A DNA stretch of 64,000 bases from Nymphaea colorata (taxonomy: Eukaryota; Streptophyta; Magnoliopsida; Nymphaeales; Nymphaeaceae): assembly GCF_008831285.2 (NCBI RefSeq), contig NC_045141.1, positions 12,944,106-13,008,105 on the forward strand, written 5' to 3'. Position numbers and translations under genes: made by a program. The notes under the pieces were generated by a model. The model did no database searches. It worked only from the letters and a program-made list of their open reading frames with translations, and had not been told where the DNA came from. This document shows positions 1 through 64,000 of the stretch, in pieces (within the stretch, counting starts at the first letter, position 1; every line of letters starts with the position of its first letter).

Positions 1-712
1 CTTACTAGGACCTGTTAGCGTATGGGGATCGGGTCTGTTCAGACCCGATCCTTTGTGAAGATTCTTACAGGACCGTAACAGAAAAACTGATTCTTAGACT
101 CGCTAAAGACAATGAGATATGTTATATGGTTTACCTATTGAACAAACCCCATGAATACGATCCCAAAGTATGTTCAGATCTGATCTCACCTAAATTGCTT
201 TCGATCATACACTCTTGAAAACCTGAAACTTCCAATTCATTGATCTTGCATGTCCAGCTAAGTTGCTTCGACAAAAACCTTTCTGGGCAGCCTAACTCAG
301 TGTTAGTGAACTTTCACCGATCAGCTACACTTCAGAATAAAATAGGACTTGACTACCTGGCAAACCATTATCTAAGATCAAAATCGTCATGGTCTTAATT
401 AATCCCTCTTAATTAATCCCATTGTATGAGATGAAAGTTGTTACTTTCCCAGCACACGTTTCCAAGCAGATAACAGAAAGGCAAGGAAAGCCGTGCAAAT
501 TACACTGTTGGAGTTACAAAATTAAAAGGAGAAAAGAAAAAATCAAAGCACAGACAACATTGAGCGTTGCTCCTAAACGCTGGCCAAAGAGGCTCCCCGT
601 CTTAACTGTCTTTTTCAAATACACAGAAGAACTGTAACTTCGACGACCCAAAATTCACACATAAAAGGGCACTCCAAATAATGCAAAAAACAGCAAAATA
701 TAGGGCATAGAA
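1..712. other. 3' flank of the AP-1 sigma gene
   Basis: The part nearest 712 should hold the 3' UTR of the minus-strand AP-1 sigma gene. Apart from the palindrome at 26-51 I see no coding or repeat structure. Confidence 0.5.
26..51. repeat. Perfect 12-bp inverted repeat
   Basis: Arms at 26-37 and 40-51 pair perfectly around a TT loop. The stretch is GC-rich within AT-rich surroundings near the left edge. It may be part of a foldback element whose other end lies outside the window. Confidence 0.5.
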
Positions 713-3700
713 CTACTTTGTTGCTTGCGCAATTATATTGCTTAAAGAATTAGCCTGCTCTTTAGCACTTTCCACTAAAGAATCCTGCATTCAAATCCAA
801 ATTCAGTACAGTGAGTCAAGTCAAGCAAGCATCCTGAAACTGCAGATCATAACAAACCTGTGCAGCTATAAGTCTTGCAACAGTTTTCTTGCTTGACTCT
901 TGAAGTTCACCGGCAATCAAAAGCTCATCCAGGATGAAGTATGCCTAAATGTTCATAAGAAACCAACATTAGGAAAAATCAGAAAAAGAAGGAAGGAAAC
1001 CAAAACAACTTATCTGAAAAACTGAGATTTCCAAAAAATGACCAAACACAGCAGACTAAGAATCTTAACAAATTTATAAAGAACAGGTCAACAAAGTTTG
1101 TGGACAAAGTCACATATGAGCTGTTTTATACACCAATAGCATTGATAATTCTCTTGCAATGTAGATTTTCCTGGGATTGGAAGAAAACCTAAACTATCTT
1201 GCAAGATAAAACAAATGCTAGTGTGTGGCATGGGTATTGTGTGTGTGCATAGAGAATGCCAAAAAAATAATAATAATTTGATTGCAAATGATACCTTGTG
1301 GAAATTGAATATCAAGTCCAACTCACATACCTGAGGAAACATAAAGAAGTATTAAGATAGTCTTTCATACAAAAAAAACCAATGTCTAGAGACAATGATG
1401 GCATTCAGAGGCTTACACTGCCAAAATAGCGATCAAGTATCTCAACAAAATGATGTATTATTTCAAGTACTTCCAGTTCATTGTCATCCTGATCTATGCA
1501 CATACAGAAGTAAAGGCTAGCATATCTGCAAGCCACCCAATTATCCAGATTATCAGGTAAGGAATGTCAATAATGGAACCAATGTGTCTCTTACCTTTTA
1601 TAGACAACTTTGTACCCTCTCCACTCAACAAAGTTACAAAGCTTTGGGCCTCTCGTGAGAATAAGACCACTGAGCTCTCGAATTACCTTCAGAAATATAA
1701 AGAAGAAAATATAAACATCTGTGCAGTATGAAATTATTAATATTAAACGTAAACATGCACTGAAGATATTTGTCCTTCTATCAATTAACAACAATATCAT
1801 AATATTCTGAAAATATTGTCAGGAAAAAATTGCCATGATATTATCCCTAGAATTCATAGTAAAAAAAGTACATCCAAATTTATATTTTTAAGTATATGAT
1901 TTCCTTATTTTTGTCAACTTGATATCTTTATGTCATCATTGCTTTCTCTCAGATAGGTGCAGATGCAGGGTGTAGGGTGAGTGCAGATGTGGATTGTATC
2001 ATCTTATAAAAACTCAGGGGGGCACAGCAAGAGTATACTGGTCCCACTCTCTCCATATCGAGATTCGCAACTACCAATCAATGAACTATGAAGAACATTT
2101 CTGATAAAAAAATTATGGTAAAAAATAAGATATCAATTGTTGTTCAATACTCAATAACTGAAAAAAAAATTATTTCAAATTGTATGCAGAACATCAAGGT
2201 GTTGCTTTCAGTAAGGCCAATCAAGCAATTAAAAAAGATGATACAATAAATTGACCAGCAAAGCCAAACAAGAAGAAACTATACTACAGTACCACGGAAA
2301 ATCATAATATCAAAAGCAAAAGAATATCTAGAAAGGGCATCTGGAAAAGAGCTAAACAATTTATATGATTCATTTAATTGCCACAACTTAAGCCAAAGCT
2401 AAGCCTAATGTGCAGATTACATGTTGACAGATTCAGGTGGGTGCTAAAGAGAGCACACAGCATGGCTGACCATTGAACTTGGTGACTCAGCCTGATCCTG
2501 ATCACACCCATAGTAGACATACAACACCGCCTGATGCACATGCAATACAGGTGCATGTACAAGCCCAAATTTCTCTATTCTTTACATTTTTTTTGTTCTC
2601 CTTTACAAGCTCACAAAGACATTTGCCATTTCAGACAAACAGTACAGCTCAATGTCCTTCAGAATCATTTCTCTCAGTGCCAGAAATAAACATCAGTAGA
2701 ATATAGTGAAAAGGAATCATAAAGTTTTGTTAGCTAACCTGGAAGAACAAGGGTTTTAGAGGTGCCAAGACAAAAAAATCAACTGAAACTTCTTCAACCA
2801 TTTACATAAGCAAAACTACCTTAGTGTTAGTCTTAGTTGCATTCTTTTTAGATTGTAACCAGAAGAGAAGTGATAGTAAATAAACTAGATACATGTCAAA
2901 GTAGCTAGTTCTCAAAAGCATAAAACATCAATAGTTGAAATGATTCAGGCATATTGTAGCATCTTATATCTAGGATAAGAATCTAGCTCCAAGGTCAAGC
3001 AAACAACAAAACTAAACTACCAAAGAGACAAGACACAGAGAATGCTGCATGAAAATTACACAACTTGACCTGCTTACCTTCGTCCTCTCCTTCTGTGAAT
3101 AAGGTGAATACCATTTTGTTAGCCTCACCTTGCCTTGGCGACTGATCAGAAGCACAAAGTGAATCTGTGTGACATATTATAGATGTTTAATTGTTATACA
3201 GTGTATAACAAAAATGAAAAGCAAAGTATCTCCTTCCACTAAAAAAGAAGCAGCTTTCACTTTAGGCTTATTAGTTGCAGAAATTAAGAATAATTAATAT
3301 AACATGAAAGTTTTATAATAACTAAGCAATTATGGTAAACATTGAAAAGAAAAATGCCTGGCACAACAACAATACATACTAACGTGCAAGAAATCCATAC
3401 ACAAGTCTTTGGAGAAAGCATGTTAGAATGGAAAGTAAACACCACTTGTAAGTTAATATACTCAATTGGCCAAAATCAAATAAGACCAATTACAAAACCC
3501 TTCTCAAATTGGCAAAAACTGAACAAGATCAATTACGAACCCAAAAACGTTAACTCTAAACTGGGTAGCATTTTTACTCATGTCCCACCTTTGCTTTTTT
3601 TTTTTGTGTCAATATTGCAGTACTCCTAAAGTGATTGCAGGTTACTCAGTGAAGATTTTATTTTGTACTTTTTCAGTTCTTCTTTTTATTCATATGATGT

Positions 3701-5498
3701 TTGACTGTTTGAAACATTTTTAGGGCAAGATTTTTTCAAGTGAAAGCTTAAGCATAACTTTCAAGGATATTTCTTAAATATTAATTTGAATAAGTGTGGA
3801 AGGAAGTGTATGAAAAGAAAGAAAGGAGAGAAGCATTTACTACGAATATCCAACCATGCAACCAAAGATATAAGCTTTGCCATGTAAGATAGGGAATATG
3901 ATAACACTTAAGGGGTCGTTTGGCAGCAGGGACACATTGTGAGTGTCCCATAAACCTACCTCAAAGAACAATGTGTCCCTGCTGCCAAACAACCCCTAAA
4001 AGAGATAGGAAAACTGAAGGAGAAACCCAAAAGCAAGTGATGCTTCTGAATAAAAAAAAGTTGTAAGTCTAGACTGTCGACTCACTCACTAGTGACATGA
4101 AGAAAATCTAAATGCACCAAATAAGTGGCTGCCATGAACAAAAAGCTGCGGTTATCCTGGTGAATGAGCAACCAGATGAGGAAAGGCTTAAAAATGTCAC
4201 AGTAAGTTGAGCTTATGAATATTCAAGGGAGATTTGATATCTTTGTTCGACCATGATATAAAAGTTTCATTGGCTTTTACATAAAGCTCTACATTTCATG
4301 AGAAAATGCTAGCCTGCTTGATAACTCTCATGTTGGATCAAAATATTTTTTTCATGTTATCACGACCAGTTTTTATGTTATCGTAGCATCTTTTACTTTT
4401 TTTCATATTCATGAACGAAAGTCAGTTGCCATCTCAGGCTACAGCTTTGTATTAAGTACGGGTAAATTGTTCATTATTGTTTATAATTTCATACTTAGAA
4501 TATTGCATGTTCAATTTGAGTCCTTTTTTCCCCTCTTCTCTAAGATTCTCACGATATGGGCATTATATTCAATTTTAGATTGAATAGTTAATATGTGTAA
4601 CTTTATAACATTCACAATCAGTTTGCCTCATTCCCAACAGAAGGATATGAAATTGCTTAACAGCCAAGGCGCATGAAAGCCAACTCTATGGAACACACAA
4701 AAAAAAAAAAAAAATCAGCAAGTGGTTTTCTAGACGCAGAAAGCAGGCAAGAGATTGGCTTCTCAAGACAATGGTTCGAGAGCTCTTTGTGCTCAAATAC
4801 TTGCCGTCACATCTACGACGAGCTAAAAGATTCCCCATGAAAAATGGCCCACTTTCCACCACACGAAATGATTTTTCAAATGGTTTTTCACGTTAACTAC
4901 CGATGAAGCATTAAAACTTAAATCTCTATAAGACTTGAATTGCATCATCAAAGCTTTTCAACCAATTCACCAGAACCAACAATTAAGTAGCCTAAATCCT
5001 GCAAAAACTATTACCCTCAAGTATGCCATCTGCAATCGCCGCAGCAAGAACAGGCATGACCATGAACACCTTTTAACCATGAATTTACCACTGCCCATGT
5101 AACGACCGTAAAATCTTCAATATAACAAATTATACTAGATGTTTATACAGTTAGCGTGTAGGGGTCGAGTATGCCCAAGGGAGATTTCTTCCTTTTTCGT
5201 TTCCCCTAAGGACTTTCTGTAATTGGAAATGTCGGTTAACTCTAATTCTAAGTCATTTTTCAAAAACATAAAAAATACATATTCATCGCGTCCTCGTCCA
5301 ACTACCTAATACATCCCAAGCCCTTTCGTTCCGATAGATCTTAACCTAATTCATCAGATCTCATCATACTCTTCTGATAAAACAAAGACGTTTTCACAAT
5401 TTCCCATTTTATCATCCACTCAAAAAAGCAAAAACGTGAAATAAAACAAGAATCAAGGATCCAGATGCTAAAGAGAGGACCGGAACAGAGAGTACCAT
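713..5498 (-). CDS. AP1S: AP-1 complex subunit sigma (clathrin adaptor small chain)
   Basis: Small subunit of the AP-1 clathrin adaptor, which sorts cargo at the trans-Golgi network and early endosomes. Coding pieces on the minus strand, in order: 5498-5496 (ATG only), 3164-3078, 1686-1595, 1525-1417, 1330-1295, 944-858 and 784-713, ending in TAG. They join in phase to 161 residues, the usual length of plant AP-1 sigma. Recognisable blocks are [19 protein letters not shown] at the N-terminus, [19 protein letters not shown] in the middle, then [12 protein letters not shown] and a C-terminal IIAQATK. Together these form the longin-like clathrin-adaptor small-chain fold (about residues 1-141) plus the plant C-terminal extension. 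All introns are GT-AG: intron 1 is 2.3 kb, intron 2 is 1.4 kb, and three are under 100 bp. The start is chosen because only an ATG exon completes the conserved N-terminal MIHFV. Family assignment is firm; which paralogue it is cannot be told. Confidence 0.93.
3912..3996. mobile_element. 85-bp Tourist/PIF-Harbinger-like MITE
   Basis: The element is almost entirely two inverted arms of about 30 bp. The left arm begins GGGGTCGTTTGGCAGCAGGG and the right arm is its complement with one difference. It is flanked by TAA on both sides (3909-3911 and 3997-3999), the 3-bp TWA target duplication typical of PIF/Harbinger MITEs. It sits inside intron 1 of the AP-1 sigma gene and has no coding capacity. 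Confidence 0.8.
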
Positions 5499-5944
5499 AT
5501 CGCTGGACGGATCTTGTCGAACCGCAGGGGTAATAGGAGAAAACGAGGGCAATAGCAACAGCGACGGCGGATCGGAGGAGCGGCGACCGTGGCGTTGGCG
5601 GATGCTGCCCTGTCTTCCCTGCCGGTCAGATGCCAAAAATGAATATATTAGGGCAACAGAGAAAAGGAGGGCATCAGAGAGCAAGAGAGAAAGGGAGAAA
5701 GAGAGAAAGGGAGATGCCACAGAACCTGCGAGCGACGGTGATTAGGGCACTGATTTGGGAGAAGACGAGGGCATCAGAGAGCAAGAGAGAAAGAGGGAAA
5801 GATCACCGGCAGAGGAGCGGAGCAGCGACGGTGAGTGCGGCGACGGTGGGAGCGGCCTCTGGTGCGACAGTGAGAAGCGACAGGGTCGAGCGGGGAGGAG
5901 CTGCGGGCGGAGGGAGGAAATGAGGGGGAAGGGTGTCGAGCGCG
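5499..5944 (-). other. 5' leader and promoter region of AP-1 sigma
   Basis: GC-rich, purine-rich sequence directly upstream of the isolated ATG exon, so it probably contains the 5' UTR and proximal promoter. It holds an internal direct repeat with a 100-bp offset (a block starting GCATCAGAGAGCAAGAGAGA at 5671 and again at 5771). Open frames on both strands here are low-complexity GA/TC translations. No clear TATA box was found. Confidence 0.4.
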
Positions 5945-6027
5945 GGTGAGATTCCACCCGCTCCCATTTTACGGGGTGAATTTCACCACGTTTGCCCCAC
6001 TTTTAGTGGGGCGGGTGAAATTTCACC
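5945..6027. repeat. Foldback with three copies of a GGTGAAATTTCACC-type palindrome
   Basis: Outer arms at 5945-5960 and 6012-6027 are inverted copies with two differences. The right arm contains GGTGAAATTTCACC, itself a perfect palindrome. A third version (GGTGAATTTCACC) lies near 5975-5988. A small GCCCCACTTTTAGTGGGGC stem-loop sits between the last two. It may be a MITE remnant or a promoter element of the AP-1 sigma gene. Confidence 0.55.
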
Positions 6028-6650
6028 TATTCTTTCGAAAAAAAAAAAAACTTCAACCGATCAATCAAACGTCCCCTTAACATACGTGAACTTAAGTAGC
6101 CGACTTCCGGCTTGCTAACGTACCGGAGTAGCATGTGTGTTCGGGTCGGGAATGTTCCACCGTTTCCATGTTGAGTATTTTCATATTTTTATAAAAATAA
6201 TTTTGTTCATATTTCATTTGTTTTTTTTCTTTTTGGGTTTTTAATTTGATCATCTCCGGCTCTTAAGACATAGTCTCATGCTAGGGCCAAACGTACAACA
6301 ATGCCAAAAGTAATATAGTCAATTAAAAAGTTTTCAAATTTGAGTATGCTAATGCAATGACACTAAAACATTAATCCGTTCAAATTTCATTGACGCTGTT
6401 TTTCTCAAACGAGAATAGATAGAGGTTATATTTTCTCACTTGTTTTTATTTATTTTCTTTCTCTTACATGTTTTTTTTTTTATTAAGACCAAACAGTTTA
6501 GAAAAGCGACCGGAGGCTCCATCATTTTCATTGTTTTTGGGGTTATGAATTGTATTGGTATGAATGACGGCAACGGTGCACCTTTCAACTTATGGACCGC
6601 ATTTCACTTTTAAGATACAAACACATAGCACCAAAAATATAACAGAATAA

Positions 6651-6721
6651 AGCTAGAGATCTGTCTCTTTGCAAGCCCCCAACTCGATCAGCTAGAGATC
6701 TGTCTCTTTGTAAGCCCCCAA
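6651..6721. repeat. Direct duplication, period 39 bp
   Basis: A block starting AGCTAGAGATCTGTCTCTTT occurs at 6651 and again at 6690, with one difference across about 32 bp. Confidence 0.75.
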
Positions 6722-6935
6722 ACAGATAATCTCTCTCTCACTCTCACCTTAAATTAAGACCAAATAGAGATCAATTTGCATGCTATGCTTATAATATGAG
6801 AATCTATTTAAGGACCTACAATATTTTAGTTATAATTTGAAATACTTGTCTCGTCTTTTAGAGTTTTCTAATATGAACTACCGTTATGAAGCCTAGTGAC
6901 TGTTACTTCGTATAGCAGAGCAATGTCAGTCATAA

Positions 6936-7330
6936 GGGTATGTTTGATGATATCAGAATTGTGGACTTATGGAATTAAAATTATTATTTTTGCTGAAATG
7001 GAAATTGCACTATCAAACAAAAAATTTAGACCCAAGAATTATATGCTCATTCTTGAATTAAGATATGAAATTATAATTTTAACTTATACGGTGGAACTAT
7101 GATTCCAAAATTTTAGATTTTTTTCATTTCTATTTAAGGTATATGTTATGATGCCTTTAATTCATCAATTCTATAATTTTGACTCCAGTTTTATCGAAGA
7201 CATAGTTTTCAATTTTGGAATCAAAATTCAAGACTATCAAACATAAATAAAAAATAGAACTGAAATTTTCATTCTGATTTCAATTTGAGGTAAAACTTTG
7301 TTTTCAAAATTCAAGGTCATCAAATGGCTC
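6936..7330. mobile_element. MITE-like inverted-repeat element (about 395 bp)
   Basis: The left end GGGTATGTTTGATGATATCA and the complement of the right end (GAGCCATTTGATGACCTTGA) share a TTTGATGA core and a following AATT-rich stretch. Outside them stand TAA and TTA trinucleotides. The AT-rich, non-coding interior suits a Tourist-like MITE. The arms are imperfect, so the boundaries are approximate. Confidence 0.4.
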
Positions 7331-9841
7331 TTATAGTTGTGAGTATGAAATATGAGTTTAGTTTGTGAAAAATCAAACATATTGAAATAAATTGTCTCCT
7401 AATATAAGATAGAATTTAGAGCTATAAAATTTGAACGGAAATTATACCAACAATGGAGAAGGTTGCAAATACGAAAGTAACTATGCAAATTGGCATTAGG
7501 GGGAGTGTCCAAATCAAGGGACATTTTTTTGCATTTCAAAGTTCCAGAAAATGAAAGATTTTGTTGGTGAAGTTATCAACATTTGGAAGGTGCTATGAAT
7601 GACCAAGGAGAGCTGCTACGTTTTGAAAGAGTACCATGTTCATGCCATTTCTTATTTGTAGCCCCCTAGCTTCCCCCTTAAAACATTGTCTCTCTCTGTC
7701 ATAGGTAGCGCAACCGATCGTGTTGGATGACCTGTTATAGCCAGGTCCTTAGTTCGATTCTTAGAAGGTGTTATCTTGATGGTATTGAAGAGTAGTATTG
7801 ATCTTAAGATTAGAGTGCCATTACGAGGCCAAGTAGACCGGTTCTTGTCCTTCCTCTTATCTTCTTGCCCCTCTCTCTCTCTCTCTCTCTCATACAAGAC
7901 ACCAAGCTACGTTTGGATTGATGTGGGCAAAAAACTTTTTTTTTTTCATATTGGTGCCTTTAACTTCCATTTATATATATTGTTACCCTTGAAGCCAAGC
8001 AAATTGTTTGCTATACACTTTCACTGTCTAACATGCAATGTGTCTTCCCCCTTAAAGGTATGTGAGTTACAGACACAATATGGAGGCATTAAGGTGCCAT
8101 ATTAGTGAAATTTGTATATTTGTTGCTATTTTTACCATGTCTCATTCAACAGTTGAACCATAATATATTTGTTGCTACCCCAATTTATTGATTGGGAAGC
8201 ATAAACTAAATTCATGTAGACATCACCACCACAAACAATACCCAACTAGATCAACATTAAAAGCTTACCAAAAGTCAAATTAGAGTTTATAGATCAAATG
8301 AAGTTGTACAAATTTTAAATATTTACAATCCAAGATTCACAATCCAGTACTACTATCTCAAAGAGCGCTACAAGAATGTACCTTAGCGGCACAAGATAAA
8401 ACGACAAGCATCGGAAACACCTTGTATTCCCTAACACGAGCTAAGGAAACGTCAGGGAAGGTGTCTTTTGTTTTTTAACTAATGCTGGTTTTGTACTCGT
8501 CACAAATAGTCTAAGCAATTAGATTTCGGTAACGGGATTGTTCTATCCAGGGGTGCCGGCCGGCAGGAGCCTTGGCTTCCCTTAAAAAGAAATATATTGA
8601 AACTATAATTCGGCCCCTCACTAAAAATTCTTTCACTTCGCCCCTTGATTTACTTGTGAAAAACAAAGACCAATTAAAACAATCAGTGCCGGTGGTATGT
8701 GGTGGGCACGCCACTATTTACTGACGCATTTTTTCACGGGACCAATTCTTTGTACTATTACCAACACGTTTTTTCACGTCGCTCACTATAGTTTTTTTTG
8801 ACTACCTGGCCACCATTTTTTGTGACACTTTTTTTTTCCTGCTTTCTGTGACATGAAGATTGCATCAGTAATAACATCCTCGCCAATACATGCATGTTTC
8901 GTTAGTGAAAGCAACGGCAATGACCTTTTTTCAATTGGCATTTGAGATTGTGTTGGTATAAATGTTAGTAAAGGTTTTACTGATATTTTAGCAATTTTTA
9001 CTGACTTTTTTCTTTGTCGTTAAAGGGCCTTTTCTTTGTGCGATAAATCTTTCTAGGTATCGTCCTCAAGGTTGCTACATCAAACATACCAATAAATTCT
9101 CTTTTAAACCATTTCACGTGCATGCTACATGCAATATATATATATATATATATTCTTGCCTTGTTAACTTCATGCAAGACATGCAGCAACAGCTGAAAAA
9201 GCAAATGAGCAAATAAAAAAATTGGTAAGTTATAATTTGGCGCATAGGTCTCATAAAAATCTCATTCCTTGTTAAATAGCTCAGTTGTTGGCAGTGGTGG
9301 CAGAAATCTTTAGCTAAGAAGAACTAAAAGTTTACAATTAGGATGCATTTTCTAAAAGCGTTCCCTTGTGGGACTCACTACTTTGATAGTGATAATAGTA
9401 ACAACACTGAAAAAGAACAAATTGAAAAAGGTTGGGCATGTTCATGGTTTGGGTTTTCTTGCCATCAAGATGGCTCAGTGTTGGACTCTAGCAGTCTGGC
9501 CCAGATATGGACCTAACACTGTTATATCAGCAATGGTAGTGAAACCAGCCATTTTCTTTTACTTTTTTGGAAAGGGATTCCCAAAACTTTGATCTTAGAC
9601 ACGTGGTGCAATTTTACTTATTTTATGGATGGAATATTTTTTCGTGACAAGCAATAACATTTTTATTAATGGTTAATTGTGACTTATGGTTTGAGCTTTA
9701 GAAGGTAAAAAAAAAAAAAATGAATTTTTATTCTAAAAGCTCATGTCCAACATTACTTGGCTTACAGAGGGCAACCCTGACAGGCAGATTTTTTTCAGTC
9801 ATGAGCTAATGCAATAAAATGGAAGAATGAGACCTTAAGCT

Positions 9842-10070
9842 GGCTGGGCATTGGTTCTGGTATCGGCTCGACGATCAGGCCCAAAAAAAGGCATAGTGGG
9901 CCGGCTCGGGTTGGCCCGATATGTGTTTTTTAATATCATTTTTTATAGTGATATGTATTTTATTACAGTTAATTATATTTATGTATTGTTTGTATTTAAA
10001 AATATATTTGTTATTTTAACCTAGTCGGGCCGGGCCCAGGCTCGAGGTTTGGGTGTCTCGGGTCAACGGT
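9842..10070. mobile_element. GC-ended repeat, family member 1
   Basis: An AT-rich core lies between GC-rich ends rich in GGGCCGGGCCCAGGCTCG-type words. The left end GGCTGGGCATTGG and the core TAATTATATTTAT...TTTAAAAATATATTT recur in the same orientation at 39312-39620. This points to a dispersed non-autonomous element. The right boundary is uncertain. Confidence 0.5.
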
Positions 10071-10566
10071 GTGGGGAAGCTCAAAGAAGCTTATTATACC
10101 CCCTAGAACTCAAGGTACCAAAAAACCTTAGCAGTTAGAAAGCAAATTGTTTATCTTACACGGGTAGATTATGTTTCACTTAGGGAGAAGAGTTTAGCTT
10201 TAAGAATAATTATTTCATAAAAAATGAGCTAATTAAATAGATATAAAATTTGTAAACCCAGAAAAATTTATCTGAGGAAAAGTGTTCCAAAACTATATGG
10301 TGGTTCATTGAGAGCTTGCTCAAAAAATAATTCAAACTTGAAAAATATGGGATTACAGAGTTTCACTAATTGGGGTGAGAATAAAAGCTATTTCATCCCA
10401 CCACCCAATTAAAAGCGAAAGTCCTCATTCCTTGTGGTACATACCTACTTTCATGCCTAGGAATTATAATAAAGTAACATATCAATACTGTAAATTTTGA
10501 TTGTCTTTGCACTAGAGATGATCGATTCACAATAGCCCATATGAACCTTAAAAAACTAACCTAAAA

Positions 10567-10682
10567 TTTAAACTATTTTTTAATTATATTTTATTAATGT
10601 AACAATGTTTATTTATTATCCACCTTTAAACTATTTTTTAATTATATTTTATTAATGTAACAATGTTTATTTATTATCCACC
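10567..10682. repeat. Perfect 58-bp tandem duplication
   Basis: Two adjacent copies (10567-10624 and 10625-10682) of an AT-rich 58-bp unit are identical. This implies a recent slippage or duplication event, or an assembly artefact. Confidence 0.9.
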
Positions 10683-11976
10683 CAAAGAGTTCGTTATCAA
10701 TTACAAGATCAATTTATTATTCAATATATGTTGACTGATTGTCCCACAAAAACAAATTACTTACCGGATGCGTAGGAGCCGGGAGTTTCCACCGAGAAAG
10801 CACCGGATGGGATCATCGTTGATTGACTATGACTTCTAAGTTCTATCATTCTAAACCAACTAGAAAAAGGCTCCGGCGAGTTATATATATAAAGTGTGTA
10901 TAAAACTTTTATTTTAGTTTGCTTTTCACTCTTTGTAAGTAATCATTAATTTATATATTAAAGCAAGCAGATCCAGCTACCTTAATTTTTGTAGTTTGCC
11001 AGCCTATAGCCTCTCACATTCACAACCTCTAAAATACATCGTTCAATTTTGATAATGAAGTTATAAAAACTAATCATGAATTAATTTTACGTTTTCAACA
11101 AATCCCATTACCCACTTAACCTAATGTAAAAGGACAAAAAAATAAGAAACATAAATAGAATTATTAATCTTTTTAATTGTTAACAAGTTCGTCATGTAAG
11201 TGATCATTTCAACATTTTCTAACTAATGATGTACGCATAAGGTAAGGATATGTGGAATTGTCATTTCAAAATTTGTTAACAAAGAAATTAATTTTGACAA
11301 GGAAGTTGCACCTGCTTGTCAAAGGGATAAATCATATTTAAGTTGAAATGGATGCTATTAATAATAAAGAAAAACCACTTTTGAGATGATAATCTTGGAT
11401 TAGTTTTACATGCTTTATCTGTAACTAGATTAACCAAAATTTTTTCTACGATAAAATACTGTTCAATTCATAAAACAATCTCAAGAGTATAAAGTAAATT
11501 CAATTGTGATGCCAAAGGGACTGAAAATTAACCGTGAGGAGTAAAAAGAGGGCAACAACCGGAGCAAAGCGACAAAGGCCGTGAAAAGCGAAAAAGGACG
11601 GCGACGGCCTAAAGCCAGCGAGTTCCTGATTGATTTTGGTCCGTTGATCTCCCAACGGATGGTCAAGTAACAGGAGAAGGTCCGCCGCAAATCTTGCTGG
11701 CTGCCATTAACCGGACCTGTGTTTGTGTCTGGTTAAATGGAGGCAGAGGGAAAAAACTAAAAAGTGAAAAGAAAAATGGAGGTCGTTTAAAGGGGACGAG
11801 GGTTGTGGCCCTTGTGGGTGTTAGGTGTGCCGTGGCGGTGGGGCATAGGGCGGAGACGGCTTGAAGCACAAGCTTTCTTCCTTCCCACTTCCCCCACCCA
11901 CAAGCCACAACGACCTTTCCAAGCACCACAAGCAAGGGAGGGGAGGATTGGGTCGTCAAAGGTCAAGAGGCGTTAA

Positions 11977-14900
11977 ATGGTGTCTCCCTCGGAGACCGGT
12001 CAGGCGGGTACACCACCTCCCTCGGCCCCAGATTCTTCATCATCCGCTCCTCCGTCGCCGCCACCAGCAGCACCACAATCATCACAATCGCCATCACCAC
12101 CGCAATCACCACCACCACCGCAATCACCATCACCACCACCACTACCACCATCAGCAACAGCGTCAGAATCAGTAACACCAATAGCACGAAAGACAACAGC
12201 GGAAGCAGCATTAGAAACAATAGCGTCGGCGACGACAGCAGGAACAACGACAGTGGTCGTCGCTACGGGGGCGGTGACAATGGCAGATTCGTCGAATCCT
12301 TCGTGGTTCACTCCTAAAAGGTATGCCTTTTACTTTCCGCTGGTTCCTGGATTTTTTTTGTTTCAAAATTTTTGACGCCTTGTTTTTTACAATTCCTAGC
12401 GATTATTGGCATCATTTACCCCCCGGTGGATTCTGGGCTCCCATGCGTCTCTATCTCTTTCTGGGTTTTGGTTTCGTTGGAAAGATTAAAGGCGATTGAA
12501 TGTGTTTCTGATTCCGGCATGTTGTTTTGTCAGTTTTTTGTGTTGGGGTTGGGCTCTTTTCCTGTTGGGGATGCTCTCACCCGTTATTGTCATTGTAAAT
12601 CGGCTCTTGATGGTGTTGGGGAGGATTCTGACGATCTTGTTTAATCATGGCCCCTTCATGATATTAATTTGATTAATCGTGCCCCACCGATTAAGTTCAT
12701 GTCGTCGGTCGAGGGTATCCCGTTTGAGATGGTAGTCATTATTAGGCACATGATTCTATTTTTTAACTGGAGCTATCGCCTTGGTAAGAAAGGGAAAACT
12801 TATTGCGAGGAACACAGGAGTACAAAAGATTTTGAAATTCTTATTATCGGGGAAGAAAACAGAATTTTCGTTGTTAATTGTTAATACAACCAGCAAGCCC
12901 ATTGGCAGGAAGCAGGCCGGGATACGTCATCTTGCTAGAGTTAGGACGTAAGAACTGCTAGCTACATTTGTTAGCACTAATCAGAGATGAAGTTGAAGTA
13001 CTATTAACTATGAGACAATTTAAGAATTTGCACTCCCATAGCAGGACTTTGCAAGGGCAAACACGTTTCTTTCCACTATCTGCCACTTGCTGTCCTCCTG
13101 CTGCGGGTATATCATATATTTACTCATATAGATGCGGCGCTTGTTTTCTTTCCCTCTTCCAATGCGTTTCAATGGGTTTTTTGTTCTTTCAAAGTTAATA
13201 TCTCCGTGGAGGTGGATTAATTGAATTTAACCGAAATTTTATTGTTTCATGTGGACTTCTCTTTCATTTATGTTTTGTTACATGTGAGGTCGTCTGATAT
13301 GGGTTTAGCATGGTTTATCTGCCTCACTTGTTTCTCAAGACAGAGAAAAGAAAAGAACAACTAAGAGTTGGATAACCTTCAGTTTTTCTCTTCCTTTCTT
13401 TTTCCAATTTATAGTTGTCAATGGATGGGTGATTCTTTCTTCTTTCAGGTTGCTTGCTATATTTTGTGTGATCAACATGCTCAACTATGTTGATCGAGGA
13501 GCAATAGCAAGCAATGGTGTGAATGGAACCCGCAGAACTTGTACAGATGGCATATGCACAAAGGGTACTGGAATTCAGTAAGTTCTTTTTCCTTTCTTGA
13601 ATACACCTGTCAGTCTTTCCTGCAATAAATGTTGCTTTGATTTTCTCATCTTTTATCTAGTGTCTAGTGAACATTTTTGAGGTCTATGTAACTCCCATAG
13701 ACAAACCTGATCTTATATTTCATTTCTGCGGTTTTGAATTTTGATTACATATATTCCATGCTAGGATTTTGTTTTCAAACAGTTCAGACGCTAACTAGTA
13801 TTGTATTTAGTGGGTGGTCTGGAATGAAATTCTTTTCTTATAATGGAGTTCATTTTGTTGAACTGTTGACACAGGGGTGCTTTTAACTTGAATTATTTTG
13901 AAGACGGTGTTCTATCCTCAGCATTTATGGTTGGACTCCTTGTGGCTTCTCCAATTTTTGCATCTTTAGCAAAGACGTACGTAACTTTCTCGAGCTCTTT
14001 AGCAGTACAAGATCACATTAAGGCCGTTATATCTGGTTGCAGCTAATTGCTTGCTAAAAGTCATATACTGTTTGGATGTGTTACAAGTTCTGCATGCACA
14101 TAAACGACAACTTTAAGTCTTTAATCTTCAGTCTGCTTCTTAGGCATGTCTATCATATTGAAATTCTTATTCAGCCCACTACAAGGTACTGGTTCAGCCC
14201 TCACCTGCATCTTGGTAGAGAGAAAACCTAGAAAGTCTTCTAAATTTTAAAGGTTTTTTTTTTTAGGATAATATTTGTTATATATATATATATATGTAAG
14301 AAATGATAAAAATGTGCATGCATAAAGAGTTTTTTAATGGAAAAGTTAGAAACTGAAAAATGGAAACACGATTTCAAATACTGGACATGTTTGAATTTTG
14401 CACAAATTTATCACTATATCCTTATAAAAAGTTGCATAAGATCTTTTCAGAGTGACCATATATTTGAAGTTGAAGACGTCCATCTTTCTATGGGCTAATG
14501 GCATCCACGATCTATGTATGGTTCCTCCCATACATGGAACTGTTTTCTTTACCCTTAAAACAGAGGTAGACATGCCTCTGGCAGGTTTCAAAAGAGTCCA
14601 CGTTCTTACTTTTAATTGACATTAGAACTATCTCTGTGTATGCATGGTAATATGCCATTAAATTTAATTTTTTTACTCTACTAACCTGAGTCAGGTTATA
14701 CAAGCCAAAGACCACTATTAAAGTTATAAAAAATGACTGGGTCATGGTATAGAACTTTATTTCTTTTACAAATCCTCAATATGTTTTCATGTTTTCTAAA
14801 CCATAAAATTCGCTAGATTTTATAAACATAGAGTAATTCAAAAATGAAAATTCTGTGAGGAAGAGTTCCTCAGAATGAGATGAGATTTATGATGATGATA

Positions 14901-17900
14901 TCAAGATAAAGATAAAATATTTCAAATAGCTGAACATTAAAGATACCAAATATTTCTTGGTATTTTATTGGCATTTACAAATATTGGTATATAATAAGTA
15001 GATTTTCAAGATTCTGTGTGTATATGTAACTCTTACAGTTGTAACTGCCATGATCTTCCATGCTTCAGGTGAAGTGTCTTTAATTTGTTCTCATTAGATT
15101 CACCCATACAACTTGTTAGAATGATTCTCATCTACGGACAAAGCAAACATAAGAAAATGGGTTTGCAAGAACTGTTTTGACTGTCGCCCTCACTCGCTGT
15201 TTCTCTATTGCATGTAAAAGTTAATTTCTCATGCTATGATAATCAAAATCACTTGCAAGAATTGTTTGCATTTGAGAGTTAAACCAAATCACGTATTCCA
15301 CTGCAATCATGATCTAAATGAATTCAATTGTCTTCAGAATGTATTTTCATATATCGAGTTCAAACAAATTAACCAATTTCTTTTTTGTTTTTGTGTGAAG
15401 AGATGTTATTCTACTTGTTCTGTTCTTTATGGCTAGGCACAATCTTGTCTTGGTTCTTGGAAACTTTGCATCTTGTGCTTGTAGGTCTCTAATGCAGACA
15501 AAAAACTAGGGTTGGGGTCCGCTAAAATTTCTGCCATGCCAATATCACAGGATACAGGCTATAAGACACTGGTATTGTATGATATGGGCCCTGTAACATA
15601 TGAGACATGTAGGATTTTGATACCCTTGAAACGAATGTGATATGCACTCTAAAAGTTACATTATGTATGTCACACATTACACACTGATACACACAACATT
15701 GATTATAATCTCATTCTGTCTTCTGTATCTAGTTGTAATCAACATTTATGTATGTGTATGATTGTGCTTTTGATTCATATGCATATGTATTCCATGTTAC
15801 TGTAGTTTTTTGTTTATATCCAATGGTTTTCTATTTGGATCTGCACATTGCCTAATTCAACGTAAGCTGCATGTTTCCAACTTTCCAGACTTCAGTTTAT
15901 TATTTTTGTTGACAAGAATTTCATGCTTTCTTGGCTTAGGACTTGTACATGTCATTTTACAACAAATTGTCGACAGTTCTTCACTTCAGACTGCCTTGAT
16001 CTTCTACTTTGCAGGCATAATCCATTTAGACTGATTGGAGTTGGATTGTCAGTCTGGACGTTTGCGGCAGCTGGTTGCGGTTGTTCTTTTAATTTTTGGT
16101 CCATCACAATTTTCCGCATGTACGTCTGTTTCTGCAACCCCTTCTTGCTGTACAAAATCTATGAATGATTTTTAATGTACTTTTCATGGTTATATTTTTT
16201 TTTCTGAAAAAAAAAATCATGTTTGAGCTGCTTGATATCACAGGTTAGTTGGTGTTGGTGAGGCCTCGTTCATAAGTTTGGCTGCTCCTTTTATCGATGA
16301 TAATGCCCCTCCTTCTCAGGTTAAGTTATTTTTTTATCTTTGCTTCTCCCAGGAACTACAATTTAGTATTTTAATGTTCTTAGAGAGAGAACTAAGCTTT
16401 GAAGTTTATGGCTCGTCCCAACTAGAGATGAAATGTCTTGGAGTTCTGGTTACCAACCTGAATGTGACCTGATTACTTAGGTTTGCTAATGAATGTAGAA
16501 ACCAAGTGCAGGTCGGCTGTGCAGTCTTGCATTTGATTCTTTGGCAGTATTCAGATTAGAGCCAAGATCCCAAATCTGACTAGGACATGGCTTTGGTTTT
16601 AATGTATTCCATGTGGGTCCAAATCTAAGCCTAAGCCTAGTTATGCAAAATCTGGTTAAATTGAAGATAGTAATGCCTAGATCCATGTGCAACCTCGTGT
16701 TACCTGTAAAATTTTATCCTTGGACTTCATGCTTGTACCATGCGGGATGCTATTTCCTGAAAGCACAGAGTCAGTCAGCTCGTCCAGCATCTTGATGGGC
16801 GAATCACCTAATTGGTTATAAAATAACTGGAACATTCATGCATCATATCCTGGAAAATTCCTTTGATTCATGTTGGACAATGAAATTGATTTTCTTCCTC
16901 TTTCTTGGAATACCTGCGTTGATTCTAAATTTTTCTTTTTCTCCTTTGAGATTTTTGTCAGAAAACTGCATGGCTTGCCATATTCTATATGTGTATTCCA
17001 ACTGGAATTGCACTGGGCTATGTATATGGAGGCTTGGTAAGTTCTTTACCTGACCAAATTTGCTTAAACCCTTTCTAATTATGCTGTAAGTTCTGCATTT
17101 GTTACATAATTTACTCAGTTGTTACTTCTACTTAAATTTTTTTTCATAATAATGTAGGAACATGCCTTTTTCTAATATCTAATGGCTTCTTCTTTTGTTT
17201 CTGATGATCTGGAATGCCTTTTTCCTAAGGTGAAGTTAAATACTTATAAGCATTGCAAAATGCAAGGCCAATCCAGCCTGATGTTTCTCACAATCTCTTG
17301 TTGTTCTAGAAGCTTTAAATGTTTCACACAATCTCTTGTTGTTCTAGAAGCTTTAAGCCCTTAGTTGTCCTGTATATTTAGATGAATGTGCACAAATATC
17401 TAATTAGTGAAGGACTGAAGGGGTGCCTGTGTTTCATTTTGCCTTCCTTTATGAAATTTTACTGATTTTGAACATCTTGGGCACCTAGATAATAATTATA
17501 TAAATCCAACCTATGTCTCATGGGTGCTTTATTTTTCAAGCTACATCCATGTTGTGTTGACATGGGTGGAGCTCCTACTGTCCTACATGTACCTAAGCAC
17601 GGTCAACACGCATCAGGTGCGGTCACTGCACTAGTTCATATTTATCATTTTTGGACGTGCACCCCGATTTGCATCAAATGTGAGTCATGTGCAGTCAACT
17701 AGCGTGCTGTTCATTTTTTTCTTTTTTCAATCATTTGTTACACAAATATTAAAGTGTAAGGGTTAGGGCTCGATCAAGACACTCAGTTGAAGCCCTTTCC
17801 TTGTTCCACTTCGGTGTGTGCTCCTTCCGGTGATCTTCACCACCTTCCGGCGACTATTCACCGGCATTCTCCATCACTGTCAGGCTCCCGCACTGGCAGC

Positions 17901-19649
17901 AATGTTCGAGCTTTCTTTGGCAAATAACATGCAGTTGATCTCCAGTACAGCCGCCGCTTCTTTTTCAGTGCTCATGCCTTTATCATTTTTCTGGCGACTG
18001 ATGTTCATGTTCAGTCATTAGGCTTTTCATTGGCAGCTCTCAGACTCCAGTTTAAACTGTCCTCTTTTTATTGTTTCCACTCAGACGTTATCGATTTTGT
18101 TTTCAGAAGGACTGTTTATCGTTGTGGTTTGTTAGGGATTTTTGTTCGATCAATCTTTTAATCTGTTCCCTTAGTTTTTTTTTTATTTTTTTATTTTCTG
18201 TAAAAAAATCATGTGTAATGGGCCGCTGTTTACTGCTAGTCTGCTACTGCAAGTCTGTTTTGAAGTTCTTATTTGCAGAGTGCTTTTTATTGTGAACCTA
18301 TGATAGTGTGATGTATCATACTGTTACTGCAACTGTTTTTTTTATTTGTAGTGTTTTTTTAATTGTGAAACTGTGATGTATCGTTTCTGTTGGCTTGTGT
18401 TTGTGTTTTTGCTTGTTTGCAGTGTGTTACGAGTTACAACTTTTTGTTTTTTTTTTTTTTCATATTTGTAACTATGTTGTCTTAATTCTTATCATGGTAT
18501 ACAGTTCTCACTTCTCAAATCTCATGTTATGTTTTAAAATTTTATTATGTTAATAAATAATAACACTGTATAGTGTACAGGGTATCATTGCAGTGTTTTT
18601 TTAATTGTGAAACTGTGATGTATCGTTTCTGTTGGCTTGTGTTTGTGTTTTTGCTTGTTTGCAGTGTGTTACGAGTTACAACTTTTTGTTTTTTTTTTTC
18701 ATATTTGTAACTATGTTGTCTTAATTCTTATCATGGTATACAGTTCTCACTTCTCAAATCTCATGTTATGTTTTAAAATTTTATTATGTTAATAAATAAT
18801 AACACTGTATAGTGTACAGGGTATCAATATCATGTATGTTTAGTTTTTTCTGTTTAGATTATGTATTCATATAGAATTTGGTATTTGGTAATCTAAATTT
18901 TGAACTTGTCATTTGATAGTTCTGCTATTTAGAGACAATTTTGTGGCATATATTACTTATACCCTCACTGCAACCCCACACCCAAATTTGCATCCGCACC
19001 CATGTGACATAGAATCCACCTTCATAGAAATCTGACATTTTACTCCCACTTTGCAGTGTGACCTATATTTTCACAAATTTTCAGATTTTCTTCATCATAA
19101 ACACTGTAAGGTCACAGGCGACACAAAGACAATATGTACCTTCTGTTTCTTCAATACCTGCCAAATCACTAGGGCCCAGTTTGATGGATAGTTGACCAAC
19201 TTAGTCGACTAGTCAAGGACTACTTCATTGACCGACTAGTCCTTGTGTTGGTAAGTCACATTTGGTTTGCATTTCCAGTGTCATCAATATTGGTGCATAT
19301 CAGCCCATATTTGTTGATGCACATGTCGGCCCCTCATTGCAACAATGCCGGGTCCAACATGGTACTTCATAAATATTGACCAATATAAAACCAGTTTGGG
19401 CCATATTGTCCTTCATTTGCTTAGTCAGCCCGTATCAGAATAATAGTTAAACGTTAACGTTTTGATCTTAAAGTTTATTTATTTTTTATGCCTGATACTG
19501 CCTGATATAAGGATGATACTTATCATCTTTTGAGGGTGAAGCTGATATGCTGACATTGTTTTTTACCTTTTTTCTTACAAAACATCTTTAGGAAATATTG
19601 TTGCCTTTTCTCTTTTGTCTTTGTGTCATTTGCATAATAATTTTTTAAC

Positions 19650-19703
<54 letters not shown>

Positions 19704-22511
19704 CTATCTGATCTTTGTATTCCCAAAGGCCAAAACAGATGTTCAAAAAATAAAGTAGAACATTCCAGTCCTGGTGTTTTCCTTTTTTGCTTTAGATTTC
19801 TTGTTCATGATCTTTCAACTGTTATTTAGATCTTTTCTCTAGAACTATTTTTGAAGTGTTATTCCACTGCAAAAGCACTTGTGAAGATTTTAGGTAATAA
19901 CCCAGTCTAAAACTGGACTGGGTGCACATGAATCGCCCCAAACTTGGCACAGTTCTTGCAAGGCCCGGCTTGTGCTCAGCTTGGGCCTATGTCGACCAGC
20001 TCAAGCTCCTTAATTAGTTTAATGTACGAGCCAAGCCATTATCTGAGCCTATGGCTGAGCTTAGGTTGAGCCATGCACTCACCTGGGCCAAATAAAAAGG
20101 TTAAACTTTTTCAAGTACACTGTACCTATGGATTCAATCATGGAACATGCAATTTCAAAGTCCACAGAGACACCCACTGGGCCAATGCCAGCTGAGTTAT
20201 TGATATGGGAACAACTCTTATAAGTATTCCTTGAGTACGTGTAACTTGACCTGTTTAGTTGCTTGAGGTAGACTATTGGCTTGAATTTGACTTGTTTAAC
20301 AAAGGGTCGAGCTGGACCTGAGCTTATGCAAGTTAAGCTCATATTACTTGGCTCATTGTGCAGCCTTAGGTGGATGCGGTCTTGCCTATTAACTAGTTAT
20401 GGTTCATACTCAAATAGATTAAACCACAATGCTTGATGGTATAGAATAGTAGAAGACAAGTATATACGAGGCTGATGAAATTTTTCAAAATCTTAGATGT
20501 AGGGTGATTCTCAAGCCCCTCTCAAAACATGAGATGTTACAAAATGTCCCCCTTATGTAGCACATGTTTTTTCATGTTAGACCCCATATTTGAGTGTTAA
20601 CTTTGCTCTAATTCTGAAGGCAACAAGTCAAAGCAAAAACTAGTCGTAGAACCTGCTAATTTCTCCCTTAACCGTCTCTAGTTCACATAATAAACAGATC
20701 ATGTAGTAGGACACTAGGTAATATGGCACGTAGGTACATAAGGCCCACAAGATTTCTCAAATTTTTAGATGATTCCTCCATGTCACGGATGTTACATTCT
20801 TCTGTAATAGTTTTGAAGGTTTAATGAATATAACCTGTTTATATATTGGTAGGTTGGAGGCTATACTAATTGGCGAGTAGCATTCTGGGTAGAGGCATGC
20901 TTGATGCTTCCATTTGCTATTCTTGGATTTGTGATTAGGCCTCTGCAATTGAAAGGTGCAGAATTTCTCATCTGCAAATTCAATGATTCTTCATCATCTC
21001 TTATCATTATCAGCATGACTCAACTTTGAAATACACTTTCAGCTTGACCTTATTTGTTCTTACAGGCTTTTTTCCATCTTCAAAATCTTCAATTATGCCA
21101 AGCGTTCAAGAGGCATTGGTAGACAGCAAAGGTAGAAAGCTGCAGCTCCAATATGTTAGTGCAGTATCTTATTTTTCCTGTTAGTCTTTTATGGATCTTT
21201 TGTGCGTACTTCTAGATGGAGGAGTAAAGGTTGATGGGGATGCTTCTACTGCGAGTGATGATAGGAGCAAGAAGAAGTCATCTTTGTATGTGTCTCCTTG
21301 TGCTTATGTATAAATTCATGCATGTAGGTGTGTTACTTCTTACGGTTGTGCTTGTGGTTGCATACTTGCATGTCTTCTGAAGTTTGTATTTGTGGTATTG
21401 CATGTCAAGTGTGAAACACACTTCCAAATTGGTTACTTTCTAGTGTTTAGGTATCTAATGAAAGCCATAAATGCTGTAGCTATTGCTGGATTGTAGTTTA
21501 TATATGGATGTAGTAACTGGTAATATAAGGCACCTGCTAATGGTAATCTCCACAGTAGAGTAATAATTTCTCCTTTATGTGAAATTGCCATGTATAAAGA
21601 GCAGTTGATGTCACTCAGTGGTGGCACTGTTTGTTACATTGATTGCAATCTTGTAGCTACCCTAATGTGGTTCCATTATAAACAGCCCTAGTAGTTGGCT
21701 ATTTTTTTCCATGCTGTTGGTCTCTATCTATGTCACAGTGACACTACACTTTGGGTGCTTGCACCCTTGTTGATATGATGTAGATGCTGCTAGAGTGTGG
21801 CCCTAAAAAAAAAAGGGAAAATAGAGGAGGAAAGAGGAGGAGGAGAGGAAGAAAAAGGAAAAATATTTTTTGTTTTAAACCTCCTTTTTGTTACTATTTT
21901 CAAAAAGAGCCTTGTTTTCCTTGTTTTTCCATCATCTCTTTTTTCAATTTCTCATTTTTAACTCTCTCTCTCTCTCTCTCTCCCACAATGCACACACACA
22001 CATCACATTCAAAAATAAGAAATCAGAGATTCAAAATAACATAATAAGCATCCATCACAATTTTAAACTTGAAAATTTTATAAAATCTTAGGACTTAGAG
22101 TCTTAGGACTTAGATTTTTCATAAGTTCAACACATATAGTTATCACCTTTCATGGTTCAACAATAATATCTCCCAAATCGATGAATCCTCAGTGATTTTT
22201 TGATAAAAATGGGCTAAATCTCTCCCTCCCACGTTTCTTGGAGTCTTTAGACACAAGAAGAGAGAGAGGGAGGAGTGTTTAAAGTTAAAAACATAATGCA
22301 AAAAGGGGCCGTCAGGCCCCTTTTTTGTGTTTTTCCCCGTATTGTACGATACGGGCGATACGCTTATGATACACAAGTGTATTGTGTATCGTAAGCGTCC
22401 CGTATAAATTTTCTAAACCTATACGCCTATACGATACGTGGATAACATTGATTTATATCACTTGTTTATTTAAATGTTGCTTTCATTTTGATTTTTTTTT
22501 TGTGTTGTTTT

Positions 22512-22560
<49 letters not shown>

Positions 22561-25500
22561 TGTATATATATATATGCCTTTGTACCCACGTTTTCTAAAG
22601 TTGCCATGTTTGTACCCATATCTCCATACCCATACCTGAACTATACTTGTACCCATGTGACTTAGGCCAAAACAAAAAAGAAGCCAAAAAAGGTAAATAA
22701 ATGCATTTTTAGTCTTTCTGACATTTTTTATTTCTTCTCATTTTTTTGCATTTTATATTTACGATTTTTTAAATACTTTTAAATTTGTCGAGATTTTTCC
22801 TGAGATTTTCAACTTTGTATATTATACCCGAGAAAAATCTCTCCGTTTAAAAGCTGTAAATGATGTTTGTGACCATGCTTAGATCTAATGTATGGCTCCA
22901 TTGAACGATATACCCTTAAGATGAATTGCATTTGCCATTTTTTTTCCCATTACCATCATTAACTAGATCTGCAGATATCAATCATTTTTGTCCTAGTAAC
23001 TTGGATCCCTTTATCACATCTCTGTAGCCGTCCATAAAATATTGTGAAGGCCAATAAACTTGTTATTTAATGTCTTATCATGCTTATTTTAGGTCCAACG
23101 GTGCATCAAAGGTTATGAAGCAAGTTTCGAGGTTCTGGGGTGATCTAAAAGTACTTCTGGCTGACAAGGTCTACGTTGTAAATGTTTTAGGTACTTGTTT
23201 CTGTCTGTCACTCCAACATTATTTCTATCTTTGCATGCATAAGAAATCATAAGATCATGGCCAATTTTGTTGAACCACCATTCTGCCATAATAAATGGTC
23301 ATTTATCTGCAGTTTTGCACATTTATGCATGGAACTGTAGACTCTGAATTTGTCCATATAACTTTATTCCTTACTTGTTGCTCCTGATGTTTACTGAACC
23401 ATTCTGTCATTATAAATGGCAGTCTACATGCTGTTATGTATATTTGTGCACTATGCAGATCACAAATTGTATCCATGTAACTGCATTCTTCATTTTTTTA
23501 GTTCTTTGGTAGAATTTAATTCTTGTGAGCTTCTATTCCAAGTAAAACTTGAAAAACTGTTCTGTTCTTTTCTAATTGAATGATTATACTTTGTAAGTAA
23601 AGCCAAAAAGTAAAACATGAGAAACTGTTCTGTTCTTGTTTACATGACAGATTAAGTGATGCCTTAGTTTGATACACAAAAGAAAACAGGTCATTCTTGT
23701 TTACAGACTGGACAATGCTTGCATAATGCATATCTTATAGACTATTTCAGTTATAGACCTTATAGACTCGTTCTTTTGAATCATTTCAAACAAAAATAAT
23801 ATGAAATCAGTTCATATAATATACATTATAAGTTTACAACAGATTGTACATATAACATACAATATACATATAATACACAAAACACCCTCACAAATGAGAA
23901 AATAAATCTGTATTCAGGTTGCAAAAGTGAGGTCTGCATGTATTTTTCTAATTACTAGACATGCACTAAACAAGAGAAACTGGTGCTCTTTTTACCATAA
24001 ACCTAGGTTTTAGACCACATAAGATATATACAAAAATTCATTGGTTTCATAGAATATGTACTTAACGTATGGCTGGAATTTCCACTTGATGAGTTGATAT
24101 AGAATATGTAATTAACATACAACAAACTATACTTAAAGAACAAAGATTATATAATATAACTGCCTAGAATATAAGTATATACGGTATAACAGTGTATAAT
24201 AAAATTACATGACTTAATTTGGAGGGAAGGTGATTTTTCACCTTCCCATGGACTAGGCGTGCTAGCGCCTAGTCCAGCCTAGGCACACCTAGGCACCAGT
24301 CTAACACCTGTCCCCTAAGTTATGGACTTAGGCAACGGGTGTGGAGAGTCTGAAACTCTGCCACATAGGCCCTAAATGCCATATATGTGTTAGCCACTGC
24401 CTGCTAACTTCCACCTGCAACCAGAAATACTCACACAAACACATGGCCCTAACCCAGTTAGAGCGACCCTCACCAGAGGATATTCTCTCTTGCATCGATT
24501 ACCCCCTTGCGCCCTCCCAATTCTGTTATTTAAAGCTATTTTTCCGGGTCAACCCAGTAGACCTGATCCAGACCCGATTTTAGAACCAAAACCTGGACAC
24601 TAACATTACTCCTCCCTTCCAAAAGCACATTGTCCTCAAGGTCTGATGAACCAAATCAAATGCTGACAGACAAGAGTCCTCCAATGGCTACAGCCAACTA
24701 GGGCTGTAGCTAATAGTAACAACATGGCTCGACAATAGCCATGAATATGATAGTGTAAAGATACATTTGAAAGTCAGCTTCTCCTGCTTAAAAACTTCCT
24801 CCAAGTTGGCATGAGACAGTACTGCCAATAATGGCAAACCAGCTATTGGGTTATTGGAATATGCATTCCTTAGCTTTCTTGTTTTATATTTGAAAAGCTG
24901 TGGTTGAGGCCTGCATTTGGATTTGGTGCAAAATTTGCCAGCTCTAGAAGATGAGGTAACGACAAGTGGGTAGTATTCTGAAGCAGTCGGTCTAGGAACT
25001 TCTCAATTATTTAGTCTGGTGAAATGATTTGAGCAACTCTTGTACCAGTTTAGGTCGGTCCCACCTGGTAGCTTTTTCCTTTCCTTGAGATATCTCAAAT
25101 TCCTCAATAGACAGTGCATAAAGTTTGTCGACAAACATCTTAAAAATTGCCTCCACCTTCTCATCAATCCATCCAGGGTCCTTCACAGTGGACTGAATAA
25201 TAAACTGCAGTCCTTGAATTCCAGAGTCATTCCTCTGCATTAGCATCACAATGTAACCAAGCTGCTCAATTGTACGGGGCTGATGGAACGCTGGCTGCTT
25301 TGCAACAAGAACAATGAGCTGAAGCTTTGTATGTAGTACCAAAACATCCGGATCAACCGGAACATAGAATAATAGTGCAGAATTCTGATTATCTTGGTTA
25401 AGGCATTGAATGGAGTAGAAATGGCTTCTTGCAGCCTGAAGTTTGACAATTCTATTTGTCAAGAACTGTGAAGCAAACAAAGTCTTGCATATCTGTTCTG

Positions 25501-28500
25501 CAATATGAAACAATAAATTGTCAATGTCAATAACCAAGGTCTCTGCTTCACTAGGTCAAATGTTTCCTGCAGCATGATACTCAAAGAATGCCATGGAGAG
25601 CAAGAGTTGAGAAAATTTTGAGAGGTCTTCAGCTACAAGATGAACAAGAGCCTCAAGTTTTCCACTCCCAGGCCATGGATTGTCCTCCAATATTAGAGAG
25701 GAATAGTACATTGCCTGCTGATATGGCTGTCTAAACTTGAAGTTCTCATACAGTCAATACTCCTTTACCATGCTTTCCTTGAGCACAGTTTTTTTTTTTT
25801 TAGTTTTACTTCAAATTGAGCAACTTTTTCAATTATGGCATCCAACAATAGCTTCCTTTTGTAGTTGCATCCAAACACAGTCAACTAGAACCCAAAATCA
25901 GGTTGAGATATCTTGTACATCAAACCAGCTACTTGTGCATCATAAGCATAATCATTCAAGTAATCCATCAATAAAACGTGTGAAAATGTCAGTGACAACT
26001 TCTGCATCAGAAGAATGGCGTGACTCAGGACAGTTGAAATCTATCTTGACAAAATCTATCTTGTACCACAATCTTGAAAAGAAGTTTTGTTAGCAAAAAT
26101 GGATATTTGGCTTGCTGCACTTCTTTGATTGCTAATTCAGTGGGAACAAATAAATTTGGTGCAGGAAAATGAGGTTCATCATTAGGGGACGCATTTATCC
26201 ATTTTTTGTACAATGGCATCAGTTTTCTCAACAGAAAATTCAGTTTGTTTCCAGGACTCCATCATATGATTCATATCTATGTGGCCTTTAAAATTCTTTG
26301 ATTCCCAAAAGATCCTGAGGTTATTTGGAGTGAGATCCTTTAGTATCATGTAGATGGTATCTGGAGAGAACTTAGAAGGAAGTGATGATCCTACAAGGCA
26401 ATCATGTGGTGGATAGAGCGTGCCATCCAAGCATATCTCAGTGAATGTATGCTCAATGGTCGAACAACCACGTCGCCATTAAGGAATTCTTACAAAGTCC
26501 CAAAATGGATTTGATGACAGGCGAACCCCTCTGTTTTACTGCAATCCAAATGCCCAACATTCCCACTAGAGTATGCTTCGTCTCTGTTTCTAATTTCTTC
26601 TCAACGGACTCCTTGGTCTCGATTTCTAAGGCAGCTCTCTTTGAGAGCTGACATCTACTCCCTTCCAGTCCATCATGCTTAACTATCGTGCACACCGTGA
26701 AGCCTCTCACATTCCATCTCAGGAGACCCAGTCTGGTTGAAGGCAATAGAACCTCAGCAAGTATGAGGAAGGGAAACTAGACATGCCTCAGATGGCGAAC
26801 TTCATCTGCTGCTGGACTCTTACTTTCATCAATTTTTGGATCATCGGTAGTTATGCTGCTGCCTAAAGCCAAGTCTACTAATTCTCGTTCTTTGTTCTGA
26901 CAATCCTTGTTTGCTCCTTTCATTGGAAGGATGGGCATCGTCAAAGAGTCGACAAGCACTTTTGGTGCTTCTTTTATACTTCAATTTTCAATGGATTGCA
27001 AAACTCCACATGTGCCCAAGACATTGTCTCCTGAAGCTAAGTCGTTGTTACTTTCCACAAGAGGGTGAGGGCAACGGCTTGACATCTGTATTTTGTTCTT
27101 AGTGGAGTATCTCTTTTGTTCCTTAGGCTCACTGGCCGACCTTTCAATATCTCCATCTTAGAACGGTTCGGCACTACCTGCACAAATCCCCCAATCAATG
27201 ACGTTGGCTGCCATGGTTCGGCTCCAAGATGGTTTCTCAGGCTGCCTTATTCAGCCCCCCTTCCACTTTCTGGTGTTGCCATCTTTGCGTGTTATTCTAG
27301 GGGTGAAGGGATTCCCTGCCGCTAGTCCTCCCTCCATCAGCACCTCGTTCAACTCCGCATAGAAGACTCCATCAGCAACGTACTTTCGTTTCTTGCTTAT
27401 CTAAGACACCATCCTAGAGCCATCGTGGAGTGGTATAGGGACTTTGTCTCCTGATGTGAAGCTGTTAACACCTTTAGTAAAGATGAGAGCCAGGGTTCAA
27501 CCATGGTTTTTTGTTGTCAATTGAATGGCCACGTTCGCTGTATCAGGGGGGTTTCTCTGGCTGCTTAGTATGTTTGGCTCCATTTTCTTCTCGTCACCAC
27601 CCTTCTTGCTACAAGCCCTCTCTCCCTGTCTTCTGGTAGGCACGCCATGCTCTAACGCCTCCTTGGTTCCCCTTTTCCTTATATAAAGAACTAGAACTAT
27701 CATTCAACACATCCATTGACAACCTAGCTTAGCAACCAAGTTGTTGGCGATGACAAGACAATTTTGAATAGTCATACGCTGAATGATCTTGTTCCTTTCT
27801 GCATCCAATATGCTCCATGATAGCATCTGGAATTATTGGTGGAACAAGAATGTTGTGTTGCCGACTGTTGGCAACAAAATGACTTGGCAATGAAGCTTCT
27901 CTACCATCTGGATTGTGTTGCACGATGGTCCGATTACCTACTGCATGCTCTCCTTTTGGCTATAAGCATGGTCTCTGCAACAATGACCATTGATGCATTG
28001 TTCATGTTGAGTGCTTTCGTAAGAAACTGCAAAGGCAGGTGTTGCATCTTTTCTGGTTGTAACTGCTCAGAGGCTTTGGAGTCCTTGCAGAGCAACTCAT
28101 GGAACAACTCCTTAATAATGAATTGTCTTGAGCTAATCGTCTGAAATTTCTAGTCGATGTCGAGCATCTATTGATCGATCCTATCAAAAGTTAATTTCAC
28201 CTTCCATTCATCTATCCAACCCATTTGCTCTGCAGCGATCTCCATTAGGTTGTCGTCGGAGACTAGCTCTGATACCATTGTTAGCCAACGCTTGCTAACT
28301 TCCACCTGCTACCAGAAATACTCACCCAAACACACGACCCTAATCCAGTTAGAGCGACTCTCTCCAGAGAAAAATCTCTCTTACATCGATCACCTCCTTG
28401 CGCCCTCCCAATTCCGTTATTTAAAGCCATTTTTTCTGGGTCAGCCCGATAGACCCAATCCAGACCTGATTCTAGAACCGAAATCTGGACACTAACAATA

Positions 28501-31500
28501 TGACTTCAGAGTAAACCACCACCGGAAATCATCTGCCTATTTGGGAAGTAGGTCTTAATCCACCATTTTGTAGCCAAATGGAATATGTTCATTTATTATT
28601 TGCTTCACAGTGACTTGGAGGCAAGCTTCTTGTTTATTAATGATTGGATGAAACACTTCGTTTTTTTCCCCTTTGGTTTCCTTTTCGGCTAGAGAAGGAA
28701 AATGGTTGCATTAGAAAGTTAGAACATATATTCCAGCTGAGGAATCTGGACATTGTAATATGTAAAGAGTATCTTTTACTAGAGTAAGTTGTAGATGCTC
28801 TCAAAAATGGGATTTTGGAGCAAGTTTACAAGTTGTCACATGTCATTAGAATTTGTTGGTAAAAGAAAAATTTTGCTAGGCTCTACCTGGCACCATAAAT
28901 AAATAATCTAGGTTGTTCATGTAATCAAATGGATGGATCACCTGCAGAAATACACTTGTAAAATGCTTTCAAATTGCTCAGTTTTTGAAAAGAGGACACA
29001 AACAGGTTACAATGACAACGCAGAAACCACAATAGCCTTTAGGTGCAACAACTCATGTGATCTAATGTGAATTCATGAGACCAGGCATAAAACAGGTAGA
29101 ACAGAAATGGGTTGGATTTGTCACGGTGTGGTTTTCAATATAGTTAGCTAAACTTTTAACAAACTTACATTGTAACAAAAACTAATATAAATGATTGTAT
29201 ATTAACTTATTAAGAATACTAATATTAAGTATGCTAATCGAAAACAAGTCATCTTGTTTGAAAGTTAAATGATTGTGGAATTTAAAATTTAATAATATGA
29301 GTTAGAACTATATTTAAAATAAATAAAAAATGCTTCCTTACATGGATGGTTATTGAAAATCTTCTTTACCTGAACCTGCTATTGTAATATCAACCCTTTC
29401 ATTCTGCAGTTTTAGGAAGGAACTCTGCTATGCATCACTTTCATAATCCAACCATCAGCAGGAAAATTAGATATAATCATATTAAGTAGGTGAGATATGG
29501 TATGATTGAAGCAGGATCTTATTTAGGTTGGGTCTAATCTTAAAATGTCTTAAGCCCTTGTCAGGACTAAAAGTGGGTCTTGTTATAATAAATTTTTAGA
29601 TTTTGAAGTGTGTTGATTGTTGGTAAAGTATTTGTTGACTGTAAAACATACTTTCTTCAAATTCTGAAATTCATTTAAAAACTTGAATTTAGAAGTTATA
29701 AATTCGGATTCAGATGATATTTTAATTCGAATCGCATGTAAATCAAAGTCATGTCAAAAAGTTCTGAAACATGAATTCAAAAAATTGAATCTATTATGGA
29801 GTTTGATTTGTTGTCACAAATATATTTTGACTTGATAATGTTGACATTTTGGAGCCAGCTGATTATATAAGAAAAATATCCTCATATTTTCGAAATTTAG
29901 TGGTAATGAAACATTAAAATAGTGGTGATGTTATTTTGAGATATCCTCATATTTTCCTGGCACGTGGTAAAATGTTCTTTTTTTGGTCATTTTAAGCATG
30001 TAATGTTTTATTTTGTTTCTCTTATGATTTCAAAGAGCTTTCTACTTTTGTTTTTTTTTTTATATTTTTGCATGAAAAAAAGATGATTGTCATATAACTT
30101 GTACTTTGTGTGTATTTGTTTGTGGTCAAGGTCTGAAGCTTCTGAGATCTTCTCAATGATTTTTCCTAAAAAACCTACATAGTAAAAAAAATTCTGAGAA
30201 GAACCTTGCCAAGATTAATGTTGGTAACAGCAGTTTGAAATTTTGAATTAAACTTAAAAAAATTTAGACATTCAAAATTTTAAATTTAATTCAAAATTTT
30301 ATATTTGAATTAAAATTTTTCTTTTGGTGTTGGGTGCGTGTAAGTTCTATTGTGGATCTTAGGTACCCAACTTGGTTCAGTCATGAAAATGGCTGTGTTA
30401 ACAAAACATGATTTCAGCATATGCTTGCTCTACCAAGAACCAATCTGTTGCCCGAAAGGATACAAAGTTACTGATCCAAAGGCATGCATTGCCTGCAACG
30501 TCGTCACCTTTGGTCTTTTTTTTTTTTTCCAAATATTTGTTCTTTTTGCATAAATTTAACCTAATTACATCCTAACTGGAGAAATATATCTTTTCCTGCA
30601 TAAGCAGGCTGTACTTTAGTTAAACAACTTCTTGGTTCCAATTGACAGCTCTCCAGATTCCGGGGATATACAGAATAATGTTGGATACATCACTTGTGGA
30701 TTTTTTTTGATTTTCATTTTTTGTCAAATCGAACCCCAGTAAGATGGTTAGAACAAACTTGTTTTGCATGGTTGAACCTAGTTGGACTTATTGAATGACA
30801 AGACATCAGCTATTAGATCTTAGAAAACATGGGTTCTAGCCTTCTAGGCACATGAATATCATTTTATGGACAACCAGTCAACCTTTTCCACTCCTGTGTT
30901 AATGTGCAGAATCAAGATAGTTACTACTTTTTTATCCAGACTCGTATGTAGTTTTTTGTTCATATTTAAGTCTAAGTTCAAGTTTGAATCTGGTTAGTGC
31001 ATGCTTGATAGTTGCTATAGAATTCATGGTGGCTACATCTGGACCAAGTGTAATGGATTTACTGCTCCAAATTGGTGGAAAAGGGACCTACTGTCACAGG
31101 TTTTTGCATTTTTATATTTTTATGGTTGATATAAACTGGTCAATGGCCTTCTTTTCCACAATATTTTTACCATAATGCAGTAAAAAAAAAAAGAGTTACT
31201 ATCAAATACCTTGTGCAGGTAAGACACTAGAAGGGGATTTTCTTGTATTAATAATTTGTGTTTTCTAGGAATTTCTAATGTCCAAAACCAAGCAGCATTT
31301 AACAGAGAAAAAAACGATCTCATGAAAAGTTTTGTAGGTCTTCCTGTCCAGATGCGGGTAGTAAAAAGAAAAGATTGAAAACGAACAGCCATAATAACCT
31401 CAAGGATGTGCACAAACTTAAATAAGGTGATTGGTGCCTAATTTTTGTTGATCAAAATTTATTTCAACTGTTCTACCTAACAGCCTTGCCTAAGAGGACA

Positions 31501-34500
31501 GTATTGTGTTCGTGCTAATAAACTGTTTATGGAGATATTGAATTACTTTTCCAGAAAGTGGCATAACAAGTTCTACTGTTCTACCTATATCAATATGGAA
31601 AAGGGGAGGCTGGTAGATTGTGTATCCCCTTTGCGATTGAGTGTTGTCTGAAATAATCATTAACTCAATTCTGTAATCCGTAAACTGGGATCTGTTGAAG
31701 TCTCATATCTGTCCTTTAGGCCTTAGTTCTTACATCAAAATACAGCCAAGGGTTGGTCAAGGGAGAGGAGGTTAAGTCTCTGTGGGTGTAGACTCTAGAA
31801 TTTTTTTGGTCTGGCCAACTATGACAATTCTTTGTGCCAGCCTGCCAGGATGTACATTCTTCTAGTTGTTTGCTAGCTTTCCCTGCCGGGTATACTTGTA
31901 GGCAGCTATTCAACTGAATGTTTTGGTGGTACCTGGTTTCCTGCTTAAATAAACATTGCCCAGCTGGTGACATGCATGTTGAGAAATACTCTGCATAGAT
32001 TCCCGATAAAGCTTAGTGGAGCTTCTCCTTGTGAAGACCAAAAAATTCCATCTATTTGGTGAGGTTTTTCTTATAGCTCCCTCACATTTTATTCACTTAT
32101 GTGAATGTATAAAAATTTTACGAACCCAAGGGCAAAAACATAAAATTCTGAGGACAACTGCTGAAGGATTTGATTTAGATGACAAAATCTATCAAGACAG
32201 AGCCATGGAGTCTAGTTCCAAATGTCTGGTTAAGTCAAGTAGAAGTTCCAATTATCCTTTAATCCACATCCTTGTGTTCATAAAACTTCTCAAAGGTGTA
32301 ACTTGATATGTCATCTTCTTTCTTAACGTTAGCTTAAAGTTCAAAATTTGTCTATGAATAACTATTTTACATTGCACAATGATGAAGATTACTTATTGGA
32401 AGGGTTCCACTTATTGAAATTTCTGTTTACATGGTTATACTGTTTTAGAACATGGCTGCAGTGTTGGAAAATAAATATGCTTTTAATTTTCTTAGTGATG
32501 CTTTTCCCATAGACAGCCTTGAAACCCAACAACCTTGTCTCATTTTAATTTAGTTCAATTTTCTCTTGCTATGATATTTCAGGGTACATATCATACAACT
32601 TTGTTATTGGTGCCTATTCATATTGGGGGCCGAAGGCTGGTTATGCTATCTATAACATGGTAAATTCCTCAACTTACTTATGTCATCTTCCATTGTTATT
32701 TTTTTTTTTGAGTGGTGCATGACATTTTGATTTTTTTTACTTAGCACCTGCTTCAGTTAGATGATATATCATTTAGCTTTTCCTTTTATTGCTATATCTC
32801 TTTTTCCTTCTCAATCTGCAAATATTTTCTGGTACAAAATGGTTCGATATTCTTTTGGTCCGTATTGTTATCTTCAGAATAAAAAAGGTCCTGCTTCTTT
32901 TCTGTACCACTAAGCTCATTCAAGTAGTCTATTGAACAATGCACTAAGTCACTGCTTCCAGGAGGCATTACTCTTATAGAAGTAATTCATTCTGGTTGGG
33001 AAACATTATGAACTGCTCTATACACCACCAAGGTTGATTTTGCATCTCAAGATTCTCAACCTAATTATGCATGGAAACTTGATATGCATTCATACCCTTG
33101 CTAAAGTGCAGTCCTTCATTTTTCTTGATATTTAGAACATATTTAAGTTAGTTCACTTTTACAGATTCCTATATAATTCTTCCCTTGCTCAAATGTATGG
33201 TGATTTTTTGGTTCAAATATGTTAGTATGATACTTCTAGTGCTTTGGAAGTTCTCATCATCTCAGGAGGTCAATTTTCTAGCGTAATTGGATGCACTTGA
33301 ATTACTTTGAAAGTGTTGATCAGCAGATGAAAAAAGTTGCCTATATTTTCTCAGATGCACGTAAGAATGGTTTAGGTTGTGTTGTTTATTTGTATTGATA
33401 AATGGCCACCAGTTTATGGTTTTAGTGATCGTCTACTATGGTTGTCTCCTCCATCAGTTGATGTGAAGAAATGACAGTCTTCATGAGGACCTAATAAAGG
33501 AAGAATTTCATTAACGAGGTGAAGTGATGATTTTATTGAAAAGGGGTTCTGCTTCATACCAGGTCTTCGTTGCCTGTCTGTTACCAGTTATCACCTGCCT
33601 GTTATCTTTGTGCAAAAATGGCTTCTAATGGAAATATGGAAGCTATAGAGTTAGTCTTGTTGGCTATCTAAGGAATGACTGTTAGGAAATGAAGTCAGGC
33701 TTCTTTCTGTTTTTGGCAAAATGAATATTTGTGTTTATCAGAAAGAAAAAGCAGTAAAAAAGGAGAGGGTTTAAGGAAGCGTTATAAGACAAAATCCTTC
33801 CTGTTTGCCTATCTGTGAACTCCTGTTTGGATTGAGGTCAAAACTAGTTGAAGGGCTGCGTTAAGCTGTGGCCTTAGAATATTTTATGTTCATGGCCCTT
33901 GTTTGTTAGATGATTGATGGTAATTATTCTTTATGCCTATTTTACTTGTTCTTTGCTTATGAAGTTTCTTGGATTTGCTTGGACAATTGGACTTCTCTGC
34001 TGGTTTTTCTGTTCATCAAAATCGAATGTGTTGTTATAGAACAATATAATCATTCTCTCCTAGTCCTAATTGTTTCTTTCTTATAATCTGTTCTTCATAA
34101 TTTCTTTACCTTTTGGCAGAGCAATGCAGATTTGCTTTTTGGAGGAATCACAATTGTATGTGGGATATTTGGAACATTAGCTGGAGGCTACATTCTAGAT
34201 CACATAAATTCTACTATCCGCAACGCATTTAAGGTAGTCTCAGTTTTATATTTTTAATTAAACTCTCACATTGTCTTCAGCCATCATCAGTAGCTCTATA
34301 TGTTGACACAGCTCGACTCTACAGAAAATACATTTTTCTGTTCTTTCCTGTCTAGTTTTGGACTAAGTCTACTTTGACTAGGGTCAATCTTGTCTTAATT
34401 TTTTTTGGTACTTCTTTGAATGAAGCATAGTCACAAATAACGTCTCGGAGTAAACGGCGAGGTTTTTCTTGGATATAATACAACGAGCTTGAAAAAATAG

Positions 34501-34906
34501 AAAATAAAAAAAAAATTTGTTTGACATTAAAAAAACTGAAAAAATGAAAAAACTGAAAAATACACGAAAAAATGCGTTAAAAATGTCTTTTTTTTTTAAA
34601 AACACGTTTTTTTAAAGTTTTAAACAGCTAGTTAATTTATCGTGCTTTTTTTTTGAGTTTTTTTCGAAAAAGATGCATTTTCTGTGACTATGAATTTTGA
34701 AGTGTCTTTTATTGTACATTAGGAGCTAGAGTTGCATTTAAGTCATCGTTTTAATCACTTTTTCTTGAAACTTAATGTCTCTTAATATTCATTTACTTTA
34801 CATAGGAAAAGAGAGACCTGCATGAATTCAAGACTTCACAAGTCATCCAATTAATCACATTTCTAAAAAGATAAACATCTTTTAATGGAATTTGCCCTTT
34901 TGTAGG

Positions 34907-34942
<36 letters not shown>

Positions 34943-35090
34943 AAGCAGCTTAATTAGCTCGTTATCTAATTAATTTCTTGGGAGCTTAAATTTATTTAGT
35001 GTGTTCATTTATCTTGAAATATTCATACACAATGAAATTTGCATGGAGTTAATTTTTTTTCCCATGAGTAAGAGTATATTCGGGGCACCT

Positions 35091-35147
<57 letters not shown>

Positions 35148-38100
35148 TATATGCATATTATGTCTGGGTGTGTGTACGGCCCGGTCCTTGGACCCATTTT
35201 TTTTAAATGCTCTATACCCATGTGACTACTCTCACCTAATCAGTACCCAAGTTTTTTGAAACTGTATTTAAACCCTACACTTTTGTGGCATGCCTATCTA
35301 TGAAAATGAAGGTAATTTATTATGTCTATAAAATATAAAGTGTAAAGTATAGAATTTAATCAAAGAAAATGAAGATCAAAACATCCAAGCCAATATCTTG
35401 GTACAGCTCAAAGATGCAAAATTAGATATTTAATATATTTTAATTTAAAAATTCACAATCTTAATTTTATATGCTAAACAAATTAAATTCAAAAATATAA
35501 AAATATGAAAAATTCAGAAAAAAGAAAACATGAATTGCACAAACATAATGTAACAACAAGCTTATGCTACCTACAACTTGCACATTTTCATTTTAAATCA
35601 CTGAAATTGACCACTTCAATTGCTCTCGATGCTTAAGTGGGTATCAAAATAAATAAATTTGTATTCTATATGACTTATTCCTTGGAGTCTTCAAACCATT
35701 TAACAGTATCAAATTACAATTCTTTGGTTTGGAGGATAGACATAGTGATAGTCTCTTATAATGAAAGCCCTAATTTTTTGTAACATGAATCTTTTATTTT
35801 TATTTTTAATTTCATGTAGAAGTTCTTTCTTAATATTTAGGCTTAATGAATTTATATAAGTTCAAAATAATGTTTTGTCACATTTTTGTGAAGTTGTTTG
35901 GATCATGCTGACTTATGGATCCTGTATTGCAATGTCGCATCATTGCTGCTTATGCAGGTATTTTAACAATGTATTTCTTTTGCAGCTTCTCTCTGGTGCA
36001 ACTTTATTTGGAGCTGTATTTTGCTTTTCGTCTTTCTTGTCACCCAAATTATATGGTTTTGTGATCCTTTTCTCAATTGGCGAGTTGCTTGTTTTTGCAA
36101 CACAGGTCTCTTCTCTCTTCCCTGCTTGATATGGATTATGCCTTTCTTTTGTTTGGTTTATGGTATATGCAATTTTAACGGCATGGCATTTAGGAAAAAT
36201 GTTGCTTCAGATCTTGTACACATTTTTTTTTAATTGTATGAACTACTTTGTGTTAGTTTGAATGCCAAATTAGTGGTATCTCATATGAGAAACTATCATA
36301 TCATGTAATGTGGGTATATATGGCTTAATGATCTTGATCTGTTGGTAAGTAGTGAATTGTGCTAGCCCTTAGGCTGACACTGCAAGACAGCATATGTTGA
36401 CAAGTCCCTTGTACTCTTCAAGTATTCTAGCTTCTGTTGCTTCCTGTTCAAAAATTTTTAATGTCTTTTTTATGTTTTAGCATTTTGTGGTGGCAATAAG
36501 AATTTCAAGGTTTTGAAATTTTCATGTTCTCCTTTTTTCTTTTCCTGATCCATTACAGAATTTACAGTGTGATAGGCTCTTGAACTTTTTCTTGACTGTG
36601 GACAATAGGATTTTTGTAAGCTGGGTGTTCTTCAGAATGTAACCATAGATGTAAAAAAATGTGATATTAACCTTAAAAAGGTGAAAAGACTACAAAAATG
36701 TGTTTCTGTAAAGAAAGCACAAAAAAAATATTTAACACACTATTATTGCAATTGTTTCACCTTTTTTTTCGTTTTTATCCCCATCATTGAAGTTATTTTA
36801 AAAAAGGCATTGTTGCCATCAAATTATGGTCTTTACCTGCCAGTTTATTTTATTTTTCAGTTTCCATTTTCTAATTTTCATCTTGATTGTAGCTTTGTAT
36901 TTGCCGGTTTCATTTGTTGTAGTTTTCATTTATGATGTACACTTTGCTATATTGGATATTGATGGTCAAATTTTAATTCTAGTTGTCGTTGTCTATAGGG
37001 GTGGAACTAGAAGGTTTTCCCTTTTTTTTTCTTTGTTTTGGTTGGGGGGAGCGGGGAAGCTATAGTTTCAAAATTTTGACAAGACCAAAGCATAATTTTT
37101 CAAAACTTTCATATAGACTAAATTAAAATTTTTGAAAGATAGAAGCAGAATTTTTTTTTTTCTGAAAATCTGAAGGGGGCCAAGGACCCTTGGCTCTGCC
37201 CCTGGTTGAAAATTCAAACTTAAATTAAACCATTTTTATCATCTCTAAAGCCTCATTTTTTATGATTTTGTGTAGTTACTTTTTATGATTTCTTATTAGT
37301 TTCTCCTTTGCTGTACTTTTACTTAATTTTGAGTTTTTTTTTTTCCATTTTTTGAAAACAAATGCCAAAGCTCAAAAAAAAAAAAAAACTTCTACCTGTG
37401 GAAAACCTCACCCTTAAAAACCTAGGAATGGTATTTCTGGCTATGTTTCGGAGTCATCACCTTGTGCATGTATATGATATAGAGTTAAATTTGATCATAT
37501 TTCTGCAAATTTCAATTTGAAATACATATGTGCTAGACTCACAAATTATTTCAGGGCACTAAAGTAGGAAAAAGGTTTGGCTGTGTGATTGCCTCTAATG
37601 ATTTGCTGTTCGAGGAGCAAGTAGTGTACGCTATACATAATACATGTTCTTGCTTCATGGACTTTTACTGGTTCTGCTTGTGCAGGCTCCTGTGAACTAT
37701 GTATGCCTTCATTGTGTCAAACCCAGTTTGAGACCACTCTCGATGGCTATGTCTACTGTCTCTATCCATATTTTTGGAGATGTGCCCTCATCACCACTTG
37801 TTGGTGTTCTTCAGGTTTGTGTTGGTTTAATTCTTTCATGCAATCATCAATTTGTTTTGACTGCATCTATGTCTTAATTGTTGAATGTGTTCAAAAGTAA
37901 AGAGAATTATCTATTAGGTTAGCCCTAATCTCTCTTAAATAGAGATTAGAGGGGTGATACACAGATTACAAATAAGTCCATTAAGAAAATAAAAAATATT
38001 AAACAGTGCACTAAGCAACTTCTTAAAATTCTAATAGCCACCCAACACACTTAGCTATTTTTCTCAACACTCCCCCTCAATCTGGAGCTTATATATTTAT

Positions 38101-41100
38101 CATGCTCAACTTGTTACAACATTTTGAGAATCCAAATATAGATGAGGGTTTAGTAAACATGTCTGCAACTTGCTCTTAAGTAGAAACATGAACTGTAGAA
38201 ATGTTCCCTGCTTGAACCATATCTCAAATATAATGACAGTCTACAATATATCTGGTCCTTTCATGAAATATTAGATTGTTGCCTATATAAGTTGCTGCCC
38301 TATTATCACATATCATCGTCATTGGGAGCACAACCTTTATTCCTAGACAGGTTAGCGTATTTTTGACCCACATCATCTCAGTGGTAGTTTGGGCTATTGC
38401 TCGATTCTTAGACTCTAGCTAGATCTTGCAAGTACCACTTGTTTCTTGCCAAGTAATTAAATTATCTCCTACAAAGATACAATACCTAGTTTTATATCTC
38501 TTGTCATTAGTCAATCCAACATAATGTTAGCCACCACTAATAGGTACAACCCCTTACAAGAGATCCTTGAGGAACACACACACATCGGCCGTAATCCCAG
38601 GTTAGTGTTCTCCTTCCAGAGGAAACACCAACTATTCTCTGCTATAATCCCTTTTTTGGCTTGTCGACCCCATTTATGGATGTTATCGGGTCAGTCCAAT
38701 GGGCCACGACCCGTGATCCCATGCCCAATCTCTAACACATAATCTGCATTCGTGTAAGCGATGATGTTAAGAGAGTCACATTTTTTAAATAAAAGTCCTT
38801 TGCCAGGAGATGCCTTGAAGTACTTGGGAATCATCATGGCTATTTCCCAATGAATTTTGTGTGGTTTCTCCATAAACTGATTTAACTTTCCCACAGTTAG
38901 AGAGATGTATGGTTGAATAACTGTAACATATAGGAGTTTGCCAATAAATGACCGCTATGACTTACTATCTATCAGTTTTGAATCATCTTGATACAATTGG
39001 AGATACAGATTCATAGGATTGTTTGCAAGTTTGGTGCCATGCATCCTAGTCTCCTTGAGCAAATCAATAATATATTCCCACATTGAGCTTTCCCTACTCC
39101 TTCTATTCCTAAGAAATATCTAAGTGGGTCAAGATGCTTAGTGACAAAGTACTTTTGCAAGTACATCTAGGTTTCAACAATCTCCTCCTTAGAGTCCCCT
39201 ATAAGAATGATATCATCAACATATTCTACCATCACCAGAATGTCCTTCATGATCTTCTTAGTAAATAATGACTAGTTAGACGGAGATCACTACAAATCAA
39301 CTCCCAACTAAGGCTGGGCATTGGCCCGGGCCGCTGCAGGGTACCGGGCCCGACTTGGGCCCAGGCCCGGGAAAAAGGGACCTGGGCCGGGCCGACCCGA
39401 TAAGCCCGATAATTTAATTTTAATTTTTTTATTAATATATATATATATATATATCTATATTTATAATATTTTATTATAATTAATTATATTTATATATTAT
39501 TTTATATTAAAAATATATTTTTAAATTTAATCTGGCCGGGCCCAGGCTCGGGTTTTCTGAGTTAGGCTGGGCTTGGGCCCGGTTTTTGGATGTCGGGCTG
39601 GCTCGGACCGATGCCCAAGCTTGCTCCCGACATCACTTCGTATAGCTTTTCAATCCATGTTCTTGGGCTTGCTTAAGCCCATATATGGCTTTCTTCAACC
39701 TATAAACCTTTTCACACTCTCCAATTCAAAGCTAGGTGGTTCTTACATGTAAATGGTCTCAACCAAATCACCATAGAGAAACACATAATTAACATCTAGT
39801 TGAGAGGGACTCCATCCATAGTGCACGGTTACAACAACAACCATTCATATAGTCTCTAGTCAGGCAACATGAGAGAGGGTCTCAAAAAAGTTCACACCAT
39901 AAGTTTGAGCATATACTTTAGCTACCAAGCGAACCTTATATCTCTCAAGCCATCTGAGAGATTTTTGATAGTATAGACCCAGCCAACTATATCTGCATCA
40001 GATGAAGAAGAAACCAATTCCCTTGTACCTCGAGAAAGTAAAGCATCCATCTCTACTTGCATTGTCCGCTTCCATTTAGGATTAAGAAAAGCTTGTTGAT
40101 GACATATAGGAATGGACGTGGTAGACAAGGCTGAGATAAATGTCTGCATATTTTTGCCAATTATTCCCATCATCCCATGTACCCTTGCGTAGGGAAATAG
40201 GCAAGACATCATCGCTAAGTGGAGCTTCTATAGAATAATCATGCTTAATCATAGTCTCGTCAGGCAAGACAAGGAGACTTACCTCTAGAGGAGATGATAT
40301 GGAGGGACCATGAGCAGAAGTGGGCCGTCGAGAGTAGACCAATGGTGGGTCTTAGAACCGGGTAGGAGAATGAGATAGAGTAGGCCATGACTCAAGAGGA
40401 GTAGGAGGGATAGACAAGGGAAAATTGTCACTAGTTTCAAATTGTATATGGTGACCAACACTGGAGAAGTATGGGACCGATTCAAAAGGTGACATTTGCA
40501 CTTAGTGCACAAAGCAAACACATCCAAACACTTTAAGAGATATGTGGAATAATGGCCCATTAGAGTGTATAATTTGAAGAGGGATTTGATTATCTATTGT
40601 TGAAGATGACATTCTATTAATAAGGTAGCAAGCAATAAGTCTAGCATCTTCCCAGAATGAAGCTGTCATGTTAGAATGTGTCATAATTGCACGGACCACA
40701 GCTAGAAGATGTTTGTGTTTCCTTTCAGCCACTCCATTTTGTTGGGATGAGCGAGGACAAGTGGTTTGGTGTTGGATTCTATTATCACGATAAAATTGTA
40801 ACCGTTGAGAGGAATTAAATTCAAGGGCATTGTTAGTGCGGACTACCTTGACAAAAAAGGAAAACTAAGTTTTTATTCCAATAATGGATGATTTGAGAAT
40901 ATAAGGTGCATCTGATCTCTCTTTTATTACAAAAACTCATGACAGCTCATCCACAATAACTAGGTAGTATCGACACAAAGACTTAGTAGGAGTATGACTA
41001 GGCCCCCATATATCCACATGTAGTAGTACAAAGAAACGATGACTAGATGGGAATGAGTTCCTATTGTGTTTTCTTATCTAACACTCATCACACTCAAAGA

Positions 41101-43778
41101 CATAGACAAAAAGATATGAGGGAAGACACAACGAAGCTTAGGCAATGAAGGATGACGAAGACATAGATGCCACTAAAATAAACTGGACGTATACTCCACA
41201 GATATATGAGGTCCACCAGTAGGTTCATTGAAGTAGTACACTCCACCCGACTCATGGGCTCCACTAATCGTCGTCCTTGTCAATAAGTCTTGAAACACAC
41301 AATGCAGAGGATTAAAAATCTCACAACAATTAAGATCTTTCGTTAGACAACTCACAAACAATAAGTTTTGTGGAAAGGCAGGGACACAAAGGACATCACA
41401 AATATGTAGATTGGGAGATATGGACGCTTCTCCCTTCCCAACAACAGGAGAAGCTCGGTCATCTGGCAAAGTAACACCGTGTGACTGTCATGTAAACAAA
41501 GACAACAATTTAATCAATTGACTATTGCTGCTACAAAAGTGCTGTGAAGCTCCCAAGTCAACGATCCATTGCCTAGTTGGGTGAGTTAGTATTACCTGCT
41601 GAACATGCTATATCTGTATCCACTGGAAAGCAGTCATTAAAGCAGAGTTATGGTCATGGGTAATTAGCTTGTCATATTATGCTTTGCTTAGGCGAACAGA
41701 ATCAGCTACAAGGGGGGCGATTGTCATGGTGACTGAAGTGGCCACCTTAGCCATAGTCTTGTTTGGAGCAGATGTTGAAACATGAAACCCATGCTTGTCC
41801 CAACAACAGTCTTCAAGGTGTCCCTGTTCTCCACACAAGGTACACTACAGTCTTCCCCTGCCACCACTCCTGCTTCCACCAGTACATCCTCGACCTTTTC
41901 CCCGTATGCTGCTCATAGTGCCATGACCTCATAAGAAGCTAAAGCAGCAGTAGGTGCATCAGAGGAAGAGTTAGGGTCGGATGTTGTGTCTGAGAGTCAT
42001 AGCAAATCTACTTAATCGATTGTAGGCATCCATAAGCTTGGGAATATCTAATCCTGTGAGCATATGTGCTTTACCAACCGAGTAATATGGAGATAGATCT
42101 GACATGAATCTTCGACCATCGTCTTCTCTTAATTAACTTTGCAGTGGAAGCAGGGAGGACTAACCGAATTGAGACTCTCATAGGCAGCCTTGACAGATGC
42201 ATAATATTAGGCAAGTGTTTGATCCCCTTGTTATATCTTGAAGATTTCATATTCAACTTGAAGGACACAGTTAACATTTTTGTCTTGCAAATACATAACT
42301 TTCAAGTTGTCCCACTTCTCCTTAGCCGTGAAATGATACACAAGACCATCTACAGTGTAGGGCTGCACACTATCCATAATCCATGGCATAACTATGTCAT
42401 TATCTTCCACCCAAGTAGCATACTTATCAATTTTCTTGTCTGGTTCAGGTTCAAGCAGAATATGTTTTCCTCGGTGCCAGGAAACTGACATCATGAAAGT
42501 CCTGGACCAGCATTCATGATTATAGTCATCAAACTTCACTGAAGATCCATAAAAAAACAGATTAGCAAAAGCCTTGTATTCAGTTGTAGCATAAAAAATT
42601 TTGATCTTTTAGAGTCTTCCATGATATTTGCTCATTGACCGAACACCAAGACTGAATTCTGTAGAGCTGAGACTTGTCTGAATATCTTGAGTTTCAACGA
42701 TAGATAGAGGTGATCCAATGGGACCAATGCAACAGTAGTGATAGCTTTATGGAAAAAAAAAATCAGCAGCAATAACCCTCAAAACTCCACATTATAGAAT
42801 AAAAGGTCCACAATGTAAGGCAGGGAATCAGCCCAAAATACTATCAACATAAAAATAGGAGCATCAAAATACCACGACTAAGAAGGTAGATGATAAATTA
42901 GGGCTTTCGAACCACAAAAGCTCCACGCTGAAGAGGGAATAAGCAGATCACGATGACCTTTTTGGTTTAAATCAGCTTACAGATTTGATAAATTCTGGCA
43001 CATCAAATCTGAAAATTTCAGTCAACAGCTGCTGCAGCAACTCCACCGGCTGATATGCTGACTAATATGCTGATTGACATAGAACACACAGCAGATACAC
43101 TCAGTCTGCTACAATCAACGACGTTTGCTACAGGGATCTGCCTTCAAAATCAACAACAACGAACAGGTTGGAGGTTGATCTCCAACATTGACTTCATCCA
43201 CAACGATGAGATCTGATTGCCTAAAAGGTTACTCTACCATCGGCAATCAAATCTAGGATCACACGGCTGCACCACCACTTCCTTCAATCAAAAAGACAAA
43301 AACCCACTTCTAAAGAAGAAAAAGAATAAGAGAGAAGACCGAGGAAGGAGGAAGAAGATTACTCAAGCAGCTTTCATGTCAGACCCTCCTAGGAACCGGC
43401 AGCCCTGATAACATGTTGAATATGTTTGAGAGAAAAGAGAATCATATATTAGATTAGCTCTAATCTCTCTTAAATAGAGTTTAGAGGGGAGATACACAGA
43501 TTACAAATAAGTCCATCCAGAAAGTAAAAATGATTAAATAGGGCACTAAGCAACTTTCTAAAATTCTAATAACCTCAATGCACTTAACTACTGTTCTCAC
43601 TATTAATATTGTAATCCAATTGATTTTTCTGCTCGGTCCTGTGTCTCTGTTTCATGTAAACAAATTAATTTTGCATTTTCTTTACATTTGTATATGTAAG
43701 TTGCATTTAGTTTGAGTATTTGGTACATGCTCATAAATTTCCAAGTTTCATACTGTAGTCTGTAGTTGATTGTTTTAA

Positions 43779-43829
<51 letters not shown>

Positions 43830-45285
43830 ACATTTAGATCCCAAAACTATATCTAAGTTTGAGCTGCTTCCATGTTCTCTTCCAATATTTTGATTGTTGA
43901 CATTGAACCGAACAAATTGTTTAGGTCTCAACTGTTTTGTGGTGTAGAGACATGTATTTTCTACCTACTCTATTTGTGGGTTCTCCCTATTTGATTAACT
44001 TTTGGTTATGACTCTTCGATTCCATCGTTGATAATCGAAAAGAAGAGACAGAAGGGATTTTCTTTCAATCTTCTCTGTTATTTAGAATAAAAAAATGTGT
44101 AGGCTATAACATTCCTAAATGTCAAGTCTGTCCTTGTGCTGCTGATCTGATATACTGATTTTTTCAGGACTATGTGAATAACTGGAGGGAAACTGCCCTT
44201 ATACTGACATCTATTCTGTTCATAGCTGCAGCTATATGGTTTGGAGGTACCTAATTGGTTTTTGATTGTTACATATCTGTTGGTGAAATTTTTTCAGCTA
44301 GAATTTTCTTGTGCTGATGTCTTTACTGTGGTAACACGCTGACGCAGTTGCCTTGCCTTTTCCTTCATTATGTCATCTGCTCGCTGACTATTTGTCTTTT
44401 TTCTCAACCTGATTGGACCCCCAAACTTGTCAGTAACTCAGGTTCTTTATCTGTATATATTTTTTTCAGTGGAAAGCAATTTCTTATGTATTGGACAGCC
44501 AATGGGTATTCATGCATGTAATGATTTTAAATGCACATTGGTCATAAAAATGGCACTCATTCTGTTGAATCAAATATTATAATCGTAACTGCTATCACTT
44601 GTATACTTGTGTAGCTTAATGACTGACATTATATGCTTATTTCAGTGATTTATAGTATGGGATTTGATTTTTTCCATGTCCTAGAAAGTTAAAAAGGTTT
44701 TCACTTCTAACTGCCTTTGACTTCTCAATCGTTAATTCTCAAGTTATTCTTGTCCCTAAATTTTTACAACTGTGGGCTGCCACTTTCATCTCCCACTATT
44801 CTTCCCTGCTCTTCTTCCTCTTAGGGATGTTCACCCGTCTGGATGATATTTCTATTCACTGCAGTCACCTGCAAATGTCTTTGCACCTTGGATGGCGCCA
44901 GGGCACTCATGATCCATTATTTCTTTGATTTTGTTCACCATGCCCTGTGACTGCTTTGCTGCAGCCTAGTTAACCCAGCCAGCAACTTCGCTGTGCACAG
45001 ATTGGTACCACCAGGCACCAGCTGTGAACTTTGTTGTATGTCCATCCATTACCTGTATGGTATGGACATGCATGGGTAGATGCTCAAGAAGAAAATATTT
45101 TACAAACAAGTGAATGAACATGGCTTGTCCAAAGGGCCAAGCAAAACTCTCATCCTTTGACCTGCTTCCCAGGCATTTTTCTTCATAGTGTGGACCGTTT
45201 TAATGAAGATGACGATCTCAAGGAAGTTAGCACGCTGGAAAGTTCAAACCGGACTCCTTTGCTGGATGTTGGCATCGAGGCTTGA
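11977..45285 (+). CDS. Spinster-type MFS transporter (probable sphingolipid transporter), 16 exons
   Basis: Membrane transporter of the Spinster branch of the major facilitator superfamily, thought to move sphingolipids or lysolipids across endomembranes. Exons: 11977-12320, 13449-13577, 13875-13976, 16015-16119, 16244-16319, 16962-17036, 20853-20955, 21066-21131, 21216-21285, 23093-23190, 32583-32659, 34120-34233, 35986-36105, 37686-37814, 44168-44246, 45173-45285. They total 1800 nt in frame (599 residues plus stop). Family marks include INMLNYVDRGAIASNG in TM1, FEDGVLSSAFMVGLLVASP, GVGEASFISLAAPFIDDNAP, AYSYWGPKAGY and VSIHIFGDVPSSPLVGVLQDY. An in-frame TAA sits directly before the 11977 ATG. 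The first 101 codons are a Pro/Ser/Thr-rich low-complexity extension. A second in-frame ATG at 12280 (A at -3, G at +4) gives a 498-residue protein close to the usual plant length and may be the real start. Several introns carry mobile elements. Confidence 0.92.
12050..12200 (+). repeat. Imperfect trinucleotide (CAC/CCA/TCA) tract in exon 1
   Basis: Codon-sized repetition encodes a Pro/Ser/Gln-rich segment in the N-terminal extension of the Spinster-type protein. The other frames read as His/Asn-rich or hydrophobic runs, which marks this as sequence-driven low complexity. Confidence 0.7.
13977..16014 (+). other. Spinster intron 3 (2.0 kb)
   Basis: AT-rich intron with a short TA tract at 14280-14295. 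No element boundaries or coding blocks recognised. Confidence 0.6.
17289..17356. repeat. Direct duplication, 30-bp unit, offset 38 bp
   Basis: A unit beginning CACAATCTCTTGTTGTTCTA occurs at 17289-17318 and identically at 17327-17356, within Spinster intron 6. Confidence 0.85.
18351..18830. repeat. Tandem duplication, period 242 bp
   Basis: Sequence from 18351 repeats from 18593 almost unchanged for about 235 bp. The main difference is the length of an internal T run. Both copies include TGATGTATCGTTTCTGTTGG and end near GTGTACAGGGTATCA. Non-coding, inside Spinster intron 6. Confidence 0.88.
19652..19701. repeat. (GA)n microsatellite
   Basis: About 25 uninterrupted GA units in Spinster intron 6. 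Confidence 0.97.
22349..22405. repeat. Imperfect hairpin built from GATACG-type words
   Basis: The left arm (22349-22376) starts ATACGGGCGATACGC; the right arm (22382-22405) is its approximate complement with a small internal bulge. CGTAT and GATACG words recur on both sides. Probably a degenerate foldback element. Confidence 0.5.
22513..22556. repeat. (CA)n microsatellite
   Basis: About 22 uninterrupted CA units followed by TGTA and TA repeats, in Spinster intron 9. Confidence 0.97.
24224..24275. repeat. Two adjacent perfect hairpins
   Basis: Hairpin one pairs 24224-24233 with 24238-24247 around TTTT. Hairpin two pairs 24250-24259 with 24266-24275 around a 6-nt loop. Both arms are perfect 10-mers, only two bases apart, followed by further CCTAGGCAC words. 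Intron 10 of the Spinster gene, about 110 bp before the LTR element. Confidence 0.7.
24388..24605 (-). repeat. 3' LTR of the gene-capturing element
   Basis: A 218-bp terminal repeat with TGTTAG...CTAACA ends, bounded on its outer side by the ATATG duplication and on its inner side by a polypurine tract. Confidence 0.88.
25090..26425 (-). pseudogene. Captured, intronless fragment of an insulin-degrading-enzyme-like metalloprotease (M16)
   Basis: On the minus strand the sequence tracks the middle and C-terminal part of plant IDE-like zinc proteases in order: LYPPHDCLVGSSLPSKF, then FWESKNFKG, then PAPNLFVPTEL, then DIFTRFIDGLLE, and finally EQLGYIVMLMQRNDSGIQGL. That covers about 440 codons with no intron, pointing to capture of a spliced transcript. 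Frame changes near 26180, near 26040 and across 25540-25990, plus several stops, show it is not a working protein. The longest intact part is 25007-25537, where the IDE match ends around 25090 and an unrelated tail follows. The N-terminal catalytic domain with the HxxEH zinc site is absent. It lies inside the LTR element in the element's own sense. Confidence 0.85.
26440..28270 (-). other. Unassigned 5' internal region of the gene-capturing element
   Basis: Lies between the primer binding site and the protease fragment. Frames are broken into pieces below about 100 codons. A minus-strand stretch near 26690-26746 reads LGLLRWNVRG, faintly like the start of a LINE endonuclease, but this is too short to support a call. 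It may be a degenerate gag leader or a second captured fragment. Confidence 0.4.
28279..28497 (-). repeat. 5' LTR of the gene-capturing element
   Basis: A 219-bp terminal repeat matching 24388-24605, bounded on its outer side by the ATATG duplication and on its inner side by the tRNA-Met primer site. Confidence 0.88.
28503..32582 (+). other. Remainder of Spinster intron 10
   Basis: About 4.1 kb of AT-rich intron between the LTR element and exon 11. I see no boundaries, coding block or repeat that I can name. With the inserted element, intron 10 totals 9.4 kb. Confidence 0.5.
32660..34119 (+). other. Spinster intron 11 (1.5 kb)
   Basis: AT-rich intron with no recognisable element or coding block. 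Confidence 0.55.
34426..34692. mobile_element. hAT-like MITE, family member 1
   Basis: The ends CATAGTCACA (34426) and TGTGACTATG (34683-34692) are perfect 10-bp terminal inverted repeats. The interior is A/T homopolymer-rich and closely resembles 61773-62145: both carry a TCACRAATAACGT left end, a GGTTTTTCT...ATAATAC motif, GAAAATAAAAAAAAA and a GCGTT stretch. No clean 8-bp target duplication is visible at this copy. It lies in Spinster intron 12. Confidence 0.7.
35097..35126. repeat. (TA)n microsatellite
   Basis: About 15 TA units followed by TATG/TATA variants, in Spinster intron 12. Confidence 0.95.
36996..37204. mobile_element. hAT-like MITE (CAGGGGCGGAGCC-type ends)
   Basis: The left end TAGGGGTGGAACTAG and the complement of the right end (CAGGGGCAGAGCCAAGG) match the common plant hAT-MITE terminus. 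The flanks share only GTTG of an expected 8-bp duplication, so the insertion looks old. It lies in Spinster intron 13. Confidence 0.5.
37879..38069 (-). repeat. 3' LTR of the copia element
   Basis: A 191-bp terminal repeat, bounded by TTAAT outside and by the polypurine tract just inside at about 38070-38078. Confidence 0.88.
38070..43413 (-). pseudogene. Degenerate copia gag-pol
   Basis: Minus-strand remains in order: a gag (UBN2-like) segment at 42539-42231; a C-x2-C-x4-H-x4-C zinc knuckle at 41844-41803; a pre-integrase segment around 41469-41173; an integrase segment with the NGVAERKHKH motif near 40760-40502; reverse transcriptase beginning around 40100, with the YVDD catalytic motif at 39223-39212; and possible RNase H remnants around 38890-38690. 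Stop codons (for example at the end of the 40502 segment) and frame changes break it throughout. The repeat at 39312-39620 splits the reverse transcriptase region. The element cannot encode its own transposition proteins. Confidence 0.88.
39312..39620. mobile_element. GC-ended repeat, family member 2, nested in the copia element
   Basis: The ends GGCTGGGCATTGG and (complement) GCTTGGGCATCGG form terminal inverted repeats. The interior has GGGCCGGGCCC-type words around a TA-rich core. It interrupts the reverse transcriptase region, so it inserted after the copia element. It is related to 9842-10070 in the same orientation. Confidence 0.65.
43414..43602 (-). repeat. 5' LTR of the copia element
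   Basis: A 189-bp copy of the terminal repeat, followed by the TTAAT target duplication at 43603. The terminal CA has mutated. Confidence 0.85.
43779..43822. repeat. (CT)n(CA)n compound microsatellite
   Basis: CT units at 43779-43796 pass directly into CA units at 43797-43822, in Spinster intron 14 downstream of the copia element. Confidence 0.95.
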
Positions 45286-46054
45286 AATAAACCAAAACGC
45301 TTATTGTCCAAGGTATGAGCAATGTACAGCATCTCTAAATGTTCAGATTTCTTATCTGTTGCTCTTGCTGGACAAATTGTGTGCTTTCTTGATATCTTGT
45401 AATTTGGTGGCTTGAATTTGTGACGCATCAAAGCAAACAGATTCATGCTTATCGGTGAGCAAGAATGGTATGCAGTTTTTGATATGCCCTTTTGTTGGTT
45501 GTGCCAGCAAGGCTGCAGATTTGTTTCAGCTGTCAGAAGGTTATGCTTTGGAATGGAAGCGTAAGGAGTACTTACACTACATAAAGCGGTGGCAGTGGAT
45601 CAGCCTTACTCTATTGTATATATGTATGGAACTGGATGCTTTCAGCATCAGGGTTCGGCCAAATGTGAAAGGTGGAGCCGGTTCGGTGCAGTCTGAGTTT
45701 GCAAGACACCTAGAATTTGTTTGGGTAATTTGATTGCTGTAATGCATGTAAATTCAGGTTTGTTTCCGTCAAAATATTTTTCTGGTCGTTTATAGTTTCA
45801 AGCATGAAATCTGATGCACATAACAGAAAACCCTTGTAAATTCCTTCATTTTATTCCAGTGGCAGCTGTCGCTGCAATTATTATCATGAACATATCAAGA
45901 CAGTGACTACCCCCTGTTAATCTGGTTTGCCATGTCCTTCTCTCTCTCTCTCTCCCTCTTTTTTTCCTGAGTGGGTTGGAAATGAAACCAGGCCATAATC
46001 CTTGAGCAAAAACAAAACCCGTTGGCTGTACCTTTCTGACCCTAACTTGGACAT

Positions 46055-46097
<43 letters not shown>

Positions 46098-47600
46098 GAG
46101 TGGGTTGGAAATGTAACCAGGCCATAATCCTTGGAGCAAAAACAAAAGCCGTTGGCTGTACCTTTCTGACCCTAACTTGGACACATAATCAGCAAGCATT
46201 TCTGTGTTTTCTGTTCTTTTTAATATCGTGGGAATTGAACTATGTCCAGTAAACATGCCAACCATGGACCGTCATACTACAGCAAATTATCTGACTCTTC
46301 ATTTCTTCCATTTTGAAAAAATCTTGAGGGGACCTTTCGGTTGATCGATAAAGGAATGGAAATGCCACTTAGTCCGTTACCCTCTTGCCCATTGAGAATG
46401 GTGGGCTTGGGATCCCCCGTCTTTTTGGAACTGGGATTACCAACCACGATGAGGTCTTCCATCTTTTCTTTCCTCTCTTGCAGCCTTCCACTGCATTTCT
46501 TGAATCTGTTATGAGCTGGTTTTGGTTTGTGCTGCTTGGGGCTTTGCCGTTTTCATATTTTCGGGCTTTTTGTTGGTCTTCAGTGTGGATGCCTTCTTGA
46601 TTTTATTATGAATTCTCTCTCTACAGTCATTAGACTGTCTCTCCCTTTGTTTTTTTTCAGTGTTCAAATTCGGGTTTCGATTTTGTTTTGACGTGAAAGT
46701 GTAATTTTACATTAACAATAATAAACAAACAGTAACCCTTGGGTGCTTCAGCTATCTTCAGATTATGACGGCATTTTTCCTTCTCAATCGTCATCGCTAT
46801 TCATCACTTAATTGAACACGGATCCAGGTTTCAATGAAGATGTGTGTGTGAGAGAGTGGTTTCTCAAATTTTTAACTTTTTGCTCAACAAAGAACTCTTA
46901 TGACAAATTAAAAATGACATTTAGTGCTTGCCAGAAAAGCAATTAAAGTGTCATTTTTCACTTAACGATGCCGCTAATTTGAATTTAATTAGTAAGGTTT
47001 GTGATGGCACAAAAAAACATCATTGTAGAGGAATAAGTATGTTGATGAGAATCAAACTTGAGCTACAATCAACTCACACCAAAGCTCACTGCAGGTTCTG
47101 CTTCATTTTTCACAGCAACAACAACAGCATTAGTAATAATAATAATAATGATAACGATAAATGGTTTGACCTGGCAACCGCATTGGAAGAGATCAACTTA
47201 AACAAACAATGAATTTATTGTCACTCAACAGTAAGATAATTTTGCAAATCTATCCGTCTTTTCTTGTATGTTAGAAAGCCATTTCCGAAATAAACGTATG
47301 GCTATATGAAGTGGGTGAGCGACGTTTTATTTCTCTTTTCTTTTCCCTGTTAAAAACCGTTGACAATGTCATAATTGACTTCTAAACCAAAAAAAAAAAA
47401 AATTCATGTCAATAAACAAACGGTTAAAATTGAGTCAAAATTGTGATGAAAACATGATATTGTATGAAACCTTCAAGTGAGAACCACAAAGTATAGTTGG
47501 TTAGGTTAGCGTACGGATGAAAAGTTATCATGCGTGCCTCGGCCTGACCTCAGGCAGGCACGACGTTAATAACTTTTGACAAACGTTATTAATGTCCTCA
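45286..47600. other. 3' flank of the Spinster gene and intergenic DNA
   Basis: The first few hundred bases probably hold the 3' UTR. There is a 92-codon open frame at 45455-45733, but it matches no family I know. A CT-bearing tandem duplication lies at 45936-46183. No gene supported. Confidence 0.45.
45936..46183. repeat. Tandem duplication of about 120-130 bp with a variable CT tract
   Basis: Copies 45936-46054 and 46055-46183 each begin CCTTCTCTCTCT, continue CTGAGTGGGTTGGAAATG and end ACCCTAACTTGGACA-like. The second has a longer CT run (46059-46095). Non-coding, downstream of the Spinster gene. Confidence 0.85.
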
Positions 47601-47619
47601 CTTTTTATTTTTAAAATTC

Positions 47620-47733
47620 CGCTTCTCTCCTTTGAGTTCTCGCTTCGCAAAGTCGAGGGTTTCCACTTTCGCAGTCGGCGCCCCACTCCCTCTCTCTCTC
47701 TCTCGATTGTTACCACCAGCGGCCGGCGATCGG

Positions 47734-47785
<52 letters not shown>

Positions 47786-50338
47786 GTGGAGGAATGACAA
47801 CTCCTTCGCCCCTCTTTTGCGTCTGTTCAGTTAGATTCTATTGCGGCTGACATTGCTGAACGTGTTTGGGATAGAAATAGTTCTCTTAAGAGTGTAACCA
47901 GTTCGGGTTTTCGCCGGAGCTTTCTCATTTTCAGCCGCTGTTGGCTGAAGACGTTGATAGCAATTTGCCGGTGGCAAACCTGGTTCGTTCTGTAAGTTTT
48001 TGTTGTCATTATCATGTAGATTAAGGTTAGGAAAATAGTGTTCTTCAAATTGTTGACTGGTTCCTTTTACGAATGAGTTTATGGTGACTCGAATCAGGCT
48101 AGTATTCGTTTTGCGTAGTTGGTTGCAGTGTAGACGAATCTAGGTTTTCAGACTAAGTCGTCTTGCTATTTTATTTTAATTCAGAATTTGATTAATTTTA
48201 TGGTTGTTTGGAGTACTTTTCTCTTTAGGATAGAAATAAGCTTGGAATTAGTATATAGGTTCAAGCCGACTGTAAATAAATGTTTGCGGTTTTCTCATAT
48301 TTTAAATATTGTTGGATGCATAGCTTCATAAATATTATGTTGGGTGTTCTGCAAATAAAAAGTTTGTGGTAATTGGATTGAAACAATGAGGTCACCAAAC
48401 TCCGTTCCACTTTTCTCATTTGGTTCTGTAATTTCAGCAATACAGCAATAGGATAATGTCAAAAATCAAATGGGAAAAATGAGCGATAACCATATGGTAC
48501 GCCGGTTTGGCCAGCGTACCCGTACCGGTGCGCCGGTACGGCAAAACCGGTACGCTGGTACGTGGTGGTGGTACGTTTGGATCTGGTTCCGGGTCGGAAC
48601 CAGATTCAAACCATATGACTTTCGAAAAAAACCCCGACGCTCGTCTTCTCCCTCTCGATTTTGTTTGTTCTTTCGGCGGCGGGTGCTTGGGTTCGCTAGC
48701 GACTTTGGGGAGCGGCTGGCGACGGACGGTATCTTTATTAGGCAGTTTTTAGGGTTGCTGCTACTGTTGGGGGTTTGACAGTTTGGGCAGCTGCCGTCGG
48801 ACGTCCGGCGGGAGCTTGGCAGCGGCTGGCGATTGGCGACGGGCAGCGAGTCATCGACGATAGGTTTGGTACATCTAATGGCTGCCTAATATGCAAAATT
48901 TCTATACGATTTTGGCTGTTTTTAGGGTTACCTCAATTTTTTGGGGGGTTGACAGCTTGTGCACATGTGTAATGGGGTCTGATTTTTGTTGGATCCCTGT
49001 GGGATATTGTGTGAAATTCGATCTTGAGCTTGTCCGACCTTGAGCTTGAATCATCTCAGCCAAAGATACCCAAATCCTCCTTCGTTGGTGGAACTGCACT
49101 GGTTTACTGACCATTACCGCATAGTGACTATGTAACTGGCTCCCTGTTCATGCCATCTCAATTTCCTGCTCCATGTTCATGCCGTGTTTTGTTGGTTTTC
49201 TCTCTTCTGTGAAAACTGAAAACTGTAATTTGCAATGCTCGAAATTTACTAAATGAGACTGTTCATGCCGTGTTCTGTGAAGACTATAAGTCTGTAACTT
49301 GCAATGCGCTTGTCGAGTGGTTTTGCATATGCCCTTCAGCCTTGTCGAGTTATATTTAATTTGATTATAACTTATAAGTTATAAGTTATGCACTATGCAG
49401 CTTACGATTATTGTCAGCATTTTTTTTTTTATGACTTATGAGATTATCTATGAGACTGTATGAAAGGAACGTCTTAATGTGATGATGTGATGATATCATT
49501 TGTTAAATTGTGTGGTTTGTTACTTTGATTGATATCATTTCGATATATTTGGAATTTTGTTTTATTTATGCATGACTGTGCATATAACTATGGAACTACT
49601 AAGTATCAATACATGGATGATTCAAAAGAATATGAGTTGTCCATTTCTGAAGAAGGTAACAATGATGAGACATGATTGAACAATTGTCTAGAAGAAATAT
49701 TGAAACATTGCTAGAAACTTGTTGATATTTTCATTGAGGAGTCCATTTGTTGTAACTTTTGTTAGATGTGCAGATTTCGTTGTTTTTATATATTGTTATT
49801 CACTTGAGTACTTGTTAATTTGGTTGATATTGTTATCTAAATCTTGGTTTTCTAGTTTTGGCTGTTCATCTGTGAATGTTAATATTGTGCAACCATGGAG
49901 GATTTGGTTTAATTTTATATTAGGACAGATTTATTTTAAGTGATTTTTTGCATGTACAAGGTTTTGCTAAGATTAGTCGATTTGGGGATGACCTCACATC
50001 TATTTGAGTTGCTTTCAGTATGATTTCGTGATTGTGTATATAACTTGTTTTATCTTGCACATACAGCTTATTGTGGTTTGCATGCACTTCCATCATGATT
50101 AATGGGAGTTCAATTTATTTTTTGTATTGTTGTTTACTTATATATTTGTTATTTTACTTACTTTTTTTTTTAATTTTTTCATTATTTTTATGTTTGGATA
50201 TTATATATTTCATAATTTTGAACTTGAAAGTTGAAGCTTACACTTCAATGCCTTGCCTGATGATAGGCTTAATGCTCACTTCGCCTCATTGCATTTAACA
50301 GTATTGATAAGTGTAACGGAGAGGGCGAGGGAGAGAGC
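47620..50338 (+). other. EBP2: Probable 5' UTR exon and 5' UTR intron of EBP2
   Basis: A pyrimidine-rich leader-like segment (about 47620-47991, with a CT microsatellite at 47737-47783) ends at a consensus donor GTAAGT at 47992. An acceptor CAG at 50298-50300 lies 38 bp before the EBP2 start codon. This suggests a non-coding first exon and a 2.3-kb leader intron. It is inference from splice signals and position only; the leader could belong to another transcript. Confidence 0.4.
48480..48970. repeat. GC-rich island with GGTACG palindromic words
   Basis: A clear rise in GC within an AT-rich region. 48500-48560 is dense in CGTACCGGTGCGCCGGTACG-like near-palindromes, and 48780-48860 is rich in CGGCTGGCGA words. 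It looks like an inserted element or gene scrap; no family recognised. Confidence 0.4.
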
Positions 50339-50402
50339 ATGGCAACTGGTCCTCTGTTGAAGAAGGTGGCGACCAGAAAGAAGACTAAGAAGAGCTCTAA
50401 GG

Positions 50403-50481
<79 letters not shown>

Positions 50482-53333
50482 TTTCCTTTGTTTGATGGTA
50501 CTGGAGTGACATTTTTTCAGTGTATTGTAAAGTGTAAACTAAACTGATTAGTAGTAATTCCTCCAATGCCCTCGTTTTTACCTGTTGCTTACCCTGATTT
50601 TATTAATATTGAAGATATTCACTATGTTTAATTGTTCTTATTTTATCATTATGTATGTTGGGAAGAGCAATCCACATAGATGCTTGATGGAAGCTTTTGA
50701 GTAGGAAAATGTTTCTGTTCTGTGATTGATATGTGTTGCACTTGCACCTGTATTATGCAGACTAAGTGTTTGTTGAATATGCTCATGGTAGATCTGGTTC
50801 GCTATTTTAATATAGTTATGGCATCCATGCTTACTATTATGTTGTCATGACTTAGTTTTTGGACTTGTGATATCTTTTCTACAACTTTTTGTGTCTTCTA
50901 ATAGATCTTCAGAAGACTGACTTTTTGGTGCTTTAGTCCTTTCGCCTTGGCCAACGTCTCTGTTCATTGTACTCTCGTACATTTCTTATTTTCCAATAGT
51001 TTTCTCCACCCTCTTTTTTTGTAGCCTAAGAAGCTTCATCCATGGGTGAATCCCCCTTCTAAATACTATTGTGATGAGATGGAAGGTTGCCCCCTGGACA
51101 AGTGGGTCTGCCTAATGGCCCTAATCTATGCGAAGATGGGTATAGTGGGATAAGTTGCCTAATCTATACAAAGAAAGGTGTAGTGGGATGGGTTGGGTGT
51201 ATTGTTATATTGCAATGTGTGGAGAATTTCTAACGTACTTTGTACAAGTTTAAATGAAGTTTTGATATTCACTTTTCCAAGCTGATACCTTAACTCTTCT
51301 ACATAGTTTCTGCTAATGCAACTATTATGTCTATGTTCCTTTTTCTGTTAGTTATTCTTGTGGAACCTGTAGTTTGACGTGCACAAGGGTTGATCTGGCA
51401 CCTTCGTGCCTTTTCTGGCTCTTCTTCTATCAGCTTGTAGGCTGTCCGTTGGTGTGCCATCTCTGGATACAAAAGTTACTTTACTTGGTCGAATGATTCT
51501 TAACCACCTATGAGACCAATGTCTACATTCAAATCTCAACAGCCTTTCCTGCACCAGCAGATCAGATAGACTCTACATCCTATCCTTGTTCAGCTCCCTT
51601 TTTCCATTTGGAGAACGAGATGGTACCACCATAATGAGTGATTCATTGGAATATAATAAGAGGACCCCAACTATTTTGAAGGCTTCTAGCTTCATGATAT
51701 TTTCAACTTATAAATTTAACTAATTTTAACTTTTGGACCTTATGGATTGAAGTTCCTAGGTTCGATGATGTTTGATTTTCTACTTTTGGTATCTTTGTTG
51801 TATTTACTTGTTTGGGATCATGTCTTAAAGTGTCCTATGGTTTGGGGCCAGTGTTAGGTAGTGGAAGTCATCCTAGTTTCTTTGTACTCTCATGGTCGGA
51901 TATTTTGGATGACTTTAATACCATCTTCCAGGTTGTCTAAAGTTGATATATTTTACCTAAAACGGAAAACCAATGATAATGTAACTAAAACATGAATGAT
52001 GAAATGGCGATATTGGATAGGCTTACATACCCTGTTAAAGAAGATTCTGTATTGGATTGTGTAGGCTTATCTTTTGTGGAAGTCTGGCTGTATGTGTTTC
52101 AAAGGACTACTCTTTGAAGATTTTGACGAAAGGAGAACTTCTCATAGTTTTGGAGAATTCTCGGGCTTTATGGCTTATGCTACTGTAAGAGCATATCAGT
52201 TGTCCTCTAATGACATGCATTTAAAGAGGCAACAGGAGAAGGTGTGACTGTAGGGTTGTAAATTGTCCATCTCTACTTTTCCGAGCTTCTATATGCAGTT
52301 GGATGTTGAGAAGAATAGAAAAACTATTTTATTGAGTAAAAGTTTTGTTTATTATCTCCTTGCATTAAGAATTTTATGTGCCATAACCAATTTTCTCCTC
52401 CATGTCTTCCTAAATTTTTATCAGCTCGGGAGGGTACAGCCTGAAGAAAAGCAACTCTTGTTTAACGAGGAAGAAATGGAAGATGAATTCGCTTCAGAAG
52501 AATCTGAAGAAGAAAAAAGAGACGAGGAACCAGAAGAAGAAATAGATGATGAGGATGAAGATGATGATGAAGATGAAAGATTGATTGAGCCCAGCAAGGA
52601 AGCTATCTATGATGCTGAAGGTCTCCGTTCTAAGCTTGCTGATATCTCTTGGCCTGAAAATGTGGACTGGATACACAAACTTTGCATTGATTTTGACCCT
52701 GGGCAAGAGATAGATGTAAATGATGACCTGACTCGGGAGCTAGCTTTCTATACACAGGCATTGGAAGGAACAAAGCAGGCATTTGAAAAACTGCAGTCCA
52801 TGGGAATTCCCTTCCTCAGGCCTCCAGACTACTATGCTGAGATGGTGAAGAGCGACTCTCACATGGTTAAGGTGAAGGGCAAGCTCCTGATGGAAAAGAA
52901 GAAGTTGGAAGAAGCTGAAGAGCGAAGGAAAGCAAGGGAGGCAAAACGAATAGCCAAGGAAGTCCAGGCACAGAAGCTGAAGGAGAAAGCCAAGCAAAAG
53001 AAAGAGGAGATTGAATCAGTAAAGAAGTGGAGGAAACAGAGGCAGCGTAGCGGGTTCTCTGGAGGGAAAGATGAGATGAATTTCGATGAAGGTCCAAAAA
53101 AGCCATTTGCGAGGACGAATAAATTGAGGCGTGGGGTGGCTGCTGGTGATAGAGCGGGTGGTCATGGAAGGAAAGGTAAACCTGGAAAGAACAGAGAAAT
53201 GAGGAATGCCAAGTACGGCTTTGGAGGAGGGAAAGGTAAGAAGAGACAGAACACTGCAGAAACAACTAATGATCTCAGGGGCTTTAACCAGGGTGATGCT
53301 AAACGAAGTAAGAAAAGGAGACAGCAGCACTAG
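50339..53333 (+). CDS. EBP2: rRNA-processing protein EBP2 homologue
   Basis: Nucleolar factor needed for 27S pre-rRNA processing and 60S ribosome assembly. Exon 1 (50339-50401) encodes 21 residues with a Lys/Arg-rich end (KKVATRKKTKKSSK). Exon 2 (52425-53333) supplies the other 302, giving 323 in total. The junction is phase 0 between donor GTCTCT and acceptor TTATCAG. The order is as in the family: an acidic Glu/Asp stretch (about residues 33-72), then ISWPENVDW, the conserved ELAFYTQALEGTKQAFEKL and PFLRPPDYYAEMVKSDSHM blocks (about 125-170), a long basic coiled-coil (about 175-235) ending VKKWRKQRQRSGFS, and a Gly/Lys-rich tail with KRQNTAETTND. The open frame starting at 52263 includes intron sequence, so I reject that start. 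Exon 1 is assigned from its composition, phase and position. Confidence 0.9.
50402..52424 (+). other. EBP2 coding-region intron (2.0 kb)
   Basis: AT-rich, ends in a pyrimidine-rich TTTTTATCAG. Apart from the microsatellite at its start nothing is recognised. Confidence 0.7.
50404..50480. repeat. (CT)n(TA)n microsatellite touching a splice donor
   Basis: The EBP2 intron begins GTCTCTCT. CT units run to about 50423 and TA units to 50480, so the repeat forms the 5' splice site downstream of GT. Confidence 0.95.
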
Positions 53334-55491
53334 TTCATCTGTAGTTTATATCTTTATGTCAACAAATTTTCGTCTAGGTTTTTCATATTTTAGCATGGCA
53401 AGGATTTACAGTGCATGAAGTTTTTTATTCTCTTATTCCAAAGTCACTCGCCATCTTCTTTGCCTTCTTAATTCGTTTTATACTGCATCCTCGACGTGGG
53501 CGTCCAGGACACTTCTCTGCCAACTTACCGGAGCATTCTCTAGCGTCCCATTTTGAGAGCCTTTGGCGAATCAAAGAAAATTTCTTATGATGTGAAAATT
53601 TTCTAAAGGTATTTTCGTCATTGTGGGAAAATTATGTAAATGTTTCTGGGGTTCGAATGATCTAAGTGCTCCGGAAAATCAGGTTTTAATGAACTAATTT
53701 TTGTTGAATAAAGCCATTTTATTTACATCCCTATTTGACGTCCCTTGAGCTTGATAAGTGGTAAAGCTCGTGAGCCTTTATGGAATTTTCTGCTTATGCA
53801 TTTAATAATATTCGTTGGAGGTGTTTTTGAAGCAGGTAGAGTTTGAGGTTCAGACGATGACGCATTGTTCAAATATAAAAGTGCTACAAAACTTATGCGT
53901 CATTTCTTCCCTTTGTTCTTTATCTTCCACATCCGCATCATAAGTTACCACTCCGATGCAAACTCTTCTCAGACAGGGTCCTGTCTTTTTGATTAATTAA
54001 GAATGGATGAATACAAAAGCTGTATAGCCGGTATTACCATTTGGGTGATTGGGAGACCGAATCCTTCCTCCCTTTCCTTCTATCTTCAGAGTTTAGTGCT
54101 GCTTCAAGTGAGTTTGTGGTACACTGTCAACTATGTCGCACTACCATTATTTGCAGCATGGAAGAGTAGTGTCCACAGAAACTGACAGTGACTTGCCAGC
54201 TTGATCCGCTAAGCTACACCCCTTTGAACCCAGTGTTACTGTTCATTTAGGGCTGGTGGTGGGGATTCCATATGAGATAATGACTGCCAAGCCTAGTTAT
54301 CTCCCATGAAGCTCTTTGAATTAGCCATGGTTAAACCAGAGAAAGCAGTCATTCTGGACCTTAGCAATATCCTGGTCGATCACCGTCAAGCACCTTAAGA
54401 GGACAAAAAAGTACAAGCAGAAGCGAGGCTGTCAAAGTGTTGAGTTTCGTCTTACAGTGTAACATTATGCTTTGAAGGTGTTTGTTGGTTCAAGTTCTGA
54501 TGGAAATAGATCAATGGAAGCTGACCCACTTAGTGTCAAACCAAAATTCAAGCTGAAGGTGATATGCTCTTGTTTTAACTGGTTCGTTCCTTCAAGGCTT
54601 GCGCACCACACACATTCAATGGGCTTTCATCCGAGGCTCGTTTTCCGTGCCTAACAAATGGCGTTGAGGAAGAGGTATTCAGCATTCTGAGAGTCCAATT
54701 GATTCAATTCGTTCATTCTTTGGTAGGTTAAAACAACTTTGGCTGCGTAAGTTTTATATTGTTTGTGGGCCGCATTCAATCTGCAACTGATATGCATGAT
54801 ATTTAGTTAAGCTTCTTTTTTTCCTATTTGGTTGGATCAATCTTAATATAATCTCAACAAGAGTTCCGTATTTTATTTTTTTTCATAATTAGTGTGAGGT
54901 TGAAACTTTTGATAGAGCAGGTTATTTGTTATGTCATTCTTCTACTGTCATACGTAAAAAATGAAAAACAACATTTGCGGGTTGCCATATTTTACCTGTG
55001 ATGGTGAAATGACAAATACTCTCTACTTTTTGTGGAACCCTTTGAATTATTATGAAACTAGTGATCAATGATCTTTTATGCAAGTAACAAGTACATCTTT
55101 TACTTAAAAATTAAATACAGAAAACGTATATTTTCTTATGCTTGACAGTAAAAATTATATATATATATATACCCACACACACGTTCCAAACAATAGCCAC
55201 TCAAAAATCACGTAAATTTTACAATTGCAATAAAAAATTGTTCGGAATTTCAAAAATTCCCATTTTGCCTGTTATCGTGTATCTTGTTGTCCTTAAAAAA
55301 TTAAGGGTCCTTTTGCGAAATATTCGACCATTGACGGTTTCTGCGTGACCTTCACGCACTTGTTGTAAAGCTCCGTCGGGTTGTCCAAAACCAGGCGAAA
55401 CCGAACCGAAAATATTAACATGGCATAAGCATTTAAGTCTATTTTCTTTTGACATCTGTGATTCTTTGTCTTCTGCAACGCGTCGCCGGCC

Positions 55492-55522
<31 letters not shown>

Positions 55523-55538
55523 GGGAGAGGGAGAGGAG
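53334..55538. other. Intergenic region between EBP2 and UFC1
   Basis: Holds the EBP2 3' UTR at its left end and the UFC1 promoter and leader at its right end, with a GA microsatellite at 55492-55517 just before the UFC1 start codon. Small open frames around 54000-54650 have no recognisable similarity. Confidence 0.5.
55492..55517. repeat. (GA)n microsatellite in the UFC1 leader
   Basis: About a dozen GA units in the probable 5' UTR, 20-45 nt upstream of the start codon. Confidence 0.9.
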
Positions 55539-57388
55539 ATGGAGGGGTGGGATACGAAGACGAAGACGACGCTGACGAAGATACCGCTGCTGACGGTGAA
55601 GGCGGGGCCGAGGGACGGGGCGGCGTGGACGGAGCGGCTGAAGGAGGAGTACAAGGCCCTCATCGCCTACATGACCATGAACAAGTCCAACGACAACGAC
55701 TGGTTCAGGATCACCGGCAGCCCCGACGGAACTCGCTGGACCGGCAAGTGCTGGTACGTTCACAATCTCCTCAAGTACGAGTTTGACCTCCAGTTTGACA
55801 TCCCCGTCACTTACCCAGCCACCGCCCCCGAGATTGAGCTTCCCCAGCTCGACGGCAAAACTGCCAAGGTTAACCTTCGATACCCCATTCGTCTCGTTCA
55901 TTCGTTCTTTCTTTCTTTCATTCATTCATTCGTTCGTTCGTTCGTTCTTTCTTTCTTAATCTTCTTCTTTTATTTGATAATTTTTTCTTCCTTGTGTTTG
56001 GATTTCACTTATTTCTTTCTTTCTGTTTCCTAATTTCTTCTTCTGTTTGGTCATGTTTTTCCTTTTTTTTTTTGAATTTCGCTTGTTTCCTTTGCTGCAG
56101 ATGTATCGAGGAGGGAAGATTTGTCTTACTGTGCATTTCAAGCCGCTGTGGGCGAAAAATTGGTAATCGTCTTTCCCTTCTCCTGTTTCACATTCTGGTA
56201 GTCGTTGTTTAATTTAGCCTTCTTACTGGATTTACCGTTTTTGGTTCGTTTGGTATCATGGGTTTGAAATTTGACTATTTGGCGTGAAAAAGAGTGGGGG
56301 ATTTGGTGGAATGAAAATCTCTCCTTTGGTTAATCATCCTGAACTGATGTATACCCAGGAGGGGAATTTAGAAGAAGCGGATGCTTCTCTTTCTGTCAGG
56401 AGTTTTTGGAATTGCATAGATTCCATGTTGTTGCTTTCGATTGTTTAATGTGGTTTTCTCATATTTATGGAAGCTACATGGTTTTCTTCATTATGCTTTT
56501 GGTAAGATTAAGAGAGGATCGGTTGATCTTCATGGTGGATCCCGGTGTAACACCATTGATCTGGTAAGCGTATGGGGAAGAGGATTTAGTGGGTTTTAAC
56601 TTCTACATCAAAATTCTATGTTTTGGCAAATAGAAAATTTAGGGAGTTTACTTGATTGTCCGTGACTTTGGTTGTGAACAAGTGTCTTTTAGAAGTAGGT
56701 TCTGTGATAAAATGTTACGCCGGCTATGAGGTTCTCTAAGATGACCGGTTAAGCTGGTTTGAGAAAGTTGCTCAAAGCCTCAAACAACAACTAATGGCTG
56801 TAACCAGCACCTTAAGAATCTGCTCAGGTCATCATAAGTGTGCCGAAAGCATTGCTTACAGAGGATGATGTATAATAATCTCTCTATACCTATCTGAGCC
56901 TGTAATGAGAATGATGACAACTAACAAACGATGTTCTATCATGCTGAACCAATTGGTGCTAAGATGCAATGCTTAACAACTATGTTTGCTTAAATGTTTT
57001 TTCTCCCAAAAACTTCTGTTTTTATTGTCCTACTGTCTCCGACAAGAATCCAAATAATTTTTTGATGGAAAGATTTTAAGTCAACATAATGAATGTTGTT
57101 TTTTGTCCCTCAGCTTGTTCTATTGCTTGGTTCTCCTCTCCATGGTCCTATTTGAAGCAATAACAGTAATTGTTCTAGTTGTAAGGAGGAACTCCTAGTT
57201 ACGGGTAAAGATTGGGACCCTTCTCTTTTTTTAACTTAGGTGTGCATGTCTTTTGCAGCCCAAGGTTTGGAATTGCGCATGCTCTCTGCTTGGGTCTTGC
57301 TCCTTGGCTCGCAGCTGAGGTCCCTAACCTTGTTGAGACTGGCATGGTAAAACACAAGGATGATACAGCTCCTTCCATCGCTGCTTAG
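55539..57388 (+). CDS. UFC1: UFM1-conjugating enzyme 1 (UFC1)
   Basis: E2 enzyme of the UFMylation pathway: it takes UFM1 from the UBA5 E1 and works with the UFL1 E3, chiefly on ER-bound ribosomes. Exons 55539-55868, 56101-56162 and 57259-57388 join in frame to 173 residues (human 167). Diagnostic blocks are [61 protein letters not shown] and, across the first junction, [20 protein letters not shown]. The catalytic cysteine is residue 118 in GGKICLT. The chain ends with [22 protein letters not shown]-like sequence, here with N for D, and a short tail ending APSIAA. The start is the ATG just after a GA microsatellite; the longer open frame from 55449 reads through that repeat. AATAAA at 57437-57442, about 50 nt past the stop, may be the poly(A) signal. 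Exon 1 is much GC-richer than its surroundings. Confidence 0.95.
55898..55955. repeat. Tetranucleotide TTCN repeat
   Basis: Runs of TTCA, TTCG and TTCT units in UFC1 intron 1, starting about 30 nt after the donor. Confidence 0.85.
56163..57258 (+). other. UFC1 intron 2 (1.1 kb)
   Basis: GTAATC donor and TTTTGCAG acceptor; splits the Cys codon that follows KN. No element recognised inside. Confidence 0.8.
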
Positions 57389-60019
57389 ACTGTTGTATTT
57401 CCCAATTAGTCATCTCAATTTTTATGTCAAAAATTGAATAAAACCAATTTGGATGCCATCATCAAACAGATCCTCTAATGTACCATAAACAGTTTAAATT
57501 TGGTATGCTATACTTATGTTTAAGGCTTTCATAGTTTCATTGATCTTTTTCTTTTCCTTGGTTGGCTGCTTTGAATTAATAGTGGTTATTTTTTAGGAGC
57601 TGTTCAAATGGTATCCCTCTCTGTTTTGGTTCGACTTCAGCTCTGGATGCTAGTGTGCTTCCAATTTCTTTAAGTACTCCTTGTTAGAGGTTATGTCATC
57701 TTGCAACAGTGGCCCATCCATTTACAATGAAATTATCTTTTTTAACCCTTCTCTTGGCATTTGATTAAGTTCCATAAAGATACTTTAAAAAAGATTATAG
57801 TTCTCTGCTCAATGCCTGTACTAGCCCTCAAGGATCCGAACTCTTCGTGACCATTCCTCCATAGAGACCTTACCTTGCTTTTCTTTTGCACATTCTTCCA
57901 ACACCTTCCATCATTTAAATATTTTTGCTCAATTTTGTCTTGATGTAAAAAACTTTAAAATGCAGTTGTTGCTTCATGTTTGTATGCCAGAGATCTGATG
58001 AACTTTGTCACCAGATTTTGCTGTTACTTCCTTCCCATGTCAACTACTTCTTTGGGCATGCCTTGAGTTTATTAAAAATATACCCAACAAGAGATCCTAT
58101 GGATGGTTCCATTTGTTTTCATTCTTTCTGTTTGTCTATTGGATTAGAATTCCTTGAGGATGCCTGTCAAAAATTTGTTTTGCTTACCCAATAGATGTGA
58201 CGTCACCCCTCCTGGAAAAGTCGGTCTCTGGCCAATTTTCTTCGTGAAAAGTTTGGCGAAACAGACCCTAGTGTGTAATGTTCCATTTTCTTATTTGTGA
58301 CGTTTGCTCCCATCATTGAGGATTAGTGCTTGAAATTTGATGCGAGAAATGCATGGCTTTCTGGATGTATCTTCATATTCTGCTTCTCAAAGTGGAACCA
58401 TTGGTGAGAACGTTTCTTTCTGCGAATGTTATGGCTGAAGCAGTGCAGTCACATGTACTTAGGTAGCTAACTTGGTGGTGTGAGGTGCAACATGAATGTC
58501 CCAACTCCCAAGTTGGATGTGTAAATATGAAACTCGCGAGGAGTTCGGGAGCTCGTTGCAGGATGAGACTTCCGTAAGATTTTTAGTCGAAGGATCTCAT
58601 TTAGGCTTTAAATTTGATCAGAATTATTTTTAGTGAGTCCGCAAGTAATACGGCTTCTTTCGTCACGTCTGGGCGGAGAGCAAAGATCTGGAGTGACTGA
58701 TTTGGCAGAACAACGCAAAATCTAATGAAATATCACTCATTAGTTTTTTTTTTTTTTTTTCTTGCTTTGAACTTTGTGAAATATCTCAGGATACGTGGTT
58801 TCACAATCAGCAATCTGAGGTGGTTTTCGTTGACAAATCCATCCATAAACATTTGCATGTTTAGACATATTGCTGTTGCAGACAAGGATACGAACAACAT
58901 GCACATACATTAAGACCCGGAACAAAGTAAAGGACTTGCTCGGCATCCTGGCTTCTTCCAGGTCGGGGGTTCCAATTCGTAAGCTTTCTAATTTTCTTTT
59001 GTACCGATCTGTTCTGAAGCTGTCGAACAGAGTTCATCTCCTAAGCAAGAGGTGCGGATGGCTCAGAGATGCTGAGATTGAAGGTGGCAGATGTACTGCC
59101 AAACTAGGGATCTGGAGCTGCAGCCACCGTCTGGAATCTATCGATCTTTGGCCTTTTTGCCTTTCGAGAGAATCTAAAATCATGTTGAAATGCATTTCTT
59201 TCGATCAATGAAAATTGCCTCCTAGGAGGAGTCGAGGTCCTATCAGGAGTGAAAATCACATCATGGGACTTGTTACGTCTCAACGGAGAAGATTAAATTC
59301 ATTCTTAAAAAGAATCATTGAGGAGAGCTGAGACTGGATTTCGCCATAAAAATGGCATGACTCTGGAAAATAGAAATTGATTAGTTCTGGTTGCATTAGG
59401 TCACACTTGTTTTGCTTTCGTTGTTTGTTACACATCTAAGAGAATCTGAAAATTTGATCGCAAAATATGACAATACTTTGACAGGAAACTTTATGAAACG
59501 GAGGAAGCAAAAGACATCTTCATTTTGCATGTTTTGAACATTGTCAGCAGTTAAGCTACTGTCTGTAACTAATCCTAGATGCACCAAAAAAAAAAAATGG
59601 AAAAGAACAGGACGGCACCGTACAAGATTTCCTAAAAGAACATATTATTAAAATAACAATGCCACTAGGCAGTAGAGACCAGGAAAAAAAATAAATATTT
59701 ATACAATAAAATATACACGAGCTGGCCTTATTGCTATGGCAGATACAAGGAAATTTTCACTTGTTACACCCACGACTGGGATATATGACTATTATCCGTA
59801 ATCTTAAGCTGGAAAAAGAAGCCACCAAAGGATCTGCTTGAATTGCGAGTAATTGAGATGCCAAAAAACCTCCTTTACCTTCCCCATTCGTGATCTCATG
59901 AGCCAAAATTTGAAACTCAAGCAACCAATTGCTTCCAAATGTAGGGAAAATTGACTGCTGGCAACCAATTTAACATGCTAGCTAGAAGCTGAATAGCTAC
60001 ACTTGATCCAGAAAGTAGT
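57389..60019. other. Region between convergent UFC1 and KEA3
   Basis: Should contain the two 3' UTRs. A T run at 58744-58760 is the only simple feature. Small open frames show no recognisable similarity. Confidence 0.5.
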
Positions 60020-63000
60020 CTACGAACCATCGGCAGGAGTTATACAGGGTATTGTACAGTCAACCTCATCCTTTTCATTTTCAACGTGAGTATCCTCAAT
60101 AAGTCCGAGATCTGAATCCAATTCGCACCATTTGACACCTTTCTCAAGTTCATATTCTGAACTGCTTGTTGAAGTATCACCTCCTGCATCACCGTTATGG
60201 TCGCCAGAATGGCCATCACGTAACTCAGGGACATGGTTAACCTCTGAGCGGTTGAGCATTTCATTTCCACCATCTCTTGTATTTGGCAAATTGACTGACC
60301 GCTTATCCACCATATCATATACTCTGACCTGAGAATGTCGAGCAAGTTATTCATGATTCAAGCGCACTGAAGAAAATGGTGAATGAGAGCAAACCTGCAA
60401 TGGCTTCAATACTTCATACTCTCGTGTGTCATTTCTCTCAAGTGCTTCTTGGGCTTGCAGCTCCATTGATTCCCTCACAAGCTGACTCAAGAAGCTTACA
60501 TCATCTGACATGGCACCAAGTCCTTTCAAAAGCTTTGAACCAAGCTGAAGGCTGGTCTGCAAGTGAAATATTCTATTCAGTCGATAAGTAGCGAATTTAA
60601 TTATAAAGATTAATGTGATAGAAATAGGAAACAGAAATTATTAAAGATACTACTAAGAAACCTCCGCATTTTCAAGAATTGCATCCGTTGCACCAGCTTT
60701 CTTTAGCTCCAGGAGATGTCCAAGGTCCTGAGCTCTAGCATATACTGGAATCTGTGTTTAACTGTCACTTCATGAGCATTTGCAAGTGTGTTTTATAAGC
60801 ATTAGCTAATCATGTTGTGAGGAAATTCCTACATGACATAAGCATATTCTTGTCCTACTAAAATAACACAAAACTAAACTAAAATTCTGGTATAATGACA
60901 GAAAACTTCATTTGATTAAGGGTATGCGTACCCACACAAACATTGGCTGTGTCAACAGAAGTGTCGCATCTAGAACGATGCAGCCACATTCATATTCAAT
61001 GCCATTTATATCCTAATAATTTACTGATAATATTGAAAATTAAAATATAAGTCTTTTTTATGCTTGCCCCTAGCCATTTGCTGTCACATTCCTAATAATC
61101 AAATACACAAGTCCGTAGCTTGACATGAAACAATAGACAAAAACTAGTGCATTGTACGAAAGATGCAGAAAAATAATCAGATAGCAATAGAAATAGCTTG
61201 ACACGTTAAACTTTCATGGCTTTTGATTCTTCACAAGAACCTGATATGTTTTCCAGAAGGAAACAAGAAAATACAATTTTTTTTCTTTTTTTGTTTAGCT
61301 AACTTTTAATAATTTCTTTCTAACTTGCTATTTCAAATGAACCTATTAACAGTTTCTAGCTTCCTTTATGTATTGTGCCCATTCCAGATTATCTCTACTT
61401 CACAAGATAACTGCTCAAGTCTACCTGCAGGAAGCATATCAAAATCCAACATCAAACTAGTTCAAGGAATTGAAAATTGTTGATAATCAAGATCAAGAAT
61501 TATTAAGATATTTATTATGATCAAAACGTGCTCCATGAGTGTCGTCTTCAGTCCGATCAGATATCCTAACCTTCCTCAACAGCCTAATGTTGAAGAAAGA
61601 ATAGTCACCTGCTAAGTTACTAACAGTACTTTAGTGCTTAAGATGATGGTTCCCAAATATGGTTCAAAGGAACAAATTTATTAGTTCAGTGACCTATAGA
61701 AGTAAAAAAATGATGCTAATCACACAATTATTACAGAACTCATTTGTTCCAATTATAGTCATTACAATAGACCATAGTCACGAATAACGTTTTGGAACGA
61801 AGGTTTTTCTCAGGTATAATACGGCGAGCATGAAAAAAAAGGGAAAATATGGTAAATTTTAAAAAATTAAAAAAAACTAACAATGAGAGGAAAATAAAAT
61901 AAGTGATAAACTAATAACACAAGCATCAAAAAAATAAGTAGATTTACAAGTTACAACAAATAAAAGAATAGAAAATAAAAAAAAACTGTTTGGCATTAAA
62001 AAAAATTGAAAAAAGGGAAAAACACAAAAAAATACGTTTTTTTCGTTTTTAACATTTTTTTCAAAAAAATGCGTTTTTTAAGTTTCAAATGGCAATTTTA
62101 TTTATCACATTTTTTTTCGAAAAAAATTTGTTTTTTGTGACACTGCAATAGACCACCTTTCTGTTTCTCTCCTTGTTAAATGCTAAAACTAAAAGACAAT
62201 ATTCCATGAAGGAGACATACATGAACAAGGTTGTTAAGAAGTCAAAATGTAGTTTACATTTTTACAATATATACAAAAACAAAGAAGGAGAGAGAGAATA
62301 ACTAGATTCTGACTTTTACAAACATGTCAAGGACTCCAGCATTAACGCTCTCCCTTTTTCTCTCTAGTCTCTACATAGAATGCTCTCTTTAGCATTCATT
62401 GCAGATAAAGAAAAGGAGAGAAATCATGGTTACGCCAAGACCTATTGCTATATATCAACGAAGCAATGGGCTCGTTTCAGAAAACCAGTGCACAGATGTA
62501 GACATGCTTATATGCATGCAGTTTGCAAATTCCATTGCTTGTGTTCTTTCTTCAAATTCATCGACCACACAGTGCTTCCAAGTTCCAACCTCAAAAAATA
62601 ACATAATGACAAAGATGAAGAATAAAAGCTGAAGATTGGAAATAAGCTGTTAAACTATTCTACCGATGGGAAAGCAAGCCGAATTCTTTGTACTGATTCA
62701 ACTGTTCTACTTCTCCCTGTATACATAACCATCACAGCTTTTGGCGAAGAAATTCCAGCTGATTGCAGAACTGCAGGTCTAGAGCCATCCCCATAAAGAA
62801 CTGGAAAGCCAAGTTTTCTAGCTGCCTGATAAGCAGGAAGGATGTAATTGTATGACAAAGACATAACGAAAAGTTGGTGAAATTCACCTGATAGAAACTA
62901 AAGCTTAGTTCTATAAACAAATGTTGTCCCACTGACCTTCACAACCTTGGGGTCAATATCAAATGCCACATATGGCCAACCCATGATATTACTCTCCAGA

Positions 63001-63701
63001 CCTGAGGCCAGTGGAGTTGATAAGAAATTGGCAAGGACCTGCAGTTAGGAAGAATATAATAAAAAATGATTGAAGCATAAAATCATGTGTGACTTCTATC
63101 AATGCAAGAAAATGCCAGATAAAAGATTATGTAACCTGGCCCATCTGTCCAAAGCCCACAATGACAACAGGATCAGTGGCATCAAAGTTCACCGAATCTG
63201 CAACTTTCTGCAAACATGTATAGTCATGTATAATTTTCATTAATCTACAAATCAAACCAAAGGAAAACGTGCACAAATTGTTCCACATACTTCCTGCCCT
63301 TTCATCTTCTCCTCGATTATGCCAGCAGCAGTCCTCCCAAGTTCATTGAGAAATGGAGTTAATGCCATGGATAAAACGACAACAATGATAAGCAACTTAT
63401 TCAGCTCAAGTGGCAATACCCCAAGCCTGCAATGGAGGGAACAATGATCATCTTAAAGCATGGTATATGAGAAAACAAAAGAAGGCATGAATATTGCATG
63501 GATGAACTTCGCAACTAACCTGTTGGCTAGAGAAAATACAACGAATCCAAATTCTCCTCCCTGAGATAGAAGCAGTCCTATTCTCACACTTTCTTGCAAA
63601 GACAGCCCGACACGGGGCCCTATCGCAGTTATTATCAGTGTCTTGATTACAATGAGACCACCTAGGAGAGACAGTACATTTGGCCACTCCCGGAAAAGAA
63701 G
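60020..63701 (-). CDS. KEA3: K+/H+ efflux antiporter KEA3-like, C-terminal part (5' end outside window)
   Basis: Proton-coupled potassium antiporter; the Arabidopsis KEA3 protein works in the thylakoid membrane. Minus-strand exons: 63701-63520, 63426-63291, 63207-63136, 63038-62937, 62825-62664, 60751-60662, 60556-60395 and 60328-60020, ending in TAG. All junctions are in phase, giving 404 residues. The first two exons are membrane helices of the CPA2 domain (LIVIKTLIITAIGPRVGLSL, LLLSQGGEFGFVVFSLANR, LLIIVVVLSMALTPF). Next comes the TrkA-N nucleotide-binding domain with GFGQMGQ and AARKLGFPVLYGDGSRPAVL, then KKAGATDAILENAE and TSLQLGSKLLKGLGAMSDD, which favour KEA3 over KEA1/2. The last exon (102 residues) is an acidic, Ser/Thr-rich tail. 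The N-terminus, transit peptide and most of the transporter core lie beyond 64000. Confidence 0.88.
60752..62663 (-). other. KEA3 intron holding a hAT-like MITE (1.9 kb)
   Basis: The largest KEA3 intron in view, between the exon ending at 62664 and the one starting at 60751. The MITE at 61773-62145 accounts for about a fifth of it; the rest is AT-rich with nothing recognised. Confidence 0.75.
61773..62145. mobile_element. hAT-like MITE, family member 2
   Basis: Flanked by a perfect 8-bp duplication CAATAGAC (61765-61772 and 62146-62153), the hAT signature. The ends are CATAGTCAC and (complement) CAGTGTCAC. The homopolymer-rich interior matches 34426-34692 in several blocks but carries an extra segment (about 61850-61975). 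Confidence 0.85.
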
Positions 63702-64000
63702 CTGAAAGCAACAGACAATGTGGTTATAGGAAACTTGAGAATAATCCGTAGAAATAATTTAAATGTAGGCAGCAGAAAACAATTATGATGGGAATTTAAC
63801 AATGTAAGAGGTATCCCATGTATTTCAATGTCATGTGTATCTGTGTATCTACAAGCAAATAAAATGAGTCAGATTTCAAAATCTAGTGTCTCACGAATGG
63901 TTTGCTAGACAATATCACACACACAACCATGTCAATACGACTGGATATGGGTGCAGGTAATGGGCGCTGCATGAATATGGCAAAATGATAGTTGTGAAAT
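63702..64000 (-). other. KEA3 intron running off the right edge
   Basis: Begins upstream of the TTTCAG acceptor at 63702-63707. No further exon of the antiporter is visible before the window ends. Confidence 0.6.

Follow-up and report, generated by a model that had tools for sequence, protein, structure and literature searches.

The window, a 64,000-nt stretch of Nymphaea colorata DNA, contains an LTR element with a piece of an insulin-degrading enzyme (IDE) gene inside it, and raises the question of how the exons of a host gene entered a retroelement. The element, a non-autonomous LTR retrotransposon of 4110 bp in minus-strand sense (24388-28497), was delimited by an LTR pair, a target-site duplication (TSD), a primer-binding site (PBS) and a polypurine tract (PPT), and is laid out as follows.

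24383..24387, no strand: left copy of the TSD, ATATG.
24388..24605, minus strand: 3' LTR in the element sense, 218 bp, with TGTTAG...CTAACA ends and 86.8% identity to its partner LTR.
24606..25093, minus strand: internal sequence of the family on the 3' side of the IDE block, common to IDE-less relatives.
24609..24620, minus strand: GGAAGGGAGGAG, which we take to be the PPT, 3 bases off the 3' LTR.
25094..26418, minus strand: IDE (M16 peptidase) block taken from the host, made up of 11 exons, each complete, with 0 of 10 introns.
26419..27318, minus strand: internal sequence of the family on the 5' side of the IDE block.
27319..27415 (about), minus strand: captured fragment of cytosolic uS3/RPS3, from the start codon to approximately codon 30.
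27416..28265, minus strand: 5' internal or leader sequence of the family, in which no domain was found.
28266..28277, minus strand: PBS TGGTATCAGAGC, after the 5' LTR, presumably of the initiator tRNA-Met type.
28279..28497, minus strand: 5' LTR in the element sense, 219 bp.
28498..28502, no strand: right copy of the TSD, ATATG.

The PBS lies beside the LTR at 28279-28497 and the PPT beside that at 24388-24605; therefore, the element reads along the minus strand. The IDE fragment has this sense too. TG...CA LTRs, a PBS after the 5' LTR, a PPT before the 3' LTR and a 5-bp TSD are all found, as for an LTR retrotransposon, and each mark named in the original prediction (TGTTAG/CTAACA LTRs, ATATG duplication, tRNA-Met primer site and polypurine tract) was present. 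The two LTRs align with 190 matches, 22 transitions, 6 transversions and 1 gap (K2P 0.144). The absence of a pol signature, which had also been claimed, was borne out: Pfam searches (E 0.01) of the three minus-strand frames of 26440-28278 and 24606-25040 found no gag or pol domain, and the IDE pieces match M16-type Pfam families only. The window element has decayed; it belongs to a family of non-autonomous plant LTR retrotransposons, which presumably would be mobilised by borrowed reverse transcriptase and integrase. A 9-kb LTR pair at C1:10614400-10623700 (L039) was rejected as the autonomous partner, since its copia genes sit between a further pair of repeats, inside the outer one, and so seem to be those of a nested element; its flanks gave no clear target duplication. 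Pfam and PDB searches with pieces and frames of the remaining internal sequence found no further host proteins. The stretch 26609-26962 is part of a multi-copy repeat.

The roughly 1.3 kb of IDE-like sequence that had been predicted in the element sense was delimited to 25094-26418 (1.33 kb) by alignment with the parent gene; Pfam M16-family models match it, and in phmmer searches against PDB the C-terminal piece gave an E of 6.9e-14 and the upstream piece 2.9e-4. In human chain 2wk3_A, which has 1019 residues, these matches cover residues 455-512 and 755-899, a range from which we take the N-terminal catalytic domain to lie outside the captured block. The genome has one parent IDE gene, on contig C6, in which the block corresponds to 11 consecutive exons of 104, 103, 93, 190, 62, 105, 202, 209, 125, 52 and 87 nt. 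Joined, these 1332 nt form a single open frame of 444 codons in phase 0 at either end, a phase-symmetric exon set; the window copy has frameshifts and stops. The 10 parental introns (67-23640 bp; nine GT-AG and one GC-AG), with which the parental stretch spans 44 kb today, are missing from all five aligned element copies. What the element carries of IDE is a spliced cDNA and not a stretch of genomic DNA.

A second host gene contributed to the element. The uS3/RPS3 fragment is joined across RPS3 intron 1 (102 bp in the host gene), which is gone; it ends in mid-exon and, in the window copy, includes a stop. Pieces of more than one host gene, both present as exons without introns between LTRs, are thus found here, as in Bs1-type elements. 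The prediction of a captured host protease fragment held for IDE, and had overlooked the uS3/RPS3 fragment and the spliced state of the insert. A 42-bp match at C7:23437607 marks a possible third source.

A search of the plant's 408-Mb genome with the IDE block (27 of 27 candidates scored) gave 33 matches: five whole or nearly whole cassettes, two truncated ones, 15 remnants of 50-61 bp each and the 11 parent exons. The whole or nearly whole cassettes lie on C4, C8 (two, forming one segmental duplication), C9 and C1. Two LTRs are present at four of these five loci; therefore, by the test that the original prediction had set, the cassette belongs to a mobile chimeric family, and its occurrence at several LTR-flanked loci agrees with the proposed gene-capturing non-autonomous family. 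The suggestion of many copies applies to the LTRs (at least 41 matches, with 40 of 88 candidates scored) and to the remnants, not to the whole cassette. The same cassette, with junctions common to several copies, sits in elements with clearly diverged LTRs, of which at least three variants are distinguishable. Two neighbouring family members, L017 and L018, bear truncated IDE pieces, and large repeats in the genome hold pieces of the element.

First, the upstream edge of the IDE block coincides with a parental 3' splice site in all five whole-cassette copies and the downstream edge with a parental 5' splice site in four of the five. If two breakpoints were placed at random in exons averaging 121 nt, the chance of both landing no more than 1 nt from an exon boundary would be ~0.0006, by arithmetic and not by simulation. 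Second, nine IDE-less relatives were compared, five of which were not alignable at the downstream junction; in all four that were, TACAG stands exactly at that junction, and the family sequence at 24606..25093 begins directly after it. These four share ancestry and amount to roughly one observation. Third, a GT near the upstream junction was found in one of four relatives examined: L041 has GTATAA at most 2 bases from the edge, two bases off register, while L049 has a deletion there, L020 does not align, and L039, where the alignment is poor, has no GT. The boundary claim leans on these relatives, because the adjacent IDE exons on both sides were not located in the parent.

We lean, without great assurance, toward an account in which the IDE exons were spliced into element RNA before reverse transcription, followed by recombination between lineages. 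An ancestral element would have gained the 11 consecutive spliced IDE exons and, separately, the spliced start of a uS3/RPS3 mRNA. The IDE exons may have entered through cryptic splice sites of the element RNA, with a donor in the element joined to the acceptor of the IDE exon beginning 'LYPP...', and the donor of the exon ending '...EEFE' joined to the TACAG acceptor in the element. This could have taken place in a single read-through pre-mRNA with element sequence flanking the exons on both sides, or by trans-splicing. The chimeric RNA, with PBS and PPT intact, would then have been reverse transcribed and inserted; recombination of co-packaged RNAs may later have transferred the cassette from one LTR lineage to another, and it may have been shortened by internal deletions. 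Supporting this account, the transversion difference between the window element and L011 is 0.21-0.26 in the LTR and only 0.043-0.068 in the internal region. The LTR divergence within the window copy also exceeds the IDE divergence between the window and L009 (0.085; 61 transitions and 43 transversions over 1300 sites); since this excess consists mainly of transitions, we infer no selection from it. The broader proposition, that cryptic splice sites in the family's RNA trap whole host-exon blocks and recombination then shares the cassette among LTR lineages, is offered more tentatively.

Several observations weigh against entry by splicing. In all four relatives TACAG lies inside an open frame that continues across the junction (as Tyr-Ser or Tyr-Arg), for which reason we weighed splicing lower, and the frame of L041 is likewise open through GTATAA. 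At most, then, these motifs are cryptic sites within exons, and coding may be what has conserved them. The mid-exon end of the uS3/RPS3 fragment is a further adverse point, as is the parent locus: in the 60 kb examined, no sense-strand family remnant lies beside the captured exons. Among the family queries, L011 matched there once, over 57 bp in antisense (47 bp with L039), and L028 over 22 bp. L016 gave five matches in both orientations, two of them (38 and 144 bp) in sense, which were discounted because they lie in or beside a stretch of L016 (3926-4268) that is missing from L012 and looks like a separate insertion. L018 matches repeats within the IDE introns, one of which includes an open frame that looks hAT-like by eye.

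A rival account is copy-choice, in which reverse transcriptase left the element RNA for a co-packaged IDE mRNA that was already spliced, and later returned, each time at a short homology that chanced to fall on an exon end. No splice between element and host RNA would be needed, yet the insert would lack introns; the splice-like motifs of the relatives do lie inside open frames, and a mid-exon end of the RPS3 fragment is expected from template switching, an accepted capture route that the available text of PMC13317346 gives beside read-through transduction. Furthermore, GAATTT is common to the IDE exon end GAATTTGAG and the relatives' GAATTTTACAG (L028 and L043), and a template switch at this microhomology could imitate what is seen at the downstream junction. 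However, what separates GAATTT from this junction is the GAG of IDE and not the TACAG of the relatives, and copy-choice does not call for both IDE edges to fall on parental splice sites. We regard it as possible, though somewhat doubtful.

Carriage by a DNA transposon was rejected in view of the LTR ends, the 5-bp TSD and the missing introns; Pack-MULE and Helitron carriers have terminal inverted repeats or helitron ends. More generally, capture of a genomic IDE fragment as DNA, by a segmental duplication or in the manner of a Pack-MULE or Helitron, with introns lost in later retrotransposition, would also yield exon-edge junctions, through genomic insertion followed by splicing, and element pieces do occur inside large repeats. 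It is nevertheless improbable, given that none of the 33 IDE matches is an intron-bearing intermediate and that the parental stretch spans tens of kilobases with its introns. An ordinary IDE processed pseudogene flanked by LTRs by accident would explain the intronless IDE part, and is hardly credible against identical junctions at several LTR-bearing loci, the PBS, PPT and TSD of the window copy, and a block bordered by element sequence on both sides; LINE-type processed pseudogenes, which carry the mRNA 3' end and poly(A), were rejected for this internal exon block on the same ground.

Among known systems, Pack-MULEs carry exons and introns alike, according to the consulted part of PMC4717578. 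The gene-carrying TRIMs described there resemble our element in their 5-bp TSDs; they occur in two or more copies save two exceptions, and one of them, soybean GmaRetroS15, holds pieces of three host genes, one being exons 5-9 without introns. At 1172-1449 bp they differ from the 4110-bp window element, which we accordingly did not class as a TRIM, and that part of the account mentions neither splice-site-bounded capture nor insert-free relatives (PMC4717578). According to passages of PMC3726574, host genes within LTR elements form a genome-wide class, with 672 in rice and 1343 in sorghum, a likeness of setting; its main text mentions neither insulin nor peptidase M16 nor ribosomal protein. 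In passages of PMC13392006, IDE serves solely as a reference gene for qPCR. None of the literature searched describes a plant LTR element whose captured insert is bounded by splice sites. A close likeness is maize Bs1, the precedent invoked by the original prediction and upheld by the available portions of PMC13317346 and PMC4717578: a non-autonomous LTR element in which three host genes are represented by fragments (PMC13317346), as exons only (PMC4717578). Our element differs from Bs1 in its host genes (IDE and uS3/RPS3), in carrying an IDE block of 11 whole exons whose two edges both fall on splice sites, and in the spread of the cassette over at least three distinguishable LTR variants. 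Host-gene capture by LTR retrotransposons is otherwise mostly inferred from the end product, whereas here the parent gene, insert-bearing copies and insert-free relatives stand in one genome and both edges can be compared directly. Since these edges fall on parental splice sites, RNA splicing becomes a testable route for exon shuffling by retroelements; if true, whole sets of exons, phase-symmetric ones, are moved around the genome by an LTR element. The read-through-and-splice model of retroviral oncogene transduction offers a further likeness, from which our case differs in that the carrier is a plant non-autonomous element and that splice junctions seem to lie at both edges instead of at one.

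The LTRs, ATATG duplication, primer-binding site (PBS) and polypurine tract (PPT) claimed in the original prediction were confirmed as follows:

24388-24605 and 28279-28497, minus strand, LTR pair flanked on both sides by the TSD ATATG
1 base inside the high-coordinate LTR (5' end), minus strand, PBS TGGTATCAGAGC
3 bases inside the other LTR, minus strand, PPT GGAAGGGAGGAG

The location of the PBS puts the 5' end of the element at the high coordinate; therefore, the element sense is minus. The two LTRs share 190 matches and differ by 22 transitions, 6 transversions and 1 gap (K2P 0.144). The predicted lack of a pol signature also held, as scanning 26440-28278 and 24606-25040 in their three minus-strand frames revealed neither a gag nor a pol domain, and so did the IDE-like sequence inside the element, which matched insulin-degrading enzyme (IDE) structures at E 6.9e-14 and 2.9e-4 as well as Pfam M16-type models. 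Since the matches on the human chain 2wk3_A (1019 residues) cover only 455-512 and 755-899, the N-terminal catalytic domain is absent from the IDE part. The IDE block of the window copy contains stops and frameshifts, and this copy is unlikely to be protein-coding. Adjoining the insertion, 24220-24387 has inverted-repeat-like sequence (GAAGGTGA..TCACCTTC, ACTAGGCG..CGCCTAGT) that by eye is possibly a MITE. Elsewhere, the window holds a ~242-bp tandem duplication (18346-18826, 98% identical), minus-strand copia-like remains (40502-40864 and 42231-42608) with an integrase-like stretch seen by eye (no Pfam match) and a weak gag match below the cut-off, and the plus-strand host genes EBP2 and UFC1 (part) at 52254-53333 and 55437-56033.

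A search of the 408-Mb assembly holding the window (G000; window on contig C4) with the IDE block (25094-26419; 27 of 27 candidates scored) gave 33 matches. Five are whole or nearly whole cassettes (the window copy, C8:9816633, C8:9747447, C9:1940468 and C1:21954105, the last without its final 38 bases in element sense), two are truncated (C1:41857415, C7:2552070), fifteen are remnants of 50-61 bp, and the remaining 11 are exons of the parent, a single gene on C6:

C6:14195816-14240138, minus strand, captured stretch of the parent IDE gene, 11 exons

Thus, the further copies anticipated by the original prediction exist, with LTRs on both sides of the cassette at four of the five whole loci (window, L009, L011 and L012, whose leading LTR lacks its first bases); L010 has one partial LTR. 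The two C8 copies (L009, C8:9811500-9821000; L010, C8:9743000-9752500) are separated by ~69 kb but share their flanking sequence, and each lies between direct repeats (149 and 106 bp); a single insertion that was duplicated later is the best reading of this pair. Four of the five remnants examined (L013, L014, L024 and L025, but not L016) lie within a larger repeat that holds a truncated family member retaining ~60 bp of IDE, its pieces being 92-95% alike among these four; 14 such places occur among the genome matches (C10, C5, C6, C7, C431, C84, C56), four of them examined.

IDE was captured in spliced form. The parent introns between the 11 exons measure 13863, 128, 96, 535, 1192, 3301, 94, 23640, 67 and 74 bp, nine of them with GT-AG and one with GC-AG ends, and intron sequence is absent at all 10 joints in the five aligned element copies, with small gaps or insertions at or near single joints (4/5 in L011 and L012, 2/3 in the window, near 3/4 in L010 and near 6/7 in L009). 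As for indels against the parent over the whole block, L009 shows one 3-base deletion and the window copy eight indels. Once joined, the exons read as one uninterrupted frame of 444 codons (1332 = 3 x 444), with phase 0 at each end of the block. Immediately 5' of IDE, the element sequence of L010 and L011 is in frame with it and free of stops over the stretch shown; the corresponding frame contains stops in L009 and L012 and is shifted in the window copy. The parent also carries, in an intron ~0.8 kb past the last captured exon (C6:14194956-14195008), a 57-bp antisense match (81%) to the 3' region of the family.

The edges of the block fall on parental splice sites. The upstream start corresponds to the parental boundary between TTTTTCAG and CTTTATCC in all five whole-cassette copies, and the downstream end GAATTTGAG meets the parental 5' splice site (gtgaaa following) exactly in four of five, L011 having one mismatch; the exception, L012, departs from the block earlier. 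For two random breakpoints, the chance that both lie within 1 base of an exon edge is ~0.0006, calculated arithmetically for an average exon length of 121 nt, without simulation. Nine IDE-less relatives were examined at the downstream junction, where five (L022, L044, L045, L046 and L048) are unalignable, being deleted or diverged, and the four that align across it (L028, L042, L043 and L047) all have TACAG directly before the shared element sequence. Of four relatives examined upstream, L041 has GTATAA within 2 bases of the junction, L049 is deleted there, L020 is unalignable, and the poorly aligning L039 has no GT at the junction. Separately, L039 (C1:10614400-10623700) has an apparent nested Ty1-copia element with inner repeats (647-909 and 5914-6169) and RVT_2 and copia gag domains.

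Spliced inserts, splice-site edges, common junctions and several genomic locations are thus shown; the inferred mechanism is that splicing united element and IDE sequences within one RNA. Such an RNA could be a read-through pre-mRNA or a product of trans-splicing; it would retain the PBS and PPT and then be reverse transcribed in trans. The 60 kb examined at the parent locus contained no family remnant in sense orientation beside the exons, so the read-through form is without direct support. An open frame runs through the downstream junction at TACAG in all four aligned relatives and through GTATAA in L041; therefore, these sites would be cryptic exonic ones, or kept for coding reasons, a result against an easy splice-site reading. 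The main rival, switching of reverse transcriptase onto IDE mRNA at short homologies, stays alive because of these open frames and because GAATTT at the downstream junction is common to IDE and two relatives.

K2P distances of the IDE copies are 0.094-0.127 to the parent and 0.062-0.128 to one another. A base absent from the parent is common to all five copies at 45 sites, of which 23 are the first or second position of a codon; this fits a single capture that then spread. Transversion differences between the window copy and L011 are 0.043 (5' part), 0.045 (IDE) and 0.068 (3' part) internally versus 0.21-0.26 in the LTRs. Ignoring gaps, LTR identity is 71-76% for window-L011, 68-76% for window-L012 and 87-92% within the window/L009/L026 group. 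Recombination between element RNAs would be the simplest reading of one cassette in differing LTR variants.

The element contains a second host piece:

27319-27415, minus strand, start of cytosolic uS3/RPS3 (E 1.9e-11 for the best chain and 1.7e-6 for the one annotated uS3z)

In the host RPS3 gene (C10:1038600-1039600), a 102-bp intron separates KRK from FVADG; the element is continuous across this site, so this piece also derives from spliced RNA. It aligned in the window and in six loci picked for matching that region (L009, L010, L011, L017, L018 and L021), partly deleted in L011. Because its 3' edge lies within an exon, its capture looks like a separate, template-switch-like event. A 42-bp match (90%) of 27207-27248 to C7:23437607-23437648 may point to a third captured source.

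Capture of host genes by LTR elements is already known: Bs1 contains parts of three host genes (PMC13317346), soybean TRIMs carry exon-only gene pieces, one covering exons 5-9 (PMC4717578), and rice and sorghum hold hundreds of LTR-captured genes (PMC3726574). The window element resembles Bs1 in holding host-gene pieces; the variant described here consists in the splice-site-bounded edges, judged against insert-free relatives, and the same cassette inside different LTR variants.
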